A DNA stretch of 64,000 nt from Paenibacillus sp. YYML68 (GTDB lineage: Bacteria; Bacillota; Bacilli; Paenibacillales; NBRC-103111). The translations under genes and the position numbers were made by a program. The stretch spans positions 1,962,501 to 2,026,500 of the forward strand of contig NZ_BQYI01000001.1 in the NCBI RefSeq assembly GCF_027923405.1, written 5' to 3'. Shown here in pieces: positions 1 through 64,000 of the stretch; position 1 is the first letter of the stretch; every line of letters begins with the position of its first letter. Under the pieces are notes generated by a model that did no database searches, was not told where the DNA came from, and worked only from the letters and a program-made list of their open reading frames with translations.

Positions 1-641
1 ACCATATGCAGGGCGAATGGAGCCATTCGCTCCAGCAGCTGCAGGACAGGCTGGCTGTCGTTGAATATATACAGGTTGGCCATGTGCAGCGTCTGCTGGA
101 TGAAGGAAACGGTCAGCATTGTCTGGTATTTGCCATTCTGGCCGATACGCGGGTTGACGATAATGAAGCTTAAGAAGATGAGGATAAACATATACAGCTC
201 CAGCCCAAGCGGGCGAAGCAGATGAATATGGATGTCGCCGCTCTGCAGCCATTCGGGTGCGAGCCAATACGTGGACGCTACGGCGGCGGTCGCGATGACG
301 AACAGGAGGAACAGCGTGATATCGCGCTTGCGCGTCGGGTTGTAGAGCTGGAATATGCCGACATTCAGCATGACGAAGGCGAACGCCTTGAGCAGCAGCG
401 CTGCGAATATTTCATCCTCGGTCAGCTCTGGCGTCCAGGCTCGGGCGATCAGCAGCACATATTGAACGAGAAGCAGGGCCAGCGCGACGATCATCGAGAA
501 GTACCCAATCTTGCGCCGGGTGAAGAGCAGGCGAATCGACACGAGCATTGTCATCGCGATCATCACAAGAAGCATGGAGTACATCCACACCGCGCCGGTA
601 GGTTCTAGTAGTATCGAGGACAGCGTCAATGTATCATTCAA
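1..641 (-). CDS. Multi-pass membrane protein, N-terminal part (runs off left edge)
   Basis: Reading leftwards from a TTG at 641, preceded ten bases upstream by a perfect GGAGG (652-656), the frame stays open to the window edge for about 213 residues. Five or six hydrophobic segments follow one another (for example VWMYSMLLVMIAMTMLV and FSMIVALALLLVQYVLLI), separated by short charged loops such as FTRRKIG and YNPTRKRD. No soluble domain is visible because the 3' end is missing. The layout would fit the membrane sensor part of a histidine kinase or GGDEF protein, but that is a guess. It is divergent from the neighbouring glycosyltransferase, with about 165 bases of shared upstream DNA. Confidence 0.7.
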   Translation of the reverse strand, partial: MNDTLTLSSILLEPTGAVWMYSMLLVMIAMTMLVSIRLLFTRRKIGYFSMIVALALLLVQYVLLIARAWTPELTEDEIFAALLLKAFAFVMLNVGIFQLYNPTRKRDITLFLLFVIATAAVASTYWLAPEWLQSGDIHIHLLRPLGLELYMFILIFLSFIIVNPRIGQNGKYQTMLTVSFIQQTLHMANLYIFNDSQPVLQLLERMAPFALHM

Positions 642-807
642 TGGAAACAAGCCTCCGTCATTAACCATTTCTCGACACATTATACCAAACCTATATTCGC
701 ACAGGAAGTCTTGTCGAATGTTTATATAACTGATAGGATGATAGAGACTGTAGTAGACTGTGCCAGATGTGCGTCAACAACTATGAAAGACAGGGGACCT
801 ACCTATT

Positions 808-1941
808 ATGCGAGTGCTTCAAGCGTTGTTTTTTCCACCGGAGCAGCCGGGCGGTGTATCTTCGATGGTACCGTACTTGCTGGACCGCTTCAATAAGCGT
901 GGCTGGGAGATGGAGCTGTTCTCTCTGCCCAAGCGTATTCGGAACAAGGGCTCGGAGGACGTGAGCTTTACGACCTTCGACTGGACGCAGTACGCAGGCC
1001 AACCGATGGTTGATAAATATATCCAGACGTTCAAGGACTATACGTGGTGGACGAAGCTGCGTATTCAGAAATCGTACGATCTCATTCATGCCCATCATCC
1101 GATTGCGGCGCTCGTGATGAAGCGGGTGTTTCCCGATACGCCGGTGCTCATGACGGTGCACTCCAGCTATGAGAAGGAGCTGATCCTCAATGGGAGGATC
1201 GAGGAGAACGGTCCGGAGCATCAGTTCCTGACGTCGCTCTACGGCGAGCTGGAGGAGCATGTTGATCAGCTGATTACCGTCTCCAATTCGTTCAAAAAAT
1301 ATTTGTCCGACTACGTGCAGGAGCCGGAGCGCATTGGCGTCATCCCGAACGGCTTCGACGAGAAGCGGTTCCGTCCTGTGCAGCATGATACGAAGGTGCC
1401 GCAGCTCATCTCGGTATGCCGACTCGTGCCGGCCAAGGGGCTCGACACGCTGCTTCACGCGTGTGCGGAGCTGAAGAAGAAGGGGCACAAGTTCGTGCTG
1501 CATCTGATCGGCGACGGTCCGATCCGCACCGAGCTGGAGCAGCTGGCCGTTCAGCTCGATCTGTATGAGGAGACGATCTTCTACGGCTACATGCTTCATC
1601 CGGAGGACTTCATGCCGTTCTTCGACGTCTTCGTGCTGCCGTCGCGGGCGGAATCGTTCGGCTCCGTCTTCGCGGAAGCGGCGCTGTGCGGCCTCGCTGT
1701 CGTCGGAACGAACGTCGGAGGCATTGCCGAGCAGATCGAGCACGGCGTGAACGGGCTGCTCGTGCCTGTTGATGATGTCGGCGCCTTATCCGTCGCCTTG
1801 GAGAAGGTAATTAGCGATCCGATGTACCGCTACCAGCTGTCCCGCGTCGCCCTCGAGAAGGCGCTGAAGTCGTACTCGATGTCCCGCGTCGCGCAGCAGC
1901 TGCGCAATGTGTATCGGACGTATCGGGTGGAGCGACCGTAG
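808..1941 (+). CDS. Glycosyltransferase family 4 protein
   Basis: A 377-residue protein of the usual size for GT4 retaining glycosyltransferases. The N-terminal Rossmann half begins with a glycine turn typical of the family (FFPPEQPGGVSSM) and includes LIHAHHPIAALV. The C-terminal half has the nucleotide-sugar region (SVCRLVPAKGLDTLL, LIGDGP) and the acidic signature PSRAESFGSVFAEAALCG followed by GTNVGG, where the ExxxxxxxE motif holds the sugar nucleotide. It is expected to be cytoplasmic and to transfer a sugar to a glycan, lipid or small thiol-precursor acceptor; the acceptor cannot be read from sequence. The ATG at 808 follows an AGGGG box. The gene stands alone and ends at an intrinsic terminator. 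Confidence 0.85.
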   Translation: MRVLQALFFPPEQPGGVSSMVPYLLDRFNKRGWEMELFSLPKRIRNKGSEDVSFTTFDWTQYAGQPMVDKYIQTFKDYTWWTKLRIQKSYDLIHAHHPIAALVMKRVFPDTPVLMTVHSSYEKELILNGRIEENGPEHQFLTSLYGELEEHVDQLITVSNSFKKYLSDYVQEPERIGVIPNGFDEKRFRPVQHDTKVPQLISVCRLVPAKGLDTLLHACAELKKKGHKFVLHLIGDGPIRTELEQLAVQLDLYEETIFYGYMLHPEDFMPFFDVFVLPSRAESFGSVFAEAALCGLAVVGTNVGGIAEQIEHGVNGLLVPVDDVGALSVALEKVISDPMYRYQLSRVALEKALKSYSMSRVAQQLRNVYRTYRVERP

Positions 1942-2013
1942 ACGTTACAGGAGTTCTACCGTCAGCTTTCTAGCTCATGGTGCGTTGTAGCTAATATTCA
2001 GTCATAAGTGGAA

Positions 2014-2041
2014 GTCTTGCTTGTTTAAGCAGGGCTTTTTT
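2014..2041 (+). terminator. Intrinsic terminator after the glycosyltransferase gene
   Basis: A nine-base-pair stem with wobble pairs (GTCTTGCTT, loop GTTT, AAGCAGGGC) is followed by a run of six T. It separates the glycosyltransferase gene from the promoter of the yhaO-yhaN operon. Confidence 0.8.
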
Positions 2042-2070
2042 CTTATGGGGAAACTTGCGCTTCACTACGT

Positions 2071-2099
2071 TTGCCAACTGCGAACGCGCGTTCTATAAT
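2071..2099 (+). promoter_or_regulatory. Sigma-A promoter of the yhaO-yhaN operon
   Basis: TTGCCA (2071-2076), a 17-base spacer and a perfect TATAAT (2094-2099). Transcription should start near 2106, so a coding start at 2055 is excluded and the first gene must begin further down. Confidence 0.8.
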
Positions 2100-2135
2100 A
2101 TAGGGGTGGTAGGTTGGTGGAAGGGGGCGGCTGTG

Positions 2136-2342
2136 TTGTTTAAGTTGATCCGATATTTGCAAGAAGGCACAGAGGTACAGCGTCGATCGTTCCGTGCGAT
2201 TACGGAGCTTCGGAAGGAGCAGGGAACGAAGACAGAGCCCGCCTTTGCTCAACTACTTGGCTTGTCCGGCGACCCGTACGATGCGCTGCTGGAGCTTGAA
2301 GAGCAGCTCGGTCTGACAGCTGGGGAGGTGGATCGCATATGA
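2136..2342 (+). CDS. Small hypothetical protein leading the yhaO-yhaN operon
   Basis: A 68-residue, probably cytoplasmic, mostly helical protein ([20 protein letters not shown] onward). I place the start at TTG 2136 because AAGGGGG lies eight bases upstream and the promoter at 2071-2099 rules out the longer frame; GTG 2133 is possible. Its stop overlaps the yhaO start (ATGA), so the two are translationally coupled. I do not recognise a family. Its position suggests a small accessory of the repair nuclease complex or simply a leader gene. Confidence 0.6.
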
Positions 2343-3622
2343 GACCGTTCCGGTTCATACATGCGGCAGATCTTCATCTGGACAGTCCATTCAAGGGGTT
2401 GACGGGATTACCTGAGCGGCTTCGCGATGCAGTTCGTGATTCGACGCTGCAGGCGCTTAATCGGCTCGTGGAGCTGGCTGTGCAGGAGCGAGTCGATTTC
2501 ATCGTGCTGGCGGGGGACATCTACGATGCGAAGGAGCGCTCGCTGCGCGCGCAGCTCCGTCTGCAGCAATGCTTCGAGAAGCTGGCGGCTGAAGGGATAC
2601 AGGTGCTGCTTATCCATGGTAACCATGATCCGATGCAGGACGGGTATACCGCTTCACTGAAGGTTCCCGATACGGTAACCGTCTTCGGCTGCGAGGCTGT
2701 GGAGAGTGTCATCGTCCGAGCGGCTGGCGGCGAGCCGCTGGCAAGAGTGTCGGGGATGTCGTTCGCCCATGCCGCGGTGAAGGACAATCTTGCGCTGGGC
2801 TACCGCGGCCTAGGTGACCAAGGACTGTTCGAGATCGCGCTGCTGCACACGAATGTGGACGGCAATGGCGAGCATGGCAATTATGCGCCTTGCCGACTGT
2901 CGGACCTGCTCGGACGCGGCATCGATTATTGGGCGCTCGGTCACGTCCATACGCGGCGTGTGCTGCATGAACGGCCTTGGGTCGTCTATCCAGGCAATAT
3001 ACAGGGACGCCATATTCGTGAGCAGGGGGCCAAGGGCTGTTATGTAGTCGATGTGAATGCTGGCGGGGAGGCTGCGTTAACGTTCCATGCGCTGGACAGC
3101 TGGCGGTGGGAGCAGGCCGAGCTGTCGATCGCCGGTCTGGAATCGGAGCAGCAGCTGAAGGAGGCGCTGGAGGAGGCCGTGCAGGCGGCGGAGGAGAGCT
3201 CAGACGGACATTCCGTTATGCTGCGGCTGACGCTAACAGGAAGGGGGGCGCTGCACCGGATGCTGCGCCGTCCGGGCGCTTTGCATGAGCTGACGATGCT
3301 CCTTCGGGAGCAGGGCGGGCCGGTCTGGGTCGAAGGCTTGTACGATCGGACCGGAGTGCTCGTTGATCGGGAGGCGCTTGCCGCTCAGTCCGGCTTTGTC
3401 GGAGAGCTGCTACGGTTTGCCGAAGGGTTGAGAGTGGCTGAGAATGGCGCAGAGCTGGAGTCGTTCTCGCAGGAAGCGCTTGCGCCGCTGCACACACATT
3501 CTGCTTTGTCGGCGGAGTGGTCGGATGGCACAAGGGAGGAGCTGCTGGAGCTATTGAAGGAGGCTGAGGAGCTGGCGCTCCATCTGCTGCTGCCGGAAGT
3601 GGAAACGGGGGGATCGGAATGA
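2339..3622 (+). CDS. yhaO: YhaO-like DNA repair exonuclease (SbcD/Mre11-type metallophosphatase)
   Basis: A 427-residue protein with the calcineurin-like metal-binding motifs in order: AADLHLDSP near residue 10, VLAGDIYDA near 60, LIHGNHDP near 95, LLHTNVDG near 170 and ALGHVHTRR near 200. These are the Mre11/SbcD ligands for two Mn ions. The C-terminal half is a less conserved helical capping region. In Bacillus subtilis YhaO is encoded next to YhaN and is thought to form an SbcCD/Mre11-Rad50-like pair that processes DNA ends. The start overlaps the upstream small gene by four bases and the stop overlaps yhaN by four bases, so the three genes form a tightly coupled operon. Confidence 0.88.
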
Positions 3623-6600
3623 AGCTTGTACGGATCGACATCAGCGCGTTCGGAGCACTTCGTCAAGTCGTCGTAGAGCTGGACCGTCCGATGACGCTCG
3701 TGTACGGTCCGAATGAAGCAGGGAAGAGCACGACGCTCGGCTTTATTCGAGCGATGCTCTTCGGCTTCCCGCCGAAGCATGCGCAGACCGCCTATGCCCC
3801 AGAGCCGTCTGTCGTGCAAGGGGGAAGTCTGACCTTCATCGATGAGGAAGGCAGACGTATTCGGCTGGAGCGGTGGGACCGCGGGGGAGAAGGTCGTGGA
3901 CGCGCCTCTGGCGAAGCGGTGCTTACGTATGAAGACGGACGAACAGGCGGGGAACGCGAGCTGAGGGAGCTTACAGGAGGCTTGACCGCTGAGCTGTACC
4001 GTAGTCTATTCGCCTTCGGACTTACGGAGCTGCAGGAGCTTGGGACGATGAATAGCGAGGAGGTCAGCGGCTATTTGTATAGTGCTGGACTCGGCGTACC
4101 GGGGACGGTCATTCGTCAGGCGGAGCGCAAGCTGACGCAAGAGCAGGAGCAGCTGTACAAGCCTAGAGGTCGTTCACCGCTCGTCAACCAGCTGCTCGTC
4201 AAGCTGCAGGCGGCGCAGAAGCGGCTCGTTGAGAGCATGGAGCAGGCTGGACACTATGAGCAGCTTGTGTCACAGGGAGAGCTTCTAGGCAGGCAGCTGG
4301 TACAGCTGGAGGAGGCGCTGGAGCGGGCAAGACAGAAGGCGGCTTATGTGGAGCGCTGTATCGATGCAAGACCTCATGTGATGCGGCTTGCGGTCATCGA
4401 AGATGAGCTGGAGCAGCTTCCGGAGTCGCTGTCTGATGTACCGGAGGATGCGCTGGCGCGCGACGAGGCGCTTGAAGCTGAGCTGCACACGCTCGAGTGC
4501 GAGCTGGCCGAGCTGGCGTTGCTTATCCGAGAGTGCGAGGCCGAGCTTGTGGTGCTGGAGGCTGATGAGGAGGAAGAGGCGCGGCTGCTGGAGCATGAAA
4601 CGGAGCTTGCAGGCTATGCCGAGCGGGCCGCCAGCTTCGAGGAGAACGAGCGTCAACGGGAGCAGGCCGAGCAGGAGGCAGGTCGTCTTCGTGGACAGCT
4701 GAGTATTCTGCTGAGACAGCTGGGCTCAGGCTGGACAGAAGAGCAGCTCGACCGTATAGAGGCGACTGTGGTGCTGCGGGAGGAGGTTATGGCTTACCGC
4801 GAGCAGTGGAGCAGCTGGAGGCAGGAGGAGGTGCTGCTGGGCGAGGAGGAACGGCGTCTGTTCGAGGAGGCGCCGGAGCTGCGCTTGCTTTCGGGTTCTA
4901 CGGAGCTAGAGGAGCAGTCAGGTGACTTCGAGGAAAGAGAAGAGGCTGGCCTACAGGCGCTCATCGAGAGCGAGCGGGTGATGTATGATGAGCTGCTTCA
5001 GGAGCAGCAGACGGCTTCTTCTGCATTAGCGGAGCTGGCTCGAGCGGGTCAGCTTCTGTCGAGCTGGAAGGAAGCGCTGAGGGAAGCGCGGCATGCCCGG
5101 CAGCGGCTGTACGATCTGGAGCAGCTTGGCGGTGGGGATAAGCGACAATCGGACTCTGCGTATGCGAGCATGAAGGAGCCGAGTATCGCACTGCTTGCGA
5201 CGCTGTATGCGCTCACGCTCGTGCTGCCCGCAGCGCTGTATGTGTTAGGTGAGCCGCTGGCTGCGCTCGTCGCGATGGTGCTGCTGCTAGGTGGCAGCAT
5301 CGCAGAGACGGTACGTTTCTGGTACAGCCGACAGCGTAATAGGGGGCGTAGCAGAAGCCGTGGGAGCAGTCGCAGTCAGCGTCCTTATGCGCATGATGTA
5401 ACGACTTCGACGCTGGAGAGAGAGACGAAGGCGACAGCGTCGGAGCTGGCGGGGATAAAGATTAAGACGTCTACGTCGGTGATGGCGGCGACAGAGGTAG
5501 CGGAGAAAAAGACGAAGGCGACAGCGTTGGTGATGGCGGCGACCGAGCTGGCGGAGACTGAGACAGCTGCGCAGTCGCTGGCGCCGCTCGCGGCGCACGC
5601 CGCGCAGCTGGCGGCGCAGCTTACAGCCGCGCTCGCCCAGCTCGCGCGGCTCGGCTTCGCCGCTCCCGGCCCGGCCGCTGGTGCGTCGGCCGAGCCGGGA
5701 GCGCCTGGCGCGCGGCAGCCGCTGCCGCCCGAGATCCTCGAGCCTTGGCTCGAGGATCTCGCCCAGCGGCTGCGCGCGCGCGAGGCACGGCTCGCAGCAC
5801 GCCTGCGAGCCGCTGAGCGGCTTGCCGCGCTGCGCGAGCGGCAGCAGCGGCACCAGCGCGCCGCCGGGCCGCTGGCGGCGCGCTGGTGCGCCTGGCTGCG
5901 CAGCCAGGCGCTGCCGGACGCCGCGACGCCGGACGCGGCGCTCGAGCTGCTGCGGCTCGCCGAAGCGGCGGCGGCCGAGCGCGAGCGGCTGCGCCGCGCC
6001 GAGGCGCACGCGGCCGCGCTCGGACGCGAGACGGCCGGCTTCGCTGCGGCCGTCGGTGCGCGCCTCGGGCCGCGCGCAGCCCGCGAGCCTGCCGCCGCGC
6101 TGCGGGCGTGGCGCGAAGGCGCAGAGCGCGCCCGCGAGCGCATGCGGGCGCGCGCCCTGCGCCGCGAGCGCCTCGCCGAGCTGCGGCGCGGGGCTGCGCG
6201 GCTCGGCGAGCAGCGCGAGCGCGCGATGGCGCGGCGCGCGGCGCTCTATGCGAGCTGCGGCGTCGCCGATGACGCCGCAGCAGGCGCAGGCGCGGCGCAG
6301 CTGCTGCGCAGGCGGTGCGCCGAGGCGCAGCGGCAGCGGACGCTGCGCGAGGAGCGCCGTCACGAGATGACGGCGCTGCGGATGCTGCTTGGGGATTCGT
6401 GGGAGCAGGAGGCGGCGCGGCTGCGGCAGTATACAGCCGAGCAGCTCGAGACGGAGCGTAGCCAGGTGAAGGGCAGCATTGTGGAAGAGTCGAGGCGGCT
6501 TGCCGAGCTGCACGAGGCGCGTAGCCGGGTCAAGTATGAGCTGGAGCAGCTGGCGGACGGCAGCACGCATGCGAGCCGGCTGCAGGAGGTAGAGCTGTGC

Positions 6601-7191
6601 CGTGCCGAGGTGAAGCAGCTCAGCCGCAGATGGGCGGTGCTTGGGTTGACGAGCGCACTGCTCGAGCGGACGAAGCGAACGTTCGAGCAAGACAAACAGC
6701 CCTTCGTCATGCAAAGGGCTTCGCACTATTTTGCTTCGCTAACGGAAGGGCGCTATACGCGGGCGGTTGCACCGGTCGGCGAGCAGCGCGTCTTGGCCGA
6801 GCTGCCGGATGGACAGCTGGTCGATACGGTGCGGCTAAGCCGGGGCACCGCCGAGCAGCTGTACATCAGCATACGGCTTGCACTCGTGGATGAATTCGCC
6901 TCCGCCGGGGTCCGTCTGCCAGTCGTCATGGACGACCTGTTCGTCAACTTCGACGAGGCGCGTCTAGCCTGCGGGATCGAGCTGCTGAAGCAGGCGTCGA
7001 GCCGGGGTCAGCTGCTGCTCTTCACGTGCCATCGGCACGTCTGCGAGGCGTACAGACGCCTTCTGCCGGATGAACCGATCGTACAGCTCCATGCCGCTAG
7101 GACGGCACCTTCAGGAGAAGTCATATCAAGGAAGGCCCTCAATTTGGCTGCGCCAAATTCGAGGCTTGCCATAACATCTTCCGATACGTAG
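3619..7191 (+). CDS. yhaN: YhaN-like AAA ATPase, SbcC/Rad50-type partner of YhaO
   Basis: A 1190-residue SMC-like ATPase. The N-terminus has the Walker A GPNEAGKSTT near residue 30; a very long glutamate-, arginine- and alanine-rich coiled coil follows, containing a hydrophobic pair near residues 515-560 as in other YhaN proteins. The C-terminal lobe has the signature LSRGTAEQLYISIR and Walker B LPVVMDDLFVNFDEA near residue 1105. Two oddities: residues about 650-910 are encoded by an extremely GC-rich alanine/arginine tract, and the last ~31 residues (from ARTAPSGEV) are encoded by the first unit of a 116-bp tandem repeat, so the natural C-terminus has been replaced or extended. Expected role: ATP-driven DNA end tethering and processing with YhaO. 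Confidence 0.87.
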   Translation: MKLVRIDISAFGALRQVVVELDRPMTLVYGPNEAGKSTTLGFIRAMLFGFPPKHAQTAYAPEPSVVQGGSLTFIDEEGRRIRLERWDRGGEGRGRASGEAVLTYEDGRTGGERELRELTGGLTAELYRSLFAFGLTELQELGTMNSEEVSGYLYSAGLGVPGTVIRQAERKLTQEQEQLYKPRGRSPLVNQLLVKLQAAQKRLVESMEQAGHYEQLVSQGELLGRQLVQLEEALERARQKAAYVERCIDARPHVMRLAVIEDELEQLPESLSDVPEDALARDEALEAELHTLECELAELALLIRECEAELVVLEADEEEEARLLEHETELAGYAERAASFEENERQREQAEQEAGRLRGQLSILLRQLGSGWTEEQLDRIEATVVLREEVMAYREQWSSWRQEEVLLGEEERRLFEEAPELRLLSGSTELEEQSGDFEEREEAGLQALIESERVMYDELLQEQQTASSALAELARAGQLLSSWKEALREARHARQRLYDLEQLGGGDKRQSDSAYASMKEPSIALLATLYALTLVLPAALYVLGEPLAALVAMVLLLGGSIAETVRFWYSRQRNRGRSRSRGSSRSQRPYAHDVTTSTLERETKATASELAGIKIKTSTSVMAATEVAEKKTKATALVMAATELAETETAAQSLAPLAAHAAQLAAQLTAALAQLARLGFAAPGPAAGASAEPGAPGARQPLPPEILEPWLEDLAQRLRAREARLAARLRAAERLAALRERQQRHQRAAGPLAARWCAWLRSQALPDAATPDAALELLRLAEAAAAERERLRRAEAHAAALGRETAGFAAAVGARLGPRAAREPAAALRAWREGAERARERMRARALRRERLAELRRGAARLGEQRERAMARRAALYASCGVADDAAAGAGAAQLLRRRCAEAQRQRTLREERRHEMTALRMLLGDSWEQEAARLRQYTAEQLETERSQVKGSIVEESRRLAELHEARSRVKYELEQLADGSTHASRLQEVELCRAEVKQLSRRWAVLGLTSALLERTKRTFEQDKQPFVMQRASHYFASLTEGRYTRAVAPVGEQRVLAELPDGQLVDTVRLSRGTAEQLYISIRLALVDEFASAGVRLPVVMDDLFVNFDEARLACGIELLKQASSRGQLLLFTCHRHVCEAYRRLLPDEPIVQLHAARTAPSGEVISRKALNLAAPNSRLAITSSDT

Positions 7192-7453
7192 GGAACCTGT
7201 TATTTCAGGAGGCTAGCACGGCACCTTCAGGAGAAGTCATATCAAGGAAGGCCCTCAATTTGGCTGCGCCAAATTCGAGGCTTGCCATAACATCTTCCGA
7301 TACATAGGGAACCTGTTATTTCAGGAGGCTAGCACGGCACCTTCAGGAGAAGTCATATCAAGGAAGGCCCTCAATTTGGCTGCGCCAAATTCGAGGCTTG
7401 CCATAACATCTTCCGATACGTAGGGAACCTGTTATTTCAGGAGGCTAGCACGG
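7096..7453. repeat. 116-bp tandem repeat, about 3.1 copies, with a hairpin in each unit
   Basis: Units begin at 7102, 7218 and 7334 and are almost identical; the middle one reads GATACATAGGG where the others read GATACGTAGGG. Each contains the perfect palindrome AATTTGGC-TGC-GCCAAATT (7141-7159, 7257-7275, 7373-7391) flanked by CCTC/GAGG, a second short hairpin CCTG-TTATTT-CAGG, and an ATAACA/TGTTAT inverted pair. The period is not a multiple of three. The yhaN stop lies in unit 1. I see no T-run typical of a terminator. It may be an expanded intergenic palindromic repeat. Confidence 0.9.
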
Positions 7454-7476
7454 GACAACAGCGCAGAGACAGCGCG

Positions 7477-8451
7477 TTAAGAGACGAGCTTCAACAGGAC
7501 GATACCGGATAAACCGAGGATGAGGCCGTACGTTTCAGTACGGGTGAACACATCCTTCAGTACAAATCGAGCGTACAGCATGACCATGACAACGTTCGAA
7601 GCGATAATAACGGACACTAGACCTGTGACGCCGAGCTGGAAGGCCGGCATCGCGAATAGCATGCCGCCTGTATTCGTCAAGCCGACAACCATGCCCCAGA
7701 GCATCGTTCGGCGTAGCGACCAGGCGGCTTGCTGTGTTGGAGCCGATTCATTCAGCTGCGGCTGCAAGCTGGCAGACTCCAGCGAATCGGTGCGTGTATG
7801 CTCTGCGACACCTGCTGCCAGCTCGCGCTGCGCTTGCTCCAGCTGGGCGAGCACGGCACGCTCCTTGCGCAAGCCGACGAGCCAGACGGCTCCGAATAGA
7901 AGCGCCCCTGTGGCGAACATGACGCTGAGCACCGGAAGTACAGGCGCTTCATAATTCGTGGCCACCTTCGTCATGAAGTCGGTGAGGCCGAAGAACAGCA
8001 TCGTCAGTACGCCCCATTGGGCGCCCTGCAGGTTGCGCAGTGACAAGTCATTCGAGTAGCGCACGAGCAAGAGACCAGACATTATGATGACGAATGCCGC
8101 CAGCTGACCGTAGCTTAGCCGTTCATCCCATACGACGAACGCCAGCAGGGCGACGACGACCGGCGGCAGGCCGGAGAACATGGCGATCAGCGATGTTTTC
8201 CCGACTGAATACCCCTTATACATCGAACCGTTCGCGACAAAAGAGAACAGCCCGAGCAATACGCCAAGCCATACGGCAGGTGTCCAGGGCTGCTGCAGCG
8301 CCAGTGCGGCTATGAAGGTTATGATCATTCCCGACGTATATACACCAAGCAGCATCAAATTCCGATTCAAGGTCTGCTTGGAGGACCATCTGTACAATAT
8401 GCCGCGCAGGCCGAAGCACGCAGCCGAAGCGGCAGCTAGTATAAACCACAT
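7477..8451 (-). CDS. EamA/DMT-superfamily transporter
   Basis: About 324 residues with ten hydrophobic segments in two five-helix halves, as in the drug/metabolite transporter superfamily; examples are MWFILAAASAACFGLRGILY at the start and LILGLSGIVLLKL at the end. A long hydrophilic loop after residue ~210 (rich in Ala, Glu and Gln) separates the halves and is larger than usual. Substrate unknown. I prefer ATG 8451 because GAGGG (8463-8467) is well placed; a GTG at 8469 in frame would add six residues and overlap the end of the broken SDR gene. The short distance suggests the two were once one operon. Confidence 0.82.
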   Translation of the reverse strand: MWFILAAASAACFGLRGILYRWSSKQTLNRNLMLLGVYTSGMIITFIAALALQQPWTPAVWLGVLLGLFSFVANGSMYKGYSVGKTSLIAMFSGLPPVVVALLAFVVWDERLSYGQLAAFVIIMSGLLLVRYSNDLSLRNLQGAQWGVLTMLFFGLTDFMTKVATNYEAPVLPVLSVMFATGALLFGAVWLVGLRKERAVLAQLEQAQRELAAGVAEHTRTDSLESASLQPQLNESAPTQQAAWSLRRTMLWGMVVGLTNTGGMLFAMPAFQLGVTGLVSVIIASNVVMVMLYARFVLKDVFTRTETYGLILGLSGIVLLKLVS

Positions 8452-8465
8452 GATGCCAATATCCC

Positions 8466-8768
8466 TCACTCTTCGTAAATCATTTTGACAGTCATACCGC
8501 CGTCAATGATTGAATTTTGTCCGGTTATCAAGCCGGCTTGCTTGCCCACCCGCCAAAGTGAGGGCGAGCAGCCCGCCCTTGGAGGCGGCATACGCCTCGG
8601 TAAGCGGCTCCGACATGAGCGCACGGGTGGAGGCGATATGGATAATCGAGCCCCCGCCTCGCGATCGATGTCGGCGACACATACCTCATAGCCCCGTTCA
8701 GCAAATGCGAGTGCAATCGCTTTTCCGATGCCTTGGGCGCCCCCGGTAATTGCGGCTACCTTCGTCAT
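8466..8768 (-). pseudogene. Decayed short-chain dehydrogenase (two internal deletions)
   Basis: The first 39 residues are a normal SDR N-terminus (AAITGGAQGIGKAIA, then VADIDREAG with the NAD-type acidic residue). The frame is then lost, and the DNA continues in another frame with the SDR middle ([17 protein letters not shown], then AYAASKGG, the active-site YxxxK region with Tyr-Ala-Ala-Ser-Lys) and after another jump with an SDR C-terminus ([17 protein letters not shown]). Together only about 100 codons remain of roughly 250, so at least two deletions removed the intervening parts. It was probably a 3-oxoacyl-reductase-like or glucose dehydrogenase-like enzyme. Upstream of the EamA gene on the same strand. 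Confidence 0.85.
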
Positions 8769-8861
8769 TTTTCGTCACCTCTTTACGTATAAACCGTTGC
8801 TTTTTTCCCGGGTTGTCCCTACTATTATAGAATACCATACGTTTGCCGGAGGTGCTCGTTT

Positions 8862-9164
8862 TTGGACACGGAAACTCGCAAGACGCGAGAGATGACGTAT
8901 CATACCGGCTGGAAGCAGCACAAGATTGTACCATCCGCAAGACCCGATGCTGAAGACTCGTCCTCGGCACCGACTAGCGGTTCAGGCTTCATGCGAGCGA
9001 AGTCCGTCTTACAGCGCATGAAGCGGCTGCTTGAGCAGCAGCTGTGGACGCCTGCGCCTGTGCCTCGCGGTCATCGAGTGCTGCTGGCTGTATTGCTCGC
9101 GATGCCCGCTGCTCTGTTTGCCTTGTTCGTATGGGCTGTGCAGCTGCTTGCGAGGCAGTCATAG
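8862..9164 (+). CDS. Small hypothetical protein with one C-terminal membrane segment
   Basis: A 100-residue protein starting at TTG 8862, seven bases after a strong GGAGGTG (8848-8854). The first ~70 residues are hydrophilic and basic (MRAKSVLQRMKRLLEQQ); one membrane helix follows (VLLAVLLAMPAALFALFVWAV) and the tail is short. It probably sits in the membrane with its N-terminus inside. No family recognised. It lies 29 bases before another membrane protein gene and is likely co-transcribed with it. Confidence 0.6.
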   Translation: MDTETRKTREMTYHTGWKQHKIVPSARPDAEDSSSAPTSGSGFMRAKSVLQRMKRLLEQQLWTPAPVPRGHRVLLAVLLAMPAALFALFVWAVQLLARQS

Positions 9165-9193
9165 TCGACGAAGGATACATAGGAAGAAAGCAG

Positions 9194-9694
9194 GTGTTAT
9201 CGAACGTTATGATGATTTTTCTAGCTATCGTGGCCGGGGTGACCGGACTTGCTGTGACAGCCTCTGCGGTGCTTCTCGCGTGGACCGTCGTGACTAGCGT
9301 GAAGAGAAGTAAGGAGGGGGACGACGCGCCGTCCGATGAGCGTACCGCTTCACAAGCTCCCTTCACCGTCATGGCGAGCTTGCGGGAGCTTGCGCCGTTG
9401 CTGCTGCGCTGGACGTACTTCGATTATGCGGTGCTCGCCTTGCTCGCTGTGGGGGGACTGTTCCTGTGGACGGACCTCGTTGCCGTCATTCGTGACTCGG
9501 AATCATTCCCGCCCTATCATCTGGCTTACCTGCTGTGCGGCTTCGTCTTCGTTCTTGCAGCCTGCTTCATGCTGACGGTACGGTTCGCCGTCGTCCTATC
9601 GATGGTGCGCCCGGTTCAGCGGGGGAGCGCTGCTGCGATGGAAGACGATCAGGACGAGCCAAGCGACGCTAAGCATGCCGAAGAGCGGGTATAG
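9194..9694 (+). CDS. Hypothetical membrane protein
   Basis: I place the start at GTG 9194, seven bases after GGAAG, giving 166 residues; a longer frame beginning at 9044 would run through the upstream gene and has a cysteine-rich, unlikely N-terminus. Three hydrophobic segments are clear: VMMIFLAIVAGVTGLAVTAS, YAVLALLAVGGLFLWTDLVA and LAYLLCGFVFVLAACFML. The loop between the first two is charged. The last 99 bases overlap, tail to tail, the 3' end of ykvI. Function unknown. Confidence 0.6.
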   Translation: MLSNVMMIFLAIVAGVTGLAVTASAVLLAWTVVTSVKRSKEGDDAPSDERTASQAPFTVMASLRELAPLLLRWTYFDYAVLALLAVGGLFLWTDLVAVIRDSESFPPYHLAYLLCGFVFVLAACFMLTVRFAVVLSMVRPVQRGSAAAMEDDQDEPSDAKHAEERV

Positions 9695-10657
9695 GTATGA
9701 GATGAGCGTCTTGAAGCCGAACTGGCTGCCCGCGTAGCTGAGCACCAGGATGATCGGCAGCAGCACCTGGTACGCCACACCGATCCGTTGCTCCAGCTGA
9801 AGGCATAAGCCGTAGACGTCAGCGATGAGCGTCGTAAATATTTCGCCGTAGATGACGAGCAGGAACAGCCATTGCAGCAGCGTACCGATCGATTCCAGAA
9901 TCGTCGCCATCGGGATGTCATACTGTAAAATGCTAGGCATCTGTGACGAAAGAGCGTAGTGCAACGCCATAAGCATGAGGCCAATCGTAATTCCACCAAT
10001 GACGCCGCCCCATACGATCGTGCTCCGATCCTTGATCTTCACCCCGAGCGGCACAAGCACAGCCTGTGACATCGTCAGGTTGAAGGCGGCATACAGGAAC
10101 GGGGAGAACCATACCCGCAGTGGGGAGTAGGCGGTATCGAGCGTCAGCCAGTTCATTGCACCGGGCGTGTGCGCAGAATACCAGACGATGGAGATGCTGA
10201 ACACCGCCATCATCGGTACGATGACGCTGTTGACTGCCATAATCGCATCCATCCCGCGAATGAGCACGACGTATGCGGCGATCATGGTGAACAAGAGCCC
10301 GAGCTGATACGGCAGTCCGAGCTGCTCCGAGAACAGAGAGCCTCCGCCCGCGAGCATGACGGTGCATACGCCGAACAGCGAGATGAGCGTCAGCAGGCTG
10401 ACGGCGTCTCCGATTTTGGCCCCGAACAGCAGTCGGTTCAGATCCTCGTACGACTTGGCGTTCGTCTCGCTCGCCAGCAGCATGAGCTTAATGCCGATCC
10501 AGGTGAAGAAGAAGGTTGCGATCCCAATCGTTATGACAGCTGCTGAACCGTATCGGGTGAAAAACTGCAATATTTCCTGACCGGTGGCAAACCCCGCACC
10601 AATGACTGTACCGATATAGGTAAAGCTCACCTTCAGGGTGCTTCCTAATTTTTTCAT
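9596..10657 (-). CDS. ykvI: YkvI family membrane transporter
   Basis: A 353-residue, roughly ten-helix protein. The N-terminal FTYIGTVIGAGFATGQEIL is the glycine-rich first helix typical of YkvI and more distantly of the amino-acid/sodium symporter (LeuT-like) fold. It should be a plasma membrane carrier of unknown substrate. A GGAGGG box precedes ATG 10657. The last 33 codons overlap the oppositely oriented membrane gene ending at 9694. Confidence 0.8.
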   Translation of the reverse strand: MKKLGSTLKVSFTYIGTVIGAGFATGQEILQFFTRYGSAAVITIGIATFFFTWIGIKLMLLASETNAKSYEDLNRLLFGAKIGDAVSLLTLISLFGVCTVMLAGGGSLFSEQLGLPYQLGLLFTMIAAYVVLIRGMDAIMAVNSVIVPMMAVFSISIVWYSAHTPGAMNWLTLDTAYSPLRVWFSPFLYAAFNLTMSQAVLVPLGVKIKDRSTIVWGGVIGGITIGLMLMALHYALSSQMPSILQYDIPMATILESIGTLLQWLFLLVIYGEIFTTLIADVYGLCLQLEQRIGVAYQVLLPIILVLSYAGSQFGFKTLISYLYPLFGMLSVAWLVLIVFHRSSAPPLNRAHHR

Positions 10658-10814
10658 TAGCTGTAAGTACCCTCCTTGGCACGGCTTGTATACTTACAAC
10701 GTATGAGCCTCGGTCAAGCCTCATGACTGATTCAATATGGTTGGGAAATGATCGGTTTTCTGCTACAATGGAACTTGTCTTGTCTCTTGGGAGGCGGGCG
10801 CCTTACGAAATCGA

Positions 10815-11447
10815 ATGCTGGAGCGTGGCAACTTGGAGCACTTGCTGCATTTAATAGATCAATTTGGATATGTAGCTCTGTACGGCTTATTGGCTCTCGG
10901 TATCGTCGGTATTCCGATTCCCGACGAGATTCTGATGACGACCGTGGGCACCTTGACGATCGGGCATGATCCTGTCATGTCGTTCGTTCCTGCGCTCTTG
11001 GTCAGCTTCGCCGGCGCGATGACGGGGATGAGCGTAAGCTATGCGATCGGTCGACGGGTCGGGAAGCCGTTCCTGTATCGACATGCCAAGAAGATCAAGC
11101 TTACACCTGAGAAGCTCGCCTCTGCCGAGCGTTGGTTTGACAAGTATGGCCTGTGGGCGGTCGCCTTCGGCTATTACGTCCCAGGACTGCGTCACTTGAC
11201 CTGTTACTTGTCCGGGGTTAGCAATGTGAAGCTGGGACGCTACCTGCTGTTCGCAGGCATCGGGGGGTTCATCTGGTGTACGACATTTCTTGCGCTCGGT
11301 CATTTCATAGGGCGTAAGGCATACTTCCTGCTTCGGCATCTCCATCACTATACAGCACCTATTCTCGTCGTGCTCGCTGTCCTTGCGATCTGCTATTACT
11401 TGTTCTGGAGATATCGCAGACAGCGCTTCCGACGCACGGATACTTAA
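10815..11447 (+). CDS. DedA family (VTT domain) membrane protein
   Basis: A 210-residue member of the DedA family. It shows the family pattern LALGIVGIPIPDEILMTTVG (re-entrant helix with acidic residue) and, in the second half, FGYYVPGLRHLTCYLSG followed by RYLLFAGIGGFIWCTTFLALGHFIG. DedA proteins are undecaprenyl-phosphate or phospholipid scramblase-like proteins that recycle lipid carrier across the membrane. ATG 10815 lies far (20 bases) from GGGAGG; TTG 10833, which follows TGGAG, is an alternative start. Ends at a bidirectional terminator. Confidence 0.85.
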   Translation: MLERGNLEHLLHLIDQFGYVALYGLLALGIVGIPIPDEILMTTVGTLTIGHDPVMSFVPALLVSFAGAMTGMSVSYAIGRRVGKPFLYRHAKKIKLTPEKLASAERWFDKYGLWAVAFGYYVPGLRHLTCYLSGVSNVKLGRYLLFAGIGGFIWCTTFLALGHFIGRKAYFLLRHLHHYTAPILVVLAVLAICYYLFWRYRRQRFRRTDT

Positions 11448-11461
11448 GCCGCCGTGTATAA

Positions 11462-11506
11462 AATAAGCCTCGACTCACCGGCATCTGCCGACAGTCGAGG
11501 CTTATT
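11462..11506. terminator. Bidirectional intrinsic terminator between the DedA and lipoprotein genes
   Basis: A perfect 14-bp stem (AATAAGCCTCGACT / AGTCGAGGCTTATT) with a 17-base loop. The A/T-rich flanks on both sides allow use by the two convergent genes. Confidence 0.9.
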
Positions 11507-11507
11507 A

Positions 11508-12227
11508 TTATTCAGCAAAAAGCTTGATCGAGTTAATCGTCTGCGTCTTCGGATCGATATCGAGCTTCAGTACGGAGCCGGACGCCTTATACGTAATGAC
11601 GTAATTGGAGTTCGTCGTTGGCTTGCCTAGTGCCTTCGTAATGCTGCTGGTCGGGTCGCCAAGCTTGACGCCATTCAATCCGGTGTCGATCTTCTCACTG
11701 CGCACATCGATGAAGTGCACCTGATCCAGCGAGTCGAAGCCAATCAAGAAATCGGTATAGTCATATACCGTGATCGGGTCCTCGTCCTCATCCATGATGA
11801 ACTCTTCCTTTGGCTTCCCTAAATCCTCAATGATCGAGGACCGCTTCGTCTTCAGGGTAATGCCTAGCAGCGTTGGCTTCGCCTGCGAGTATGGAGTATC
11901 AATCTTGATCGTCGGCTTCTGGCCCTCGCCAGACTTGTCTGCACTGCCTTGCGCCGGCTTGAGATCCTTATCCGTATTCGCGCTGGCGAGTGCGACCTTA
12001 TCATCACCAGCGGGCAGCGGCGTTGTCGGTGCAGGCACCTGCTTGCCGTCCGAATGCTCGGCGGTAGCGGGCGGTAGGGTCGACGTAGCTTCTACGAATT
12101 GCTCGTGGGGGTTAGGCTGCTGCTCGTGTGGCGAGGCTTGCGGCTTGGGCTCACAGCCGGCTAGCAGCAGCAGTGCCACGCTTATAACAACGGACAAGAA
12201 ACCGATGAATGCTTTTCTACGGTTCAT
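11508..12227 (-). CDS. Secreted lipoprotein with two tandem SmpA/DUF4309-like motifs
   Basis: A 239-residue lipoprotein: basic N-terminus, hydrophobic stretch and lipobox LLAGC at about residues 21-25. A long Pro/Ser/Lys-rich linker follows. The C-terminal part contains two related units, LLGITLKTKRSSIIEDLGKP and LNGVKLGDPTSSITKALGKP, each followed by a beta-rich segment. This resembles the small two-layer repeats of DUF4309/SmpA-like lipoproteins of Paenibacillus. It is expected to be anchored on the outer face of the membrane; function unknown. Confidence 0.72.
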   Translation of the reverse strand: MNRRKAFIGFLSVVISVALLLLAGCEPKPQASPHEQQPNPHEQFVEATSTLPPATAEHSDGKQVPAPTTPLPAGDDKVALASANTDKDLKPAQGSADKSGEGQKPTIKIDTPYSQAKPTLLGITLKTKRSSIIEDLGKPKEEFIMDEDEDPITVYDYTDFLIGFDSLDQVHFIDVRSEKIDTGLNGVKLGDPTSSITKALGKPTTNSNYVITYKASGSVLKLDIDPKTQTINSIKLFAE

Positions 12228-12547
12228 CCTAAACGTCCTTTCCGTATATATGTATCTATCGTTTTGTTAACTTCATAATCATACTCCGTCACGCTGTCGG
12301 ATACAAAGACGAAATTAGCTCAAATTAAGTGAAATAGAACGCTGAGAGGCTGAATTTATTTTCATAGCTTCATTCTCGTGGTGCAGAGCTTTCTTTATTG
12401 AATTCTTACCCATATAGACGAAATAAAATCAGGAAAGTTGCAGCTTCAGCAGATTTTGTTAATTTTAACCCGAATACTTGAAACGAGCGCGGTCATTGTG
12501 ATAAGTTTTAACAAAAAAGAGGCTGATTGTCGAAAGGCGTGGAGCGC
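12228..12547. other. AT-rich intergenic region upstream of xpt
   Basis: About 320 bases between divergent genes. A weak promoter-like pair, TTGAAA near 12479 and GATAAG near 12500, could serve xpt. I looked specifically for a purine riboswitch core, which commonly controls xpt in Bacillus, and saw none. Confidence 0.4.
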
Positions 12548-13117
12548 ATGGAATTATTGAAGAAAAAAATTAAAGAGGTCGGAGTCGTCGTCTCCCCCGA
12601 GGTCATTAAGCTGGACGCCATCCTGAACCATGCGGTGGACCCGGAGCTGACAACAGCGATGGGGCAAGAGTTCGCCAGATTGTTCCGCGAGGAGCAGGTG
12701 ACGAAGATTGTCACGATCGAATCGTCAGGCATTCCGATTGCATTCGCCGCGGCACAGGAGCTGAACGTTCCGATGGTGTTCGCCCGCCGCAAAAAAACGT
12801 TGAACACCGACACCGAAACGTATTGCGAGCGCGTGCCTTCCTTCACGAAGGGCTTCGTGACGGACATTATGGTATCCAAGGAGTTTCTGAACGAGACAGA
12901 CCGTATTCTTCTCATTGACGACTTTATCGCCAATGGCGATGCGGCGAGAGGTCTGATTCGCATCATTCGTCGGTCCGGCGCTACACTTGTCGGTGTCGGC
13001 ATTGCGGTAGAGAAGTCGTTTCAGGCCGGTGGCCGCACCATTCGCGAGTCGGGTGTACGGGTGGAGTCGCTCGCACGAATATCGTCGCTGGCGAACGGCG
13101 TCATCGAGTTTGAATAA
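12548..13117 (+). CDS. xpt: Xanthine phosphoribosyltransferase
   Basis: A 189-residue type I phosphoribosyltransferase that salvages xanthine to XMP with PRPP. The PRPP-binding loop ILLIDDFIANGDAARG is intact, and IESSGIPIAFAAAQ and FARRKKTLNTDTE match the Xpt substrate and flexible-loop regions. ATG 12548 follows TGGAG; a TTG-led start seven codons upstream is less likely. Unlike the B. subtilis xpt-pbuX operon it stands alone, with no permease gene behind it. Confidence 0.92.
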   Translation: MELLKKKIKEVGVVVSPEVIKLDAILNHAVDPELTTAMGQEFARLFREEQVTKIVTIESSGIPIAFAAAQELNVPMVFARRKKTLNTDTETYCERVPSFTKGFVTDIMVSKEFLNETDRILLIDDFIANGDAARGLIRIIRRSGATLVGVGIAVEKSFQAGGRTIRESGVRVESLARISSLANGVIEFE

Positions 13118-13255
13118 CAACATTTGCATCGCCTAATCGGGCTCTTAAGCCTTCCATCTCAAGTAAATATCCTTTATAATAGGGGTTAGCGGTATGAGAT
13201 AATGCTTTTTTGGCAGTTGGTGTACGACTGACTACACGAAGGAGGTGCTGCTTGA

Positions 13256-13579
13256 ATGGGGAAGGAAATACCGGCAGATTTTTTTGTTACCAAGTTGAAT
13301 GAGGCGAAGGTTCACTTCGAACGTGCCTTGGATTGTAAACATACAGATTTTGACGATCTGTATCCCTATATGATTGAGCATCCTCAGTTTTTCTGGTATA
13401 AGCGATATGTCGCATGGTCGGAGCTGTTGACGGTCGTCAAGCTGTGCAAGGAGCTGGATGTTGCATGGGAGGCACAGTTCACGGAGCAGCAGGTCGATTA
13501 TATTGAGAAGCGCGTCATGTCGAGCAAGGTGCTTGATTATTGGTTTGAGACGAACGATTCGCGTGAACACGTAGGCTAA
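13256..13579 (+). CDS. Hypothetical protein, small soluble
   Basis: A 107-residue acidic/aromatic protein (WYKRYVAWSELL, LDYWFETNDSR) with no signal or membrane segment. ATG 13256 lies ten bases after GGAGG, and a TATAAT at 13175-13180 may serve it. It ends at a strong terminator, so it is a monocistronic unit. I do not recognise the family. Confidence 0.65.
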   Translation: MGKEIPADFFVTKLNEAKVHFERALDCKHTDFDDLYPYMIEHPQFFWYKRYVAWSELLTVVKLCKELDVAWEAQFTEQQVDYIEKRVMSSKVLDYWFETNDSREHVG

Positions 13580-13598
13580 TGCAATCATCATAACAGAT

Positions 13599-13636
13599 AG
13601 AACCTGTTTGCGAGTAGGCAAGCAGGTTCTCTTTTT
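13599..13636 (+). terminator. Intrinsic terminator
   Basis: A 13-bp stem AGAACCTGTTTGC / GCAAGCAGGTTCT (one wobble) followed by CTTTTT. It serves the small gene ending at 13579 and may also work for the convergent gene. Confidence 0.9.
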
Positions 13637-13646
13637 GCGTGTACGA

Positions 13647-13988
13647 CTAATGAATCTTCCCTTCGGCTAATATCCCCATCGACTCGATATGCTTGCGTGT
13701 AGCAGGTGTGCCGAGCTCGTGGAGCATGCTATAGATGTCGAGCAGCGTCTCGTCGTAGGCGTCGTTCTCTTTATCGTTGTGATACAGACGGTAAGGCGTT
13801 AAGGCGCGTACCGCGGAATCCTCTTCTTCCTTCTCCTTGTCCTCGAACAGCTCGGACAGCTTCTCGATCTCCTCATTCGTCGCGAGAATCTCGAATTCGA
13901 AGTTGCCATTCATCTGCTCCGGCTCGACGATCTGCCCCGTGCCTGCGCTGACCGCAACATAATACGTCTTCTTGTCCACAGCTGTCAC
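13647..13988 (-). CDS. Hypothetical acidic cytoplasmic protein
   Basis: A 113-residue protein. The N-terminal half looks beta-rich (KTYYVAVSAGTGQIVEP), the middle is strongly acidic (LFEDKEKEEEDSA) and the C-terminal end is helical (LDIYSMLHELGTPATRKHI). A GAGGTGA box precedes ATG 13988. Divergent from the next gene. No function can be assigned. Confidence 0.62.
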   Translation of the reverse strand: MTAVDKKTYYVAVSAGTGQIVEPEQMNGNFEFEILATNEEIEKLSELFEDKEKEEEDSAVRALTPYRLYHNDKENDAYDETLLDIYSMLHELGTPATRKHIESMGILAEGKIH

Positions 13989-14075
13989 CTCCGCTTGAAT
14001 GTGGCGTTCTTTTATTATATCCCCCGAATGATGTATATTTATAACAGCTCAGCTTGGTGAAAAGAGGGATGAACG

Positions 14076-14312
14076 ATGATATCTGATGAGCAGCTGGATC
14101 AATACAGGCAAGAAGGAACACTGCTGCGCGTCGTGCGCGATGCTGATCGTGCGAATGACGTCAGGGGCTATGTCGTCGCGTGGGACGATACGACCGTCAT
14201 GCTTCGCAAGCGAACGAGACGCGTTGTGAAGCTGGATCGTGCTTATGTATACGAACCGTATAGCGAGCCTCGTGCTGAATTGTTCGCAGATGAAGAGAGC
14301 GAGCAGGACTGA
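14076..14312 (+). CDS. Small hypothetical protein, SH3/Rof-like beta barrel likely
   Basis: 78 residues starting at ATG 14076 after a GAGGG box. The middle (VRGYVVAWDDTTVMLRKRTRRVVKLDRAYVY contains alternating hydrophobic strands) looks like a small beta barrel of the Hfq/Rof type, ending in an acidic tail. That structural idea is inference only. It is followed within 100 bases by another small gene on the same strand. Confidence 0.55.
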   Translation: MISDEQLDQYRQEGTLLRVVRDADRANDVRGYVVAWDDTTVMLRKRTRRVVKLDRAYVYEPYSEPRAELFADEESEQD

Positions 14313-14413
14313 GATCGAGGATTACGGATGTCGAATGTATGGAATGAACCTTCGCCGACTGGGAAATCCTATGGCTATTAGATTAGTAGCCTTCAGGGGA
14401 CGGAGGGATGATC

Positions 14414-14629
14414 ATGTCAGGCGATGGCGAGCAAATATGGGTAGAGCTTGGACATGGCTATGCGCTTAGGGCCAATCCGTGCAGCGGCGGTGTAGCAGGT
14501 GAGATCGTGAGATTCGACCGAACCGATGCGGAGCGGGGCGTTAGGCTGTTCGAGACACCTGTACAGTCAACCGTAGATTCGCTCGTGGACTGGTCCCATC
14601 GAGCTCTAGCTGCTTATTGGGAAGGATGA
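14414..14629 (+). CDS. Small hypothetical protein
   Basis: 71 residues. ATG 14414 is preferred over ATG 14408, because GGAGGG ends at 14407 and only the second ATG has normal spacing. The sequence (EQIWVELGHGYALRANPC...) is soluble, with strands followed by a C-terminal helix ending WSHRALAAYWEG. Family not recognised. It ends just upstream of the tRNA promoter. Confidence 0.5.
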   Translation: MSGDGEQIWVELGHGYALRANPCSGGVAGEIVRFDRTDAERGVRLFETPVQSTVDSLVDWSHRALAAYWEG

Positions 14630-14659
14630 GTGGCACTGTGCAAGCATTGAGAAAAATTG

Positions 14660-14688
14660 TTGACATCGAGCATACCGCGTGATATGAT
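14660..14688 (+). promoter_or_regulatory. Sigma-A promoter of the tRNA-Leu pair
   Basis: Consensus TTGACA (14660-14665), 17-base spacer, TATGAT (14683-14688). Transcription should begin near 14695, about 28 bases before the first tRNA. Confidence 0.85.
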
Positions 14689-14722
14689 GTTTCTTGTCTC
14701 CTTACGAGACACATCGAAATAA

Positions 14723-14806
14723 GCGTTCGTGGCGGAATTGGCAGACGCGCTAGATTCAGGTTCTAGTGGGGTAACAGCCGTGGAGGTTCGAGTCCTCTCG
14801 AGCGCA
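14723..14806 (+). tRNA. tRNA-Leu(CAG)
   Basis: 84 bases. Acceptor stem GCGTTCG / CGAGCGC, anticodon stem CTAGA/TCTAG with loop TTCAGGT giving anticodon CAG, a long class II variable arm and the T-arm GAGGTTCGAGTCCTC. CCA is not encoded. Confidence 0.95.
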
Positions 14807-14832
14807 TTTTCTTTTGCTTTTAGCTGTACCAA

Positions 14833-14917
14833 GCAGTCGTGGCGGAATTGGCAGACGCGCACGGTTCAGGTCCGTGTGGGCTAACCCCCCGTGGAGGTTC
14901 GAGTCCTCTCGACTGCA
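14833..14917 (+). tRNA. tRNA-Leu(CAG), second copy
   Basis: 85 bases, 26 bases after the first. Acceptor stem GCAGTCG / CGACTGC, anticodon stem CACGG/CCGTG with the same loop TTCAGGT (anticodon CAG). The D- and T-arms match the first copy but both acceptor and anticodon stems differ, so this is not a recent duplication. CCA is not encoded. Confidence 0.95.
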
Positions 14918-14930
14918 TAACGTTTCAAGC

Positions 14931-14965
14931 AAAGAGCTTCAACCTAATGGTTGAAGCTCTTTTTC
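14931..14965 (+). terminator. Terminator of the tRNA operon
   Basis: A 14-bp perfect stem AAAGAGCTTCAACC / GGTTGAAGCTCTTT with loop TAAT, followed by T-rich sequence. Confidence 0.92.
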
Positions 14966-15185
14966 TTTGTCTATGGTAGCCCTCCATAGAAATACCTTCC
15001 TCGATAAGCCTTCCGTCACCTTGGCATATCCTAATACCTACCCTTTGCATCTACTCTCCAAACAATAGGAATGAAGCTGATGTACCCGAACTCCGCCATG
15101 AAGCGCTCGTAGGGTCATCGTATCCTCGTCAAACGATTCATCCGCTTCCAGTAAGCAATTGCTGTCACAGAGAATTTAGTAATTT
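14966..15185. other. Intergenic DNA between the tRNAs and the PLP gene block
   Basis: No convincing gene. It contains a small inverted pair CTATGG/CCATAG near 14970-14990. Base composition shifts here from the GC-rich backbone to the AT-richer PLP block, so the left border of the block is probably within this stretch. Confidence 0.4.
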
Positions 15186-15230
15186 TGGATTGCTCTAATA
15201 TGTACTTTTTGGACGGATATAACCAATCCA
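15186..15230 (+). promoter_or_regulatory. Probable MocR/PdxR operator at the pdxS promoter
   Basis: TGGATTGCTCTAATATGT (15186-15203) is followed by the inverted half AATCCA (15225-15230). The same arrangement, with 15 of 18 identities and exactly the same 39-base offset, lies between mocR and glyA at 18956-19000. A TATACT (15239-15244) lies just downstream with no good -35 box, as expected for an activator-dependent promoter. Confidence 0.65.
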
Positions 15231-15326
15231 TCTATTGATATACTAGCTTAAGCAATCGTTCAAATATGCACCGGAAAAGATACGCATGAGGATGCATCCC
15301 GAACAAAAATAACAGGAGGCGTGAAC

Positions 15327-16220
15327 ATGAACACGAATAGGAATACAGGCACAGAGCGGGTAAAAAGAGGGATGGCGGACATGCAAAAAGGTGGCGTCAT
15401 CATGGACGTGATGAATGCAGAGCAAGCCAAAATTGCGGAAGCGGCCGGAGCAACAGCTGTGATGGCGCTGGAACGTGTGCCTTCCGATATTCGCGCAGCT
15501 GGCGGAGTAGCCCGCATGGCTGATCCGACCATTGTGGAAGAGGTCATGAAGGTTGTATCGATACCGGTGATGGCCAAAGCCCGCATCGGCCATTATGTAG
15601 AAGCCAAAGTACTCGAATCGTTAGGTGTAGATTATATCGACGAGAGCGAAGTGTTGACACCTGCAGACGAGGTTTTCCATATTAGCAAAAGCGTATTCAC
15701 CGTTCCGTTTGTCTGCGGTGCCAAAGACCTTGGCGAAGCGCTGCGCCGTATTCAAGAAGGAGCCGCCATGCTTCGCACAAAAGGCGAACCAGGGACAGGC
15801 AACATTGTGGAAGCGGTACGTCACATGCGCTTGATCAACGGTCAAATTCGCAAAGTACAAGGCCTGTCCAAGGACGAATTGTACAACGAAGCGAAGCTGC
15901 ACGGCGTACCGTATGATCTGCTGCTGCAGGTTCACGAATCCGGCAAGCTGCCGGTAGTCAACTTTGCTGCAGGCGGGGTGGCTACGCCAGCCGATGCAGC
16001 GCTAATGATGCATCTGGGCGCAGATGGCGTTTTTGTAGGTTCAGGTATTTTTAAGTCGGATAGCCCTGAGAAGTTTGCGCGTGCGATTGTTGCAGCTACG
16101 ACACACTACGAAGATTATGCGTTAATCGCCGGTGTATCGAAAAACTTGGGAACGCCGATGAAAGGCATTGAAATATCCAGTTTGCAGCAGCATGAACGGA
16201 TGCAGGAACGCGGTCAGTAA
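15327..16220 (+). CDS. pdxS: Pyridoxal 5'-phosphate synthase subunit PdxS
   Basis: A 297-residue PdxS, the barrel subunit that condenses ribose 5-phosphate, glyceraldehyde 3-phosphate and ammonia into PLP. Visible motifs: [52 protein letters not shown] with catalytic lysines, and [20 protein letters not shown] 15327 follows AGGAGG (15314-15319) with a seven-base spacer; the GTG at 15321 is too close. The glutaminase partner pdxT, normally next to pdxS, is absent here, so this copy must borrow PdxT from elsewhere or use free ammonia. It heads a block of PLP-dependent enzymes and a PLP-sensing regulator. Confidence 0.96.
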
Positions 16221-16266
16221 TCGGAGCGAATTTGCAGCGAACAGGAATTCAGTGTAGGAGAAAGCG

Positions 16267-17469
16267 GTGGTCAATCTGAATAAGAGTTTTTTATTTCCTA
16301 CTTATAATAAGTTCCCGCTCACGCTGGTGAGAGGACATCAAACCACCTTGTGGGATGATGAAGGGAAATCGTATTTAGACTTTATGGCAGGACTTGCTGT
16401 TTGTAATTTAGGTCACGTCCCGGAGCGGGTAAAAGCACGGATTCAAGAGCAGCTGGATCAATTATGGCATGTGTCCAATTTGTTTCATATCCCGGTTCAA
16501 GAGGAGCTTGCCGAGAAGCTTGTGACTATCAGTTGTGCAGATCTTGTGTTTTTCTGTAATAGCGGTGCTGAAGCAAACGAAGCAGCTATTAAATGCGCTC
16601 GCCGGTATCACCAGCGTGTGCTGGGAAATAACCGCTATGAGATTATTTCATTTGAACAATCGTTCCATGGCCGTACAATGGCTACTTTGACAGCTACCGG
16701 ACAAGAAAAGGTTAAGGATGGGTATCTTCCGTTGCCGGAAGGGTTTGTGCATGCTCGCTTTAACGATATTCAGAGCGTAAGAAACAGCATCACGGACCAA
16801 ACGGCAGCTGTCATGCTGGAACTGGTGCAGGGAGAGAGCGGCGTTCATCTTGCCGAGCCCAAATTCGTATTTGAGCTGGCTAAGCTATGCGAAGAGGAAG
16901 AAATTCTCCTGATCGTTGATGAAGTGCAAACCGGAATCGGGAGAACGGGGAGCCTGTTCGCTTATGAGCAGTATGGCATCGCACCGGATATCATCACACT
17001 GGCGAAGGGATTGGCAAGCGGTTTGCCGATCGGGGCGATGCTCGGGAAGGAGAAGCTAAGGGAGGCATTCTCGGCCGGCAGCCATGCTTCCACGTTTGGC
17101 GGTTCGCCTCTTCCTATGGCAGCAGGGCTGGCAACGATTGACACATTGCTGGAGGACGGATTGGCAAAGCAAGCGCAGCAGACGGGAGTATATGCGTTGG
17201 ATAAGCTGCGCAAGGAGTTAAAAGCTAATCCAGCCATTAATGCCGTTCGAGGACTAGGATTACTGATCGGTATTGAATTTGCCGAGCCTGTTGCGCCGAT
17301 CATTCAGAAGCTGCACCAGAATGGTCTGCTTGTTCTAGCGGGAGGAACCCATGTCATCCGTTTTATGCCAAGCTTATATGTAACCTGCGATGAGTTTGAT
17401 CAAGCGATCGACATTTTGAACAAGGTGTTGAAAGAACGGGCTGGCAGCGCAGGCGAAGCTAACCTATAA
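16267..17469 (+). CDS. Class III aminotransferase, acetylornithine aminotransferase-like
   Basis: A 400-residue fold-type I, class III aminotransferase closest in appearance to ArgD. Motifs: FFCNSGAEANEAAIKCARRY, SFHGRTMATLTATGQ, LLIVDEVQTGIGRTG (Asp for the PLP ring nitrogen), and LAKGLASGLPIGAM with the Schiff-base lysine. It starts at GTG 16267 after AGGAG. No arginine-pathway genes surround it, so the substrate may not be acetylornithine; a role in this PLP block is inferred from position. It follows pdxS by 46 bases and is probably co-transcribed. Confidence 0.85.
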   Translation: MVNLNKSFLFPTYNKFPLTLVRGHQTTLWDDEGKSYLDFMAGLAVCNLGHVPERVKARIQEQLDQLWHVSNLFHIPVQEELAEKLVTISCADLVFFCNSGAEANEAAIKCARRYHQRVLGNNRYEIISFEQSFHGRTMATLTATGQEKVKDGYLPLPEGFVHARFNDIQSVRNSITDQTAAVMLELVQGESGVHLAEPKFVFELAKLCEEEEILLIVDEVQTGIGRTGSLFAYEQYGIAPDIITLAKGLASGLPIGAMLGKEKLREAFSAGSHASTFGGSPLPMAAGLATIDTLLEDGLAKQAQQTGVYALDKLRKELKANPAINAVRGLGLLIGIEFAEPVAPIIQKLHQNGLLVLAGGTHVIRFMPSLYVTCDEFDQAIDILNKVLKERAGSAGEANL

Positions 17470-17486
17470 GCAAACGTCTGGCAGGG

Positions 17487-18923
17487 CTACTTGTGCAAAA
17501 GGATCTCTGCCAGACGTCCAATCCCTTCTTCAATGGCGGCTTCGTCAACTTTAGCGAAACCGAGTATCCAGCCTTTTCGCTTGCTTTCCAAGCCGTACTG
17601 GCTGAGCGGATAGATGCGAATTCCTTTTTCCAACGCCAAGCTCGTCACGGTTGCCTCGTCAAACGATGGCATAGCTTCAAGCAGCATATGCAGCCCTGTT
17701 TCTGCGCCGCTTAGTGTGAAGCGTTCGCTCAAGCCTGTCGCGACGATGGCTTTTGTCATGGCTGCGTGTCTACGCCGGTATATATTTCGTACCTTTCTCA
17801 TATGGCGCATGAAGTGACCGTGTTCGATAAAATGGGTGAGCGTTAATTGCTCCATAATCGGAAGATGACGATAAGTTAATTCATGGACGTGAGCGAGCTG
17901 ACGAATGGCCTCTCTCGGACCAATGAGGGCCGACATCCGAATACCGGGAGCGATCATCTTGGAGAAGCTCAACATATATAACGTGTTCTGAGGCCGCTGA
18001 CTGAACAAAGTGGGAAGTGGGTCGCCACGATAACGAAATTCGCTGTCGTAATCATCCTCGACGATCCAAAAAGATTGCTCCGCAGCCAAATGCAGCAATT
18101 GTTGCCTGCGAGGCTCTGACATAATTACGCCAACCGCGCACTGGTGCGATGGCGTCACATACACAAGTCTGGATTCAGGGTGAATGCCGTCTACGCATAG
18201 CCCATGTTCGTCGACGGGGACAGATACAACTTGCATTCGCCGGTATTTCATCGCCATCCAGGCAGGAGGAAAGCCGGGATCTTCAACCGAAATGGTTGCT
18301 CCTTCTTGCAACAGGGCTTGGGCAATCAAATCGAGGCTATGTTGCGCGCCTGAGGTCAGCAGAATTTGATCGACGCTCACATGAACGCCTCGTTCAAGCG
18401 ATAAATAGCGCACAATCTGTTCTCGCAGCGGCAGATAGCCATAGGCGTCGCCGTAGGTCCAACTGTCCAGGTCTGTTTGTGTTGAAGCCTGTAAAAAGGA
18501 TTGTCGCCAATTATTTAGAAAGTGATCATCTAAATACGGTTCATGGGGACTGAAATCGATCACTGGCTTGCCGTGTTCTTTATCTCCAAACCAGCTATGT
18601 AAATGGCCAATTGCTCTGTTTAATAACGACAATTGTGGCAGCGCGGGTCCTTGGGCTGGAACTTCGACAGTTGAGTGGGGCTTATACATCCATTCACTAA
18701 CTCTTGTTCCGCCGCGACGAGAGGTTACGGTGTATCCGCGGCTGAATAACTCCTCATACACACTTTGGATAGTTGAACGGGAAACCCCGATCAGTTGCGC
18801 GAGCTCGCGAGAAGGGAGCAGCAATTCGCCAGGCGGCCATTTTCCGGTCGTAATATTATGGATTGCTTGGTCAAGCAGCTGCTGCCAAATGGGACGTTCA
18901 TCATCTCGGTTCACTTTGAGCAT
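17487..18923 (-). CDS. MocR/PdxR-type regulator (GntR wHTH plus aminotransferase fold)
   Basis: 478 residues from ATG 18923, which follows GAGGTG; a longer start at 18941 lacks a good site. The N-terminal winged helix shows LLPSRELAQLIGVSRSTIQS and YTVTSRRGGTRVSE. The C-terminal part is a fold-type I aminotransferase domain with the PLP-lysine region MLSFSKMIAPGIRMS and the ring-binding VEDDYDSEFRY. PdxR proteins bind PLP, activate pdxS(T) when PLP is low and often repress themselves. Its place between pdxS and glyA/serC, and the shared operator motif at both promoters, fit that role. Confidence 0.9.
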   Translation of the reverse strand: MLKVNRDDERPIWQQLLDQAIHNITTGKWPPGELLLPSRELAQLIGVSRSTIQSVYEELFSRGYTVTSRRGGTRVSEWMYKPHSTVEVPAQGPALPQLSLLNRAIGHLHSWFGDKEHGKPVIDFSPHEPYLDDHFLNNWRQSFLQASTQTDLDSWTYGDAYGYLPLREQIVRYLSLERGVHVSVDQILLTSGAQHSLDLIAQALLQEGATISVEDPGFPPAWMAMKYRRMQVVSVPVDEHGLCVDGIHPESRLVYVTPSHQCAVGVIMSEPRRQQLLHLAAEQSFWIVEDDYDSEFRYRGDPLPTLFSQRPQNTLYMLSFSKMIAPGIRMSALIGPREAIRQLAHVHELTYRHLPIMEQLTLTHFIEHGHFMRHMRKVRNIYRRRHAAMTKAIVATGLSERFTLSGAETGLHMLLEAMPSFDEATVTSLALEKGIRIYPLSQYGLESKRKGWILGFAKVDEAAIEEGIGRLAEILLHK

Positions 18924-18955
18924 CGGGTTCACCTCTATCATTTATTATGGAATTA

Positions 18956-19000
18956 TGGATTGTTCAAATATATGGAAGTTCGATAGTAGCTAATAATCCA
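18956..19000 (+). promoter_or_regulatory. Probable MocR/PdxR operator between mocR and glyA
   Basis: TGGATTGTTCAAATATAT (18956-18973) with the inverted half AATCCA at 18995-19000, the same motif and offset as upstream of pdxS. It sits in the divergent region and could control both mocR and the glyA-serC operon. A TATCAT (19014-19019) downstream is a possible glyA -10 box. Confidence 0.65.
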
Positions 19001-19058
19001 TTGACTGCTATGCTATCATGAAAATCGTTGCTATTGCAACGCATTGGTGGGAAGGAAG

Positions 19059-20313
19059 ATGTCTGTGAAACGATTGGAACAACAGGACAAAATCATTGCG
19101 AACGCCATTTGGCAAGAAGCAGCACGACAGCGGGATAAAATAGAGTTGATTGCTTCGGAAAATTTTGTGAGCCGAGCAGTTATGGAAGCAACGGGCACAG
19201 TACTGACCAATAAGTATGCCGAAGGATACCCGGGAAGAAGGTACTATGGTGGTTGCGAGTATGTGGATCGGGTCGAGGAATTGGCTATATCGCGTGCGAA
19301 AACCCTTTTTGGTGCAGAGCATGTCAATGTGCAGCCTCACTCCGGCGCTCAGGCCAATATGGCGGTTTATTTTGCTGCCGTTGAACCGGGGGATACGATT
19401 TTAGGTATGGATCTATCTCATGGCGGCCATCTGACACACGGGAGCCCGGTTAATTTTTCTGGAAAATTATATAATTTTGCACCTTATGGTGTTGATGAAA
19501 AATCGGCGCGTATTGACATTGAACTTGTGCGAAAGCTTGCGCTTAAGCACCGCCCGCGTATGATCGTTGCTGGTGCCAGTGCTTATCCGCGAACGATCGA
19601 GTTTGAGCTGTTTACTCAAATCGCAGCCGAAGTAGGAGCGCTATTCTTTGTAGATATGGCGCATATTGCAGGAATTGTCGCGGCAGGATTCCATCCTAGC
19701 CCCCATTCCTCACGCGCACTTTGTTACGACCACAACGCATAAAACGCTGCGAGGTCCAAGAGGCGGTATCATCATGTGCCGCAAGCCGTGGGCGCAAGCG
19801 ATCGATAAAGCGATCTTTCCTGGAGTCCAAGGCGGTCCTCTTATGCATGCCATTGCGGCCAAAGCGGTTACGTTCGGCGAAGCGTTGCAACCGGAATTTA
19901 AATCTTATATTGAGAAAGTGCTGGTTAACGCCAAAGTGTTGGCGGAGGCATTGTTAAATGAAGGGTTAACCGTTGTGTCGGGAGGGACAGACAATCATAT
20001 TATTTTGCTCGACCTGCGCCCGATCGGACTAACTGGAAAAGAAGCTGAGAGCATACTTGATGAGGTGGGGGTTACAGCGAATAAAAATGCGATTCCTCAT
20101 GATACGGCAAGCCCGCTTGTGACGAGCGGCATTCGCTTCGGGACTCCAGCTATGACAACAAGAGGATTGGGACCCCAAGAAATGAAAGAAATTGCTCGGC
20201 TTATTGGACTTGCACTTAAAAATCCTGAGAGTTCAGTCGCCAAGGAGCAAGTACGAAGAAGTGTGCAGGAAATCACGTCGCAATTCCCTTTATATGAAGG
20301 TCTACAGGAGTGA
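19059..20313 (+). pseudogene. glyA: Serine hydroxymethyltransferase, split by a +1 frameshift
   Basis: The two frames together give a full-length SHMT of about 417 residues, which converts serine plus tetrahydrofolate to glycine plus methylene-THF. The first part (ATG 19059 after GGAAGG) has [11 protein letters not shown] and [16 protein letters not shown]. The reading frame changes at a run of five C (19700-19704), where AGC-CCC-ATT would need four. The second frame resumes with [19 protein letters not shown], containing the PLP lysine. All else is well preserved, so this is either a very recent mutation or a homopolymer sequencing error. It is coupled to serC six bases downstream. Confidence 0.8.
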
Positions 20314-20319
20314 TGAGCC

Positions 20320-21405
20320 ATGGCTAATACCTATAATTTAAATGCCGGTCCGGGAGCGTTGCCGGCGGAAGTATTGCAGGAAGCACAAGAAGAGTTGCGG
20401 AATTATCAAGGGATTGGCGCATCCATTCTGGAAATCTCCCACCGAAGCAAACAATATGAAGCTATTCATCATGAAGCGCAGCAGTTGATTAGACAGCTGA
20501 TGGGTCTCTCTTCAGATTATGAGGTTTTATTTCTTCACGGAGGGGCAAGCCTGCAATTTTCGATGGTGCCGATCAACTTTTTGACAGAAGGAAAAGTAGC
20601 GGGGTATGTACATTGTGGGACATGGTCGGGAAAGGCGTGGCAAGAAGCGCAAAAAATAGGGCAGATGCTCGTGTTGGCAAGCGGGGAGAAACAAAGCTTC
20701 AAACAGATGCCCGATCTAAGCAGCTTGAATATTCCGAAGGAGATGGCGTATGTCCATCTCACATCCAACGAAACGATTGACGGCATACAATACCGAAGCT
20801 TCCCTGATACCGGACATGTTCCCTTAGTAGTGGATATGTCTAGCGATTTTTTTTCCCGTCCCATTGAAGCATCCCGATTTTCATTGATATATGCAGGAGC
20901 TCAGAAAAATTTGGGACCTGCAGGCGTTACGATCGTCATTGTCCGCCGTTCTTTGCTGGAGTATGTTCCAGAAACGATTCCCGATATATTAAGCTATCGA
21001 ACACATGTCAACCATCATTCGCTCTACAATACACCGCCCGTTTTTTCCGTATATATGGTGAACCTCGTGCTCAGGTGGATTGTGAATCAAGGCGGCCTAC
21101 AAGGGATAGCTGTCCGCAACCAGCAGAAAGCGGAGCTGCTTTATCATGTGCTCGACAGCAGTGGCGGATTTTATAAAGGATTGGCTTATAAGGACAGCAG
21201 ATCGATGATGAACGTTACCTTTCGTGCATCCAGTCGAGAAATTGAAAAGAAGTTACTTGTTGAACTGGAGCAGGAAGGATTTTTGGGATTAAAAGGCCAT
21301 CGGAATGCAGGACATTTACGTGCTTCTATTTATAATGCGGTTCCTTATGAGCATTGCAAAGCTTTAGCGGATTTTTTGTCTGATTTCCAAAAGAGGAACG
21401 GCTGA
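20320..21405 (+). CDS. serC: Phosphoserine aminotransferase
   Basis: A 361-residue class V aminotransferase of SerC length, making 3-phosphoserine from 3-phosphohydroxypyruvate and glutamate. Motifs: YNLNAGPGALPAEVL, ISHRSKQYEAIHHEA, FLHGGASLQFSMVPINF, VVDMSSDFFSRP, and YAGAQKNLGPAGV with the Schiff-base lysine. ATG 20320 follows GGAG, overlapping the end of glyA. With glyA it forms a serine/glycine unit behind the PLP-sensing regulator. No serA or serB is nearby. Confidence 0.93.
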   Translation: MANTYNLNAGPGALPAEVLQEAQEELRNYQGIGASILEISHRSKQYEAIHHEAQQLIRQLMGLSSDYEVLFLHGGASLQFSMVPINFLTEGKVAGYVHCGTWSGKAWQEAQKIGQMLVLASGEKQSFKQMPDLSSLNIPKEMAYVHLTSNETIDGIQYRSFPDTGHVPLVVDMSSDFFSRPIEASRFSLIYAGAQKNLGPAGVTIVIVRRSLLEYVPETIPDILSYRTHVNHHSLYNTPPVFSVYMVNLVLRWIVNQGGLQGIAVRNQQKAELLYHVLDSSGGFYKGLAYKDSRSMMNVTFRASSREIEKKLLVELEQEGFLGLKGHRNAGHLRASIYNAVPYEHCKALADFLSDFQKRNG

Positions 21406-21522
21406 ATAACCATTACATTTGCCTATGATAACGATAAGCAATTTGAAATTGATGATGCCCCTAGTCGCTTCTATAATTATATTAAGTAGCAAAGCTACAT
21501 TAAAACGAGGGAGTGATTGTCA

Positions 21523-21759
21523 ATGGCACAAGCAATTTTTTATCATGCAGGTTGTCCCGTTTGTGTAGATGCAGAGCAAGTGGTGGTTAGTTATCTTGAC
21601 AAATCAAAGATTACTACGGAAATTGTGCATCTCGGTACAGCGCGAAACCGGATCGAAGAAGCGGAGAAGGCGGGTGTTAAATCCGTTCCAGCTTTGGTGG
21701 TTGACGGACACGTGTATCATATCAATTTCGGTGCTAGTCTCGAGGATGTAAAAGGTTAA
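21523..21759 (+). CDS. Glutaredoxin-like thioredoxin-fold protein (CPVC)
   Basis: A 78-residue protein with the redox motif HAGCPVCVDA at residues ~10-17 and the cis-proline region VKSVPALVVDGHVYHINFG, which together define the thioredoxin/glutaredoxin fold. ATG 21523 follows GAGGGAG. It could be a dithiol reductase or a sulfur carrier partner. The remnant of a cysteine desulfurase gene just behind it makes a link to sulfur transfer possible. It ends at a terminator. Confidence 0.8.
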   Translation: MAQAIFYHAGCPVCVDAEQVVVSYLDKSKITTEIVHLGTARNRIEEAEKAGVKSVPALVVDGHVYHINFGASLEDVKG

Positions 21760-21767
21760 ATCACGCT

Positions 21768-21797
21768 AAGAAGGTGCCGACAAGGCACCTTCTTTAC
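21768..21797 (+). terminator. Terminator closing the glyA-serC-glutaredoxin unit
   Basis: An 11-bp stem AAGAAGGTGCC / GGCACCTTCTT with a five-base loop and a short T tail. Confidence 0.88.
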
Positions 21798-21856
21798 ATG
21801 AAGCGATGTGGCCACGGTAGGCAACTTCGCACCAAAAGCCGAAGATCATCGAGTGA

Positions 21857-23072
<1,216 letters not shown>

Positions 23073-23159
23073 TGGTCGTTCTCCTTTTGTGTTGCTTTGA
23101 TAATGATAGGAATTTCCTGCTATTATATGATAAATGATATTGAATTACTAATGGGAAAA

Positions 23160-23202
23160 CCAAGAGCGCCTCTCTCTATTGAGATGAGGCGCTCTTGGTT
23201 TT
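23160..23202. terminator. Stand-alone bidirectional terminator
   Basis: A 13-bp perfect stem CCAAGAGCGCCTC / GAGGCGCTCTTGG flanked by AAAA and TTTT. No gene ends directly before it on either strand, so it now only insulates the LysR promoter; the gene it served was probably lost. Confidence 0.85.
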
Positions 23203-23452
23203 ACACTTTCAATCTGATGAACATAGGTCCTGAGGACTATCTTTAGTGTTTTACCTCAATTTCTCCCATGCCGATTAACTTCCTGAAATCGACGATAACT
23301 ATCATTCATCGACAAGGCGTAGATATGATGGTATGTTAAAGAATATAACAAGTTAATCAAATTTGTATTAAAAATTGAAAATATATAAGAAAAAACGTTC
23401 AGATTGCGTTACAATGAGAATATACTACAAGTTAAAAGGTAGAACTAAAGTA
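23199..23452. other. AT-rich intergenic DNA, nothing recognised
   Basis: About 250 bases of AT-rich sequence with stop codons in all frames, between the orphan terminator and the end of the GH114-like gene. It is the right border of the PLP block. Confidence 0.4.
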
Positions 23453-24490
23453 CTAAAATTTGGCTTCCTTCGGATACAGGTAATAATGCTCATTCGGCAG
23501 TGAGTGCAATCGGAAGCCGCCGCGGGCAAAGTCAAGATCCTTATACTTCGCCGTGTACGTTACGTCGATTGTGTGGAAATCATTGTAGTTCGAGATGTAC
23601 GGGAACTTCCGAAGCAGGTTCGAGTAAGGCTTGTCGGCGCTATAGTCGATTGGTGACAGACCGTAGCCATCCAAGGAGAACACGCCTGCTGTTACTTCGT
23701 TCATTCGGAAAAATTTGCGAATCGCCGTATCGCTGTATTGCTCGAAATCCATGATGCTCACTGACATGAGACGGACGCCTGTCTCCTTGCGGTAATGAAG
23801 GAGCTCATCCAGCTTCTTACGGAACGTCGGCGTGAAGACGCTGATGCTGCTGCTCGCCGTAATGTCGGTCTCCTGCAGGAAATCCTCGAGCAGATAGATG
23901 TCGCGCTCGTCGATCGCACTTGCAGCACCTGTCGGGTTGTAGACCGGATGCGGCTCGCTGCCGAACACTTCCTTCGGATGCCATGCATTAATGAACGCTG
24001 ACATGCCTTGATCGTGAACGTAATTCACCATCGTGTTCAATCGTTCGCGGGGAACCTTGTAGTCGTAGCCGGCATCGTCGAGAAATATACCGGTTGCACC
24101 CATCGATTTCCAAGAGTCGACGCGAGATTTCATATTGGCAATACTGAGGTTCAACGTGCTGACTCCAAGGTCTACGTAGCCGTAGATGGCAATGTTAGGA
24201 TTGTTCTCCTTCATCAGCTTGATCACGTTGAACGTCGACTTGTGGAAGGTATGGGACGTGGTTTCTAGATTTTGTCCGAGAACAACGACATCGTATGTAG
24301 CTAGAGCCTTCGCGGACTTCTCTTCATCCCATACACCGTTGACGGCCTTAGGGGTTCCATAGTAGATGAGCAGGCGATAGCCCTTACTCTGCGTGTCGAT
24401 ACCTTCAGAGGAAGCGTAAGCGGTCCACGCGGGGGACGGAGCAGTGAGCATGACGACGAAGATAAGTGTAAGAAGAATAAGCCTCTTCAT
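23453..24490 (-). CDS. Secreted GH114-like glycoside hydrolase, likely Pel hydrolase (PelA hydrolase part)
   Basis: 345 residues with a clear signal peptide (MKRLILLTLIFVVMLTAP..., cleavage probably near Ala-26). The mature protein resembles the endo-alpha-1,4-polygalactosaminidase fold (GH114): YDVVVLGQ, IYGYVDLGVSTLN, GATGIFLDDAGYDY with the catalytic-type Asp pair, and FINAWHPKEVF. In Pseudomonas PelA a GH114 hydrolase domain and a deacetylase domain are fused; here the hydrolase stands alone, divergent from the pel operon that carries the deacetylase. Expected role: cutting Pel polymer outside the cell. Confidence 0.75.
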   Translation of the reverse strand: MKRLILLTLIFVVMLTAPSPAWTAYASSEGIDTQSKGYRLLIYYGTPKAVNGVWDEEKSAKALATYDVVVLGQNLETTSHTFHKSTFNVIKLMKENNPNIAIYGYVDLGVSTLNLSIANMKSRVDSWKSMGATGIFLDDAGYDYKVPRERLNTMVNYVHDQGMSAFINAWHPKEVFGSEPHPVYNPTGAASAIDERDIYLLEDFLQETDITASSSISVFTPTFRKKLDELLHYRKETGVRLMSVSIMDFEQYSDTAIRKFFRMNEVTAGVFSLDGYGLSPIDYSADKPYSNLLRKFPYISNYNDFHTIDVTYTAKYKDLDFARGGFRLHSLPNEHYYLYPKEAKF

Positions 24491-24599
24491 AGCTGTGTCC
24501 TCCTGATGGGGTGAATTTGACTTCTATTATAGGGATAATGTAGCCAAAACACTAGTAATATTTAAGAACGAAACGATTAGACATAAGGGGGATCCGCCA

Positions 24600-26768
24600 A
24601 TGAACGTGCTGATTACAGGCGGGTGCGGCTTAATCGGCTCGGCTGTTGCTGAACGGTTTCATAAGGAAGGGCACCGGGTGTACATCATTGATGACTTGTC
24701 GTCTGGAAGCATGAAGCCGTCGAACAGCGCATTTAAGTTTTATAAGCTCAGTGTTGAAGATCCGGCATGTGAGGAAGTATTCCGCGGTGCAGGCTTCGAG
24801 GTTGTCGTCCATCTGGCCTCTCGCGATCCGCTAACGTCGGAGAAGGTGCTCGAGTATGAGGACACGCGGACGAACATGATGGGTCTTATTCATATGCTGG
24901 ACTGCTCGCAGAAGCATGGCGTTCGCAAATTCATATACGGCTCTTCCTCTGAGGTGTACGGTCATGCCGAGGAGCTGCCTAGCCGCGAGGATGATGAATG
25001 CATACCGCATACTGTGCATGGCGTTAATGTTCTGGTCGGCGAGCAGTATTGTAAGAAGTGGCATGAGCTGTACGGACTACAGACCGTATCGCTTCGCATC
25101 GCGAACGTATATGGTCCTGGCATGCAGCTGGAGCGTCACGGGGTGATTGGCAAGCTGCTGGAGCAGGGCTTGAACGGACAGCCGCTTACGTTGTTCGGAG
25201 ATGGGGAGCAGGCAAGAGACTTCATCTACGTAGCCGATGTGGCCGATCTCATCTATCGCGCCTCGCAGCAGCCTGTTGTAGGTGTCATTAATGCTTCGAC
25301 GAATGTGGACACGAGCATCAACGCATTGCTTCGGCTCATTCGCCTATACGTAGGTATTACAGGAGTTGACCATCACGCGGAATTACCAACAGGCCCTGCG
25401 CGTGTGCTGCTCGATAATACGAAGGCGAAGCAGCTGCTGGATTGGGTGCCGCTCTATACGCTGCAGGAAGGGATTCAGCGTACGTACGAATGGCTTGCCA
25501 AGGAGAAGGAAATGGCGAAGCCAGTCAAGGCTCGACGAAGACAATGGCCGGACTGGGCGAGGCTCGTGCGTCCTTATGTTGAGAACCTGCTAGCTTTTGC
25601 GTTGCTGTACTTGCTCACGACGAACGGTCTTGGCTGGTCAGATACGAAGACGGTTGACTTCAATTTGCTCTACGTGCTGGTGATCGGCATTTTTTATGGC
25701 ACGAAGCAGTCGCTACCTGCCTCGATCGCGGTGATTGTGCTGCAGGTCGGAGAACAGCTTGTCGCGGGACGGCATTGGAGCTCACTGCTCGGCGACTCGG
25801 ATATGCTGCTCATTACGTCGGTATATTTGTTTTTTGGTCTAGCTGTCGGCTTCTATTCGGATAAGGTCCGTAAGGAAAAGTACTTCGCGGCGAACGATCT
25901 GCAGCTGGAGAAGCAGCGCTATAGCTTCCTGATGGAGGTCTATAAGGATACACGCGACGTGAAGGACCGTCTTCAGAAGCAGGTGCTGACGAGCAAGGAC
26001 AGCCTTGGCCGCTTGCACTCAATCGTAGCGGAGCTGGAGAGCATGGAGCCGGAGCAGGTCGTATTCACGTCGGTAACGGTGCTCGAGGATTTACTCGAGA
26101 CGCGGCGTATCTCCATCTATGCTGTCAATGAGAACTCGCCGTACTTGCGGCTGATGTCCAAGTCGTCCGACCCGGACTTCCGTGTACCGCGTTCGTTATA
26201 CTTGAACGATGCGCCAGAGATTGCCGAGGTTATTCGCAGCGGCCGACATTTCTCGAACAAGTCGCTGTCGCCGGATGCGCCGATGCTCGTTGCTCCAGTC
26301 TTGCACGAGCGTAGCACCGTTGCGATTATTTGCATACATGAGCAGTCGTTCGAGAAATTTTCATTATATTATGAGAACTTGTTCCGAATTGCTTCTGACC
26401 TGGTGTCGCGTTCGTTATCAAGATCGTTCACCTATGTGACCGCGACCCGCAGTGATCGGTATGTGGAAGGCACGGAGGTGCTGCAGGAGAAGGTATACAC
26501 GGAGCTTCTGCAGAGCAAGCAGGCTGCCAAGGAGCGCAACCAGACCGACTTCGTCATGCTGCTGGTCAAGTCGGACGAAGATATTACAGAGGTGTCCCGC
26601 CGTCTGTTCAAGCTGCTGCGCACGACCGATTATATGGGGCTGCTGCAAGGTCGTCTGACGCTGATGCTGTCTAATACTAGTCTTGAGGAAGCTGGAGCTG
26701 CTATTACACGTCTGGAGAAGAACGGCTTCGTCATCGAACTGCTTGAGGAGGGATTGGTGCATGGTTGA
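24600..26768 (+). CDS. Fusion of NAD-dependent sugar epimerase and PelD-like c-di-GMP receptor
   Basis: 722 residues. Residues 1-305 are an extended-SDR sugar-nucleotide epimerase (NVLITGGCGLIGSAVAERF, FIYGSSSEVYG, RDFIYVADVADLIY), likely making UDP-GalNAc, the Pel precursor. Residues ~325-425 hold about four membrane helices (NLLAFALLYLLTTNGLG, LLITSVYLFFGLAVGFYSD). A coiled coil and GAF domain follow (~450-620), then a degenerate GGDEF domain in which the GGDEF motif is lost (GLLQGRLTL) but the inhibitory-site RTTD (residues 674-677) remains. That is the PelD plan: no cyclase activity, c-di-GMP binding that switches on the synthase. A ribosome site AGGGGG precedes ATG 24600. First gene of the operon. 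Confidence 0.85.
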   Translation: MNVLITGGCGLIGSAVAERFHKEGHRVYIIDDLSSGSMKPSNSAFKFYKLSVEDPACEEVFRGAGFEVVVHLASRDPLTSEKVLEYEDTRTNMMGLIHMLDCSQKHGVRKFIYGSSSEVYGHAEELPSREDDECIPHTVHGVNVLVGEQYCKKWHELYGLQTVSLRIANVYGPGMQLERHGVIGKLLEQGLNGQPLTLFGDGEQARDFIYVADVADLIYRASQQPVVGVINASTNVDTSINALLRLIRLYVGITGVDHHAELPTGPARVLLDNTKAKQLLDWVPLYTLQEGIQRTYEWLAKEKEMAKPVKARRRQWPDWARLVRPYVENLLAFALLYLLTTNGLGWSDTKTVDFNLLYVLVIGIFYGTKQSLPASIAVIVLQVGEQLVAGRHWSSLLGDSDMLLITSVYLFFGLAVGFYSDKVRKEKYFAANDLQLEKQRYSFLMEVYKDTRDVKDRLQKQVLTSKDSLGRLHSIVAELESMEPEQVVFTSVTVLEDLLETRRISIYAVNENSPYLRLMSKSSDPDFRVPRSLYLNDAPEIAEVIRSGRHFSNKSLSPDAPMLVAPVLHERSTVAIICIHEQSFEKFSLYYENLFRIASDLVSRSLSRSFTYVTATRSDRYVEGTEVLQEKVYTELLQSKQAAKERNQTDFVMLLVKSDEDITEVSRRLFKLLRTTDYMGLLQGRLTLMLSNTSLEEAGAAITRLEKNGFVIELLEEGLVHG

Positions 26769-27783
26769 AGCGTTGCTGCTGGCATATTATGCTTGTGCCC
26801 TCTTGTTTACATTACTTGTATACTTAAAGCGTAAGACGATTCCGCTCTCGATTGGTCTGATCGGACTCGTCATTCCACTTGCTGGCTTACCTATGGCATG
26901 TCTAGTCGTTCTACTGTCAAGAAGGCGTCAGTTGAATAACACGAAGGAACGGTTCGAGGAAGCGCTCGGACTCGGTTTTCGGGATCGCGAGCTCATTAAT
27001 CAGGTGAATGTCGAGAAGGAGTCGAACATCGTTCCGCTGGAGGAGGCGCTTGTCGTGAACGACAAGCATACCCGCAGACGCATCGTCATGGATGCGCTGA
27101 AGGAGGAATCGTTCGATATGGTTTCGTTCCTGAGCAGAGCGGTGCGCAACGAGGACAGCGAGACGAGTCACTATGCCGTTACGGCCATCCTGGAGATGAA
27201 GCGGGTGATGATGGCGGAGCTGCGCCAGCTAGGTGCGGCCTATGAGCAGCGGCCCGATGAGCACGAGGTGATCTTGCAATATGCGGAGAAGCTTCGTTCG
27301 TATATGGGCACTGGATTGATGGACCCACGCACACAGAAGACCTATCGAGAAATTCAGTCCAAGGTGATCGATAAGCTGATCGAGCGGGGGATATGTGACG
27401 AGGAGCAATTGGCAGAGAAGGTGGACTGTGAGCTTGCGCTTGGACATGTGGAGCAGGCGGAGACCGTCTCTAATCTGTTCTTAAGCCGCTTCCCTTCGTC
27501 GGAGAAGGCTTACTACGCTGCGATGAAGGTCAGCTATATGACGCGTACGGGAGAAGGCTTCAAGGAAGCGCTAGACAATCTCAAGCAGTCGCCAGTGAAA
27601 GTATCACAGCAGATGCTGCAGCTGATCCGATATTGGAATACGGGTGAAATGAATGCCAATAAAACTGTCAAAAGCTCTAAAGCAAGTGATTCTAACGATA
27701 GCCGCCGTCATTCTTCTCACGCTTCTGCTGCAAGCGGTCCGATCGGATCTGCTGTTCAAGCTGAACAAAGGAAGCGGGCATGA
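26761..27783 (+). CDS. pelE: PelE-like membrane-anchored helical-repeat protein
   Basis: 340 residues from ATG 26761, which overlaps the end of the epimerase-PelD gene and follows GAGGG. Two N-terminal membrane helices (LLLAYYACALLFTLLVYL and IGLIGLVIPLAGLPMACLVV) lead into an all-helical cytoplasmic part resembling TPR/HEAT repeats, as PelE has. PelE links PelD to the glycosyltransferase PelF in the synthase complex. The final ~43 residues are a serine-rich tail (VKSSKASDSNDSRRHSSHAS) encoded by DNA that is also the start of the next gene. Confidence 0.8.
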   Translation: MVEALLLAYYACALLFTLLVYLKRKTIPLSIGLIGLVIPLAGLPMACLVVLLSRRRQLNNTKERFEEALGLGFRDRELINQVNVEKESNIVPLEEALVVNDKHTRRRIVMDALKEESFDMVSFLSRAVRNEDSETSHYAVTAILEMKRVMMAELRQLGAAYEQRPDEHEVILQYAEKLRSYMGTGLMDPRTQKTYREIQSKVIDKLIERGICDEEQLAEKVDCELALGHVEQAETVSNLFLSRFPSSEKAYYAAMKVSYMTRTGEGFKEALDNLKQSPVKVSQQMLQLIRYWNTGEMNANKTVKSSKASDSNDSRRHSSHASAASGPIGSAVQAEQRKRA

Positions 27784-29500
27784 AGTAAGCAGTGAGCTGC
27801 CGGAGGCAACAAATGCACTATCCGACGAGGAAAAAAGCAAGCTTAAGACAGATTCGTTCGTTATTGTGTACGACAAGGCTAACAACTATAGCGTGAACAT
27901 CAAGCAGAATGCCGAACAGCTGTTAAAAAGCATGAAGAAGAACTACCGCGTCGTCGAGCAGGAGCAGCCGTTCTTGTCGGAAGGTGAAGCGCCGTCACTC
28001 GTCATTATCGCTACACCGAGTCTGGGCAAGGTGAAGGAGCTGGATCGGGTCAACAGCTATGCGACGAATGGGGGAACGGTGTTCATTGCTACTGTCCCAG
28101 ACCCGGATGAAGGTCTTCAGCGTGTATACCGCAAGCTGGGAATTCTGGAGCTCGGCACCTTCATGGAGGCATCGGGGGTCAAGTTCCATACGAACGTGCT
28201 GATCAAGCAGCAAGGCAAGGCGTTCACCGAAGATACCCTACATAATTCGTTCCTGCGGGTGAAGCTCGATTCCCGGGTGAAGGTGCATATGACGGTTGAC
28301 GGAACGCTGCCGCTGATGTGGGAGCATAAGCTTGGTCAAGGCAAGTACGCCATCTATAACGGCACGATGCTGCAGGAGAAGGTAAGTCGGGGGGTCTTCG
28401 CAGGGGCGATCAGTATGCTGCTTCCGGACTTCATGTACCCGATCATGAATGCTAAGATTATGTACATCGATGACTTCCCGGCTCCGTTCTATGGATCGGC
28501 TCCAATCATTCAGAAGGAATACGGTCTCGATAATGACCGCTTCTTCAAGCGGGTATGGTGGCCGGATATGATTCGGATTGCGGAGCAGTACGATATGAAG
28601 TATACCGGCGCACTTATCGTCACGTATCACGATCAGGTCAAGCAGCCGTTCGATTGGGCGGCCGATGGCAATCAGGAGCTGCTCGGGATGTATGGCGGTG
28701 ACCTGCTGCGTATGGGTGGGGAAATCGGCCTGCATGGCTACAATCACCAATCGCTCACCTTGTCAGCTAAGACGTCGCAGGCATTCGGCTACAAGGTGTG
28801 GACGGACCCGTACGATATGGTCGCCTCGATTGTGGCCGCGCGCGACTATGTGCATTCCGTATTCCCAGGCTATGAGCTTCGCTCGTACGTACCGCCGTCC
28901 AACGTGCTGGGCCGTGAGGGACGCATCGCCTTAAGCGAGGCGCTGCCGGAGCTGAGTAATGTCGCGGCTCTGTTCAATGAGGATGCGACACACATGTCTT
29001 ATGTGCAGGAGTTTAAGGTAACGAAGGATGGAGAGGTCGAGCTTCCGCGGATTACATCGGGCTACGTCATGCGCGAGTACGACAATTACTTGGCTGTCAA
29101 TGTGCTGACGCTCAAAGGGTACTTCTCCCACTTCGTTCACCCCGATGACGTCTTGAGCGAGGAGCGCGGACAAGGAATGACGTGGAAGCAGCTGTATGAA
29201 GGCTTCGAGGACTTGCTGGAAGGACTGAAGCAGGACTTCGGCTGGATCCGCAAGATGACGTCATCGGAAGCAGCTGTCGAGGTCAAGAGGCACCTAGTGA
29301 GCGAGCCGATTATCGAGCGCACAGACAACGGGCTGAACGGCTACATTAATGGGTTTACCGGCGAGATCCACTTCATACTGCGGACTGAGCATCAGTCGAT
29401 GCATACGGAAGGCTGCGAAATCAGTCGTATAGATTCAGGTGTGTATTTGGTAAAAGCACAACGTGAACGATTCTCAATTGAATGGAAGGATACTCCATGA
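27653..29500 (+). CDS. pelA: PelA-type polysaccharide deacetylase (DUF2194-like), membrane-anchored
   Basis: 615 residues. An N-terminal signal anchor (VILTIAAVILLTLLLQAV) shows that the start at ATG 27653 is right even though it overlaps pelE by 131 bases. The first third is a Rossmann-like region (PSLVIIATPSLGKV). From ~275 comes a deacetylase barrel: KIMYIDDFPAPF with the metal-binding Asp pair, GGEIGLHGYNHQS (the HxxxH-type ligand region), RSYVPPSN and YFSHFVHPDD. This matches the deacetylase half of PelA, which removes acetyl groups from exported GalNAc-rich polymer. The stop overlaps the pelF start (ATGA). Confidence 0.82.
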   Translation: MPIKLSKALKQVILTIAAVILLTLLLQAVRSDLLFKLNKGSGHEVSSELPEATNALSDEEKSKLKTDSFVIVYDKANNYSVNIKQNAEQLLKSMKKNYRVVEQEQPFLSEGEAPSLVIIATPSLGKVKELDRVNSYATNGGTVFIATVPDPDEGLQRVYRKLGILELGTFMEASGVKFHTNVLIKQQGKAFTEDTLHNSFLRVKLDSRVKVHMTVDGTLPLMWEHKLGQGKYAIYNGTMLQEKVSRGVFAGAISMLLPDFMYPIMNAKIMYIDDFPAPFYGSAPIIQKEYGLDNDRFFKRVWWPDMIRIAEQYDMKYTGALIVTYHDQVKQPFDWAADGNQELLGMYGGDLLRMGGEIGLHGYNHQSLTLSAKTSQAFGYKVWTDPYDMVASIVAARDYVHSVFPGYELRSYVPPSNVLGREGRIALSEALPELSNVAALFNEDATHMSYVQEFKVTKDGEVELPRITSGYVMREYDNYLAVNVLTLKGYFSHFVHPDDVLSEERGQGMTWKQLYEGFEDLLEGLKQDFGWIRKMTSSEAAVEVKRHLVSEPIIERTDNGLNGYINGFTGEIHFILRTEHQSMHTEGCEISRIDSGVYLVKAQRERFSIEWKDTP

Positions 29501-30951
29501 AAATATGTATTGTAGCGGAAGGCTCCTATCCCTATATTACCGGAGGCGTATCCAGCTGGATTCATGCCCTGATTACTTCAATGCCCCAGCATGAGTTCAT
29601 CCTCTTGACGGTAGGCGCAGAGGAGAAGATGAAGGGCAAGTACAAGTATACGCTTCCTCCTAACGTATCGGCTGTCCACGAATCGTTCCTCGATGTGTTC
29701 CTGCGCGAGGAGGATAAGTGGGGGAAGACGTTCTCTCTAAGCGCTGACGAATACAGCGCCTTCAAGTCGCTCATCTCCGGAGGAGCGGATACGAATTGGG
29801 ACGCTCTGTTCAAGCTGCTGCTCGACAAGCGGTGGGAGACGTCGACAGAGTTCCTCATGAGTAAGGACTACTTCGATCTGCTCAGTGAACTGGGTCGGGA
29901 GAAGTATAGTCAGCTTCCGTTCCGCGAGATGTTCTGGACGGTGCGCTCCATGCTGCTGCCGCTCATGCAGCTACTGCGTCAGACGATCCCGGAGGCCGAC
30001 CTGTATCACGCTGTATCGACGGGATATGCAGGTGTGCTCGCTAGCTTCGGCAAGCAGCTGTACGGTAGGCCGATGCTGCTAACCGAGCATGGCATCTATT
30101 CCCGAGAGCGGGAGGAAGAGATCATTAAGGCCGACTGGGTGAAGGGCTACTTCAAGGACATCTGGATTCAATTCTTCTATGGACTAGCCAGCTGCGCCTA
30201 CTTGTATTCGGATAAGGTCATTACGCTGTTCGGACGTAATCTCGAGATGCTCATTGAGCTCGGCTGTCCGTCCGAGAAGGCATCCATTATTCCGAACGGG
30301 GTGCGCACGAACGATTACATGCAGCTTCCCCAGCCGGAGGAGGGTCACTTCCGTGAGAAGGTGATCATCGGGGCGATCGTACGCGTCGTGCCGATCAAGG
30401 ACATCAAGACGATGCTGCTCGGCTTCGTGCATGTGAAGCGGGAGGTACCGAATGCCGAGCTGATCGTTATGGGGCCGACGGAAGAAGACAAGCAATATTA
30501 CCGCGAGTGTCTGGAGCTCGTCGATCTATTAGGCATTGAAGATGTGACGTTCACGGGCAGCGTTAACATTAAGGAATATTTAGGTCGGATGGACCTGATG
30601 CTGCTGACCAGCATCAGTGAGGGGCAGCCTCTGGCTATATTGGAGGGACTGGCGGCGGGCAAGCCGTTCGTGTCTACCGACGTCGGCGGCTGCCGGGAGC
30701 TATTGTATGGTCGAAATGATAGCTACGGTCAAGCGGGCTATGTGGTGCCTGTGATGAACGATGAGGAGCTGGCCAAGGCGATCATCCGTCTATGCCGCAA
30801 TGAGCAGGAGCGGATTCGGATGGGGCTGAACGGCCGTAATCGTGTGTTGAACGATTACACGCACGAACAGTTCATCTCGAAGTACGAGGAGCTGTACGAT
30901 GAGCTCGGTATGAGCATAGGGACGAAGGGGGAGCGCGAATGGCGGGCATAG
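29497..30951 (+). CDS. pelF: PelF glycosyltransferase (GT4)
   Basis: 484 residues from ATG 29497 after GGAAGG. It opens with the PelF hallmark CIVAEGSYPYITGGVSSWIH and continues with LTEHGIYSREREEEI and the acceptor/donor boundary SIIPNGVRTNDY. The GT4 acidic signature is LLTSISEGQPLAILEGLAAGKP followed by STDVGGCRELLYG. PelF polymerises Pel from UDP-sugars in the cytoplasm. Overlaps pelA by four bases and pelG by 13. Confidence 0.93.
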   Translation: MKICIVAEGSYPYITGGVSSWIHALITSMPQHEFILLTVGAEEKMKGKYKYTLPPNVSAVHESFLDVFLREEDKWGKTFSLSADEYSAFKSLISGGADTNWDALFKLLLDKRWETSTEFLMSKDYFDLLSELGREKYSQLPFREMFWTVRSMLLPLMQLLRQTIPEADLYHAVSTGYAGVLASFGKQLYGRPMLLTEHGIYSREREEEIIKADWVKGYFKDIWIQFFYGLASCAYLYSDKVITLFGRNLEMLIELGCPSEKASIIPNGVRTNDYMQLPQPEEGHFREKVIIGAIVRVVPIKDIKTMLLGFVHVKREVPNAELIVMGPTEEDKQYYRECLELVDLLGIEDVTFTGSVNIKEYLGRMDLMLLTSISEGQPLAILEGLAAGKPFVSTDVGGCRELLYGRNDSYGQAGYVVPVMNDEELAKAIIRLCRNEQERIRMGLNGRNRVLNDYTHEQFISKYEELYDELGMSIGTKGEREWRA

Positions 30952-32345
30952 GCTTTCAACTCAAAACGCTGTTCGATAAGGAAGGCATATTCGGACGTTC
31001 GCAGGCGATCTCGTATGCTGCGCTTGTTACGGTAGGCCCGATGATCTGCTGTATGCTCGCCGTGACGCTCATTCAGCTTATGATGATCGGCGGAGATACA
31101 CCGTTCCGCGTGAAGGAGCTGTTCCAGGCCGGCACGTCTTATGCATTCGCCTTCTCGATTATGGTATCCTCGCCCTTGTCGATGTTCCTGACGCGCTGCA
31201 TCTCGGACCAGCTGTACTCAAGTCGATTCCAGCTGCTGCTGCCTACTTACTATGGCGGCATGCTCATCAGCCTGATTATTTCAGCAGCGATCGGCATCGG
31301 GTTCGTGCTGTTCGCAAGCCTCCAGCCGCTGGAGGAGCTGATTCTGTTCATCCTATTCATGGAGATCGTCATGATCTGGATTCAAGTTGTGTTCATCTCG
31401 GCGATGAAGGAGTACAAGAAGATCGCGCTGGCGTTCGCGCTTGGTATGCTGCTCGCAACAATAGGCGTCTACTTGACGGTGTATCTTGTGCAAGAGGCAG
31501 CTACCTTTGCGTTGCTGCTCGGATGGATGGCTGCTGGCTTCTTCGTAACTGCAGCGATGCTGTGGGTGGAGATCGATAAGTTTTTTCAGATGGAGGAGAA
31601 GGTGCCGATCTTTGCCTTCCTTGCGAACTGGAAGAGATATGCGTCACTGATCTTGATCGGGCTGTTCACCGGCATCTGCATGTTCGAGCATCAGCTGGCG
31701 GAATGGTACTTCCACGGCATCTGGATCGAGGACTCCTTCAAGCTGCTGCCGGAATACGATTCAGCTGTATACTTCGCAGTCTTGTCGGTGATGCCGACGC
31801 TGATCTGGTTCGTCGTATCGGTGGAGACCGCGTTCTATCCGAAGTTCAGAGATTATTATGATGCAATTCTCGGTATTGGTAACATTCTGGAGATTGATCG
31901 CTCGCGGAGAGAAATGGAGAAGGTGCTCGTCGGCGAGCTGGCGAAGCTAATGGGTCTCCAATTGGCGTTCTCGATCTTCGCGGTCGCCTGCGGCATTAAG
32001 CTGCTGCCGCTGATCGGCTTCACAGCCAGACAAATATTGACCTACAACATTCTCGTGATGTCGTTCTATATGTACATTATGGTGACGATAGCGATTCTGC
32101 TTCTGCTGTACTTCGATGATCGGATCGGAGCGTTGTGCTTATCCTTCATGTTCTTCGTGATGAATGTAGGAGCCTCGTGGTTCCTTAAGGATATGCCGCA
32201 ATTCCAGGGATTGTCGCTGTTCGTTGCCTCGCTGCCAACGTTACTGGTGCTGCTGTGGCGGCTCATGTACAGACTGCGAAGGCTGCATTACGTCACCTTC
32301 AGCGCCCAGCCGCTGCTGTCTAAGAATGAGAATAAATTTGGATAG
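30939..32345 (+). CDS. pelG: PelG polysaccharide transporter
   Basis: 468 residues with about twelve membrane helices, of the MOP/MATE-like exporter superfamily. The N-terminus MAGIGFQLKTLFDKEGIFGR followed by AALVTVGPMICCMLAVTL is typical of PelG. It exports the growing chain across the membrane together with PelD, PelE and PelF. ATG 30939 follows GGGGGAG. Confidence 0.92.
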   Translation: MAGIGFQLKTLFDKEGIFGRSQAISYAALVTVGPMICCMLAVTLIQLMMIGGDTPFRVKELFQAGTSYAFAFSIMVSSPLSMFLTRCISDQLYSSRFQLLLPTYYGGMLISLIISAAIGIGFVLFASLQPLEELILFILFMEIVMIWIQVVFISAMKEYKKIALAFALGMLLATIGVYLTVYLVQEAATFALLLGWMAAGFFVTAAMLWVEIDKFFQMEEKVPIFAFLANWKRYASLILIGLFTGICMFEHQLAEWYFHGIWIEDSFKLLPEYDSAVYFAVLSVMPTLIWFVVSVETAFYPKFRDYYDAILGIGNILEIDRSRREMEKVLVGELAKLMGLQLAFSIFAVACGIKLLPLIGFTARQILTYNILVMSFYMYIMVTIAILLLLYFDDRIGALCLSFMFFVMNVGASWFLKDMPQFQGLSLFVASLPTLLVLLWRLMYRLRRLHYVTFSAQPLLSKNENKFG

Positions 32346-32401
32346 TGATGTATCCAACAGGTCCGACGTGCCTGTATCTGTATGCTAGAGGAATGAGGTG
32401 A

Positions 32402-34141
32402 ATGGAGTTGAAACAACCAGGATCATATGCAAGACGAGGAGTAGCCTTGCTGCTCGCAACGGCGATGCTTGGACTGACGGCCTGCGAGGCTCGCGATGAG
32501 ATCGTTCGCAAGCTGGAGAACCAGCAGCCGGTGACGGCGGAGGATGCGAAGGCTGCCTATTCCCCAAGACTTGTCGAGCACCGTCAGGTGTACAGTAATG
32601 ATCAGCCCGGCTCGCTCATTCATATGTACTTGACCGTTACGAAGGATAACTTGACGGCCTCGCCGCCTGTCACATGGTCCCAGCTGAACGAGATCAAGCT
32701 GGCGAAGGACAACACGCCTGACCGAGAGATGAATGTGATCATACAGGAAGGAAGCGAGAAAGGACCGGAGAGCGGCTACTTCGGCTCGGGCGCGAACAAG
32801 GCGAATGCGAGCATCCGATTGCGCGGCAAGACGACGCTGGGGGCATCGCAGAAGTCCTATAAGATTGAGCTGGGCGGCAGCGCGGGGGAGTGGCGCGACC
32901 AGCGTACGATCAATCTCGTCAAGCATGCGTATGACTTCAGTCGGCTGCGCAACAAGCTGAGCTTCGATCTGATCAAGACGATACCGGATATTACGAGTCT
33001 TCGTACCCAATTCGTGCAGCTTCACGTGCGTGACCTGACGAGCGGAGCTGGTGATCAAGGCTTCGTCGATTACGGCTTGTATACGCAGGTGGAGCAGCCG
33101 AACAAGTCCTTTTTGCGGACGCATGGGCTCGATCCATATGCTCACTTGTATAAGCCGGTATTCTTCGAGTTCTATCGATACCCAGAGCAGCTGAAGAAGG
33201 TGGATGATCCTGCCTACGACAAGGCGTCGTTCGAGACGATTATGGAGACGAAGGGCGATAAGGACCATACGAAGCTGCTGCGAATGCTCGATGATGTCAA
33301 TGATATGACGCAGGACATCGACAAGGTGTTCGAGAAGCACTTCGACAAGGATAACTTCTACACGTGGATGGCCGTTAACATCTTGATGGATAACGTTGAC
33401 ACGAACTCGCAGAACTATTATTTATACTCACCGCTGAATTCTGAGAAGTGGTACTTCCTTCCATGGGATTACGACGGCGCATGGGGAATCTACGAAACAC
33501 CGGGGTCGCCGGATGAATACCGGATGCCTTGGCGACAGGGATTGTCGACGTATTGGAACAACGTGCTGCATAATCGCTTGTTCAAAAATCCGCAAAACGT
33601 CGAGCTGCTGACTGCGAAAATGAAAGAAATCAGCGCATATATCAACGAAGAGAACACACGTAAGCAGATCGAGATATACAAGCCGATCACGAACCTGTTC
33701 GTGCATCGACCGCCGGATATCGGCTATATGAATCGTCCGATCGAATATTACCAGATGGAGCTGGAGCGTCTGCCTAAGCTTCCGGCCTTGAGCGAGCAGC
33801 GATACATGACCAGTCTGCAGACGCCGATGCCATTCTACATGGGGGTGCCGGTACGGGTGGACGGACAGCTGGAATTCGTCTGGGACCCGTCCTATGATCT
33901 GCAAGGTGACGACTTAACGTATCGCATTCAGATCGCGAGGGATCCGGGTATGGAGAAGCTTATCGCGGAGCAGACGGAGCTGAAGTCGACTCGAGTGAAG
34001 TTACCTGACCCGGGACCAGGCGAGTACTACTGGAAGGTCGTGGTGGAGGATATACAAGGCAACGAGATGACGTCCTTCGACCGTTATGTAGACGAGGATC
34101 GCGACCGCTTCCAAGGCGTCCGACAATTTTATCTGGAATAA
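32402..34141 (+). CDS. CotH-family kinase-like lipoprotein
   Basis: 579 residues. A basic start, a hydrophobic stretch and lipobox LTAC (residues ~25-28) predict a lipoprotein. The CotH domain follows: ASIRLRGKTTLGASQKSYK, NKLSFDLIKTIP, YGLYTQVEQPNKSFL, and the metal/ATP-site motif VNILMDNVDTNSQNYYLY with LPWDYDGAWG. CotH proteins are atypical kinases that phosphorylate secreted or spore-coat proteins. A C-terminal fibronectin-like module (LEFVWDPSYDLQGDDLTYRI) may bind carbohydrate. TTG 32408, eight bases after GAGGTG, is an alternative start. Same operon as pelG (56-base gap). Confidence 0.85.
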   Translation: MELKQPGSYARRGVALLLATAMLGLTACEARDEIVRKLENQQPVTAEDAKAAYSPRLVEHRQVYSNDQPGSLIHMYLTVTKDNLTASPPVTWSQLNEIKLAKDNTPDREMNVIIQEGSEKGPESGYFGSGANKANASIRLRGKTTLGASQKSYKIELGGSAGEWRDQRTINLVKHAYDFSRLRNKLSFDLIKTIPDITSLRTQFVQLHVRDLTSGAGDQGFVDYGLYTQVEQPNKSFLRTHGLDPYAHLYKPVFFEFYRYPEQLKKVDDPAYDKASFETIMETKGDKDHTKLLRMLDDVNDMTQDIDKVFEKHFDKDNFYTWMAVNILMDNVDTNSQNYYLYSPLNSEKWYFLPWDYDGAWGIYETPGSPDEYRMPWRQGLSTYWNNVLHNRLFKNPQNVELLTAKMKEISAYINEENTRKQIEIYKPITNLFVHRPPDIGYMNRPIEYYQMELERLPKLPALSEQRYMTSLQTPMPFYMGVPVRVDGQLEFVWDPSYDLQGDDLTYRIQIARDPGMEKLIAEQTELKSTRVKLPDPGPGEYYWKVVVEDIQGNEMTSFDRYVDEDRDRFQGVRQFYLE

Positions 34142-34158
34142 CGAAGGAGGGGAGCAGG

Positions 34159-34869
34159 TTGAAGTACGACGGCAAGAAGCTGCGACATGAGCTGAAATTC
34201 TATATTAATCCACGCGAGCTCGTCTCGCTTCGTCAACGTGTGCAGCAGCTGCTGCCGCTCGATCGTTACTCGGTATCTCCTGAAGGGTATCATATTCGCA
34301 GCCTGTATATGGACGATTACGGAGAAGGCGCGCTATATGATAAGATCAACGGCGTGTTCAGTCGTCGCAAGTACCGAATTCGCATCTATAACAAGAGCGA
34401 TAAGATCATTAAGCTGGAGCGCAAGAGCAAATTCAACGAGTATGTGGCGAAGGAGTCCGCGACCTTAACGCGCGAGCAGGTGGACCGTCTGCTGGAGGGA
34501 GATGTCAGCTGGGCGAGCAGTGCGCCGCGCGGGCTGCTGCAGGACTTCTACCTCGATGTGAAGCATGGTGCAATGAAGCCTTCCGTCATCGTCGATTACG
34601 TGCGGGAGGCATACATCGACGAGCTGTCCGACACGCGCATTACGTTCGACAAGCAGCTTGCCTCGGGCTTCCATCATGTGGATCTGTTCGATGCGGAGCT
34701 GCCGACCTGGCCGGCGGTGGACGATAACCGGTACATTCTGGAGGTCAAGTACAACGCGTTCCTGCCGCACAGCATTCGGGCGCTCGTCCAGATGGAGACT
34801 CACCAGCGGTCGACGATCTCGAAGTATGTGCTATGCAAGGAGCGGCAGAAGGTGTATTACAAGGCGTGA
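34159..34869 (+). CDS. VTC domain protein (polyphosphate polymerase fold)
   Basis: 236 residues from a TTG at 34159 after GGAGGGG. The sequence has the VTC/triphosphate-tunnel features: RHELKFYINPRELVSLR, HIRSLYMDDYGEGALYDKI, RKYRIRIYNKSDKIIKLERK and, near the end, YILEVKYNAFLPHSI. The charged residues line the tunnel that binds polyphosphate in yeast Vtc4. Bacterial copies are commonly next to CotH and DUF4956 genes, as here, but their reaction is not established. Confidence 0.88.
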   Translation: MKYDGKKLRHELKFYINPRELVSLRQRVQQLLPLDRYSVSPEGYHIRSLYMDDYGEGALYDKINGVFSRRKYRIRIYNKSDKIIKLERKSKFNEYVAKESATLTREQVDRLLEGDVSWASSAPRGLLQDFYLDVKHGAMKPSVIVDYVREAYIDELSDTRITFDKQLASGFHHVDLFDAELPTWPAVDDNRYILEVKYNAFLPHSIRALVQMETHQRSTISKYVLCKERQKVYYKA

Positions 34870-34900
34870 CGGATCTAGTACGGATAGAAGGGGATGCTTC

Positions 34901-35581
34901 ATGGGTGACCTTTTGAATTTTGACGATATTATTAAGAAGAATGTACTGAATCTGGAGAGCTTCGGCAGCATCTCGTATCTGGACATGGTGTTCGGTCTAG
35001 GGCTGTCGCTTGTAATCGGACTATTCATCTATTACATCTATAGACTGTGCTATCGTGGAGTTGTGTACAGCCACAACTACAACATGACCTTCGTCCTCAT
35101 GACGGTCATTACCTCGCTCATTATTATGACGATCAGCACGAACATCGTACTCTCGCTCGGAATGGTCGGTGCGCTCAGTATCGTCCGCTTCCGGACAGCG
35201 GTGAAGGACCCGATGGACATTATCTACTTGTTCTGGGCGGTGGCGGCTGGAATTGCGACAGGGGCCAAAATGTACCCGCTCGCACTCTGCGGCTCGCTCG
35301 TCATCGGTGCGACGATCTTCTTCCTGACGCTGCGCCGCGAGGTGAAGGCACCTTATCTGGTCGTACTACGCTATGAGGACCGCGCCGAGGAGGAGGTCAA
35401 GCGGCAGCTGCGCAGAATGAAGGCGGTACTGAAGTCGAAGACGTTCCGCAAAGGAATGATCGAGCTGACCGCTGAAATCAAGGTCAAGGACGATAATGTG
35501 TCGATGGTCGCGGATATGTCGCGCATCGACGGTATGATCGACTCGGCGGTCGTCAGCCACTCGGGCGACTATGCGCAGTAA
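34901..35581 (+). CDS. DUF4956 membrane protein
   Basis: 226 residues: a short N-terminal amphipathic part, four membrane helices (SLVIGLFIYYIYRL, MTVITSLIIMTISTNIVLSLGMVGAL and two more around MDIIYLFWAVAAGIATG and LVIGATIFFLTL), then a C-terminal cytoplasmic ferredoxin-like domain. The conserved SLGMVGALSIVRFRTAVKDP is the family signature. Together with the CotH and VTC genes it forms the tail of the pel operon; it is probably a membrane component of that module. No clear terminator was seen behind it. Confidence 0.87.
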   Translation: MGDLLNFDDIIKKNVLNLESFGSISYLDMVFGLGLSLVIGLFIYYIYRLCYRGVVYSHNYNMTFVLMTVITSLIIMTISTNIVLSLGMVGALSIVRFRTAVKDPMDIIYLFWAVAAGIATGAKMYPLALCGSLVIGATIFFLTLRREVKAPYLVVLRYEDRAEEEVKRQLRRMKAVLKSKTFRKGMIELTAEIKVKDDNVSMVADMSRIDGMIDSAVVSHSGDYAQ

Positions 35582-35648
35582 GATCGGGGTTGTGACTTTG
35601 CTGTGATAGATGTGGACAGCGGAGCGGCCGAGCTGCGGGCGTGATGGC

Positions 35649-35677
35649 TTGACTCGATTTTGACCCGTCTATATAAT
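35649..35677 (+). promoter_or_regulatory. Sigma-A promoter of argS
   Basis: TTGACT (35649-35654), a 17-base spacer and TATAAT (35672-35677). It gives a leader of about 150 bases before the argS start. Confidence 0.85.
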
Positions 35678-35718
35678 GGAACATATGTGAAGTTCGGGCC
35701 CGAAGCACGCTGCACAAG

Positions 35719-35764
35719 CATGATTCGAACATGATTCGAATGTGAGGCACCCCTGATGGGGTGC
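35719..35764 (+). promoter_or_regulatory. argS leader: tandem 11-mer and terminator-like hairpin
   Basis: Two exact copies of CATGATTCGAA (35719-35729, 35730-35740) are followed by the hairpin GCACCCC-TGAT-GGGGTGC (35747-35764) and only three T. An upstream palindrome TTCGGGCCCGAA lies near 35694. There is no T-box core (AGGGTGGNACCGCG). This could be an attenuator, or debris. Confidence 0.45.
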
Positions 35765-35834
35765 TTTGTCGTATGTGGGCGTGCAAGACAGCGCAGGCTG
35801 TACGTGGGCTTATATCGGAAAGGGGTACTACGTG

Positions 35835-37535
35835 ATGAATTATAAATTATGGCTGGCCGAGCAGACGGCCGCGAAGCTAGAGGGCGTAAGCGCGGAGGCG
35901 CTCGCGGAGTGGGTCGAATATCCGCCGAATCCGGAGATGGGCGATCTGTCGCTGCCATGCTTCAAGCTGAGCAAGCAGCTGCGCAAGGCGCCTCAGGCGA
36001 TTGCGGAGGAGCTGAAGGGCGCTTGGGCGGACGAGCCGACGGTGGAGCGGGTCGAGGCTGTTGCGGGGTACTTGAACATTTACTTGAATAAATCAGCGTA
36101 TGCTCGTTCGGTCGTGCAAGCGGTGCTGACGGCAGGAGATCGTTACGGCTCTCAGAACCTCGGAGGCGGGCGCAAGGTGCCGATGGACTTCTCCTCGCCG
36201 AACATTGCGAAGACGTTCCATATCGGACATCTGCGCTCGACGGTGATCGGCAATGCGCTGTACCGGATCTTCAACTTCCTCGGCTATGAGAGCGTGGCGG
36301 TCAACCATCTCGGTGACTGGGGCACTCAATTCGGCAAGCTGATCGTCGCTTACAAGCTGTGGGGCGATCAGGAGGCGGTCGAGCGCGATGGAATTGACGA
36401 GCTGCAGCGCATCTACGTGAAATTCCACGACGAAGCAGACCAGAAGCCGGAGCTCGAGGACGAGGCACGCGCTTGGTTCGTGAAGCTGGAGCAGGGCGAT
36501 GAAGAGGCGCACAAGCTGTGGCGCTGGTTCGTCGAGATCAGTCTGAAGGAATTCCACAAGATGTACGACCTGCTCGGCGTCAAGTTCGATTCGTATGCGG
36601 GCGAGAGCTTCTATAATGATAAGATGGGCGCGGTGCTGGACGAGCTGAAGGACAAGCAGCTGCTCGTCGAGGACGATGGGGCGCTGCTCGTTCGTCTGGA
36701 CGAGTTCAACATGCCGCCTGCGCTCATGGTGAAGAAGGACGGCGGCACGCTGTACCATACACGCGACACGGCGGCGGCGATCTACCGGAAGAAGGAATAC
36801 GACTTCGACCGTTCACTCTATATTACAGATGCAGGGCAGAGCCTTCACTTCCAGCAGCTGTTCAAGGTCGTCGAGCTGATGGGCTACGACTGGGCGAAGC
36901 AGATGAACCACGTGCCGTTCGGTAAAGTAAGCCTCGAGGGAGCGAAGCTGTCGACGCGTAAGGGTAACGTCGTTCATCTCGAGGAGCTGCTGACGAAGGC
37001 GATCGAGAAGACACGTGAAATTATTGAGGAGAAAAATCCGAGCCTCGCGAACAAGGACGAGGTAGCGCGTCAGGTCGGCGTAGGCGCCATCGTCTTCAAC
37101 GATCTGAGCAACAACCGGATCAAGGATATCGTGTTCTCGTGGGAGGACGCGCTTAACTTCGAGGGTGAGACCGGTCCGTACGTGCAATATACGAATGCGC
37201 GGGCGAACAGCGTGCTGCGCAAGTCCGGCGAGCAGGTGGACGTCGCTAGCGTGAAGCTGGAGCTGCTCACAGCTACGGCGGAGACGGCGCTCATTCGTGA
37301 GCTGTACGTCTTCAAGGAGCGCATCGTGCAGGCGATGGAGAAGCTGGAGCCGTCGATCATCAGTCGCTACCTCGTTGACCTCGCGCAGTCGTTCAACCGA
37401 TTCTACCACGAGTGTCCGATTCTGAAGGCGGACGGAGAGCTGAAGGCAGCGCGTCTAGCGCTGACGTACGCGACGACGATTACGCTCAAGAATGGCCTCA
37501 GTCTGATCGGCTTGGAAGCGCCTCAGGAAATGTAA
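35835..37535 (+). CDS. argS: Arginyl-tRNA synthetase
   Basis: 566 residues from ATG 35835 after AAAGGGG. Class I synthetase motifs are present: SSPNIAKTFHIGHLRSTVIG (the HIGH box) and the KMSKS-equivalent GAKLSTRKGNVV. The N-terminal Add-1 domain that recognises the tRNA D-loop and the C-terminal DALR anticodon domain (ENLTAT-like helices ending SLIGLEAPQEM) are both complete. It charges tRNA-Arg in the cytoplasm. Confidence 0.96.
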   Translation: MNYKLWLAEQTAAKLEGVSAEALAEWVEYPPNPEMGDLSLPCFKLSKQLRKAPQAIAEELKGAWADEPTVERVEAVAGYLNIYLNKSAYARSVVQAVLTAGDRYGSQNLGGGRKVPMDFSSPNIAKTFHIGHLRSTVIGNALYRIFNFLGYESVAVNHLGDWGTQFGKLIVAYKLWGDQEAVERDGIDELQRIYVKFHDEADQKPELEDEARAWFVKLEQGDEEAHKLWRWFVEISLKEFHKMYDLLGVKFDSYAGESFYNDKMGAVLDELKDKQLLVEDDGALLVRLDEFNMPPALMVKKDGGTLYHTRDTAAAIYRKKEYDFDRSLYITDAGQSLHFQQLFKVVELMGYDWAKQMNHVPFGKVSLEGAKLSTRKGNVVHLEELLTKAIEKTREIIEEKNPSLANKDEVARQVGVGAIVFNDLSNNRIKDIVFSWEDALNFEGETGPYVQYTNARANSVLRKSGEQVDVASVKLELLTATAETALIRELYVFKERIVQAMEKLEPSIISRYLVDLAQSFNRFYHECPILKADGELKAARLALTYATTITLKNGLSLIGLEAPQEM

Positions 37536-37541
37536 GTCATG

Positions 37542-37579
37542 AAGCCCCTGACAGCTATGGATGCTGTTGGGGGCTTTTT
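37542..37579 (+). terminator. Terminator of argS
   Basis: AAGCCCCTGACAGC pairs with GCTGTTGGGGGCTT (two central mismatches) and is followed by five T. Confidence 0.88.
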
Positions 37580-37723
37580 GGCGTGAGCTGAGATGAGTTT
37601 CCATGCTGAGAGGCTGCGGGCTCGCACTCGCTCAAAGTGGAGTGAAGGCGCTTAGCTCTTGTGCGACTGCCGTTTGCATCCCGCCTCTTCGGTGCATAAT
37701 GAGTACAGAAGGAGGGATGCACG

Positions 37724-37921
37724 ATGGGGAAGAGCGATGAGCTGGTGAAATATATGACCGAGCGGTTCGTCAAATATATCGATACGCCGAAGGACGTTCG
37801 GCGGCAGGTGCGCCTGGACAGGAAGGTGCTGCGTGAGCCGTGGGAGTACCGCTGGTTCGGCATGATCCCGTTCTCGATCCGCATGTGGGCAGACAAGTGG
37901 CGGCGAGAGAAGGAGAAGTGA
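37724..37921 (+). CDS. yqzE: YqzE family protein
   Basis: A 65-residue basic protein with the YqzE pattern: DELVKYMTERFVKYIDTPKD and LREPWEYRWFGMIPFSIRMW. In B. subtilis yqzE lies in the late competence region comG; here it stands alone. ATG 37724 follows GGAGGG. Function unknown. Confidence 0.85.
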   Translation: MGKSDELVKYMTERFVKYIDTPKDVRRQVRLDRKVLREPWEYRWFGMIPFSIRMWADKWRREKEK

Positions 37922-37933
37922 GTAGACTCTACA

Positions 37934-38016
37934 TAAAAAAAGGAAAAGCTTCTTGCCCAAGGCTGATGACGCGGTGTTCGACGGCACCGGACTTGCCTTA
38001 GAGCGGGAAGCTTTTC
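37934..38016 (-). terminator. Large nested terminator for the PepSY-like gene
   Basis: Read on the minus strand, GAAAAGCTTC pairs with GAAGCTTTTC around a 54-base internal region and is followed by seven T. The internal part folds further (AAGGC/GCCTT and CGGTG/CACCG), giving three stacked helices, which is much larger than the other terminators here. Confidence 0.75.
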
Positions 38017-38111
38017 TATATGGGAAGAGGAGAAAACCGTAGGTTAGTGCTTCAGCCCGTATGTACTTGGGCTCGCTGCGCTGTGTGATCGCAATCGGCA
38101 AGCTTGAGCGA

Positions 38112-39149
38112 TTACGGATAATACTGACCAGCCACAGTCAGCGATTCATACGGGATGTAGCGAGCATCGTCCTGGACGATGTGAACGTAGCGGCTGCCGT
38201 CGGACCATTCATGGACACCGGCTACCAGGAGCGGGACGTTCGCTGTACCATTGTACAGCTGTGTCACCAGTACGGGAGGCTGTCCGCCTTCCACTTGCTC
38301 CATGAGCTTCGCGAAGCTTGGAAATGCTGCAGGTGTACCCTGCACCCAAGGAAGCTCCGCGTAAGGCTCTGAAGGGTGAGCGTCCCTTCGTAATATTATA
38401 GTATGCAGCGAAGACGGATTTGTGACCGTTTTCATTGCGTGTGTCGGCATAAAAGTTGTACGAGGCTCCGCAGACAGGTTGGTCAATGGAAGCTCCTCAC
38501 CCGTCTTGGCGTCAATGTACCACACCCGATCAGCCTGCTCGACCGTTACGCGCCATGCGGCTTGAAGCGGGTCCCAATAGAAGGGCTCTGCCTTATAATT
38601 ATAATCGATAAGTTCGAGCCGTACCAGACTTTGGTACAGCGTATTGCTGCTGAACAGCGGGTATTCACCTCGGCCGTACTCGGTGAGCTGATACGATCCG
38701 CTCTCAACGGCGTGGATGACCATGTAGCCGAGCTCGCGTCCGGATTGCTGGATCAGAACGATCCAGCCGTGGGTGCCCGGACCGAGCGGCTGGCTTGTCC
38801 AGCTGGCGCTGGCCCAAGCCTCGAAGCCTGGCTCCTTGGCAAGCGTGTCCTTGAACGTGCGTATGGCCTCCTGCAGCGGCTTGTCCACCGTCTGCAGCTC
38901 GTCAGGCTGTGCCCCGAGGGCGCCTAGGTTGGAAGCGGCTGGACTGTTCATGCGGCTGGCGAGTGGGGCTGTAGGGCTCGCGCTCACTGGATCGCCGTGA
39001 AGCTCTGTGCTCGCTGGCTGCAGCTCGTCATGGCGCGTGGCCTGCTCCATCGCAATCGCATGAGCGTAAGGGCTTAGCTCGGAGCCGTCCCTGAGCAGCA
39101 GGCTTGTCCCGATGACGACAACGGATAACACAATCGACAGCTTCTTCAT
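38112..39149 (-). CDS. Secreted protein with PepSY-like region
   Basis: 345 residues. The N-terminus is a signal peptide or signal anchor (KLSIVLSVVVIGTSLLL). A Ser/Ala/Pro-rich linker follows, and then a folded part in which AAWRVTVEQ and VWYIDAKTGEELPL resemble the strand pattern of PepSY domains. The C-terminal part (PPVLVTQLYNGTANVPLLV, HEWSDGSRYVHIVQDD) is beta-rich. Expected outside the cell; possibly a protease inhibitor or cell-surface protein. It is followed by the large terminator at 37934-38016. Confidence 0.65.
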   Translation of the reverse strand: MKKLSIVLSVVVIGTSLLLRDGSELSPYAHAIAMEQATRHDELQPASTELHGDPVSASPTAPLASRMNSPAASNLGALGAQPDELQTVDKPLQEAIRTFKDTLAKEPGFEAWASASWTSQPLGPGTHGWIVLIQQSGRELGYMVIHAVESGSYQLTEYGRGEYPLFSSNTLYQSLVRLELIDYNYKAEPFYWDPLQAAWRVTVEQADRVWYIDAKTGEELPLTNLSAEPRTTFMPTHAMKTVTNPSSLHTIILRRDAHPSEPYAELPWVQGTPAAFPSFAKLMEQVEGGQPPVLVTQLYNGTANVPLLVAGVHEWSDGSRYVHIVQDDARYIPYESLTVAGQYYP

Positions 39150-39312
39150 TCATTCACCTGCTTCGCGTTAGAGTCGTGCATCTTCGCCTCGAGAACGCTG
39201 CAAGAGCGAATATGCTTACATTATATAAGGTATGACAGGAAAAGTTTGTTAGAACCTGTAGATGACTTGAATAAACTTTTCCCCTTAAATATTCACCGTT
39301 CGTGTCAGTTCG

Positions 39313-40638
39313 TCATGACTGACGTTCGTTCGAGGCCGGTACGTGAAACAGCCCGCAGTTGATGGCAGATATTAGAATTCGAGGTCGGTATTGCCATTCG
39401 ACTTCCTTCAAGCGGCCGTCATATTGCGCCTCGATGTCAGGCTTCGCCTCCGGCTCGGCCGCCTTCAGCAGCGGCTCGTAATAATCGCGTACGCGAGTAT
39501 GCTCCTCAGAGAGGCGCAGCTGCGCATCGCGAGCCCAGCTGTGGTCATAGGCGGCCAGCTTCGTCTCGAGGTGCTGCTCGAGGAATAGCACGGCGCGCGG
39601 CAGCGTGATCCGGTCAGGAGTGACATAGACGCGTGCTGGCAGTCTCGGTGTCAGCTTGCGGCTGTCGATCCAGTCCTGGAACTGCTCGCGAAGCTCACCG
39701 GTCTGCAGCTGAATGCCGATCGAATGAATTTCGCTGCGCTTCATATCGCACGAGAGCTCGACCAGGTAGTTCACTGCGAGCCACGTGTCGTACGGGATCG
39801 TGCTCGTGTCGCGCTGCCGTGGATCGGCGGGCGGCTGTGCCTCGAACAGGCGCACGAAGCGTCCCTTGCCCTTGACTGCGGCGAAAATTTGCTCGAGCCT
39901 GCGGCTGCCGTACGTCAGCTCGTCGCGCGGTGTGCGCGCGGTGAACGACGTCGGCACGAAGCCGAAGTAGCGGCCGAGTATGCTGTCGCCCGTCGGCTGT
40001 CCGGGTGCGGCAGGCTGTCCGGCGGCGGGCTGAGCGGGCGGCGCAGCGAGGGCTCCTGCGCCAGCAGCGGTTGCGGGCGCGGCACCGGCAGGGGCGCTGC
40101 CGTGCGCAGTCGTAGCAGCCGCGGGGCTCGGCGCGAAGCCCGGCGAAGGCACCGCGGCGGTAGGGCTCGGCGCAGCGCCCGGCGCACTGCCCTGAGCTGG
40201 GCTAGGCCCGCCAGCTACGCCTGGCGCTGTCGTGCCTGCGAAGCCCGGCGAAGGCGCCGCGGCGGTGGGGCTCGGCGTAGCGCCCGGTACGCTGCCCTGA
40301 GCTGGGCTAGGCCCGCCAGCTACGCCTGGCGCTGTCGTGCCTGCGAAGCCCGGCGGCGCCGCTGTGCTGATGCCGGGCGCTGGACCGCCTGGCTGCGCCT
40401 GCGGATGCAGCTCGCCGTAGCGCTCGGGGTCGAAGATGAACGTACACGTCATCGTCTCCGGCTCGACGCCGGTACGCTCGACGAAGCTCCAGTAATACGG
40501 ACGGTGATTCAAGTCCTTGTCCGCCGAAGGCGAGAGCTTCACGGTGACGTAGGCAGGATGCTTCTCGAGCAGCTCGCAACTCTCGGCGTCCAGATAGCGG
40601 AGGACGTACGATCGAATTTGCTCGCTTGTCATCGTCAT
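39313..40638 (-). CDS. yqhG: YqhG family protein with a long Pro/Ala/Gly-rich insert
   Basis: 441 residues; the conserved YqhG parts are residues ~1-75 (IRSYVLRYLDAESCELLEKH, NHRPYYWSFVERTGVEPETM) and ~218-441 (GRYFGFVPTSFTARTPRDEL, RPRILISAINCGLFHVPA). Between them lies an insert of about 140 low-complexity residues containing a 35-residue unit repeated twice (each begins FAGTTAPGVAGGPSPAQGS). ATG 40638 follows GGAGG and overlaps the yqhH stop (ATGA), so it is translated coupled to the helicase. Function unknown; pairing with YqhH suggests an accessory of that helicase. Confidence 0.82.
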   Translation of the reverse strand: MTMTSEQIRSYVLRYLDAESCELLEKHPAYVTVKLSPSADKDLNHRPYYWSFVERTGVEPETMTCTFIFDPERYGELHPQAQPGGPAPGISTAAPPGFAGTTAPGVAGGPSPAQGSVPGATPSPTAAAPSPGFAGTTAPGVAGGPSPAQGSAPGAAPSPTAAVPSPGFAPSPAAATTAHGSAPAGAAPATAAGAGALAAPPAQPAAGQPAAPGQPTGDSILGRYFGFVPTSFTARTPRDELTYGSRRLEQIFAAVKGKGRFVRLFEAQPPADPRQRDTSTIPYDTWLAVNYLVELSCDMKRSEIHSIGIQLQTGELREQFQDWIDSRKLTPRLPARVYVTPDRITLPRAVLFLEQHLETKLAAYDHSWARDAQLRLSEEHTRVRDYYEPLLKAAEPEAKPDIEAQYDGRLKEVEWQYRPRILISAINCGLFHVPASNERQS

Positions 40639-42440
40639 CGGTGCGCCTCCTCACTGACGGGCATATCCGTTACCGGATTGCCTACGGCATGCAGCAGGCT
40701 GGCGATCGCAGACGGCTCCGGCTTGTCGTGCTCGACCTCGCTGCGCAGCAGTGTGAACGACTGACCTAGCTCGTCGAGCTGACGCTTGATCTCGCCCTCG
40801 TCTTGCGAGGCGAGAATCATTTTCGCCAGGTGGGACTCCAGGGAAGTCGTCTTCTCCAGCCGCTCCAGTATCGTATCGAGGCCGCCGATGACGAGCTCGA
40901 ACATGTTGATCTTCTCATGCAGCAGCGACAAGATATGCTCCTCAATCGTCCCTGACGTCGACAGGTTGTAGATCTTGACGTCGTTCTGCTGACCGAGACG
41001 GTGGACCCGTCCGATCCGCTGCTCGACCCGCATCGGGTTCCACGGCAGGTCGAAGTTAATCATATGGTGGCAGAATTGCAGGTTGATCCCTTCGCCGCCT
41101 GCCTCGGTTGCGATGAGCACCTGGGCGCGGTTGCGGAACAGGTCCATCATCCAGTCCTTCTTGCCTCGGTTCATACCGCCGCGGTACGGAACGGCTGTAA
41201 TTTTGCGATCCTTCAAGTATTGGAGCAAATATTCCTGTGACGCCCGGTATTCGGTGAAAATAATGACCTTCTCGTTCACCGATTCGATCAGCTCGAGCAC
41301 CTTCTCCGCCTTCGTATTCGCCTTGATGCCACGGATGAGCTCGACGAGCTCCCATATTTTCGGACGGAGGGGAGAGTCCTCTGCTGTTTTCTTAAACATA
41401 TTCACGAGTGTAATAAACACGGCATCCCGGCTCGAGCACACCTCGCGCTGCAGCGTGACGAGCGACAGGGCGCTGTTCATATCGCCGCCGGACTCCTCAT
41501 AGCGTGTCTTGACGAAGCTCGTGACGCCGTCGTACAGCGCCTGCTCCTCTTCTGACAGCTGCAGCGGAATGTTGCGCACGATGCGCTTCGTGAAAGAGAC
41601 GTTGCCGTCGCTGCGTCGGTTGCGGATCATGACCTTGCTCAGCTGCGCCTGCAGCTGCTGCTCGTTCTTCGGGATGCGCTTGTCGACGACGAAGTTCGAC
41701 TGGAAGCTGGATTGGCCGCCGAGCTGGCCGGGCTTGAGCAGGTTGATCAGGTTGTACAGCTCCTTCAGATCGTTCTGCACCGGAGTGGCGGTGAGGAGGA
41801 GGCAGTACTTTTTGCGTAGCTCTACTATGAATTGGTAGTTCGTCGTCTTCTTGTTCTTCAGCTTGTGCGCCTCATCGATGACCAGCATGTCGTATTCCTG
41901 CTCGAGCACGATGCTGCGGTGAGGGTCGCGCTTGGCCGTATCCATCGAGGCGACGACGATGTCGTTCTGCGCCCACATGTACGCCTTCTTCTGGGCAACG
42001 GCAGAGATGCCGAACTTCTGGTTCAGCTCCCGCACCCATTGCAGCACGAGCGATGCCGGGACGAGTATGAGCACCTTGCGGATCAGTCCGCGTATCATAT
42101 ATTCCTTCAAGATAAGTCCGGCTTCAATCGTCTTGCCAAGCCCCACCTCATCTGCGAGTATGGCGCGTCCGCGCATGTCCATCAGCACGCGCTTCGCGGT
42201 ATCGATCTGGTGATCCATCGGGACCAGGTTCGGCAGATGGGAGAGGCATTGCAGCTCGTCGAACGAATGAATGAGCTTCGCGCGCTCGGCCTCGACGGCC
42301 AGCTTGAACATGGCCCAGTCGTCCCAAGGACCGTTGCGCAGCGAACGTGCGTGCAGCTCCTCAAACCATTCCCGTTCATAATGAAGCTCGACATGCTCAT
42401 TCAGCGGTTTCACGTGGTCTTTGCGCTCAGTTGTTTGCAT
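40635..42440 (-). CDS. yqhH: YqhH, SNF2-family helicase
   Basis: A 601-residue Swi2/Snf2 ATPase. Motif I ILADEVGLGKTIEAG, motif Ia region LILVPASLVLQWVREL, motif II MLVIDEAHKLKNKKT, motif III LLLTATPVQNDLKELYN, then motifs V and VI GGEGINLQFCHHMINFDLPW and EQRIGRVHRLGQ. It should translocate on duplex DNA and displace bound proteins, for example stalled RNA polymerase. It heads the yqhH-yqhG pair and is divergent from lipM; in B. subtilis the gcv operon lies between these conserved genes, but not here. Confidence 0.92.
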   Translation of the reverse strand: MQTTERKDHVKPLNEHVELHYEREWFEELHARSLRNGPWDDWAMFKLAVEAERAKLIHSFDELQCLSHLPNLVPMDHQIDTAKRVLMDMRGRAILADEVGLGKTIEAGLILKEYMIRGLIRKVLILVPASLVLQWVRELNQKFGISAVAQKKAYMWAQNDIVVASMDTAKRDPHRSIVLEQEYDMLVIDEAHKLKNKKTTNYQFIVELRKKYCLLLTATPVQNDLKELYNLINLLKPGQLGGQSSFQSNFVVDKRIPKNEQQLQAQLSKVMIRNRRSDGNVSFTKRIVRNIPLQLSEEEQALYDGVTSFVKTRYEESGGDMNSALSLVTLQREVCSSRDAVFITLVNMFKKTAEDSPLRPKIWELVELIRGIKANTKAEKVLELIESVNEKVIIFTEYRASQEYLLQYLKDRKITAVPYRGGMNRGKKDWMMDLFRNRAQVLIATEAGGEGINLQFCHHMINFDLPWNPMRVEQRIGRVHRLGQQNDVKIYNLSTSGTIEEHILSLLHEKINMFELVIGGLDTILERLEKTTSLESHLAKMILASQDEGEIKRQLDELGQSFTLLRSEVEHDKPEPSAIASLLHAVGNPVTDMPVSEEAHR

Positions 42441-42587
42441 GATGCAGTCTCTCGCTCCTTTATGCGGCGTGGAGTTAAATTTTAGTATGTACGAAACGAT
42501 ACGCTTTCAAACAGGCACCCGCTGTATTATGATGGAGAGAACGCTCGAAGGTTGGGCGAAAAAAGACATAGCGATCAGGTGATGACA

Positions 42588-43430
42588 ATGGAGAAGTGGC
42601 GTTACATTCGGTCGGGGCTCGGTGCTCCGGCTTACAATATGGCGGTGGATGAGGCGATCTTGACCGCGCACAGCGAAGGGAAGGTGCCGCCGACGGTGCG
42701 GTTCTACGGCTGGTCGCCGGCGACGCTGTCGGTCGGGTACTTCCAGAAGGCGCTGCAGGAGGTGGACTTCGCTGCTGTGGAGCAGGCGGGACTCGGCTTC
42801 GTGCGCAGGGCGACAGGTGGACGAGTTGTACTGCACGACCGCGAGCTGACGTACAGCATCATCGTGTCGGAGGAGTATCCGGGCATCCCCCGCAGTGTGA
42901 CGGAGGCGTACCGCGTGCTGAGCGAGGGGCTGCTGCTCGGCTTCCGCGGGCTCGGCCTGCAGGCGGAGATGGTACAGCTAGCGAGCGCCGAGGAGCAGGA
43001 GAAGTATGCGTCGATGGGCTCGGCGGCGTGCTTCGACTCACCCTCGTGGTACGAGCTTGTCGTCGAGGGCCGCAAGGTGGCTGGCAGCGCACAGACGCGG
43101 GCGAAGGGTGTCGTGCTGCAGCACGGCTCGATCTTGCTCGAGCTCGACTCGGAGCAGCTGTTCGGACTGCTGACGTTCTCGACCGAGCGGATCAAGGAGC
43201 GGATGAAGCAGCAGTTCGAGCGCAAGGCGGTGGCGATTAACGATGTGCTGCTGGCAGCCGGGCGCGAGAAGACGACGCTCGCCGAGGTGGAGCGGTCGTT
43301 CGAGGCGGGCATCGCGCAAGGGCTGGGCATCGAGCTGGTGGAGGGCGAGCTGACAGACTACGAGCTGGAGCTCGTGCGGCAGCTGGGGGCGGAGAAGTAC
43401 GGGAATGAGGAATGGAATAAGCGGAGGTAA
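42588..43430 (+). CDS. lipM: Octanoyltransferase LipM
   Basis: 280 residues of the BPL/LPL fold from ATG 42588, which follows AGGTG. Features: GAPAYNMAVDEAIL, FYGWSPATLSVGYFQ, RRATGGRVVLHDRELTYSI, and SAACFDSPSWYELVVEGRKVAG with the catalytic cysteine of LipM and the conserved lysine. LipM moves octanoyl groups from acyl carrier protein to GcvH in lipoate synthesis. The gcv genes are not adjacent here. Confidence 0.9.
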   Translation: MEKWRYIRSGLGAPAYNMAVDEAILTAHSEGKVPPTVRFYGWSPATLSVGYFQKALQEVDFAAVEQAGLGFVRRATGGRVVLHDRELTYSIIVSEEYPGIPRSVTEAYRVLSEGLLLGFRGLGLQAEMVQLASAEEQEKYASMGSAACFDSPSWYELVVEGRKVAGSAQTRAKGVVLQHGSILLELDSEQLFGLLTFSTERIKERMKQQFERKAVAINDVLLAAGREKTTLAEVERSFEAGIAQGLGIELVEGELTDYELELVRQLGAEKYGNEEWNKRR

Positions 43431-43431
43431 G

Positions 43432-43803
43432 ATGCAACACCTATCCAATGCCGATCAGCAGGAGTCCATTCAATCGATGCAGTCGACCATACGCAAGCTA
43501 GAGAATGCTTTCTCTCGAATGACTCAGCAAGGCGCAAGGACGACGGTAGTCAACAAAAGACTCCAAGCTTGTACAATTGGCTTAGCCATGCTGGAGCATG
43601 TGTGGATTCAAGCGCCTCATTCTTACACTCAGGATGAAATTACAGAGGCTCGCCGTGTGTTGACTGGCCTGATACGATCCGTTCATAGCAGCTATGTCAA
43701 AGCAAAGATAGGCAGTCCCCAGCGAACACTTCTTGAGCGAAGAAGGGTGGCGTTCGAGCGGGCTATTCAAGCGATGAGTGAGCTTGATTCGAATATGATG
43801 TAG
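43432..43803 (+). CDS. Hypothetical helical protein
   Basis: A 123-residue, all-helical soluble protein (QSMQSTIRKLENAFSRM, LLERRRVAFERAIQAM) starting at ATG 43432 immediately after a GGAGG and one base after the lipM stop. It is therefore likely translated with lipM. No family recognised. Composition is less GC-rich than lipM. Confidence 0.6.
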   Translation: MQHLSNADQQESIQSMQSTIRKLENAFSRMTQQGARTTVVNKRLQACTIGLAMLEHVWIQAPHSYTQDEITEARRVLTGLIRSVHSSYVKAKIGSPQRTLLERRRVAFERAIQAMSELDSNMM

Positions 43804-43955
43804 GGTCGTTGGAGTGGCTACTAAGCTTGTAACGAAGGAGGAGCCGGAGCGCCAGTAGCGCTTCGGCTGCTTGATGGTAGGGGCAGGTGACGGGCAACGA
43901 AGAGCAATGCTGCGTTGCAGAAGCTGCTCGAGCCGTTAGTTGTCAGCGAGTGCTC

Positions 43956-44813
43956 TTATGCAGTTGTGGTTATGTACGCCTCGAACGCCTCCTGCAGCTT
44001 GCGTGTCACAGGGCCTGGTACACCTTCTGCTATAGGTGCGTCATCCAGCTTAATAACAGGCGTAATCTCGACCGTCGTACCGGTGATGAACGCCTCATCG
44101 GCTTGCGCGAGCTGCGCCGTCGTGAATGGCTCTTCCTTGACCGTCATGCCTGACTGCCGGGCGAGCTTCAGCACGACCTGGCGTGTTATGCCGTGGAGAA
44201 TGAGGTTGTTCGCCGGATGCGTGTACAGGATGCCGTCCTTCACCATCATCATGTTAGACGCGCTGCATTCGGTTACAGTGCCCGAGCGGTGCAGGACGAC
44301 CTCTTGTGCGCCGCGGTCGAGCGCCTCTTGCTTGGCGAGCACGTTCGCGAGCAGATTGAGCGTCTTCAGGTCGCACCGCAGCCAGCGGATGTCCTCGCTC
44401 GTCACAGCGGCGATGCCGCTACGCATCGCCGCGAGCGGACGCTCGTATTCGGTCGTATACGCGAGCATGACCGGTTCGGCCGCTGCGGGGAACGGATGCG
44501 CGCGCGGTGCGGCGCCTCTGGTGATTTGCAGATAGATCGTGCCTGTGTCAAGTCCGTTCTTCTGCACGAGCTCGTTCAGCTTCTTATTCAGCGTCTCGGC
44601 TGTATCGTGCAGCGGGATGCGCAGCGCCTCCGCCGTTCGCTTCAATCGGTCATAATGACCGTTCGCCTCGAAGATGACTCCACGATATACTCGATACACC
44701 TCATAGATGCCGTCTCCGAAGTAATAGCCGCGATCATCGGGCGAGATCGAGACGGATTTTCTAGGAACCAGCTCGTTGTTATACCATACCCAGTTCTCAT
44801 GTGAGCGTGACAT
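43956..44813 (-). CDS. dat: D-amino acid aminotransferase
   Basis: A 285-residue fold-type IV aminotransferase of the Dat type. It shows SPDDRGYYFGDGIYEVYRVY, YLQITRGAAPRAHPFP, RCDLKTLNLLANVLAKQEA with the PLP lysine, and VVLHRSGTVTECSASNMMMV. It makes D-alanine/D-glutamate for peptidoglycan from the corresponding oxo-acids. Monocistronic. Confidence 0.93.
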   Translation of the reverse strand: MSRSHENWVWYNNELVPRKSVSISPDDRGYYFGDGIYEVYRVYRGVIFEANGHYDRLKRTAEALRIPLHDTAETLNKKLNELVQKNGLDTGTIYLQITRGAAPRAHPFPAAAEPVMLAYTTEYERPLAAMRSGIAAVTSEDIRWLRCDLKTLNLLANVLAKQEALDRGAQEVVLHRSGTVTECSASNMMMVKDGILYTHPANNLILHGITRQVVLKLARQSGMTVKEEPFTTAQLAQADEAFITGTTVEITPVIKLDDAPIAEGVPGPVTRKLQEAFEAYITTTA

Positions 44814-45193
44814 ATGGGCAGCCTCCTCTGGATTGTTGTTTAGAAAAAAAACAAGAACATACGTTTGTGTTCGGTTGTGCGTTATGGTAAGATTCTTCTA
44901 GACTAACAACGTTGTGAGCTGAAGTCAAAGCAGCTTGAAGCTGTGAGAAGGGCTCGGCATCAATTTCCAACTATAGTCCCTTGTAATGGATTAGAGCGAA
45001 TGTATATTTTCCAGCTTGAGCCGGAGTTTGGACGTCAATAAGTCCTGAGTATGAGGTATGGAGACAGGGGCTTACTGTTGAGTTTTGTCGATTTCCATAA
45101 AGTTATGATGAACGAAAAACAGAGTAATCGCGAGCAAATAGAAGAGAATTGCATGGAGTCTAGGGACGAGCGCTAATTTCCGCTAATTCCCCG
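44814..45193. other. Intergenic DNA upstream of nrdJ
   Basis: About 380 bases without a gene, moderately AT-rich. I checked for a cobalamin riboswitch, which could be expected before a B12-dependent reductase, and saw no B12 box. Confidence 0.4.
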
Positions 45194-45223
45194 TTAGAAA
45201 CACTATATGTTGTATTGTATAAT
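45194..45223 (+). promoter_or_regulatory. nrdJ promoter
   Basis: TTAGAA (45194-45199), an 18-base spacer and TATAAT (45218-45223), framed by the two NrdR boxes. Confidence 0.7.
45200..45215 (+). promoter_or_regulatory. NrdR box 1 at nrdJ
   Basis: ACACTATATGTTGTAT fits the NrdR consensus acaCwAtATaTwGtgt closely. It covers the promoter spacer. Confidence 0.82.
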
Positions 45224-45231
45224 GAATCACG

Positions 45232-45247
45232 CATCCATATATTGTGA
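45232..45247 (+). promoter_or_regulatory. NrdR box 2 at nrdJ
   Basis: CATCCATATATTGTGA, the second box, 32 bases (about three helical turns) after box 1 and overlapping the expected transcription start. Paired boxes at this spacing are the usual NrdR operator. Confidence 0.82.
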
Positions 45248-45282
45248 TCGTGAGTTTACCATAATTCCGGGGGGTTGTTGTT

Positions 45283-47913
45283 TTGAAGACCATGCAGCAG
45301 ACCAAATTGGAAGGCCTAAGCGAGAAAATATTTCTTGATCGATACGCGATGAAAAATGCGGATACAAGCAAGACACAGGTCGGCGATACGGTGCTCGTGC
45401 TGACGAAGGACGATCCGAAATTTCCAGCGAAGGAAGTCGGAGAAGTCATCGAGAAGGCAGGCAGACAGGTGAAGGTCAAGCTTCGGAGCGGCGAAGTGGT
45501 GGAGTCTTCGATCGAGAAGCTGACGCTAACCCTGGAGAAGACGCCGCAGCAGATGTGGGATCGTCTGGCTGCTGCTATGGCCTCTGTCGAAGCAACACCG
45601 GAGAAGCGCAAGGAATGGACGGATAAGTTCCGTTACATATTAGAGGATTGGAGGCTCGTACCCGGCGGACGAATTGCTGCAGGCGCTGACGCCAGCGATG
45701 AGCTGACGCTGTTCAACTGCTACGTCATTCCGTCCCCTCATGACAGTCGCGGTGGCATTATGGCTACGCTGAGCGAGATGACCGAGATTATGGCGCGCGG
45801 CGGCGGTGTAGGCATCAACTTGTCCTCGCTGCGTCCCCGCAGGTCGGTGGTGAGAGGCGTGAACGGCTCCTCGAGCGGCGCAGTATCGTGGGGCGGGCTG
45901 TTCAGCTACACAACGGGACTGATCGAGCAGGGCGGCAGCAGACGCGGCGCGCTCATGCTCATGATGAACGATTGGCATCCGGATGTAGTGGACTTCATTA
46001 CCGTGAAGCAGACGATGGGCCAGATCACGAATGCGAACTTGTCCGTATGCGTCAGCAACGGCTTCATGAAGGCGGTCAAGGAGGACCTTGATTGGGAGCT
46101 CGTCTACCCCGATACGTCAGATCCAGATTACGACAACGTCTGGAACGGCGATCTGGATAAGTGGCGTCAGGAAGGACGCAACGTCATTACGTACCGTACG
46201 GTGAAGGCACGTGAGATCTGGCATACGATCATCGAGTCGGCCTGGAAGTCGGCGGAGCCTGGCGTCGTATTCATGGAATACTATAACCAGATGTCCAACA
46301 GCTGGTACTTCAATCCGATCATCTGCACGAATCCATGCGGCGAGCAGGGGCTGCCGGCGTGGGGCGTGTGCAACTTGTCGGCGATTAATTTGTCCAAGTT
46401 CTATGATGAGGAGCAGCATGATGTGGACTGGGAGGAGCTCGGGAAGGTCGTCTCGTACTCGGTCCGCTTCCTCGACAACGTCATTGACAAGACGCCGTAC
46501 CACTTCGAGGAGAATCGTCTGAACCAGCAGAATGAGCGGCGGATCGGCCTCGGCACGATGGGGCTGGCGGAGCTGATGATCAAGCTTGGCATTCGTTACG
46601 GCAGTCCGGAGTCGCTGGAATTCCTCGATAAGCTGTACGGCTTCATGGCTCGTGAATCGTATCTGGCTTCGGCTGATATTGCGGCGGAGAAGGGCTCGTT
46701 CACACAGTTCGAGGCGGAGAAGTTCCTTCAGAGCGGCTTCATGAAGACGATGACGAGCGTCTATCCAGAGGTCGGAGCGGCGATTCAGAAGAAGGGAATG
46801 CGCAACGTCACGGTCATTACGCAGGCGCCGACAGGCAGCACCGGTACGATGGTCGGCACGTCGACCGGCATCGAGCCGTACTTCGCGTTCGAATATTATC
46901 GTCAGAGCCGTCTCGGCTTCGACAAGCAGTACGTACCGATCGCGCAGGAGTGGAAGGACCGTCACCCGGATCAGGAGCTGCCTTCGCACTTCGTGACTGC
47001 GATGGATCTGTCCGCAGAGGATCACATTCGGGCACAGGCCGCGATCCAGAAGTGGGTCGACAGCTCGATCTCGAAGACGGCGAACTGCCCATCCGACTTC
47101 ACCGTCGATGAGACGAAGCGACTGTATGAGCTTGCGTTCGATCTCGGCTGCAAGGGCGTGACGATCTACCGCGATGGCAGCCGCGATGTGCAGGTGCTCC
47201 AGACGGAGAAGAAGGAGGAGAAGGCAGCCGTTGCTACGGCTCCAGCTCCAGCCACGGCCTCCGACAAGCAGGAGCAGGTGCAGACGGTGAAGAGCGAGCC
47301 TGTTGAGAAGCAGACGATGACGCAGCTCTCCGAGTCTCTGACCGTGAACATCGACGCGCAGACCGAGCGCGTATTCGATAAGCAGTACAAGCGCCGCCCA
47401 CAGGTGCTGCGCGGCTCCACTTACAAGTTCAATACGCCGTTCGGCATGGCGTACATTACGATTAATGACATGAACGGCTCGCCGAGCGAGATCTTCCTGA
47501 ACGTCGGCAAGGCCGGCTCCGACGTGTTCGCGATGTCCGAGGCGCTCGGCCGCGTCTGCTCCTTGTTCCTGCGATACGGCGACCACGGCAACAAGGTCGA
47601 GCTGCTCGTCAAGCATCTGAAGGGCATCGGCGGCTCCGGCGCTATCGGCTTCGGCGCGAACCGCGTCGAATCGATCGCCGATGCGGTAGCGAAGGCGCTC
47701 GAGATGCACGGCGATTTCACCGACACCGCAGAGGACTACGTGACGGCCACGCAGGAGGAGGACGTCGTGCAGGAGGCGCCGACGGCTCAATACGCCGTCT
47801 CGCGCAGCGCCGCAACGTCGCTCGACCTGTGCCCGTCGTGCGGCACCGCCTCGCTGATTAACAGCGAGGGGTGCAAGAGCTGCACGAACTGCGGGTATAG
47901 CAGGTGCTCGTAG
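45283..47913 (+). CDS. nrdJ: Vitamin B12-dependent (class II) ribonucleotide reductase
   Basis: 876 residues; starts at TTG 45283, eight bases after CCGGGGGG. The ten-stranded barrel includes LTLFNCYVIPSPHDSRGGI (first redox cysteine), GGGVGINLSSLRPR, and CTNPCGEQGLPAWGVCNLSAIN with the radical-site cysteine and glutamate. APTGSTGTMVGTSTGIEP forms the phosphate/substrate loop. A linker rich in Ala/Pro/Glu (~650-690) leads to a TSCPD-type domain and a C-terminal Cys-rich tail (LCPSCGTASLINSEGCKSC). It reduces ribonucleotides to deoxyribonucleotides using adenosylcobalamin, independent of oxygen. Confidence 0.95.
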   Translation: MKTMQQTKLEGLSEKIFLDRYAMKNADTSKTQVGDTVLVLTKDDPKFPAKEVGEVIEKAGRQVKVKLRSGEVVESSIEKLTLTLEKTPQQMWDRLAAAMASVEATPEKRKEWTDKFRYILEDWRLVPGGRIAAGADASDELTLFNCYVIPSPHDSRGGIMATLSEMTEIMARGGGVGINLSSLRPRRSVVRGVNGSSSGAVSWGGLFSYTTGLIEQGGSRRGALMLMMNDWHPDVVDFITVKQTMGQITNANLSVCVSNGFMKAVKEDLDWELVYPDTSDPDYDNVWNGDLDKWRQEGRNVITYRTVKAREIWHTIIESAWKSAEPGVVFMEYYNQMSNSWYFNPIICTNPCGEQGLPAWGVCNLSAINLSKFYDEEQHDVDWEELGKVVSYSVRFLDNVIDKTPYHFEENRLNQQNERRIGLGTMGLAELMIKLGIRYGSPESLEFLDKLYGFMARESYLASADIAAEKGSFTQFEAEKFLQSGFMKTMTSVYPEVGAAIQKKGMRNVTVITQAPTGSTGTMVGTSTGIEPYFAFEYYRQSRLGFDKQYVPIAQEWKDRHPDQELPSHFVTAMDLSAEDHIRAQAAIQKWVDSSISKTANCPSDFTVDETKRLYELAFDLGCKGVTIYRDGSRDVQVLQTEKKEEKAAVATAPAPATASDKQEQVQTVKSEPVEKQTMTQLSESLTVNIDAQTERVFDKQYKRRPQVLRGSTYKFNTPFGMAYITINDMNGSPSEIFLNVGKAGSDVFAMSEALGRVCSLFLRYGDHGNKVELLVKHLKGIGGSGAIGFGANRVESIADAVAKALEMHGDFTDTAEDYVTATQEEDVVQEAPTAQYAVSRSAATSLDLCPSCGTASLINSEGCKSCTNCGYSRCS

Positions 47914-48082
47914 GGGATTCGATTGACGAGTAGTTCTATAATTCTGTGATTTTGCATAATAGGTGAGAATTTTTACTCACTAGTTGAGAAATATTCGTCA
48001 TATATATTGAGAAAAATGAATCAATACAATGCGTTGTATATTTATGCATCGATGAATGTGTTTGCTCAAGCATTTTAAGTGT

Positions 48083-48127
48083 AAACCAGCCTGTAGCGGC
48101 AGAATTTCAGCAGCTACAGGCTGGTTT
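48083..48127. terminator. Strong hairpin, likely nrdJ terminator
   Basis: A perfect 15-bp stem AAACCAGCCTGTAGC / GCTACAGGCTGGTTT with a 15-base loop, 170 bases after nrdJ. The T tail is short on the plus strand. Confidence 0.75.
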
Positions 48128-48190
48128 CACGATCAGGATTATTGAGGTTAGATTTGCTGTGTGGCGACTTCTTAGGGGCTTAAGTTTGGT

Positions 48191-48346
48191 ATGGATAACT
48201 TGAATAATGATTCGGTATCCAATCACCAAAACATTCTGCAATGTATTCCGGTTGAATTGGGGCTTAATCTGGGAGAGTGTGCTTCTTCAGAGTCGGTGGT
48301 GTATTATGATAATAATTATGATTCGGTGGTAACGGAAATTGAATAA
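48191..48346 (+). CDS. Possible small protein, 51 residues
   Basis: ATG 48191 to TAA 48346 encodes an Asn-, Ser- and Glu-rich peptide (begins MDNLNNDSVSNHQNILQCIP, ends SVVTEIE). The ribosome site is weak (AGGGG 15 bases away). It lies between two hairpins with related sequence (CAGCTACAGGCTG). A 20-residue frame, 48016-48078, precedes the first hairpin. Either may be accidental. Confidence 0.25.
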   Translation: MDNLNNDSVSNHQNILQCIPVELGLNLGECASSESVVYYDNNYDSVVTEIE

Positions 48347-48438
48347 GAAGAAATTGGGGAGTATCGAATGGACATTTCGCTGCGTCAGTAAAAAACATAT
48401 CTTGTCCCAAAATTCATACTGGTTTACATTCAATGAGT

Positions 48439-48489
48439 AAAAACAGCTTGTATCAGCAAACACATTTGCACAGCTACAGGCTGTTTTTC
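48439..48489. terminator. Bidirectional terminator
   Basis: AAAAACAGCTTGTA pairs with TACAGGCTGTTTTT (one wobble), with a smaller GCAAA/TTTGC hairpin in the loop. It serves at least the minus-strand gene ending at 48510. Confidence 0.85.
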
Positions 48490-48509
48490 ATGAACAAAAT
48501 TATTAGCGG

Positions 48510-48794
48510 TTAGTATTGTCGGGTGGTGGTAATTGCTCGTGGTCTTGAAAGTAGGGTGTTGCGAAACTCATTGAGTGTTTTCGTATATGGAGGAAAATCA
48601 TTTATGATGAAATCAATCGGTGTTGTATTCTCGACCGCAGGATGAGTGAGCATATGAATTAATCGTAAAGCATGTTTTAGTCCAGCGATTTTCCCCATGT
48701 CATACTCAGTAGGTTTTTGCTGTCTTTCTGCATCCTTTAAGGCAAAATGTAATGCGTCAAGTATGATGTCCTTCGCAATCGTTTTATCGCTCAT
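48510..48794 (-). CDS. Hypothetical protein
   Basis: A 94-residue helical protein (KTIAKDIILDALHFALKDAE, KIAGLKHALRLIHMLTH) from ATG 48794, after a weak GGTGATG. AT-rich compared with nrdJ. It was probably the second gene of a pair whose first gene is truncated by an IS3 element at ~48930. Family not recognised. Confidence 0.5.
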   Translation of the reverse strand: MSDKTIAKDIILDALHFALKDAERQQKPTEYDMGKIAGLKHALRLIHMLTHPAVENTTPIDFIINDFPPYTKTLNEFRNTLLSRPRAITTTRQY

Positions 48795-48813
48795 TGAATC
48801 ATCACCTAAACTC

Positions 48814-48935
48814 TTACTTTTTCCATTTCTCCTTTTGTATCCTGTAAGCCTCCAAGCAACGGGTCAAAAAATCTCCTTCATCCTCGGTTAATGCTTCCTT
48901 GTTTCGGTAATTGTCAAGATAGTTGTCGCGATTAA
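48814..48935 (-). pseudogene. 3' remnant of a gene truncated by IS3
   Basis: The last ~40 codons before the stop at 48814 (NYRNKEALTEDEGDFLTRCL, then EAYRIQKEKWKK) read like a genuine charged, helical protein end and lie 20 bases upstream of the next gene. Upstream of ~48935 the sequence becomes IS3 transposase DNA, so the rest of the gene is gone. The exact junction is not certain. Confidence 0.4.
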
Positions 48936-48940
48936 ATAAA

Positions 48941-49357
48941 TTAAGACAGCATAGATTCCGTCTTCTGCTCAGCTTGAAGAACGGTCGCTTTCTCAGGATT
49001 GAGCCAAACTTCTTCATCCAAGCTCCAATCCCGTGTAGCCCCCGACCAGCGACCAGGATGAAGAGTTTTGGCAGCTTCATAAACCTGCCGCCGCTTCTCA
49101 AATACCTGTTCGGACTGCCCTTTATGCCTCTGACTAGGCGTGAGGAAATTAAGGCCGCTGTGTCGATGCTCGTGGTTGTACCAGTGTACAAAACGCAGCA
49201 CCCATTCTCGGGCCTCCATACGATCTTTAAACCCTCGCTCCGGGTATCCTGGACGGTACTTGCATGTACGGAAGACGGACTCCGCATAAGGATTGTCATT
49301 GCTTACCCGCGGGCGACTCCTGGAAGGCGTGATCCCTAAGCTATACAGCGTTTCGAG
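48941..49357 (-). pseudogene. IS3-family transposase OrfB, C-terminal fragment
   Basis: The frame shows the end of the rve integrase core: SNDNPYAESVFRTCKYRPGY (the Glu of DDE follows the NDNP pattern), then FVHWYNHEHRHSGLNFLTPS. It ends in the stop at 48941. The N-terminal part, including the first two catalytic Asp, is cut off exactly where the IS66 left end begins (49358). Non-functional. Confidence 0.85.
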
Positions 49358-49413
49358 GTGAGCGTCAAATAGCCCCCACCTAGCGGTGGGAGCGAACCTG
49401 ATGTATGCTACGA

Positions 49414-50987
49414 TTACTTCTTATTCATACGACATTCAGCCGGGAGCGATCCCGACCATGGCATGAATGAATCGAGTGCTGGTTCATCAAGCGGATCAGG
49501 CAACTGAGGCAACTGCTCGAATAGATACTTCAAGTAGTTGTACGGATGCAGTCCGTTTTCCTTGGCTGTCTCAATCATGCTATAGATGACAGCGCTCGCC
49601 TTCGCTCCTCGCGGCGTGTTCGCGAACAGCCAGTTCTTCCGGCCGATCACAAACGGTTTAATGGAGCGTTCACTTCGGTTGTTGTCGATCTCCAGCCGTC
49701 CATTTTCCATGAAGGCCGTCAACTTCTCCCACTGGTTCAAGCTGTAGGCAATCGCCTGACCGGTCAAGCTCTTCGGCAATGTCCGAGAACGCTGTTGCTT
49801 GAGCCAAGCTTTGTAGGCTTCAATACGGGAGCACTGCGCTTCTGCCGCTCTTCATGCCGCTCTTCCGGTGAAGCCTCCGCAAGCTCGCGCTCGATTGCAA
49901 ACAACTGATTGCAATAAGCCAATCCTTGTCCCGCGACACTGCCGAGCGTTCCCGTCTCTGGGGGAGCTCCCTTCAATGCTTCATCGAACTTGCGACGCGC
50001 ATGCGCCCAGCAGCCGACGAGCTTGACCTTCGCGACCTTGTGGTATCCGGCGTAGCCGTCCACATGCAGATAGCCTGTAAATCCAGCCAGGAAATTCCGA
50101 GGATGCTCGCCGCCCCGCGTCCGCTGGTAGTCATACAGCACAACCGGCGGTATCCCGCGGCCTGTGCGATACAGCCACAGATACGAGGTGGATTCTGCCG
50201 ATTTGCCCGGCTCCCGCAGCACCTGAAGGGTCGTTTCATCCGCATGCAGCGCATCCTGACTAAGCAGATAACGCTTCATCGCTTCATACATCGGCATGAG
50301 CCACTTCTCAGCTCCGTAGATCATCCAGTTCGCCATCGTCTGCCGGGAGAGCGAATAGCCCAGCCGGGCAAAAGCTTGCTCCTGTCGATACAGCGGCAAA
50401 CTGTCCACGTACTTCTGACACATGACATGAGATAGGATGGACGGCGAAGCCAAGCTGCCGGGATAGACCGGCTTCGGCATGGGCGCGGTGACGATTGGCG
50501 TCTGCAGCTCATGGCGCTCACAGTGACGGCAGGAGTAGACCTGACGCACATGACGCATCACCTTGACCTGTGGCGGTACAATGGCAATCTCGCTGCGCGT
50601 CTCGGTCGTCATCTCGTGCAGCGAACCGCCGCAGCATGCGCAGAGCTGCTGACCTTCTTCCAGTGTATAGACAATAGTCTCCACGGGCAGGTTGGACAGA
50701 TCTTCCTCACGCTTGCCGGAAGACTTCCGGCGCTCATACGTCACCTTCTCCATTGGCGGTTCTTCACCAGCTGGTGTTGCCAGCATTTCCGCTTCGTTGA
50801 ACAGGTTCAGCTCGAGTTGATCCGGATGCGTCTTCTCGCTGGAAGAGCCGAAACGTTTCTGCTGAGCCAGACGGAATTGCTCCTCGTACCATTTGAGCTT
50901 GGCCGATAGTTCTACGTTCTGTTCTTCCAGCTTCTTATTTTGTTGTTGGAGTTCTTCGAGAGTTGGGGAATCCGGTCGCTTATCCAT
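49414..50987 (-). pseudogene. tnpC: IS66 TnpC transposase, frameshifted
   Basis: From ATG 50987 (MDKRPDSPTLEELQQQNKKL) the protein runs through a leucine zipper, a zinc-finger-like region (CACCGG, YSCRHCERHE) and the DDE core (QDALHADETTLQVL, LHVDGYAGYHKV, CWAHARRKFDEAL). Near 49820 a base is missing (TTGAAGCC where TTGGAAGCC is expected) and the frame shifts. The C-terminal piece ending at 49414 carries RLEIDNNRSERSIKPFVIGR with the last Glu. TnpC should be inactive unless frameshifting rescues it. Confidence 0.85.
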
Positions 50988-51058
50988 AACGGATATATTC
51001 GTCAGCAGATGGCTCTCGCCTGCTGCTAGATAAGGCGATTCCGCGAACAATGTATGGA

Positions 51059-51412
51059 TTACCAGGCGTTGTCTGCTGTAACGGCCCGGTGTGCCTGCCG
51101 CTGTGTGAGCGCCAGTCCATCCAGCAGCCAGCGTAGCTCGCGTGCCGAGATCGCAACCGTACGTTCCGTGCTGCTCGGCCATTGGAAGGTGCCGCGCTCT
51201 AACCGGCGATAAAATAGCCAGAAGCCGTTATGGTCCCAGTACAGCAGTTTGAGCTTGTTGCGCTCTCGATTGCAGAAGACGAAGAGGCACTTGGAGAAGG
51301 GATTCAGGCCAAAGCATTCTTGAACGATTGCCGCCAGTCCGTCAATCGATTTTCGAAGATCCGTTGCTCCAGCGGCCAGATAGACCTGATGCGCACTCGA
51401 GATGCTCAGCAT
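51059..51412 (-). CDS. tnpB: IS66 TnpB (Orf2)
   Basis: 117 residues with the TnpB signature VYLAAGATDLRKSIDGLAAI, LFVFCNRERNKLKLLYWD and GFWLFYRRLERGTFQWP. TnpB is an accessory protein needed for IS66 transposition. It overlaps tnpA by seven bases. Confidence 0.93.
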   Translation of the reverse strand: MLSISSAHQVYLAAGATDLRKSIDGLAAIVQECFGLNPFSKCLFVFCNRERNKLKLLYWDHNGFWLFYRRLERGTFQWPSSTERTVAISARELRWLLDGLALTQRQAHRAVTADNAW

Positions 51413-51735
51413 GAGACCGTTAGAGCGCTGACGACGTCATGAAGAAGCTTGGCATCGAAGCCTGATCGTACTTCAAGACGAGCGGCACCCGCATGAACGA
51501 TGATGCAGGAGGATGTTGGATTACTCGAATCCGATAGGGTCAGTGGAATGAAGGAATTACTGGTGTTGCCAGAGGATTTACCAGAAGTACGTTCGTTAAG
51601 TGTACGAAGCCAATAACGCAATTGGTCCTTGGTCACGCCTTGTTCGGCGCACCATGCTTTCATGGTCTGTCCGCTCGCTTCATAGTCCGAGACACGAGCG
51701 ATCCATTCTTGTCTTCTCAGCTCTTTCTTCGTCAT
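51406..51735 (-). CDS. tnpA: IS66 TnpA (Orf1)
   Basis: 109 residues, helix-turn-helix type: WIARVSDYEASGQTMKAWCA followed by TKDQLRYWLRTL. First gene of the element. Confidence 0.9.
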   Translation of the reverse strand: MTKKELRRQEWIARVSDYEASGQTMKAWCAEQGVTKDQLRYWLRTLNERTSGKSSGNTSNSFIPLTLSDSSNPTSSCIIVHAGAARLEVRSGFDAKLLHDVVSALTVSC

Positions 51736-51993
51736 GAGTATAAGCCTCCATCTCTGAATAACGTTGGCCTTATCTTCTCATAACGATTCATCTTGTTGAA
51801 GGTGTGCTAGGTTTGACGCTTACGCTTGTTTACCTCTGCCTCGAGCGCTTCGCTGTATGTTTTGTATTCATCTAGTGTTTGGGGTTGGGCTGATTCCGCA
51901 CGTTTTGTCATGAAGAATGTATTCGCTGAACGACTACGTTTATCCTGCATTTCAAGTAAACATGATGGAGGTAGGCACGATGATTATTCGCGC

Positions 51994-52350
51994 CTACACC
52001 ACCGCTTGAACGGAAACCACAGGATGCGCTTGCTGCTGCTCGATCGACAGTCCATCCAGTAACCAGTTCAATTCGCGACGAGTCAGCGCGATGGTCGCAT
52101 GGCTGTCGTCAGTCGGCCACTGGAAGGTGCCGCGTTCGAGGCGGCGGTAGAACAGCCAGAAGCCATTTACATCCCAATACAGAATCTTGAGCTTGTCTCG
52201 CTGTCGATTGCAGAACACGAACAAGCTACTCGAGAAGGGGTTGAGTGCATACACCTCCTGCACCAGAGCGGCCAGGCCATCGATCGACTTGCGTAGGTCC
52301 GTACTGCCGCTTGCTAAATACACGGGAATGCTACTCGGAACGGTCAACAT
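51994..52350 (-). CDS. tnpB: IS66 TnpB of the second element
   Basis: 118 residues: VYLASGSTDLRKSIDGLAAL, LFVFCNRQRDKLKILYWD, GFWLFYRRLERGTFQWP. Intact, but its transposase partner is missing. About two thirds identical by eye to the TnpB at 51059. Confidence 0.92.
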   Translation of the reverse strand: MLTVPSSIPVYLASGSTDLRKSIDGLAALVQEVYALNPFSSSLFVFCNRQRDKLKILYWDVNGFWLFYRRLERGTFQWPTDDSHATIALTRRELNWLLDGLSIEQQQAHPVVSVQAVV

Positions 52351-52676
52351 AGATCCTTCAGCACCTTAACGACTTCACGAAGCTGGGTAGAGTCGAAGGA
52401 CTCACTCAGCTCAATAGAAGCCGCTCCAACATGAATCCGTAGGGATCCCGTTGGCAGATTGCTACGCACGGGAGAAGGTGGCACGATAACGGGGATGAAG
52501 GTTGATGCAGACTTTGATCGTTTGGATTTTGGGGGGCCTTCGATCTGTTTGAGCCAGTACTTCAGCTCATGGATGGTATGGTTATTGGCTTTACTCCAGG
52601 CTACCATGGTTTGACCGCTCGCTCGATAGTTCTCAATGCGAGTTCTCCATGCCTGTTGCCGCTCTACTCGATTCAT
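52344..52676 (-). CDS. tnpA: IS66 TnpA of the second element
   Basis: 110 residues from ATG 52676 after GAGGA: RQQAWRTRIENYRASGQTMV and NHTIHELKYWLKQIEGPP. The C-terminal IHVGAASIELSESFD matches the family. It overlaps tnpB by seven bases. Confidence 0.88.
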   Translation of the reverse strand: MNRVERQQAWRTRIENYRASGQTMVAWSKANNHTIHELKYWLKQIEGPPKSKRSKSASTFIPVIVPPSPVRSNLPTGSLRIHVGAASIELSESFDSTQLREVVKVLKDLC

Positions 52677-52831
52677 GGGATGTCCTCCTCGATTCATATT
52701 GAGGACATTATCTCATCTATGCATGCATGGGGTGAAGGTGTGATGTATTTGACGCTTACACACTGGAACAAGACATACTGGATTTCTCTGGACATATCGA
52801 CTTTGATCTAAATGTAATCTTTCAAACTAAC

Positions 52832-54562
52832 TAGGGTTTGCTGAACGCCCATAAACTTCTTACTCCACAAGGGATTTGACCATTTCTGTCGAATTTATCT
52901 GCAAAGAAATTGTGGAAATTCGGCTAAAACCCTTGCAGACGGAGTGAATGAATGTGTTCGTGCAAAATCGAGATATGGCAGACCTGCTGAAAAATTTCTG
53001 CCTACCCTTGGCGGAAAATTAAATCCATCCAATCGCTGGGTCCAACTCGCGGCGATTATCCCTTGGGACAAAGTGGAAGAAAAATACGTGAATGCGTTCC
53101 AAAGGATTACCATTGGACAAAAAGCGTACTCGGCACGGATCGCCCTCGGTTCACTCATCATCAAAGAACGTCTTGGATTAAGCGATCGTGAGACCACCTT
53201 GCAAATCCAAGAGAATCCCTACCTGCAGTTCTTCCTCGGCTATTCCGAATACGTCGATGAAGAGCCGTTTCACCATTCTCTGCTCACCCATTTTCGAGAG
53301 CGGTTCGGCATGGAGAACCTGGTTGAAATCAACGAATGGATCGCTCAGGCCGCATTGCAAGCGGATCGAGAGGCTGAGCAGACGAAGGCGAAATCGAAAG
53401 ATCGTGAACGCGACGACGATAATGATTCTGGGGGCTCGCAGCTCACCTTGGACGTTGGTGAGGCTCTCTCTCTTCCCGCCGAAGCTACCGAAGAGACCAA
53501 ACAGCCTCGTCGTACGACGAAAAAGCTGCATGTACTACGGGCCGCCTCCGAGACAACGGCGGATGTCACGAACCGAGGCACCCTGATGCTGGATGCGACT
53601 TGCGCGCCTGCGGACATCAAGTATCCAACGGACTTGGGGCTGCTGAACCACGCTCGTGAAATTCTCGAAGACATCATTGATGTGCTGCATACTCCGCATG
53701 TTGGACAGATGGAGAAACCACGGACGTACCGCGAGATTGCAAGGAAGTCGTATCTGAACGTTTCGAAACAACGCAAAGCATCGGGCAAGATCATCCGCAA
53801 AGCGATCCGTAAGCAGCTCGGCTACGTGGGACGAGACCTCCGTATTATTGAAACACTAGTAAAGCACACGCCGCTGACAACGCTGAGTAAACGCACTATC
53901 GCCAGCTCTTGATCATCGCCGAGCTCTATCGTCAGCAGCGGGAGATGATGGAGAAGAAGATCCATGTCGTCGCCGATCGGATTGTCAGTATCGAAAAGCC
54001 GCACGTCCGCCCGATGGTTTGAGGCAAAGCTGCCGCGAACGTAGAGTTCGGTGCGAAAATCGCCGTCAGCTTGGTGGAAGGTTACGCCTGGATTGAAGCC
54101 GCACAGTGGGACAGCTTCAACGAAGCCACGACACTGCAAGCATCGGTAGAAGCGTACAAACGGCGATTCGGCTACTACCCGGCTGTGATTCTGGCGACAA
54201 AATCTACCGCAATCGAGACAACCTGAACTTCTGCAAAGAGCTCGGTATTCGTCTTAGCGGTCCCAAGCTGGGCAGACCGTCGAAAGAGCACAATGACACT
54301 GCCGACCGAGCGCAAGAGCGGCAAGACGCGGCACAGCGCAATGCGATCTAAGGAAAATTTGGAGAAGGCAAACGCAAATTAGGACTGGGGCGCATTCGCG
54401 CACGTGGTGCAGCAACCAGTATGTCCGTCATCGCCCTACAGTATCTGGTTATGAATCTGGAGCGGCGACTACGGGTTCTTTTTTTGCTTTTTTTTCAGAA
54501 TGCTTGGCCTCAGCGGTTTACGCTGGGCGTAGGCCTGAACTAATCTTGTTCAGCAAACCCTA
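52832..54562 (+). mobile_element. 1.73-kb DDE (IS5/IS1182-like) insertion sequence, inactive
   Basis: Perfect 15-bp terminal inverted repeats TAGGGTTTGCTGAAC (52832-52846) and GTTCAGCAAACCCTA (54548-54562) enclose a single decayed transposase gene. No target duplication was evident. It marks the left border of the AT-rich accessory cluster. Confidence 0.88.
52944..54490 (+). pseudogene. IS5/IS1182-like transposase, broken
   Basis: The N-terminal 315 codons are open (NRWVQLAAIIPWDKVEEKYV, LGLSDRETTLQIQENPYLQF, GTLMLDATCAPADIKYPTDL with the first catalytic Asp). Then a one-base deletion near 53893, an in-frame TGA near 54020 and another deletion near 54183 break it. Piecing the frames together recovers the remainder (FGAKIAVSLVEGYAWIEAAQ, GKRKLGLGRIRARG, SVIALQYLVMNLERRL). 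Inactive. Confidence 0.88.
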
Positions 54563-54647
54563 TATTAGAGGTTTTCTGCTAGTCCAGCTACTGAAAGCTA
54601 TGCATTATGAAATTGTTTTCCTTATTATATAAAATCTATCTAGAATT

Positions 54648-55418
54648 CTAAAGTTCGACATTACTTCTATGTATTCCACGGACATACATGGTTTGACTTA
54701 AAGGGGTTATTTGTATTCCTTGGAAATTAATGTGATAAGGGCTTTTATAAATCCAATGTATAGTTTCTGCTAAGTCTTTTGCCTCAAGTGGGAGAAATCC
54801 TGAATAACGATTTTCGTTATTATTAGTTGACTGCCCCTCCAATAAGGCGGTACGAGTTGTACCTGGCTCAATACAACAAATTCTTATGTTTAAACCATGG
54901 ATGTCTGAACGAATTGAACGCAACAAATGAGATAAATATGATTTTGTTGCGGAATACACCGCCATATTTGGCGCAGAATCATGAGCTGCAATTGAACTAA
55001 TTACTATTAACGTTCCTTTGCCTTTAGAAATAAAATATTTTATCGCATTCTGAATAAATAATGTAGTTCCAATAATATTGGTTTTTATTTGTTCCATGAT
55101 ATCGAGTTGATCCATTTCGTGGAAAGGTTTCCCTTGCCTTGCGCAACCAGCAGCGTGAACGATTAAGTCAATATCATGGATACCATGCATCTCCTTGTAT
55201 ATTTCTTCAAATATAAGCTGTTCTTCACTAATATCCTTACAGAGATATTCAAAGTTGTCTGTCCAGTCGTCCTTAATCTTCATAAGTTCTATTTTATTTC
55301 GTGCAAGCCCAATAACTTTGTAGCCATTTCGAAGAAAGAACAAAACCGTTTCTTTACCTATGCCAGAAGAAGCGCCTGTAATAAGACATGCGCAATCATT
55401 GTTCTGATCTGCATTCAT
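54648..55418 (-). CDS. Short-chain dehydrogenase/reductase
   Basis: A 256-residue classical SDR. CLITGASSGIGKETVLFFLR binds the nucleotide; LIVHAAGCARQG, LIVISSIAAHDSAPNMAVYS and YSATKSYLSHL give the Ser-Tyr-Lys catalytic set, and CCIEPGTTRTALLEG closes the site. The Arg after the second strand (GLARNKIEL) points to NADP. Substrate unknown. It is the last gene of the minus-strand arm of the accessory cluster and AT-rich, so it may be a tailoring reductase of the pathway encoded here. Confidence 0.88.
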   Translation of the reverse strand: MNADQNNDCACLITGASSGIGKETVLFFLRNGYKVIGLARNKIELMKIKDDWTDNFEYLCKDISEEQLIFEEIYKEMHGIHDIDLIVHAAGCARQGKPFHEMDQLDIMEQIKTNIIGTTLFIQNAIKYFISKGKGTLIVISSIAAHDSAPNMAVYSATKSYLSHLLRSIRSDIHGLNIRICCIEPGTTRTALLEGQSTNNNENRYSGFLPLEAKDLAETIHWIYKSPYHINFQGIQITPLSQTMYVRGIHRSNVEL

Positions 55419-55472
55419 AGAATATTTTTCCGCTCCACTCTACTAAAGAATAATAGCAATTATTGAATGTGC

Positions 55473-56267
55473 TCAATTCCCGGTTCCTTGATAATTTTTG
55501 AGGCCGAATTTCCAAAAGCGATATACAACAACAAAGAAGATAATGCTAACAATTAACGAACAATTTCCCAATATATAGCTCAAGCTTTCTTGAGGGAACT
55601 TCTCAATGAGAACGCCTACAGGATAATATGTTATAAATGCCATAGGCACTATAGTGAAAAATACATGTAAAGAAAAATCGTAAGCAGATAACGGAAAAGT
55701 CATATAGTTTACACTCAACGTCCACCCCATAAAAGTTAGGGAATTATTGTTTATCATCCAAAATACCATTGTTGCCCATAAAATTAATAATCCTGCTTGT
55801 ATTATTGCACCAGCAAGTAAAAATTCACTCAATTGAATGAATTTTATCAAGCTCCAAGTAACAACTTCCTTACTACTCAAAAAAATCGTAGTAGCTCCAA
55901 TCAAAGTATGTACCCAAGCTGTCAAATCCGATTTGCCACAAATCACTTGAAACAGAACATTGTTGGGACGTAATAGGTATATGTCTAAATCCCCGGTATG
56001 AACTAACCTTCTAAAATCTCTTATTCCTGCACAAAATATCAGTTGAAATCCATATGTAAAAAGCCAAAAGCCATATAGCAAACTTACTTCGTAAATATTC
56101 CATCCGTTTATTGTTCCAAAAAAATGTAAAATGGTCCAAAGAGGCAGATACTGACTACAATAAAGGAAAAGGGCACCAAAACTTGATGCGATAAAATTGA
56201 AACGATAAACAGAATTGGATTTAATTTGGGATTTTATGTACATGTAGAATAATATCATATAGTCCAT
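55473..56267 (-). CDS. ABC-2 type permease (DUF990-like), second subunit
   Basis: 264 residues from ATG 56267, just after GGAGG; a longer in-frame start inside the upstream gene is unlikely. Six hydrophobic segments (FIASSFGALFLYCSQYLPLW, VSLLYGFWLFTYGFQLIF, ...). HTGDLDIYLLRPNNVLFQVI is the conserved cytoplasmic loop seen in DUF990 permeases. It pairs with the permease upstream and the ATPase to form an exporter. Confidence 0.83.
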   Translation of the reverse strand: MDYMILFYMYIKSQIKSNSVYRFNFIASSFGALFLYCSQYLPLWTILHFFGTINGWNIYEVSLLYGFWLFTYGFQLIFCAGIRDFRRLVHTGDLDIYLLRPNNVLFQVICGKSDLTAWVHTLIGATTIFLSSKEVVTWSLIKFIQLSEFLLAGAIIQAGLLILWATMVFWMINNNSLTFMGWTLSVNYMTFPLSAYDFSLHVFFTIVPMAFITYYPVGVLIEKFPQESLSYILGNCSLIVSIIFFVVVYRFWKFGLKNYQGTGN

Positions 56268-56268
56268 A

Positions 56269-57084
56269 TTATCCTCCATTAATGGAGACTCTTTGAAGAG
56301 CTCTATTCCAGATGAAATGAGCTGTAAAAGCAATTACTATGATCCAAAATAATTGTAAAAAGATGTTCCCTAGAAGCTCTGAAATAAGGTACTCATGTAT
56401 ATATATTTGAATCGGAATAAAGATAACACAAGAAAAGGGGAGATAGTGGATAGCTTGATTTACTTCAGAAGGGAAAAACCAAAGTGGTACAAAGGCTCCT
56501 GACAAAAACAGAACAGTCTGCGTTTTTAATATATTCAGACTAGTAACTTGAGTTATCCAAAAAGTCATAATTGAAGTAATGAAATTGATATAGAACATGA
56601 CTAGGAAAGATAAGACTATACTTATAAGGAAGAAAAGCAAATGTAGAATCGATTTGGGAATCTGAAGGTCAATTGTAAAGTAGAAAAACGCAATGATTGG
56701 TAGTGTCTGGAAAAATAAGCGATTAATATATAAACCCATTTCTTGACTCATTAAGTAGGTAGTATATTGCATTGGACGTAATAGTTCGAATACAACCTCA
56801 CCAGACAGTACTCGTTGCTGTAATACTTCTACAAACTCCATATCAATTGAAGTGATGATTCTTGCAAGTATTAGGTAAGTGGATAATTGTTCTAAGTTGA
56901 TGCCATTAACCTCATCGCGTCCATGAAATAAAGTTTTCCAAAGTTCGATACTTAAATAAATGAATAGTACATTGCTAGCAAGTCCAATGAAGTAATTTCC
57001 CCTAAAAACCATAGAATTAATAAAGGATTGGCGAGCAATGATGTATGCTGTCTTACAAAAGTGTATAGAATTCGGAAGTTCCAT
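56269..57084 (-). CDS. ABC-2 type permease (DUF990-like), first subunit
   Basis: 271 residues with about six membrane helices (FIGLASNVLFIYLSIELW, LLFFLISIVLSFLVMFYINF). RVLSGEVVFELLRPMQYTTY is the same cytoplasmic loop as in its partner. ATG 57084 directly follows the stop of the ATPase gene and is preceded by GGAG. Together with the next gene it forms a heterodimeric membrane channel. Confidence 0.83.
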   Translation of the reverse strand: MELPNSIHFCKTAYIIARQSFINSMVFRGNYFIGLASNVLFIYLSIELWKTLFHGRDEVNGINLEQLSTYLILARIITSIDMEFVEVLQQRVLSGEVVFELLRPMQYTTYLMSQEMGLYINRLFFQTLPIIAFFYFTIDLQIPKSILHLLFFLISIVLSFLVMFYINFITSIMTFWITQVTSLNILKTQTVLFLSGAFVPLWFFPSEVNQAIHYLPFSCVIFIPIQIYIHEYLISELLGNIFLQLFWIIVIAFTAHFIWNRALQRVSINGG

Positions 57085-58080
57085 TTAACGCTCCTCTATT
57101 TTCGTTTGATTGTTTGCGTTGTAAACATTTCGTACTAAATGCTCTATTTTTGGTTCTTCTATACTACAGTCAATTACAGGATATTCAGAAATAATAGATT
57201 CGATTAGTTTTGTCGCTGAAATGTCTTCCTTACTAAACAAAATTCTTGCTTCTTTATTATTGAAAGAAAGTAGAACTCCGGATTTTAAAGATATATCTGT
57301 AATTTCATTTTCAAAATGAATAGTTAGTATTCGTTCCTTGCCAAAATGTTCAATAAACTTTATTGTTCCGCCATTATACAGAATTTGACCATGATCAATA
57401 AGAATCATTCGATCAGAAACTTGCTCAATATCATCCATGTCATGCGATGTCAAAATAATAGTCGTTTTCTTTTCTGTTTTGATTTCACGTAGAAAGCTTC
57501 TTATGCGTTCTTTTGCAACTACGTCAAGACCAATTGTAGGTTCATCTAAGTAAACGATTGTTGGATCATGTAAAAATGCACATGCAATTTCAGCTCTCAT
57601 TCTCTGGCCAAGACTTAATTGACGAACAGGAATTGAAGAAAATTCATCTAACCTGAGAAGTTCGGTCATTAAGTTTAAATTTTGTTTGAATTTTGAGTGT
57701 TTTATTTTATATATAAATCTAAATAATTCAAAAGATTCATGGATGGCTAAGTCCCATAGGAGTTGACTACGTTGTCCGAATACTGTTCCTATTTGTAATG
57801 CGTTTTCTTTACGGTTTATTTTAGGATTGATGCCGTTTACAAGAACGGCTCCGCTTGTTGGTTGTAAAATCCCAGTTAATAACTTTATGGTTGTAGATTT
57901 TCCAGACCCATTTGTACCAATATATCCAACTGCTTCACCTTGATTAATATTGAAGTTTATCCCTCGAACTGCTTCTTTTGTTTTTTTTATAGGAGAAAAT
58001 AAATCGTTAAGGGAACCCCAAAATCCCTTTCGTTGCTCCTGATAGGTATATACTTTCCACAAATCTTTTGCTTCTATCAT
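57085..58080 (-). CDS. ABC transporter ATP-binding protein (exporter)
   Basis: 331 residues from ATG 58080 after GGGAGGG. Walker A GYIGTNGSGKSTTIKLLTG, Q-loop region GTVFGQRSQLLWDLAI, signature RQLSLGQRMRAEIACAFLHD, Walker B TIVYLDEPTIGLDVVAKE and switch ILTSHDMDDIEQV. The N-terminal ~35 residues and GQRSQLLWDL are typical of ATPases paired with DUF990 permeases. Powers export of the cluster product, by inference from the context. First gene of the minus-strand arm, divergent from the cupin gene. Confidence 0.92.
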   Translation of the reverse strand: MIEAKDLWKVYTYQEQRKGFWGSLNDLFSPIKKTKEAVRGINFNINQGEAVGYIGTNGSGKSTTIKLLTGILQPTSGAVLVNGINPKINRKENALQIGTVFGQRSQLLWDLAIHESFELFRFIYKIKHSKFKQNLNLMTELLRLDEFSSIPVRQLSLGQRMRAEIACAFLHDPTIVYLDEPTIGLDVVAKERIRSFLREIKTEKKTTIILTSHDMDDIEQVSDRMILIDHGQILYNGGTIKFIEHFGKERILTIHFENEITDISLKSGVLLSFNNKEARILFSKEDISATKLIESIISEYPVIDCSIEEPKIEHLVRNVYNANNQTKIEER

Positions 58081-58241
58081 GTGCAAGTTCCCTCCCCTAA
58101 AATTTAGAAAAACGAATCTAATAGTGATTATAATTTAATTTTCATGAATATGGAATAAGTATACAATAATTTAATAAGAGCTGGAGTCAAGTATTGCGGA
58201 TATGAGAGAATTTTAATAAATTGTAAAAATATACTTTTCTG

Positions 58242-58271
58242 TTGCATGCATCAAATAGATGAGTGTAATAT
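58242..58271 (+). promoter_or_regulatory. Probable promoter of the cupin-cyclohydrolase arm
   Basis: TTGCAT (58242-58247), 18-base spacer, TAATAT (58266-58271), 40 bases before the cupin start. The surrounding 230-base divergent region is very AT-rich. Confidence 0.5.
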
Positions 58272-58311
58272 AAATGACATCCGAAAATTATTTTAGAGGA
58301 GGGTATTCAAA

Positions 58312-58998
58312 ATGTTTGAACAAATTATTAAATCTGGTTCGGTTGAGACTACTGTATTACAACATGGCTTAGTATTTGATTGTAGTAAGGGGATGTACCC
58401 AAGTCGAGTAAGTGGCTACGTAGGAAATTCTACTATGAGAATCGGATCCGATGTGACAACACTCTATGGTTACGTTTATGAATCGGGACTTATCATAAAA
58501 GTAGGCGGACAAGTTTGGGGACCTCTTCAAAACGGTTATTATTTTTCTGTTGTCGGGGAATGCGAGTTATCAGGTAATGGTAAAGCGGTTTTTTTTGAAA
58601 GAGTCGGATTTAGAGGACAACAATGTATAGGTGGTCCAACAGAAGAAAGAGGTAGAGTAAGTTATATTGATGGCTGTAGCGATTCCATTTTGATATATCC
58701 ACCAAGAATGGGAGATCCGTGCTTGAATTTATTGTGGTTTCCCAAAAATATTAGGCAATCGATGCATATTCATCCTACTGTTCGTCTTGGATTAGTAATT
58801 AAAGGGGAAGGTAGATGCATTACTCCTGAAGGTGAGCTGCCTTTAAAAGAAGGCAACATTTTTTATTTGGCCGAAATGGGACAACACTGTTTTTATACTG
58901 ATGATTCGCAAATGGCAATCGTCGCCTATCATCCAGATAGTGATTGGGGACCGACAGATACAAATCATCCAATGTTAAATCGGACATTTATTCGTTAA
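58312..58998 (+). CDS. Cupin domain protein
   Basis: 228 residues from ATG 58312 after GGAGGG. The C-terminal half is a cupin: RQSMHIHPTVRLGLVIKGEG supplies the HxH metal pair, but the usual Glu of motif 1 is replaced, and LKEGNIFYLAEMGQHCFYT supplies the motif 2 His. The N-terminal half (TTLYGYVYESGLIIKVGGQV) is a second beta-rich, possibly cupin-like, barrel. Could be a metal-dependent isomerase, oxygenase or sensor. It lies 34 bases before the cyclohydrolase gene and is surely co-transcribed. Confidence 0.78.
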   Translation: MFEQIIKSGSVETTVLQHGLVFDCSKGMYPSRVSGYVGNSTMRIGSDVTTLYGYVYESGLIIKVGGQVWGPLQNGYYFSVVGECELSGNGKAVFFERVGFRGQQCIGGPTEERGRVSYIDGCSDSILIYPPRMGDPCLNLLWFPKNIRQSMHIHPTVRLGLVIKGEGRCITPEGELPLKEGNIFYLAEMGQHCFYTDDSQMAIVAYHPDSDWGPTDTNHPMLNRTFIR

Positions 58999-59032
58999 CA
59001 ATCGAGTTTCAATATATGGAGGGGTCTCACTC

Positions 59033-60349
59033 ATGATCAATTCTATTAACTCAATCGAAACACAAAGGGTACCAGCCATTCGGGGACCTATTAAACTTCC
59101 TCTTAAGATAGGAAATAGCACTCATAACTTTGAACTTAAATACTTCGAATATTCAGGAGAAAGATATGCGGTTGCTTGTTTAGGTGAAGTATCCCAAGAT
59201 GAATATATTCCTCTTCGAATCGAATCAGCTTGTTTATTTGGACATGTTTTTAATTCTGATAAATGTGATTGTGGGTTTCAACTTAAAGAGGCGCTAAAAA
59301 GAATAGCAGAGCATAAAAAAGGTATGGTTATTTATGCGATTGACCAAGATGCTAGAGGGTTAGGCATTGAATCACATTTTAGAATTTATGTTATGCGGCA
59401 ACATGAAAACTTAGATACAGATGAATTATACAACAGACTTGGATCGCCGGTAGACGCTCGAAACTATGAGCATGTTGCTGATATTCTACAGAGTTATAAC
59501 ATTAAAAAGATTTTGTTGATGTCAAATAATAGGCATAGAAGGGAATTTTTAACTGAAAAGGGATTTCAATTAGAGATTGAACCCATTGAGGCTCCATTGA
59601 ACTTTAATAACATGGCTACCTTAATGCTTGAAAAGGAAGATTTACCTTATGATTTCCACTTCAAAACTCACAGTGACTGGTTGAAGTCGATTCAAGAGGA
59701 AGTGGATGGTGATTTAAATGCAACAGTTATACAGATAATTTCAGGGACAGAGGAAGTTATCCTTCATTCAAAAGTTTTGGAAACATGGAATCTGGCTAGT
59801 GAAGTAACTAAGAACTTAACTAATAATGATTTGAAGAGTAACGATTCCAATATCATTTATTTGACTGACTTTCCTAGAATAGATGAACTTGAAAGTTATT
59901 CTGCAATAGGGGCGAAAATGATAGTTCTACCTTTTTCTGAAATTCCGTCTTGGTTGTATAATGAGGCCGAAAAGCATAAGATTATCATTCAAGACTGGGG
60001 CAGAAAAAACAAATATGTGATCGAAAGGCCTCAATGGAACTTATTGAAAGACTATCAATTTATGCATGTGTATGTTAGAGGGGATAAAACTAGATGTGTA
60101 TTTGTTGGAGAAAATAGTAATCAAAACATGAACTACTTAATGGAGGGTTATAAAAATTTAAATACAATACTACTCGGAAGCAGTCCTGAGATTACGCATA
60201 TTTTTGAAGGAGATTGTCCGTGGTTCGAACTTCAGCAACCCATCGGTAAAGCTAACGGCATTTCGTATAATTCACCGGATTTTGTATTAGAATTTCTTAA
60301 ATATAATCTAGAAGAATATTTTGTTTTATGCCCAAAATTAAATAAATGA
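59033..60349 (+). CDS. GTP cyclohydrolase II-like enzyme with novel C-terminal extension
   Basis: 438 residues from ATG 59033 after GGAGGGG. Residues ~1-205 are a RibA-type cyclohydrolase II: ACLFGHVFNSDKCDCGFQLK keeps the three zinc cysteines, FRIYV keeps the catalytic tyrosine, and LGSPVDARNY keeps the Asp and nucleophilic Arg (E. coli Tyr105, Asp126, Arg128). The GTP loop differs: IDQDARGLGI replaces HRQEGRNIGL. The remaining ~230 residues (SDWLKSIQEEVDGDLNAT to the end) match nothing I know. No other riboflavin gene is here, so it most likely feeds a special metabolite rather than riboflavin. Confidence 0.87.
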   Translation: MINSINSIETQRVPAIRGPIKLPLKIGNSTHNFELKYFEYSGERYAVACLGEVSQDEYIPLRIESACLFGHVFNSDKCDCGFQLKEALKRIAEHKKGMVIYAIDQDARGLGIESHFRIYVMRQHENLDTDELYNRLGSPVDARNYEHVADILQSYNIKKILLMSNNRHRREFLTEKGFQLEIEPIEAPLNFNNMATLMLEKEDLPYDFHFKTHSDWLKSIQEEVDGDLNATVIQIISGTEEVILHSKVLETWNLASEVTKNLTNNDLKSNDSNIIYLTDFPRIDELESYSAIGAKMIVLPFSEIPSWLYNEAEKHKIIIQDWGRKNKYVIERPQWNLLKDYQFMHVYVRGDKTRCVFVGENSNQNMNYLMEGYKNLNTILLGSSPEITHIFEGDCPWFELQQPIGKANGISYNSPDFVLEFLKYNLEEYFVLCPKLNK

Positions 60350-60479
60350 GCATTTTGCATAATTCCGTTTTTGAAAATTAGGCAGTAAATTCTTGGACCT
60401 AAAACACGGTATATTAGCTCAGCCGACCCTTAAATTTCAAAAATGGGCAGACCTGCAGTGTTTCTGCTGAATCAAAAAT

Positions 60480-61690
60480 TTATGTGGAGGATTCCTTGTA
60501 ATGGCGGGCCATCGCTAACGCAGAAGCCAGCAACACAATGGCGTTTAGATATTGGTGAGTGGTCACTTTTTGAATGCCCCAGACGTGCATGGCGTCTGCG
60601 GTCAGATATGTTTTCAACCGGGAGTTACATCGCTCAACGCTTGATCTTTCGTTATAAAGCTCCTTCCAGCGTTTCGTGTCCCGATGTGGACTGGAGTAGC
60701 ACCGTAGAACGCTTTTCGTAACGACATTGATGACCATTCCATAGTTTGAAGATGAGCATGCACGGACAGTCGACCTTCCCTGTGGCATGAGGGCAGCGGA
60801 ATCTCAGGTGATCGCCATCGGCGCCCCAATAGGTCATGGCAAAACCCATCGAGCAGCAGGGCGTACCGCTAGAGGTCATGCCCGCAGACGATTCCTTTTC
60901 ATTACGAAGGTTCATCGGAATAATTGCTTGTGCCTTTACGTTCCGCACGGCTTCGTAGTTTATAAGTTGGTCATACGCGGCATCCAGCATAAAGAACTTC
61001 ACTTTCGAACCCTTAGCCACTTGCTCCATAAGAGCAGAGCCAAATCGCCGTCATTGACGTGCGCCGGTGTAACTGAGAGCGCCACGGGCAACTCGCTCGT
61101 GGTGTCAACGGCAAGATGGAGCTTGTAGCCAAACCACTTGACCTTATTGCCAAAGGAGTCAAACTTCGCGCCCCAGTTGGCATTCCCGGTCAGTTCGCTT
61201 TTCCGTTTAGGCTGCTTTTTCTCATAAGCAAGGATCGCTGTGCTATTAATTGCAATGTGACTTCCATCGATGATTCCTTTTTGCATGCAGCGTGTTAAGA
61301 GATCCTCAGACAGACGTTTCGCCAGTCCCTTGTTCGTTAGCTCGGTGAAGACTCGGCTTAACGCCGCTATCGACGGAGCTTCCCGATCAAGTCGGAGTCC
61401 ACATTGATAACGAAAACGAAGACCCACGTCCAAACGACGATGCAAGTCACTAAAGGTATCGATATTCTCAAACGGTGCGGCAAGCAGGGCCCGAAGCCTG
61501 CAATGCCCATCGGCACCTCGGGGTGATTAACCTCTCAATTCCTTAGCATAAGGTCGTAAATCTAAGGTATTGAAGAAGATAGGTAGACGTTCTTTGGATT
61601 CAAGTTTTTGCAATTCCTCAAAAGAAAATAGATTTTCTTGGAGAATACAAGTGACTTCATGTCCTTGGTTGTTTTCGGGTTTGGTCTCTT
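60480..61690 (-). pseudogene. IS transposase (DDE, IS4/IS1182-like), broken by stop and frameshifts
   Basis: Starting near 61690 on the minus strand the frame reads ENLFSFEELQKLESKERLPI and LDLRPYAKELRG, then an in-frame TAA at 61527-61529, then SPRGADGH, RLRALLAAPFENIDTFSDLH, IIDGSHIAINSTAILAYEKK and NWGAKFDSFGNKVKWFGYKL. Frameshifts near 61015 and 60770 separate the later parts (KFFMLDAAYDQLINYEAVRN; WKELYNERSSVERCNSRLK with the final Glu). It inserted between two genes of the accessory cluster and then died; the ends are not clear. Confidence 0.85.
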
Positions 61691-61819
61691 GAAAACTTCT
61701 CCAAGTTGGGGTGAATTCCCTTTTTTATGTTCAAAACTCCTTGTCTAGCAAGGGCTCAGATTTATGCAAAATGCTCAAATAATAACTTTGATAGTGCTTA
61801 TTTAAAAAGGGGGGCTTGC

Positions 61820-62524
61820 ATGAATTGTTCGAGTAAAGGTAAAGCGACATGTCTGCCCAGGAATAAGGCATTAGAATTAATGAGCAAGGAGCAATCAAAG
61901 TTAATTTTTATTGATTCAGCTGATTGTGCTCCGAGTGAAATGCAACAATTTCAATGCTTTAATCCTTTTCGATTTGACCCCCAAATACTAATACCTGTTC
62001 CTGGACAAGAAAGCTTTTCATATTCGATTGAAGCAATTTGGCAAGGTTTAAAGATATTTGATGGAAAAATTGATTCAGATATGTTTCATAAGAAGCCGTA
62101 TAAAAGGCCTTTGGAAGCGGAGCAAACCGAATACAGCTACAGTGATACAGTATTTTGTTACAAAAACTATATCATTGATATCGTAACTGCAAGATTTCTT
62201 ATTTATTTACCATCATATCTTTATTTGTTGGATAGAATATTACCTCAAGATTTGTGTAATGAAATTTTTAAATATCTTCAATGTGATTGCGATATCATCT
62301 TCTATGATTGGGATAGTAACTTTGATATTTATAATAAATTTGAATCATTCAGTCATTCTGCTATTCTTACATCTTGGTTTAATGGAACATTGGAAAAGGA
62401 TTTTCTTTATGATCTTACTAAAATAAAATTGGAAGCTGGAATTAATGAAAAAATGAATCTAGATTTAACTCGATATTTGAATGTACATCAAAAATCAAGG
62501 GGTATTCTTAATGAAATTATCTGA
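61820..62524 (+). CDS. DUF6939-like protein with NADAR-type ExxWQxxK motif
   Basis: 234 residues from ATG 61820, placed by the strong AGGGGGG just upstream; a longer start at 61727 has no ribosome site. The N-terminus is cysteine-rich (MNCSSKGKATC, DSADCAPSEM). The motif SYSIEAIWQGLKIFDG (Glu71, Trp74, Gln75, Lys78) matches the E-x-x-[YW]-Q-x-x-K pattern of NADAR/YbiA N-glycosidases. IYLPSYLYLLDRIL, DIIFYDWDSNFDI and SFSHSAIL follow, as I recall from the DUF6939 family. If it acts like YbiA it would cut ribose phosphate from the cyclohydrolase product. Overlaps the next gene by 14 bases. Confidence 0.65.
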   Translation: MNCSSKGKATCLPRNKALELMSKEQSKLIFIDSADCAPSEMQQFQCFNPFRFDPQILIPVPGQESFSYSIEAIWQGLKIFDGKIDSDMFHKKPYKRPLEAEQTEYSYSDTVFCYKNYIIDIVTARFLIYLPSYLYLLDRILPQDLCNEIFKYLQCDCDIIFYDWDSNFDIYNKFESFSHSAILTSWFNGTLEKDFLYDLTKIKLEAGINEKMNLDLTRYLNVHQKSRGILNEII

Positions 62525-63905
62525 AGACATAGCAAGAAACATGTACTGGAAACTGCAAGATTTAAGGGGTAAGTCTGATATAGCAAAAAGATTGCAAATT
62601 TTAAGAAAAACCCAGCACATGAGACCTGAAGAAATAAAGACATTGCAATTTGATAAATTATTGACTATTTTAAAACATGCTTATAATACAGTGCCGTACT
62701 ATAAACAGATATTTCAGGAAAGAGGAATTTCGCCCCATGATTTTAACTGTTTTGAGGATATGCAACAGATTCCTCTGTTAACACGTGATTTATTGCGATC
62801 GAAACAGAATGAATTGATATCTACAGAAGCTGACTTTGCTACTATTCAAAATAACTATAGCAGTGGATCCACAGGAGTGAGAGCAGAATTTAAACAAGAT
62901 TTAAATTTTCGATTATGGATGAGAGCCCATCAGATTAGAACTTATGAGTGGTGTAACGATTGGCAACTAGGCAATCCATTCGTATTGTTATGGGGCTCAG
63001 AGATTTATTGGTCTTATAAACGAGTACTCGATATGATCGATAACTTTCTGACAAATAGAAGAGAATTTAATACGTTTAATTTAAGTAATGATCTGATAAA
63101 TAAGTTTTTAGATAAATTAATTACATTTAACCCGTATTTAGTAAGTACTTATACTAACGCAATGCATCTCATTGCCAAACGTGCCGAAGAACGAAATGTA
63201 ACTATTAAAGGCTTAAAAGCAATACAGGCGACATCTGAACCTGTGCCAACTGCTGTCAGAGATCGTATGAAGAAGGTGTTTGGCTGTGAAATTTATGATA
63301 AATATGGAATGAGAGAAAGTAATATTATTTCACATGAAAGTCCTCTTCACGATGGAATGTGTATTCAATCTGAAAATGTGTATGTTGAGTTTTTGAAACC
63401 AGATGGGTCCCCTTGTAAATATGGTGAAAAAGGAAAAGTAGTAGTCACAACTCTAAATAATTTGTCTATGCCATTAATTCGCTATGAAACTAGTGATTTG
63501 GCTGCTCCATTGGCTGGTTATTGTTCTTCTGGTATTGGTTTACCACGTATGACTTCAGTAACGGGTAGATTACAGGATCTTATTATTTCGCCCACTGGAT
63601 CCCATATTGATGCATATTTCTTTTCATATTTGATTATGAGATATCCTCAAATACATTGGTTCCAGGTTGTTCAATCGGAGCTAGAGCGACTGAATATTCA
63701 TTTATATGCACCAAATGGAATTATAACAGAGTTACGCAATGAAATTGTGGAGAGGATCCATCATCATACTGGATTTCCATTTAATATTGAATTTGAATTA
63801 TTGTCAGAAATGCCGATCTCTTCTACAGGGAAATTTAGGCTATGCGTTAGTGAATTGGGGAAGAGTTACTCTGAGATAGCAGCAACCGGAAGTGGAAAAT
63901 TATGA
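62511..63905 (+). CDS. PaaK/CapK-type adenylate-forming enzyme
   Basis: 464 residues from ATG 62511 after AAGGGG, overlapping the preceding gene. It resembles phenylacetate-CoA ligase/CapK/coenzyme F390 synthetase proteins: NTVPYYKQIFQERGI, IPLLTRDLL, the ATP-loop YSSGSTGVRAEFKQD, KAIQATSEPVPTAVRDRM, YDKYGMRESNIISHE, VVVTTLNNLSMPLIRYETSD and the hinge VTGRLQDLIISPTG. It should activate a carboxylic acid as its AMP ester for transfer to a thiol or an amine. Its acid is unknown; the context suggests joining to a pyrimidine-type amine. Coupled to the next gene (ATGA). Confidence 0.86.
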   Translation: MKLSEDIARNMYWKLQDLRGKSDIAKRLQILRKTQHMRPEEIKTLQFDKLLTILKHAYNTVPYYKQIFQERGISPHDFNCFEDMQQIPLLTRDLLRSKQNELISTEADFATIQNNYSSGSTGVRAEFKQDLNFRLWMRAHQIRTYEWCNDWQLGNPFVLLWGSEIYWSYKRVLDMIDNFLTNRREFNTFNLSNDLINKFLDKLITFNPYLVSTYTNAMHLIAKRAEERNVTIKGLKAIQATSEPVPTAVRDRMKKVFGCEIYDKYGMRESNIISHESPLHDGMCIQSENVYVEFLKPDGSPCKYGEKGKVVVTTLNNLSMPLIRYETSDLAAPLAGYCSSGIGLPRMTSVTGRLQDLIISPTGSHIDAYFFSYLIMRYPQIHWFQVVQSELERLNIHLYAPNGIITELRNEIVERIHHHTGFPFNIEFELLSEMPISSTGKFRLCVSELGKSYSEIAATGSGKL

Positions 63906-64000
63906 TCATTCCGGAGTGGTTAACTGATCATAAATACAAAGTTGAACCCCCGCCTGAGCGAGAACACGTAAATAATGTAAAGTGGACCCGGAAAGATGAG
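63902..64000 (+). CDS. Start of a further cluster gene (runs off right edge)
   Basis: ATG 63902 overlaps the stop of the adenylate-forming enzyme and the frame stays open for 33 codons to the window end (MIIPEWLTDHKYKVEPPPER, then a charged stretch). Too short to identify. The coupling shows the operon continues to the right. Confidence 0.6.
   Translation, partial: MIIPEWLTDHKYKVEPPPEREHVNNVKWTRKDE

Follow-up and report, generated by a model that had tools for sequence, protein, structure and literature searches.

The AT-rich island at the right end of a 64,000-nucleotide stretch of Paenibacillus sp. YYML68 DNA (the window) holds the first half of a gene cluster that extends past the window's edge. 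Amycolatopsis pretoriensis carries seven of its genes in an unchanged order, so the gene set is not a chance assembly; the core, shared by these two genomes of different phyla, ends with a full prolyl-tRNA synthetase (ProRS) gene in Amycolatopsis and has the remains of one close to that position in Paenibacillus. We propose, as an evenly balanced judgement, that this is a specialised-metabolite cluster in which GTP would be opened, its pyrimidine freed and coupled to an acid, and proline or an analogue added, with the second ProRS serving as a self-resistance copy.

An AT-rich island and its extension

The earlier note had described an AT-rich island with two divergent arms, and both the island and the genes named in it proved real. 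Its GC content was 0.29–0.39 (insertion excluded), against 0.49–0.67 in most 1-kb windows of the neighbouring 40000–54000, the one exception being the 1-kb window at 48000 (0.39). All named genes were recovered in place with Pfam matches, that of the cupin lying below cut-off (Table 1). The CapK frame opens at 62481, with a likely start at 62511, inside the DUF6939 gene. Five promoter matches were found between the divergent arms, where 2.9 were expected, a count that carries no weight as evidence. At gathering score, RNA families (T-box included) matched only two tRNAs in the window and nothing in the sequence that continues past it (L004; L004 position + 63499 = window position) or in three relative loci.

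Extension of the contig to the right, which the earlier note had recommended, revealed the remainder of the operon past 64000, within an island that runs on for ~7.2 kb. The “coupled gene” noted at 63902 is indeed coupled to CapK and is now identified as an archaeal-type ProRS paralogue. It is followed by genes for a P-loop protein, an Ldh_2 dehydrogenase, an HpaI-type aldolase and a GNAT protein, by the ProRS remains, and by NTP_transf_5 and Tmk-like genes.

Table 1. Features of the island inside the window (window positions unless marked L004)
Feature	Position	Strand	Support
SDR-family dehydrogenase	54648..55418	-	adh_short, 125.9 bits
ABC2_membrane_6 permease 2	55473..56333	-	103.9 bits (cut-off 22)
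ABC2_membrane_6 permease 1	56269..57084	-	73.7 bits (cut-off 22)
ABC exporter ATPase	57085..58086	-	ABC_tran, 96.2 bits (cut-off 25)
Cupin-like protein (opens the right arm)	58312..58998	+	weak Pfam match, 19.9 bits (cut-off 27.2)
GTP cyclohydrolase II (GCHII)-like enzyme	59033..60349	+	PF00925, 103.8 bits (cut-off 23.3)
DDE transposase pieces in the GCHII-like/DUF6939 gap (60350..61726)	60480-60788, 60999-61445	-	
DUF6939 protein, NADAR-related family	61727..62524	+	67.3 bits (cut-off 27)
CapK/PaaK-type adenylate-forming enzyme	62511..63905	+	AMP-binding, 30.5 bits (cut-off 29.9)
ProRS-like gene (521 aa), start	63902..64000, on to L004:1968	+	four-base overlap with CapK

The Amycolatopsis locus (L056) was found by a DUF6939 alignment search, from which the best 80 of 425 relatives were kept; four plasmid loci were considered alongside them. 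Its order is GCHII-like, DUF6939, CapK, ProRS-like, P-loop–Ldh_2 and HpaI, then an intact ProRS. Identity to the Paenibacillus proteins was 44% for the GCHII-like enzyme (L056:8820-10007, over residues 13–356), 40% for DUF6939, 59% for CapK, 34% for the ProRS-like protein, 37% for the P-loop protein, 32% for Ldh_2 and 53% for HpaI. In Amycolatopsis the P-loop and Ldh_2 portions share one open frame, and the GCHII-like gene has a four-base overlap with the DUF6939 gene. The strain is the type-collection A. pretoriensis DSM 44654, and its phylum differs from that of the window's host. YcaO, TfuA, PhyH and methyltransferase genes lie upstream of its cluster and were not seen in the Paenibacillus island.

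The joint occurrence of GCHII-like, DUF6939 and CapK genes elsewhere, proposed as a check in the earlier note, was thus found in one other genome; among the best 80 of 425 relatives and the four plasmid loci, none but L056 carried the full set at E ≤ 1e-4. Co-occurrence is therefore backed by one independent twin, two loci with the set having been found. Absence of the set from some DUF6939 loci is weak evidence, since those loci are short. One of the DUF6939 loci (L093) had a GCHII match, and in five (L058, L069, L085, L096 and L127) DUF6939 was accompanied by a match to an SDR or an ABC ATPase. Queried against 84,980 species genomes, the GCHII-like protein returned no relative; the ProRS-like protein had three weak matches in plasmids, of which two carry the annotation proline--tRNA ligase and one carries none.

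Nothing in the Amycolatopsis locus or in its 19.8-kb flanks corresponds to the exporter, the SDR or the cupin. These genes therefore fall outside the conserved core, and the “dedicated exporter” of the earlier note is not supported. The GNAT, NTP_transf_5 and Tmk genes likewise had no match in that locus or its flanks. A cupin relative in Paraburkholderia (46.8% identity over 68% of the query length; unannotated record) was considered as a lead to a related cluster and rejected, the sole accompanying match being an SDR.

Enzymes of the conserved core

The GCHII-like protein is related to RibA but is not filed as RibA, scoring below the NCBIfam RibA cut-offs (113.3 vs 148 and 101.6 vs 205.85 bits). 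In alignment, its C67, C78, C80, Y119, D141 and R143 correspond to E. coli C54, C65, C67, Y105, D126 and R128, which we take to be the three zinc cysteines and the catalytic Tyr/Asp/Arg. The same residues are present in the Amycolatopsis counterpart; E. coli E92-G93 is replaced by D106-A107. This retention is consistent with the GCHII-type identity assigned earlier, and the protein is predicted to open GTP. A C-terminal extension of ~240 aa, from ~residue 200, matched no Pfam model; as the alignment between the two clusters runs to residue 356, much of it is common to both.

For the DUF6939 protein, the NADAR-like motif of the earlier note is supported as a family link and not by a model match of the cluster proteins themselves. 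E102 and K109 are conserved in 47/47 aligned DUF6939 members and D194 in 46/47. The catalytic residues of E. coli C7 NADAR are E88, K95 and D171 according to the available part of PMC11543638, and its E–K spacing of 7 agrees with that of DUF6939, a residue pairing made by spacing and inference and not by alignment of the two. The NADAR-DarT1 model PF22397 was matched weakly by 26 of the 47 members (E up to 0.5; best 1.4e-6); of seven DUF6939 proteins in another scan three matched NADAR, one of them (L094) over cut-off (31.2 vs 27 bits). Of the 84 DUF6939 family loci, 21 contain a DarT homologue. The two cluster proteins, from the window and L056, matched DUF6939 alone and no NADAR model, and they form a clade of their own (support 99/81); DarT had no match among the island proteins scanned or in L056. 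Profile comparison of DUF6939 with 25 PF08719 (YbiA-type NADAR) proteins by hhalign and hmmsearch was negative, and PDB sequence searches gave chance-like matches only. The E–K spacing, the weak model matches and the DarT loci support a link between the DUF6939 family and NADAR, and the cluster protein is a putative N-glycosidase.

The ProRS-like protein is not an ordinary ProRS, because it scores 118.5 bits against the TIGR00408 equivalog cut-off of 437 and its amino-acid pocket is altered in both clusters (H to Y, and S/C-W/Y-G to G-A). It retains T-x-E and the arginines of motifs 2 and 3, and its C-terminal region aligns with archaeal ProRS 1nj1 nearly to the end.

ProRS copies and signs of decay

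Two full ProRS genes of the bacterial type, each scoring over cut-off, are present in A. pretoriensis and are only 40% identical to each other; we assume that the one outside the cluster is the housekeeping copy. In Paenibacillus the dxr-rseP-proS-polC locus encodes an archaeal-type ProRS (601.1 bits, cut-off 437), and bacterial-type ProRS remains lie at ~L004:4921-5202, after the HpaI and GNAT genes. The pieces are in order with the middle missing, covering residues 1–45 and 445–463, plus a weak 470–511 piece against one relative. A second full ProRS in the cluster with another copy elsewhere is hence found in Amycolatopsis, whereas the Paenibacillus cluster has remains only. A ProRS-copy tree was not used for descent, as two long branches meet in it.

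An intact bacterial-type ProRS lies at L004:10814-12523, 3 kb past the Tmk-like gene. It is probably not a cluster gene: a GC content of ~0.48 and 60–71% identity to full-length copies in relatives suggest an accessory gene found across the genus. The flanks of accessory ProRS genes in 16 relative loci, several of them truncated by contig ends, had only the ProRS in common with the Paenibacillus sp. YYML68 locus; some relatives share neighbours among themselves.

An insertion that the earlier note had not described, with pieces of a DDE transposase (~60480-61445), spans three frames; its piece at 60652-61029 had no model match. A 2.37-kb IS66-type stretch, 99.96% identical and in inverted orientation, is present on both sides. 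Given the insertion and the decayed ProRS, the cluster may be silenced in this strain.

Proposed pathway, alternatives and related systems

In the pathway that we infer, from its individual chemical steps and their order to its product and target, the GCHII-like enzyme would open GTP to diamino-ribosylamino-pyrimidinone phosphate, and the DUF6939 protein would cut the N-glycosidic bond to release a free triaminopyrimidine. The aldolase, the Ldh_2 dehydrogenase and the P-loop protein could make or alter a hydroxy-acid unit for CapK to activate and couple to the pyrimidine. The ProRS-like protein would then attach proline or an analogue of it, which it could take from Pro-tRNA, in the way that AcmF transfers alanine, or adenylate itself. 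It keeps the arginines of motifs 2 and 3, whereas AcmF has lost most ATP-binding residues, so the sequence does not speak for transfer from tRNA over adenylation by the protein itself. The product could mimic prolyl-adenylate or a ligand of the Pro/A76 site and so inhibit ProRS, against which the second full ProRS would give self-resistance. In its most specific form, which we regard as a tentative and somewhat unlikely proposal, the product is a ProRS inhibitor made of a triaminopyrimidine (or derived pteridine), a short hydroxy-acid linker and proline attached by the ProRS paralogue, resembling prolyl-adenylate or febrifugine in its binding, with the second ProRS as a shield. A GTP-built bacterial route to a ProRS inhibitor is not described in the literature searched.

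Other readings share part of this evidence. Transposase pieces, the broken ProRS and the flanking inverted IS66-type stretches would all suit a decaying relic in an IS-rich region that makes nothing, a serious contender that we nevertheless place below even; against it, all seven core genes have open frames that can be aligned with the twin for most of their length, and an intact bacterial-type ProRS stands nearby. The retained arginines and T-x-E, together with a pocket remodelled in both clusters, would fit a ligase that acts directly in the same GTP-derived pathway by adenylating an acid other than proline, made by the aldolase and Ldh_2, the second ProRS then acting in resistance only. We consider this unlikely, as CapK is already present to activate an acid and the C-terminal region still looks tRNA-binding.

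In the version of the earlier note, a triaminopyrimidine would be joined to an activated acid and then leave the cell through the exporter, and neither proline nor ProRS would take part. Its GCHII-like, DUF6939 and CapK genes do occur together in the twin, where they are adjacent and, with HpaI, among the better conserved, but it missed the ProRS-type genes and its exporter is outside the core. The ProRS paralogue, P-loop, Ldh_2 and aldolase genes and ProRS remains beyond the window change the likely product and target, and the four-base overlap of ProRS-like and CapK genes and the full ProRS after HpaI in Amycolatopsis make the version without proline improbable. The frequency of DarT in DUF6939 loci might instead suggest a relative of DarT-NADAR that serves in defence or modifies nucleic acids or proteins. 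That explanation is very hard to credit: neither the scanned island proteins nor L056 gave a DarT match, the cluster DUF6939 pair branches separately, and GCHII, aldolase, Ldh_2 and CapK belong to enzyme families that act on small molecules.

One of the nearest known parallels to the proposed cluster is the ascamycin cluster, which, in the available passages of PMC12945691, pairs a degenerate aaRS paralogue, the AlaRS-like transferase AcmF, with a full second AlaRS, AcmD, that also gives self-resistance. The families differ (AlaRS there, ProRS here), as do the scaffolds, a nucleoside sulfamate there and a putative GCHII-route scaffold here, and AcmF has lost most ATP-binding residues, whereas the ProRS-like protein keeps its motif 2 and 3 arginines. 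The same passages describe no such loss for SbzA, an aaRS-like protein for aminoacyl transfer in the cluster of the aaRS inhibitors SB-203207/SB-203208; it belongs to the IleRS family, whose canonical architecture it retains, and it is still weakly active in aminoacylation. In the toxoflavin and pseudoiodinine clusters a GCHII homologue likewise diverts GTP to an antimicrobial (available part of PMC9911603), but RibD and methyltransferase genes belong to the pseudoiodinine cluster, whereas here no RibD was seen and aaRS-type and adenylating enzymes appear instead. Vibrio RibA-COG3236 fuses GCHII to an N-glycosidase domain for early riboflavin intermediates (PMC5312566, in part); it belongs to the riboflavin pathway and the YbiA branch, while the DarT1-associated model is the only NADAR model that DUF6939 matches. 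DarT1-NADAR toxin–antitoxin systems resemble the family in its DarT loci and in E88/K95/D171 as likely counterparts (PMC11543638, in part), unlike the two clusters, which have no DarT match and whose DUF6939 proteins stand apart. Febrifugine and halofuginone, a plant compound and its analogue, inhibit ProRS by filling its proline and A76 sites and might by analogy resemble a pyrimidine or pteridine joined to proline, with no genetic relation; febrifugine is the only natural ProRS ligand named in the available passages of an aaRS-inhibitor review (PMC7916415).

Inhibitors of aaRS are useful antibiotics, and a cluster in which a ProRS paralogue stands beside a further ProRS points to what it targets. 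Cispentacin and phosmidosine, both microbial, have also been tied to proline or ProRS. If the proposal is true, it would extend the logic of AcmF and SbzA to proline with a GTP-derived scaffold, and the unnamed DUF6939 family would gain a testable catalytic role.

Extent of the cluster and its AT-rich island

The window covers positions 1,962,501–2,026,500 of a single-contig genome of 5.09 Mb. Gene calls and Pfam matches recovered the genes named in the earlier note as it had described them. That view ended at the window edge, and the cluster carries on into L004, the adjoining downstream stretch (19.9 kb; 501 bases shared with the window; L004 position + 63499 = window position). The content and order of the cluster genes, which include a GTP cyclohydrolase II (GCHII)-like enzyme and a divergent 521-aa paralogue of archaeal-type prolyl-tRNA synthetase (ProRS), are listed below. 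Four bases are shared between the CapK and ProRS-like genes, and the start of CapK probably lies within the DUF6939 gene.

Features of the Paenibacillus cluster (empty cells, no value given; the genes in L004 continue the plus-strand right arm)
Feature	Strand	Position
Left arm: SDR, two ABC2_membrane_6 permeases, ABC ATPase	minus	
Right arm within the window: cupin-like, GCHII-like, stretch with DDE transposase pieces, DUF6939, CapK	plus	
ProRS-like		L004:403-1968
P-loop		L004:1990-2505
Ldh_2		L004:2515-3588
HpcH/HpaI aldolase		L004:3585-4349
GNAT		L004:4361-4891
ProRS remains		L004, between GNAT and NTP_transf_5
NTP_transf_5		L004:5409-7076
Tmk-like		L004:7097-7735

Apart from the insertion, GC content is 0.29–0.39 from window position 55000 to about L004 position 8000, and 0.48–0.56 further right. 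A Mutator-type transposase gene lies downstream of the island (L004 8094-9209). A 2.37-kb stretch with IS66-type genes (window 49459-51827) recurs as an inverted copy (L004 17532-19901, 99.96% identity), flanking the island on both sides, and the two repeats could form a composite element. A 598-base piece beside this stretch is a direct repeat (99.8%). Elsewhere in the window, we noted a second AT-rich stretch with GC-rich flanks (48000-48999, GC 0.39) and a tandem pair of tRNA-Leu(CAG) genes (14723-14917).

A second locus in Amycolatopsis pretoriensis

A DUF6939 alignment searched against 84,980 species genomes yielded 425 relatives, of which the best 80 loci were taken further. One locus of A. 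pretoriensis DSM 44654 (L056) reached E = 3e-58, the next-best match being 2e-24. Its genes run in the order GCHII-like (44% identical to the Paenibacillus protein), DUF6939 (40%), CapK (59%), ProRS-like (34%), P-loop (37%) and Ldh_2 (32%) in one frame, HpaI (53%) and a full ProRS. Because the ProRS of the Paenibacillus cluster is broken, we compared the latter with the accessory copy near the Paenibacillus island, to which it is 43% identical. The earlier note was to be abandoned if homologues of these genes did not co-occur elsewhere; with the gene set found again at one independent locus, it therefore stands on this point. No counterpart of the exporter, SDR, cupin, GNAT, NTP_transf_5 or Tmk proteins turned up at E <= 1e-3, either in L056 or in its two 19.8-kb flanks (L140, L141).

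Upstream on the same strand, L056 encodes a methyltransferase, PhyH, two proteins that no Pfam model matched, YcaO and TfuA; the last two (L056:5929-8336) lie directly upstream of the cluster. The nearest model for YcaO is that of McrA-glycine thioamidation (236 of 365 bits), and these genes could represent a thioamide step or a separate cluster.

The gene set is rare. At E <= 1e-20, the ProRS-like profile had hits in two of the 390 Amycolatopsis-family genomes: A. pretoriensis, with 990 bits, and another whose 77-bit hit we took for an ordinary ProRS. At E <= 1e-30, it matched one of 394 sampled genomes of the class to which Amycolatopsis belongs, again A. pretoriensis, and one of 398 sampled from the window's phylum, the Paenibacillus genome itself. 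Among 30 relatives including that genome, matches other than its own gene stayed at or below 46 bits. DUF6939 occurred in one of 197 genomes, its own, and a query joining the cupin, the GCHII extension and DUF6939 gave hits in two of 398 genomes of the class: its own and one weakly (E = 1e-4), across three stops. Four DUF6939 records came from plasmids, none carrying the gene set. On a Bartonella plasmid (L005:9998-10552), the DUF6939 gene adjoins an RHS/type VI secretion set, a different context for the family; in a Prevotellaceae MAG (L093), the DUF6939 locus also contains a GCHII match. The open-access literature searched held neither a described pathway with this gene set nor a paper on DUF6939.

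GCHII-like and DUF6939 proteins

The GCHII-like protein keeps the zinc cysteines and catalytic residues, and E92-G93 of E. coli GCHII is replaced by D106-A107 in both clusters. The Paenibacillus genome encodes a further GCHII homologue (31% identity, 420-aa frame), and the cluster enzyme is thus an extra copy.

In an alignment of 47 DUF6939 members (46 from the best 80 of 425 loci, plus the window's), E102, W105, Q106 and K109 are invariant (47/47) and D194 is present in 46. In the E. coli C7 NADAR, catalysis depends on E88, K95 and D171 (PMC11543638), with an E-K spacing equal to that of DUF6939. The NADAR-DarT1 model matched 26 of the 47 members, with E up to 0.5, and DarT homologues were found at 21 of 84 DUF6939 loci (the best 80 of 425 plus four plasmid loci). 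Neither cluster DUF6939 protein matched the NADAR models, and comparison with a shallow set of 25 YbiA-type NADARs of relatives was negative. In a tree of the 47 members, the two cluster proteins group together as a clade (99/81), with proteins of Woesearchaeota as their nearest neighbours. NADAR proteins hydrolyse the N-glycosidic bond in early riboflavin intermediates or in ADP-ribosylated guanine (PMC11543638, PMC5312566), an activity that fits the product of a GCHII.

Prolyl-tRNA synthetases and the proposed pathway

Most of the ProRS-like protein aligns with archaeal-type ProRS (two-row profile against 1nj1, 139.6 bits), but its score is far under the equivalog cut-off. It keeps T-x-E and the motif 2 and motif 3 arginines. 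In both clusters, the histidine of the GT-x-H stretch is replaced by tyrosine, and the S/C-W/Y-G stretch ahead of motif 3 by G-A. These residues have a role in proline binding, and their replacement suggests altered substrate use.

The Paenibacillus genome has an archaeal-type ProRS, above its cut-off, at the dxr-rseP-proS-polC locus. The ProRS-like query matched all 30 genomes, this one included, mostly in open frames of 480–500 aa, which we took for archaeal-type ProRS. Bacterial-type ProRS is patchy, with matches above 300 bits in 17 of the 30 (again including this genome), 13 full-length and four in pieces. In two relatives (G005:C19:63729-64955 and G108:C69:46110-47378), it is about 440–450 aa long and matches skip query residues ~235–390, as would be expected of a ProRS that lacks the editing domain. 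The accessory bacterial-type copy near the island (L004:10814-12523) is of the genus type (best relative 71%), and the 16 relative loci compared, several of them cut by contig ends, share no neighbour with it.

The ProRS remains comprise, in order, residues 1–45 (60% identity) and 445–463 (53%), the middle being missing; a third, weak piece (470–511, 29%) matched only the copy of one relative (G007). In Amycolatopsis, an intact ProRS (560.0 bits) directly follows HpaI, and a second full ProRS elsewhere in the genome (577.6 bits) is 40% identical to it. ProRS therefore belongs to the cluster in Amycolatopsis, and in Paenibacillus a remnant of it survives close to the corresponding position. Given the insertion and these remains, the Paenibacillus cluster may not be working.

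Precedents for the ProRS-like protein are the ascamycin AcmF/AcmD pair and SbzA (PMC12945691). We infer a chemistry in which GCHII would open GTP, DUF6939 would free the pyrimidine, CapK would couple an acid and the ProRS-like protein would add proline or an analogue. Judging from the reactions of their families, the aldolase, Ldh_2 and P-loop proteins would constitute a hydroxy-acid module, and the second ProRS would confer self-resistance.
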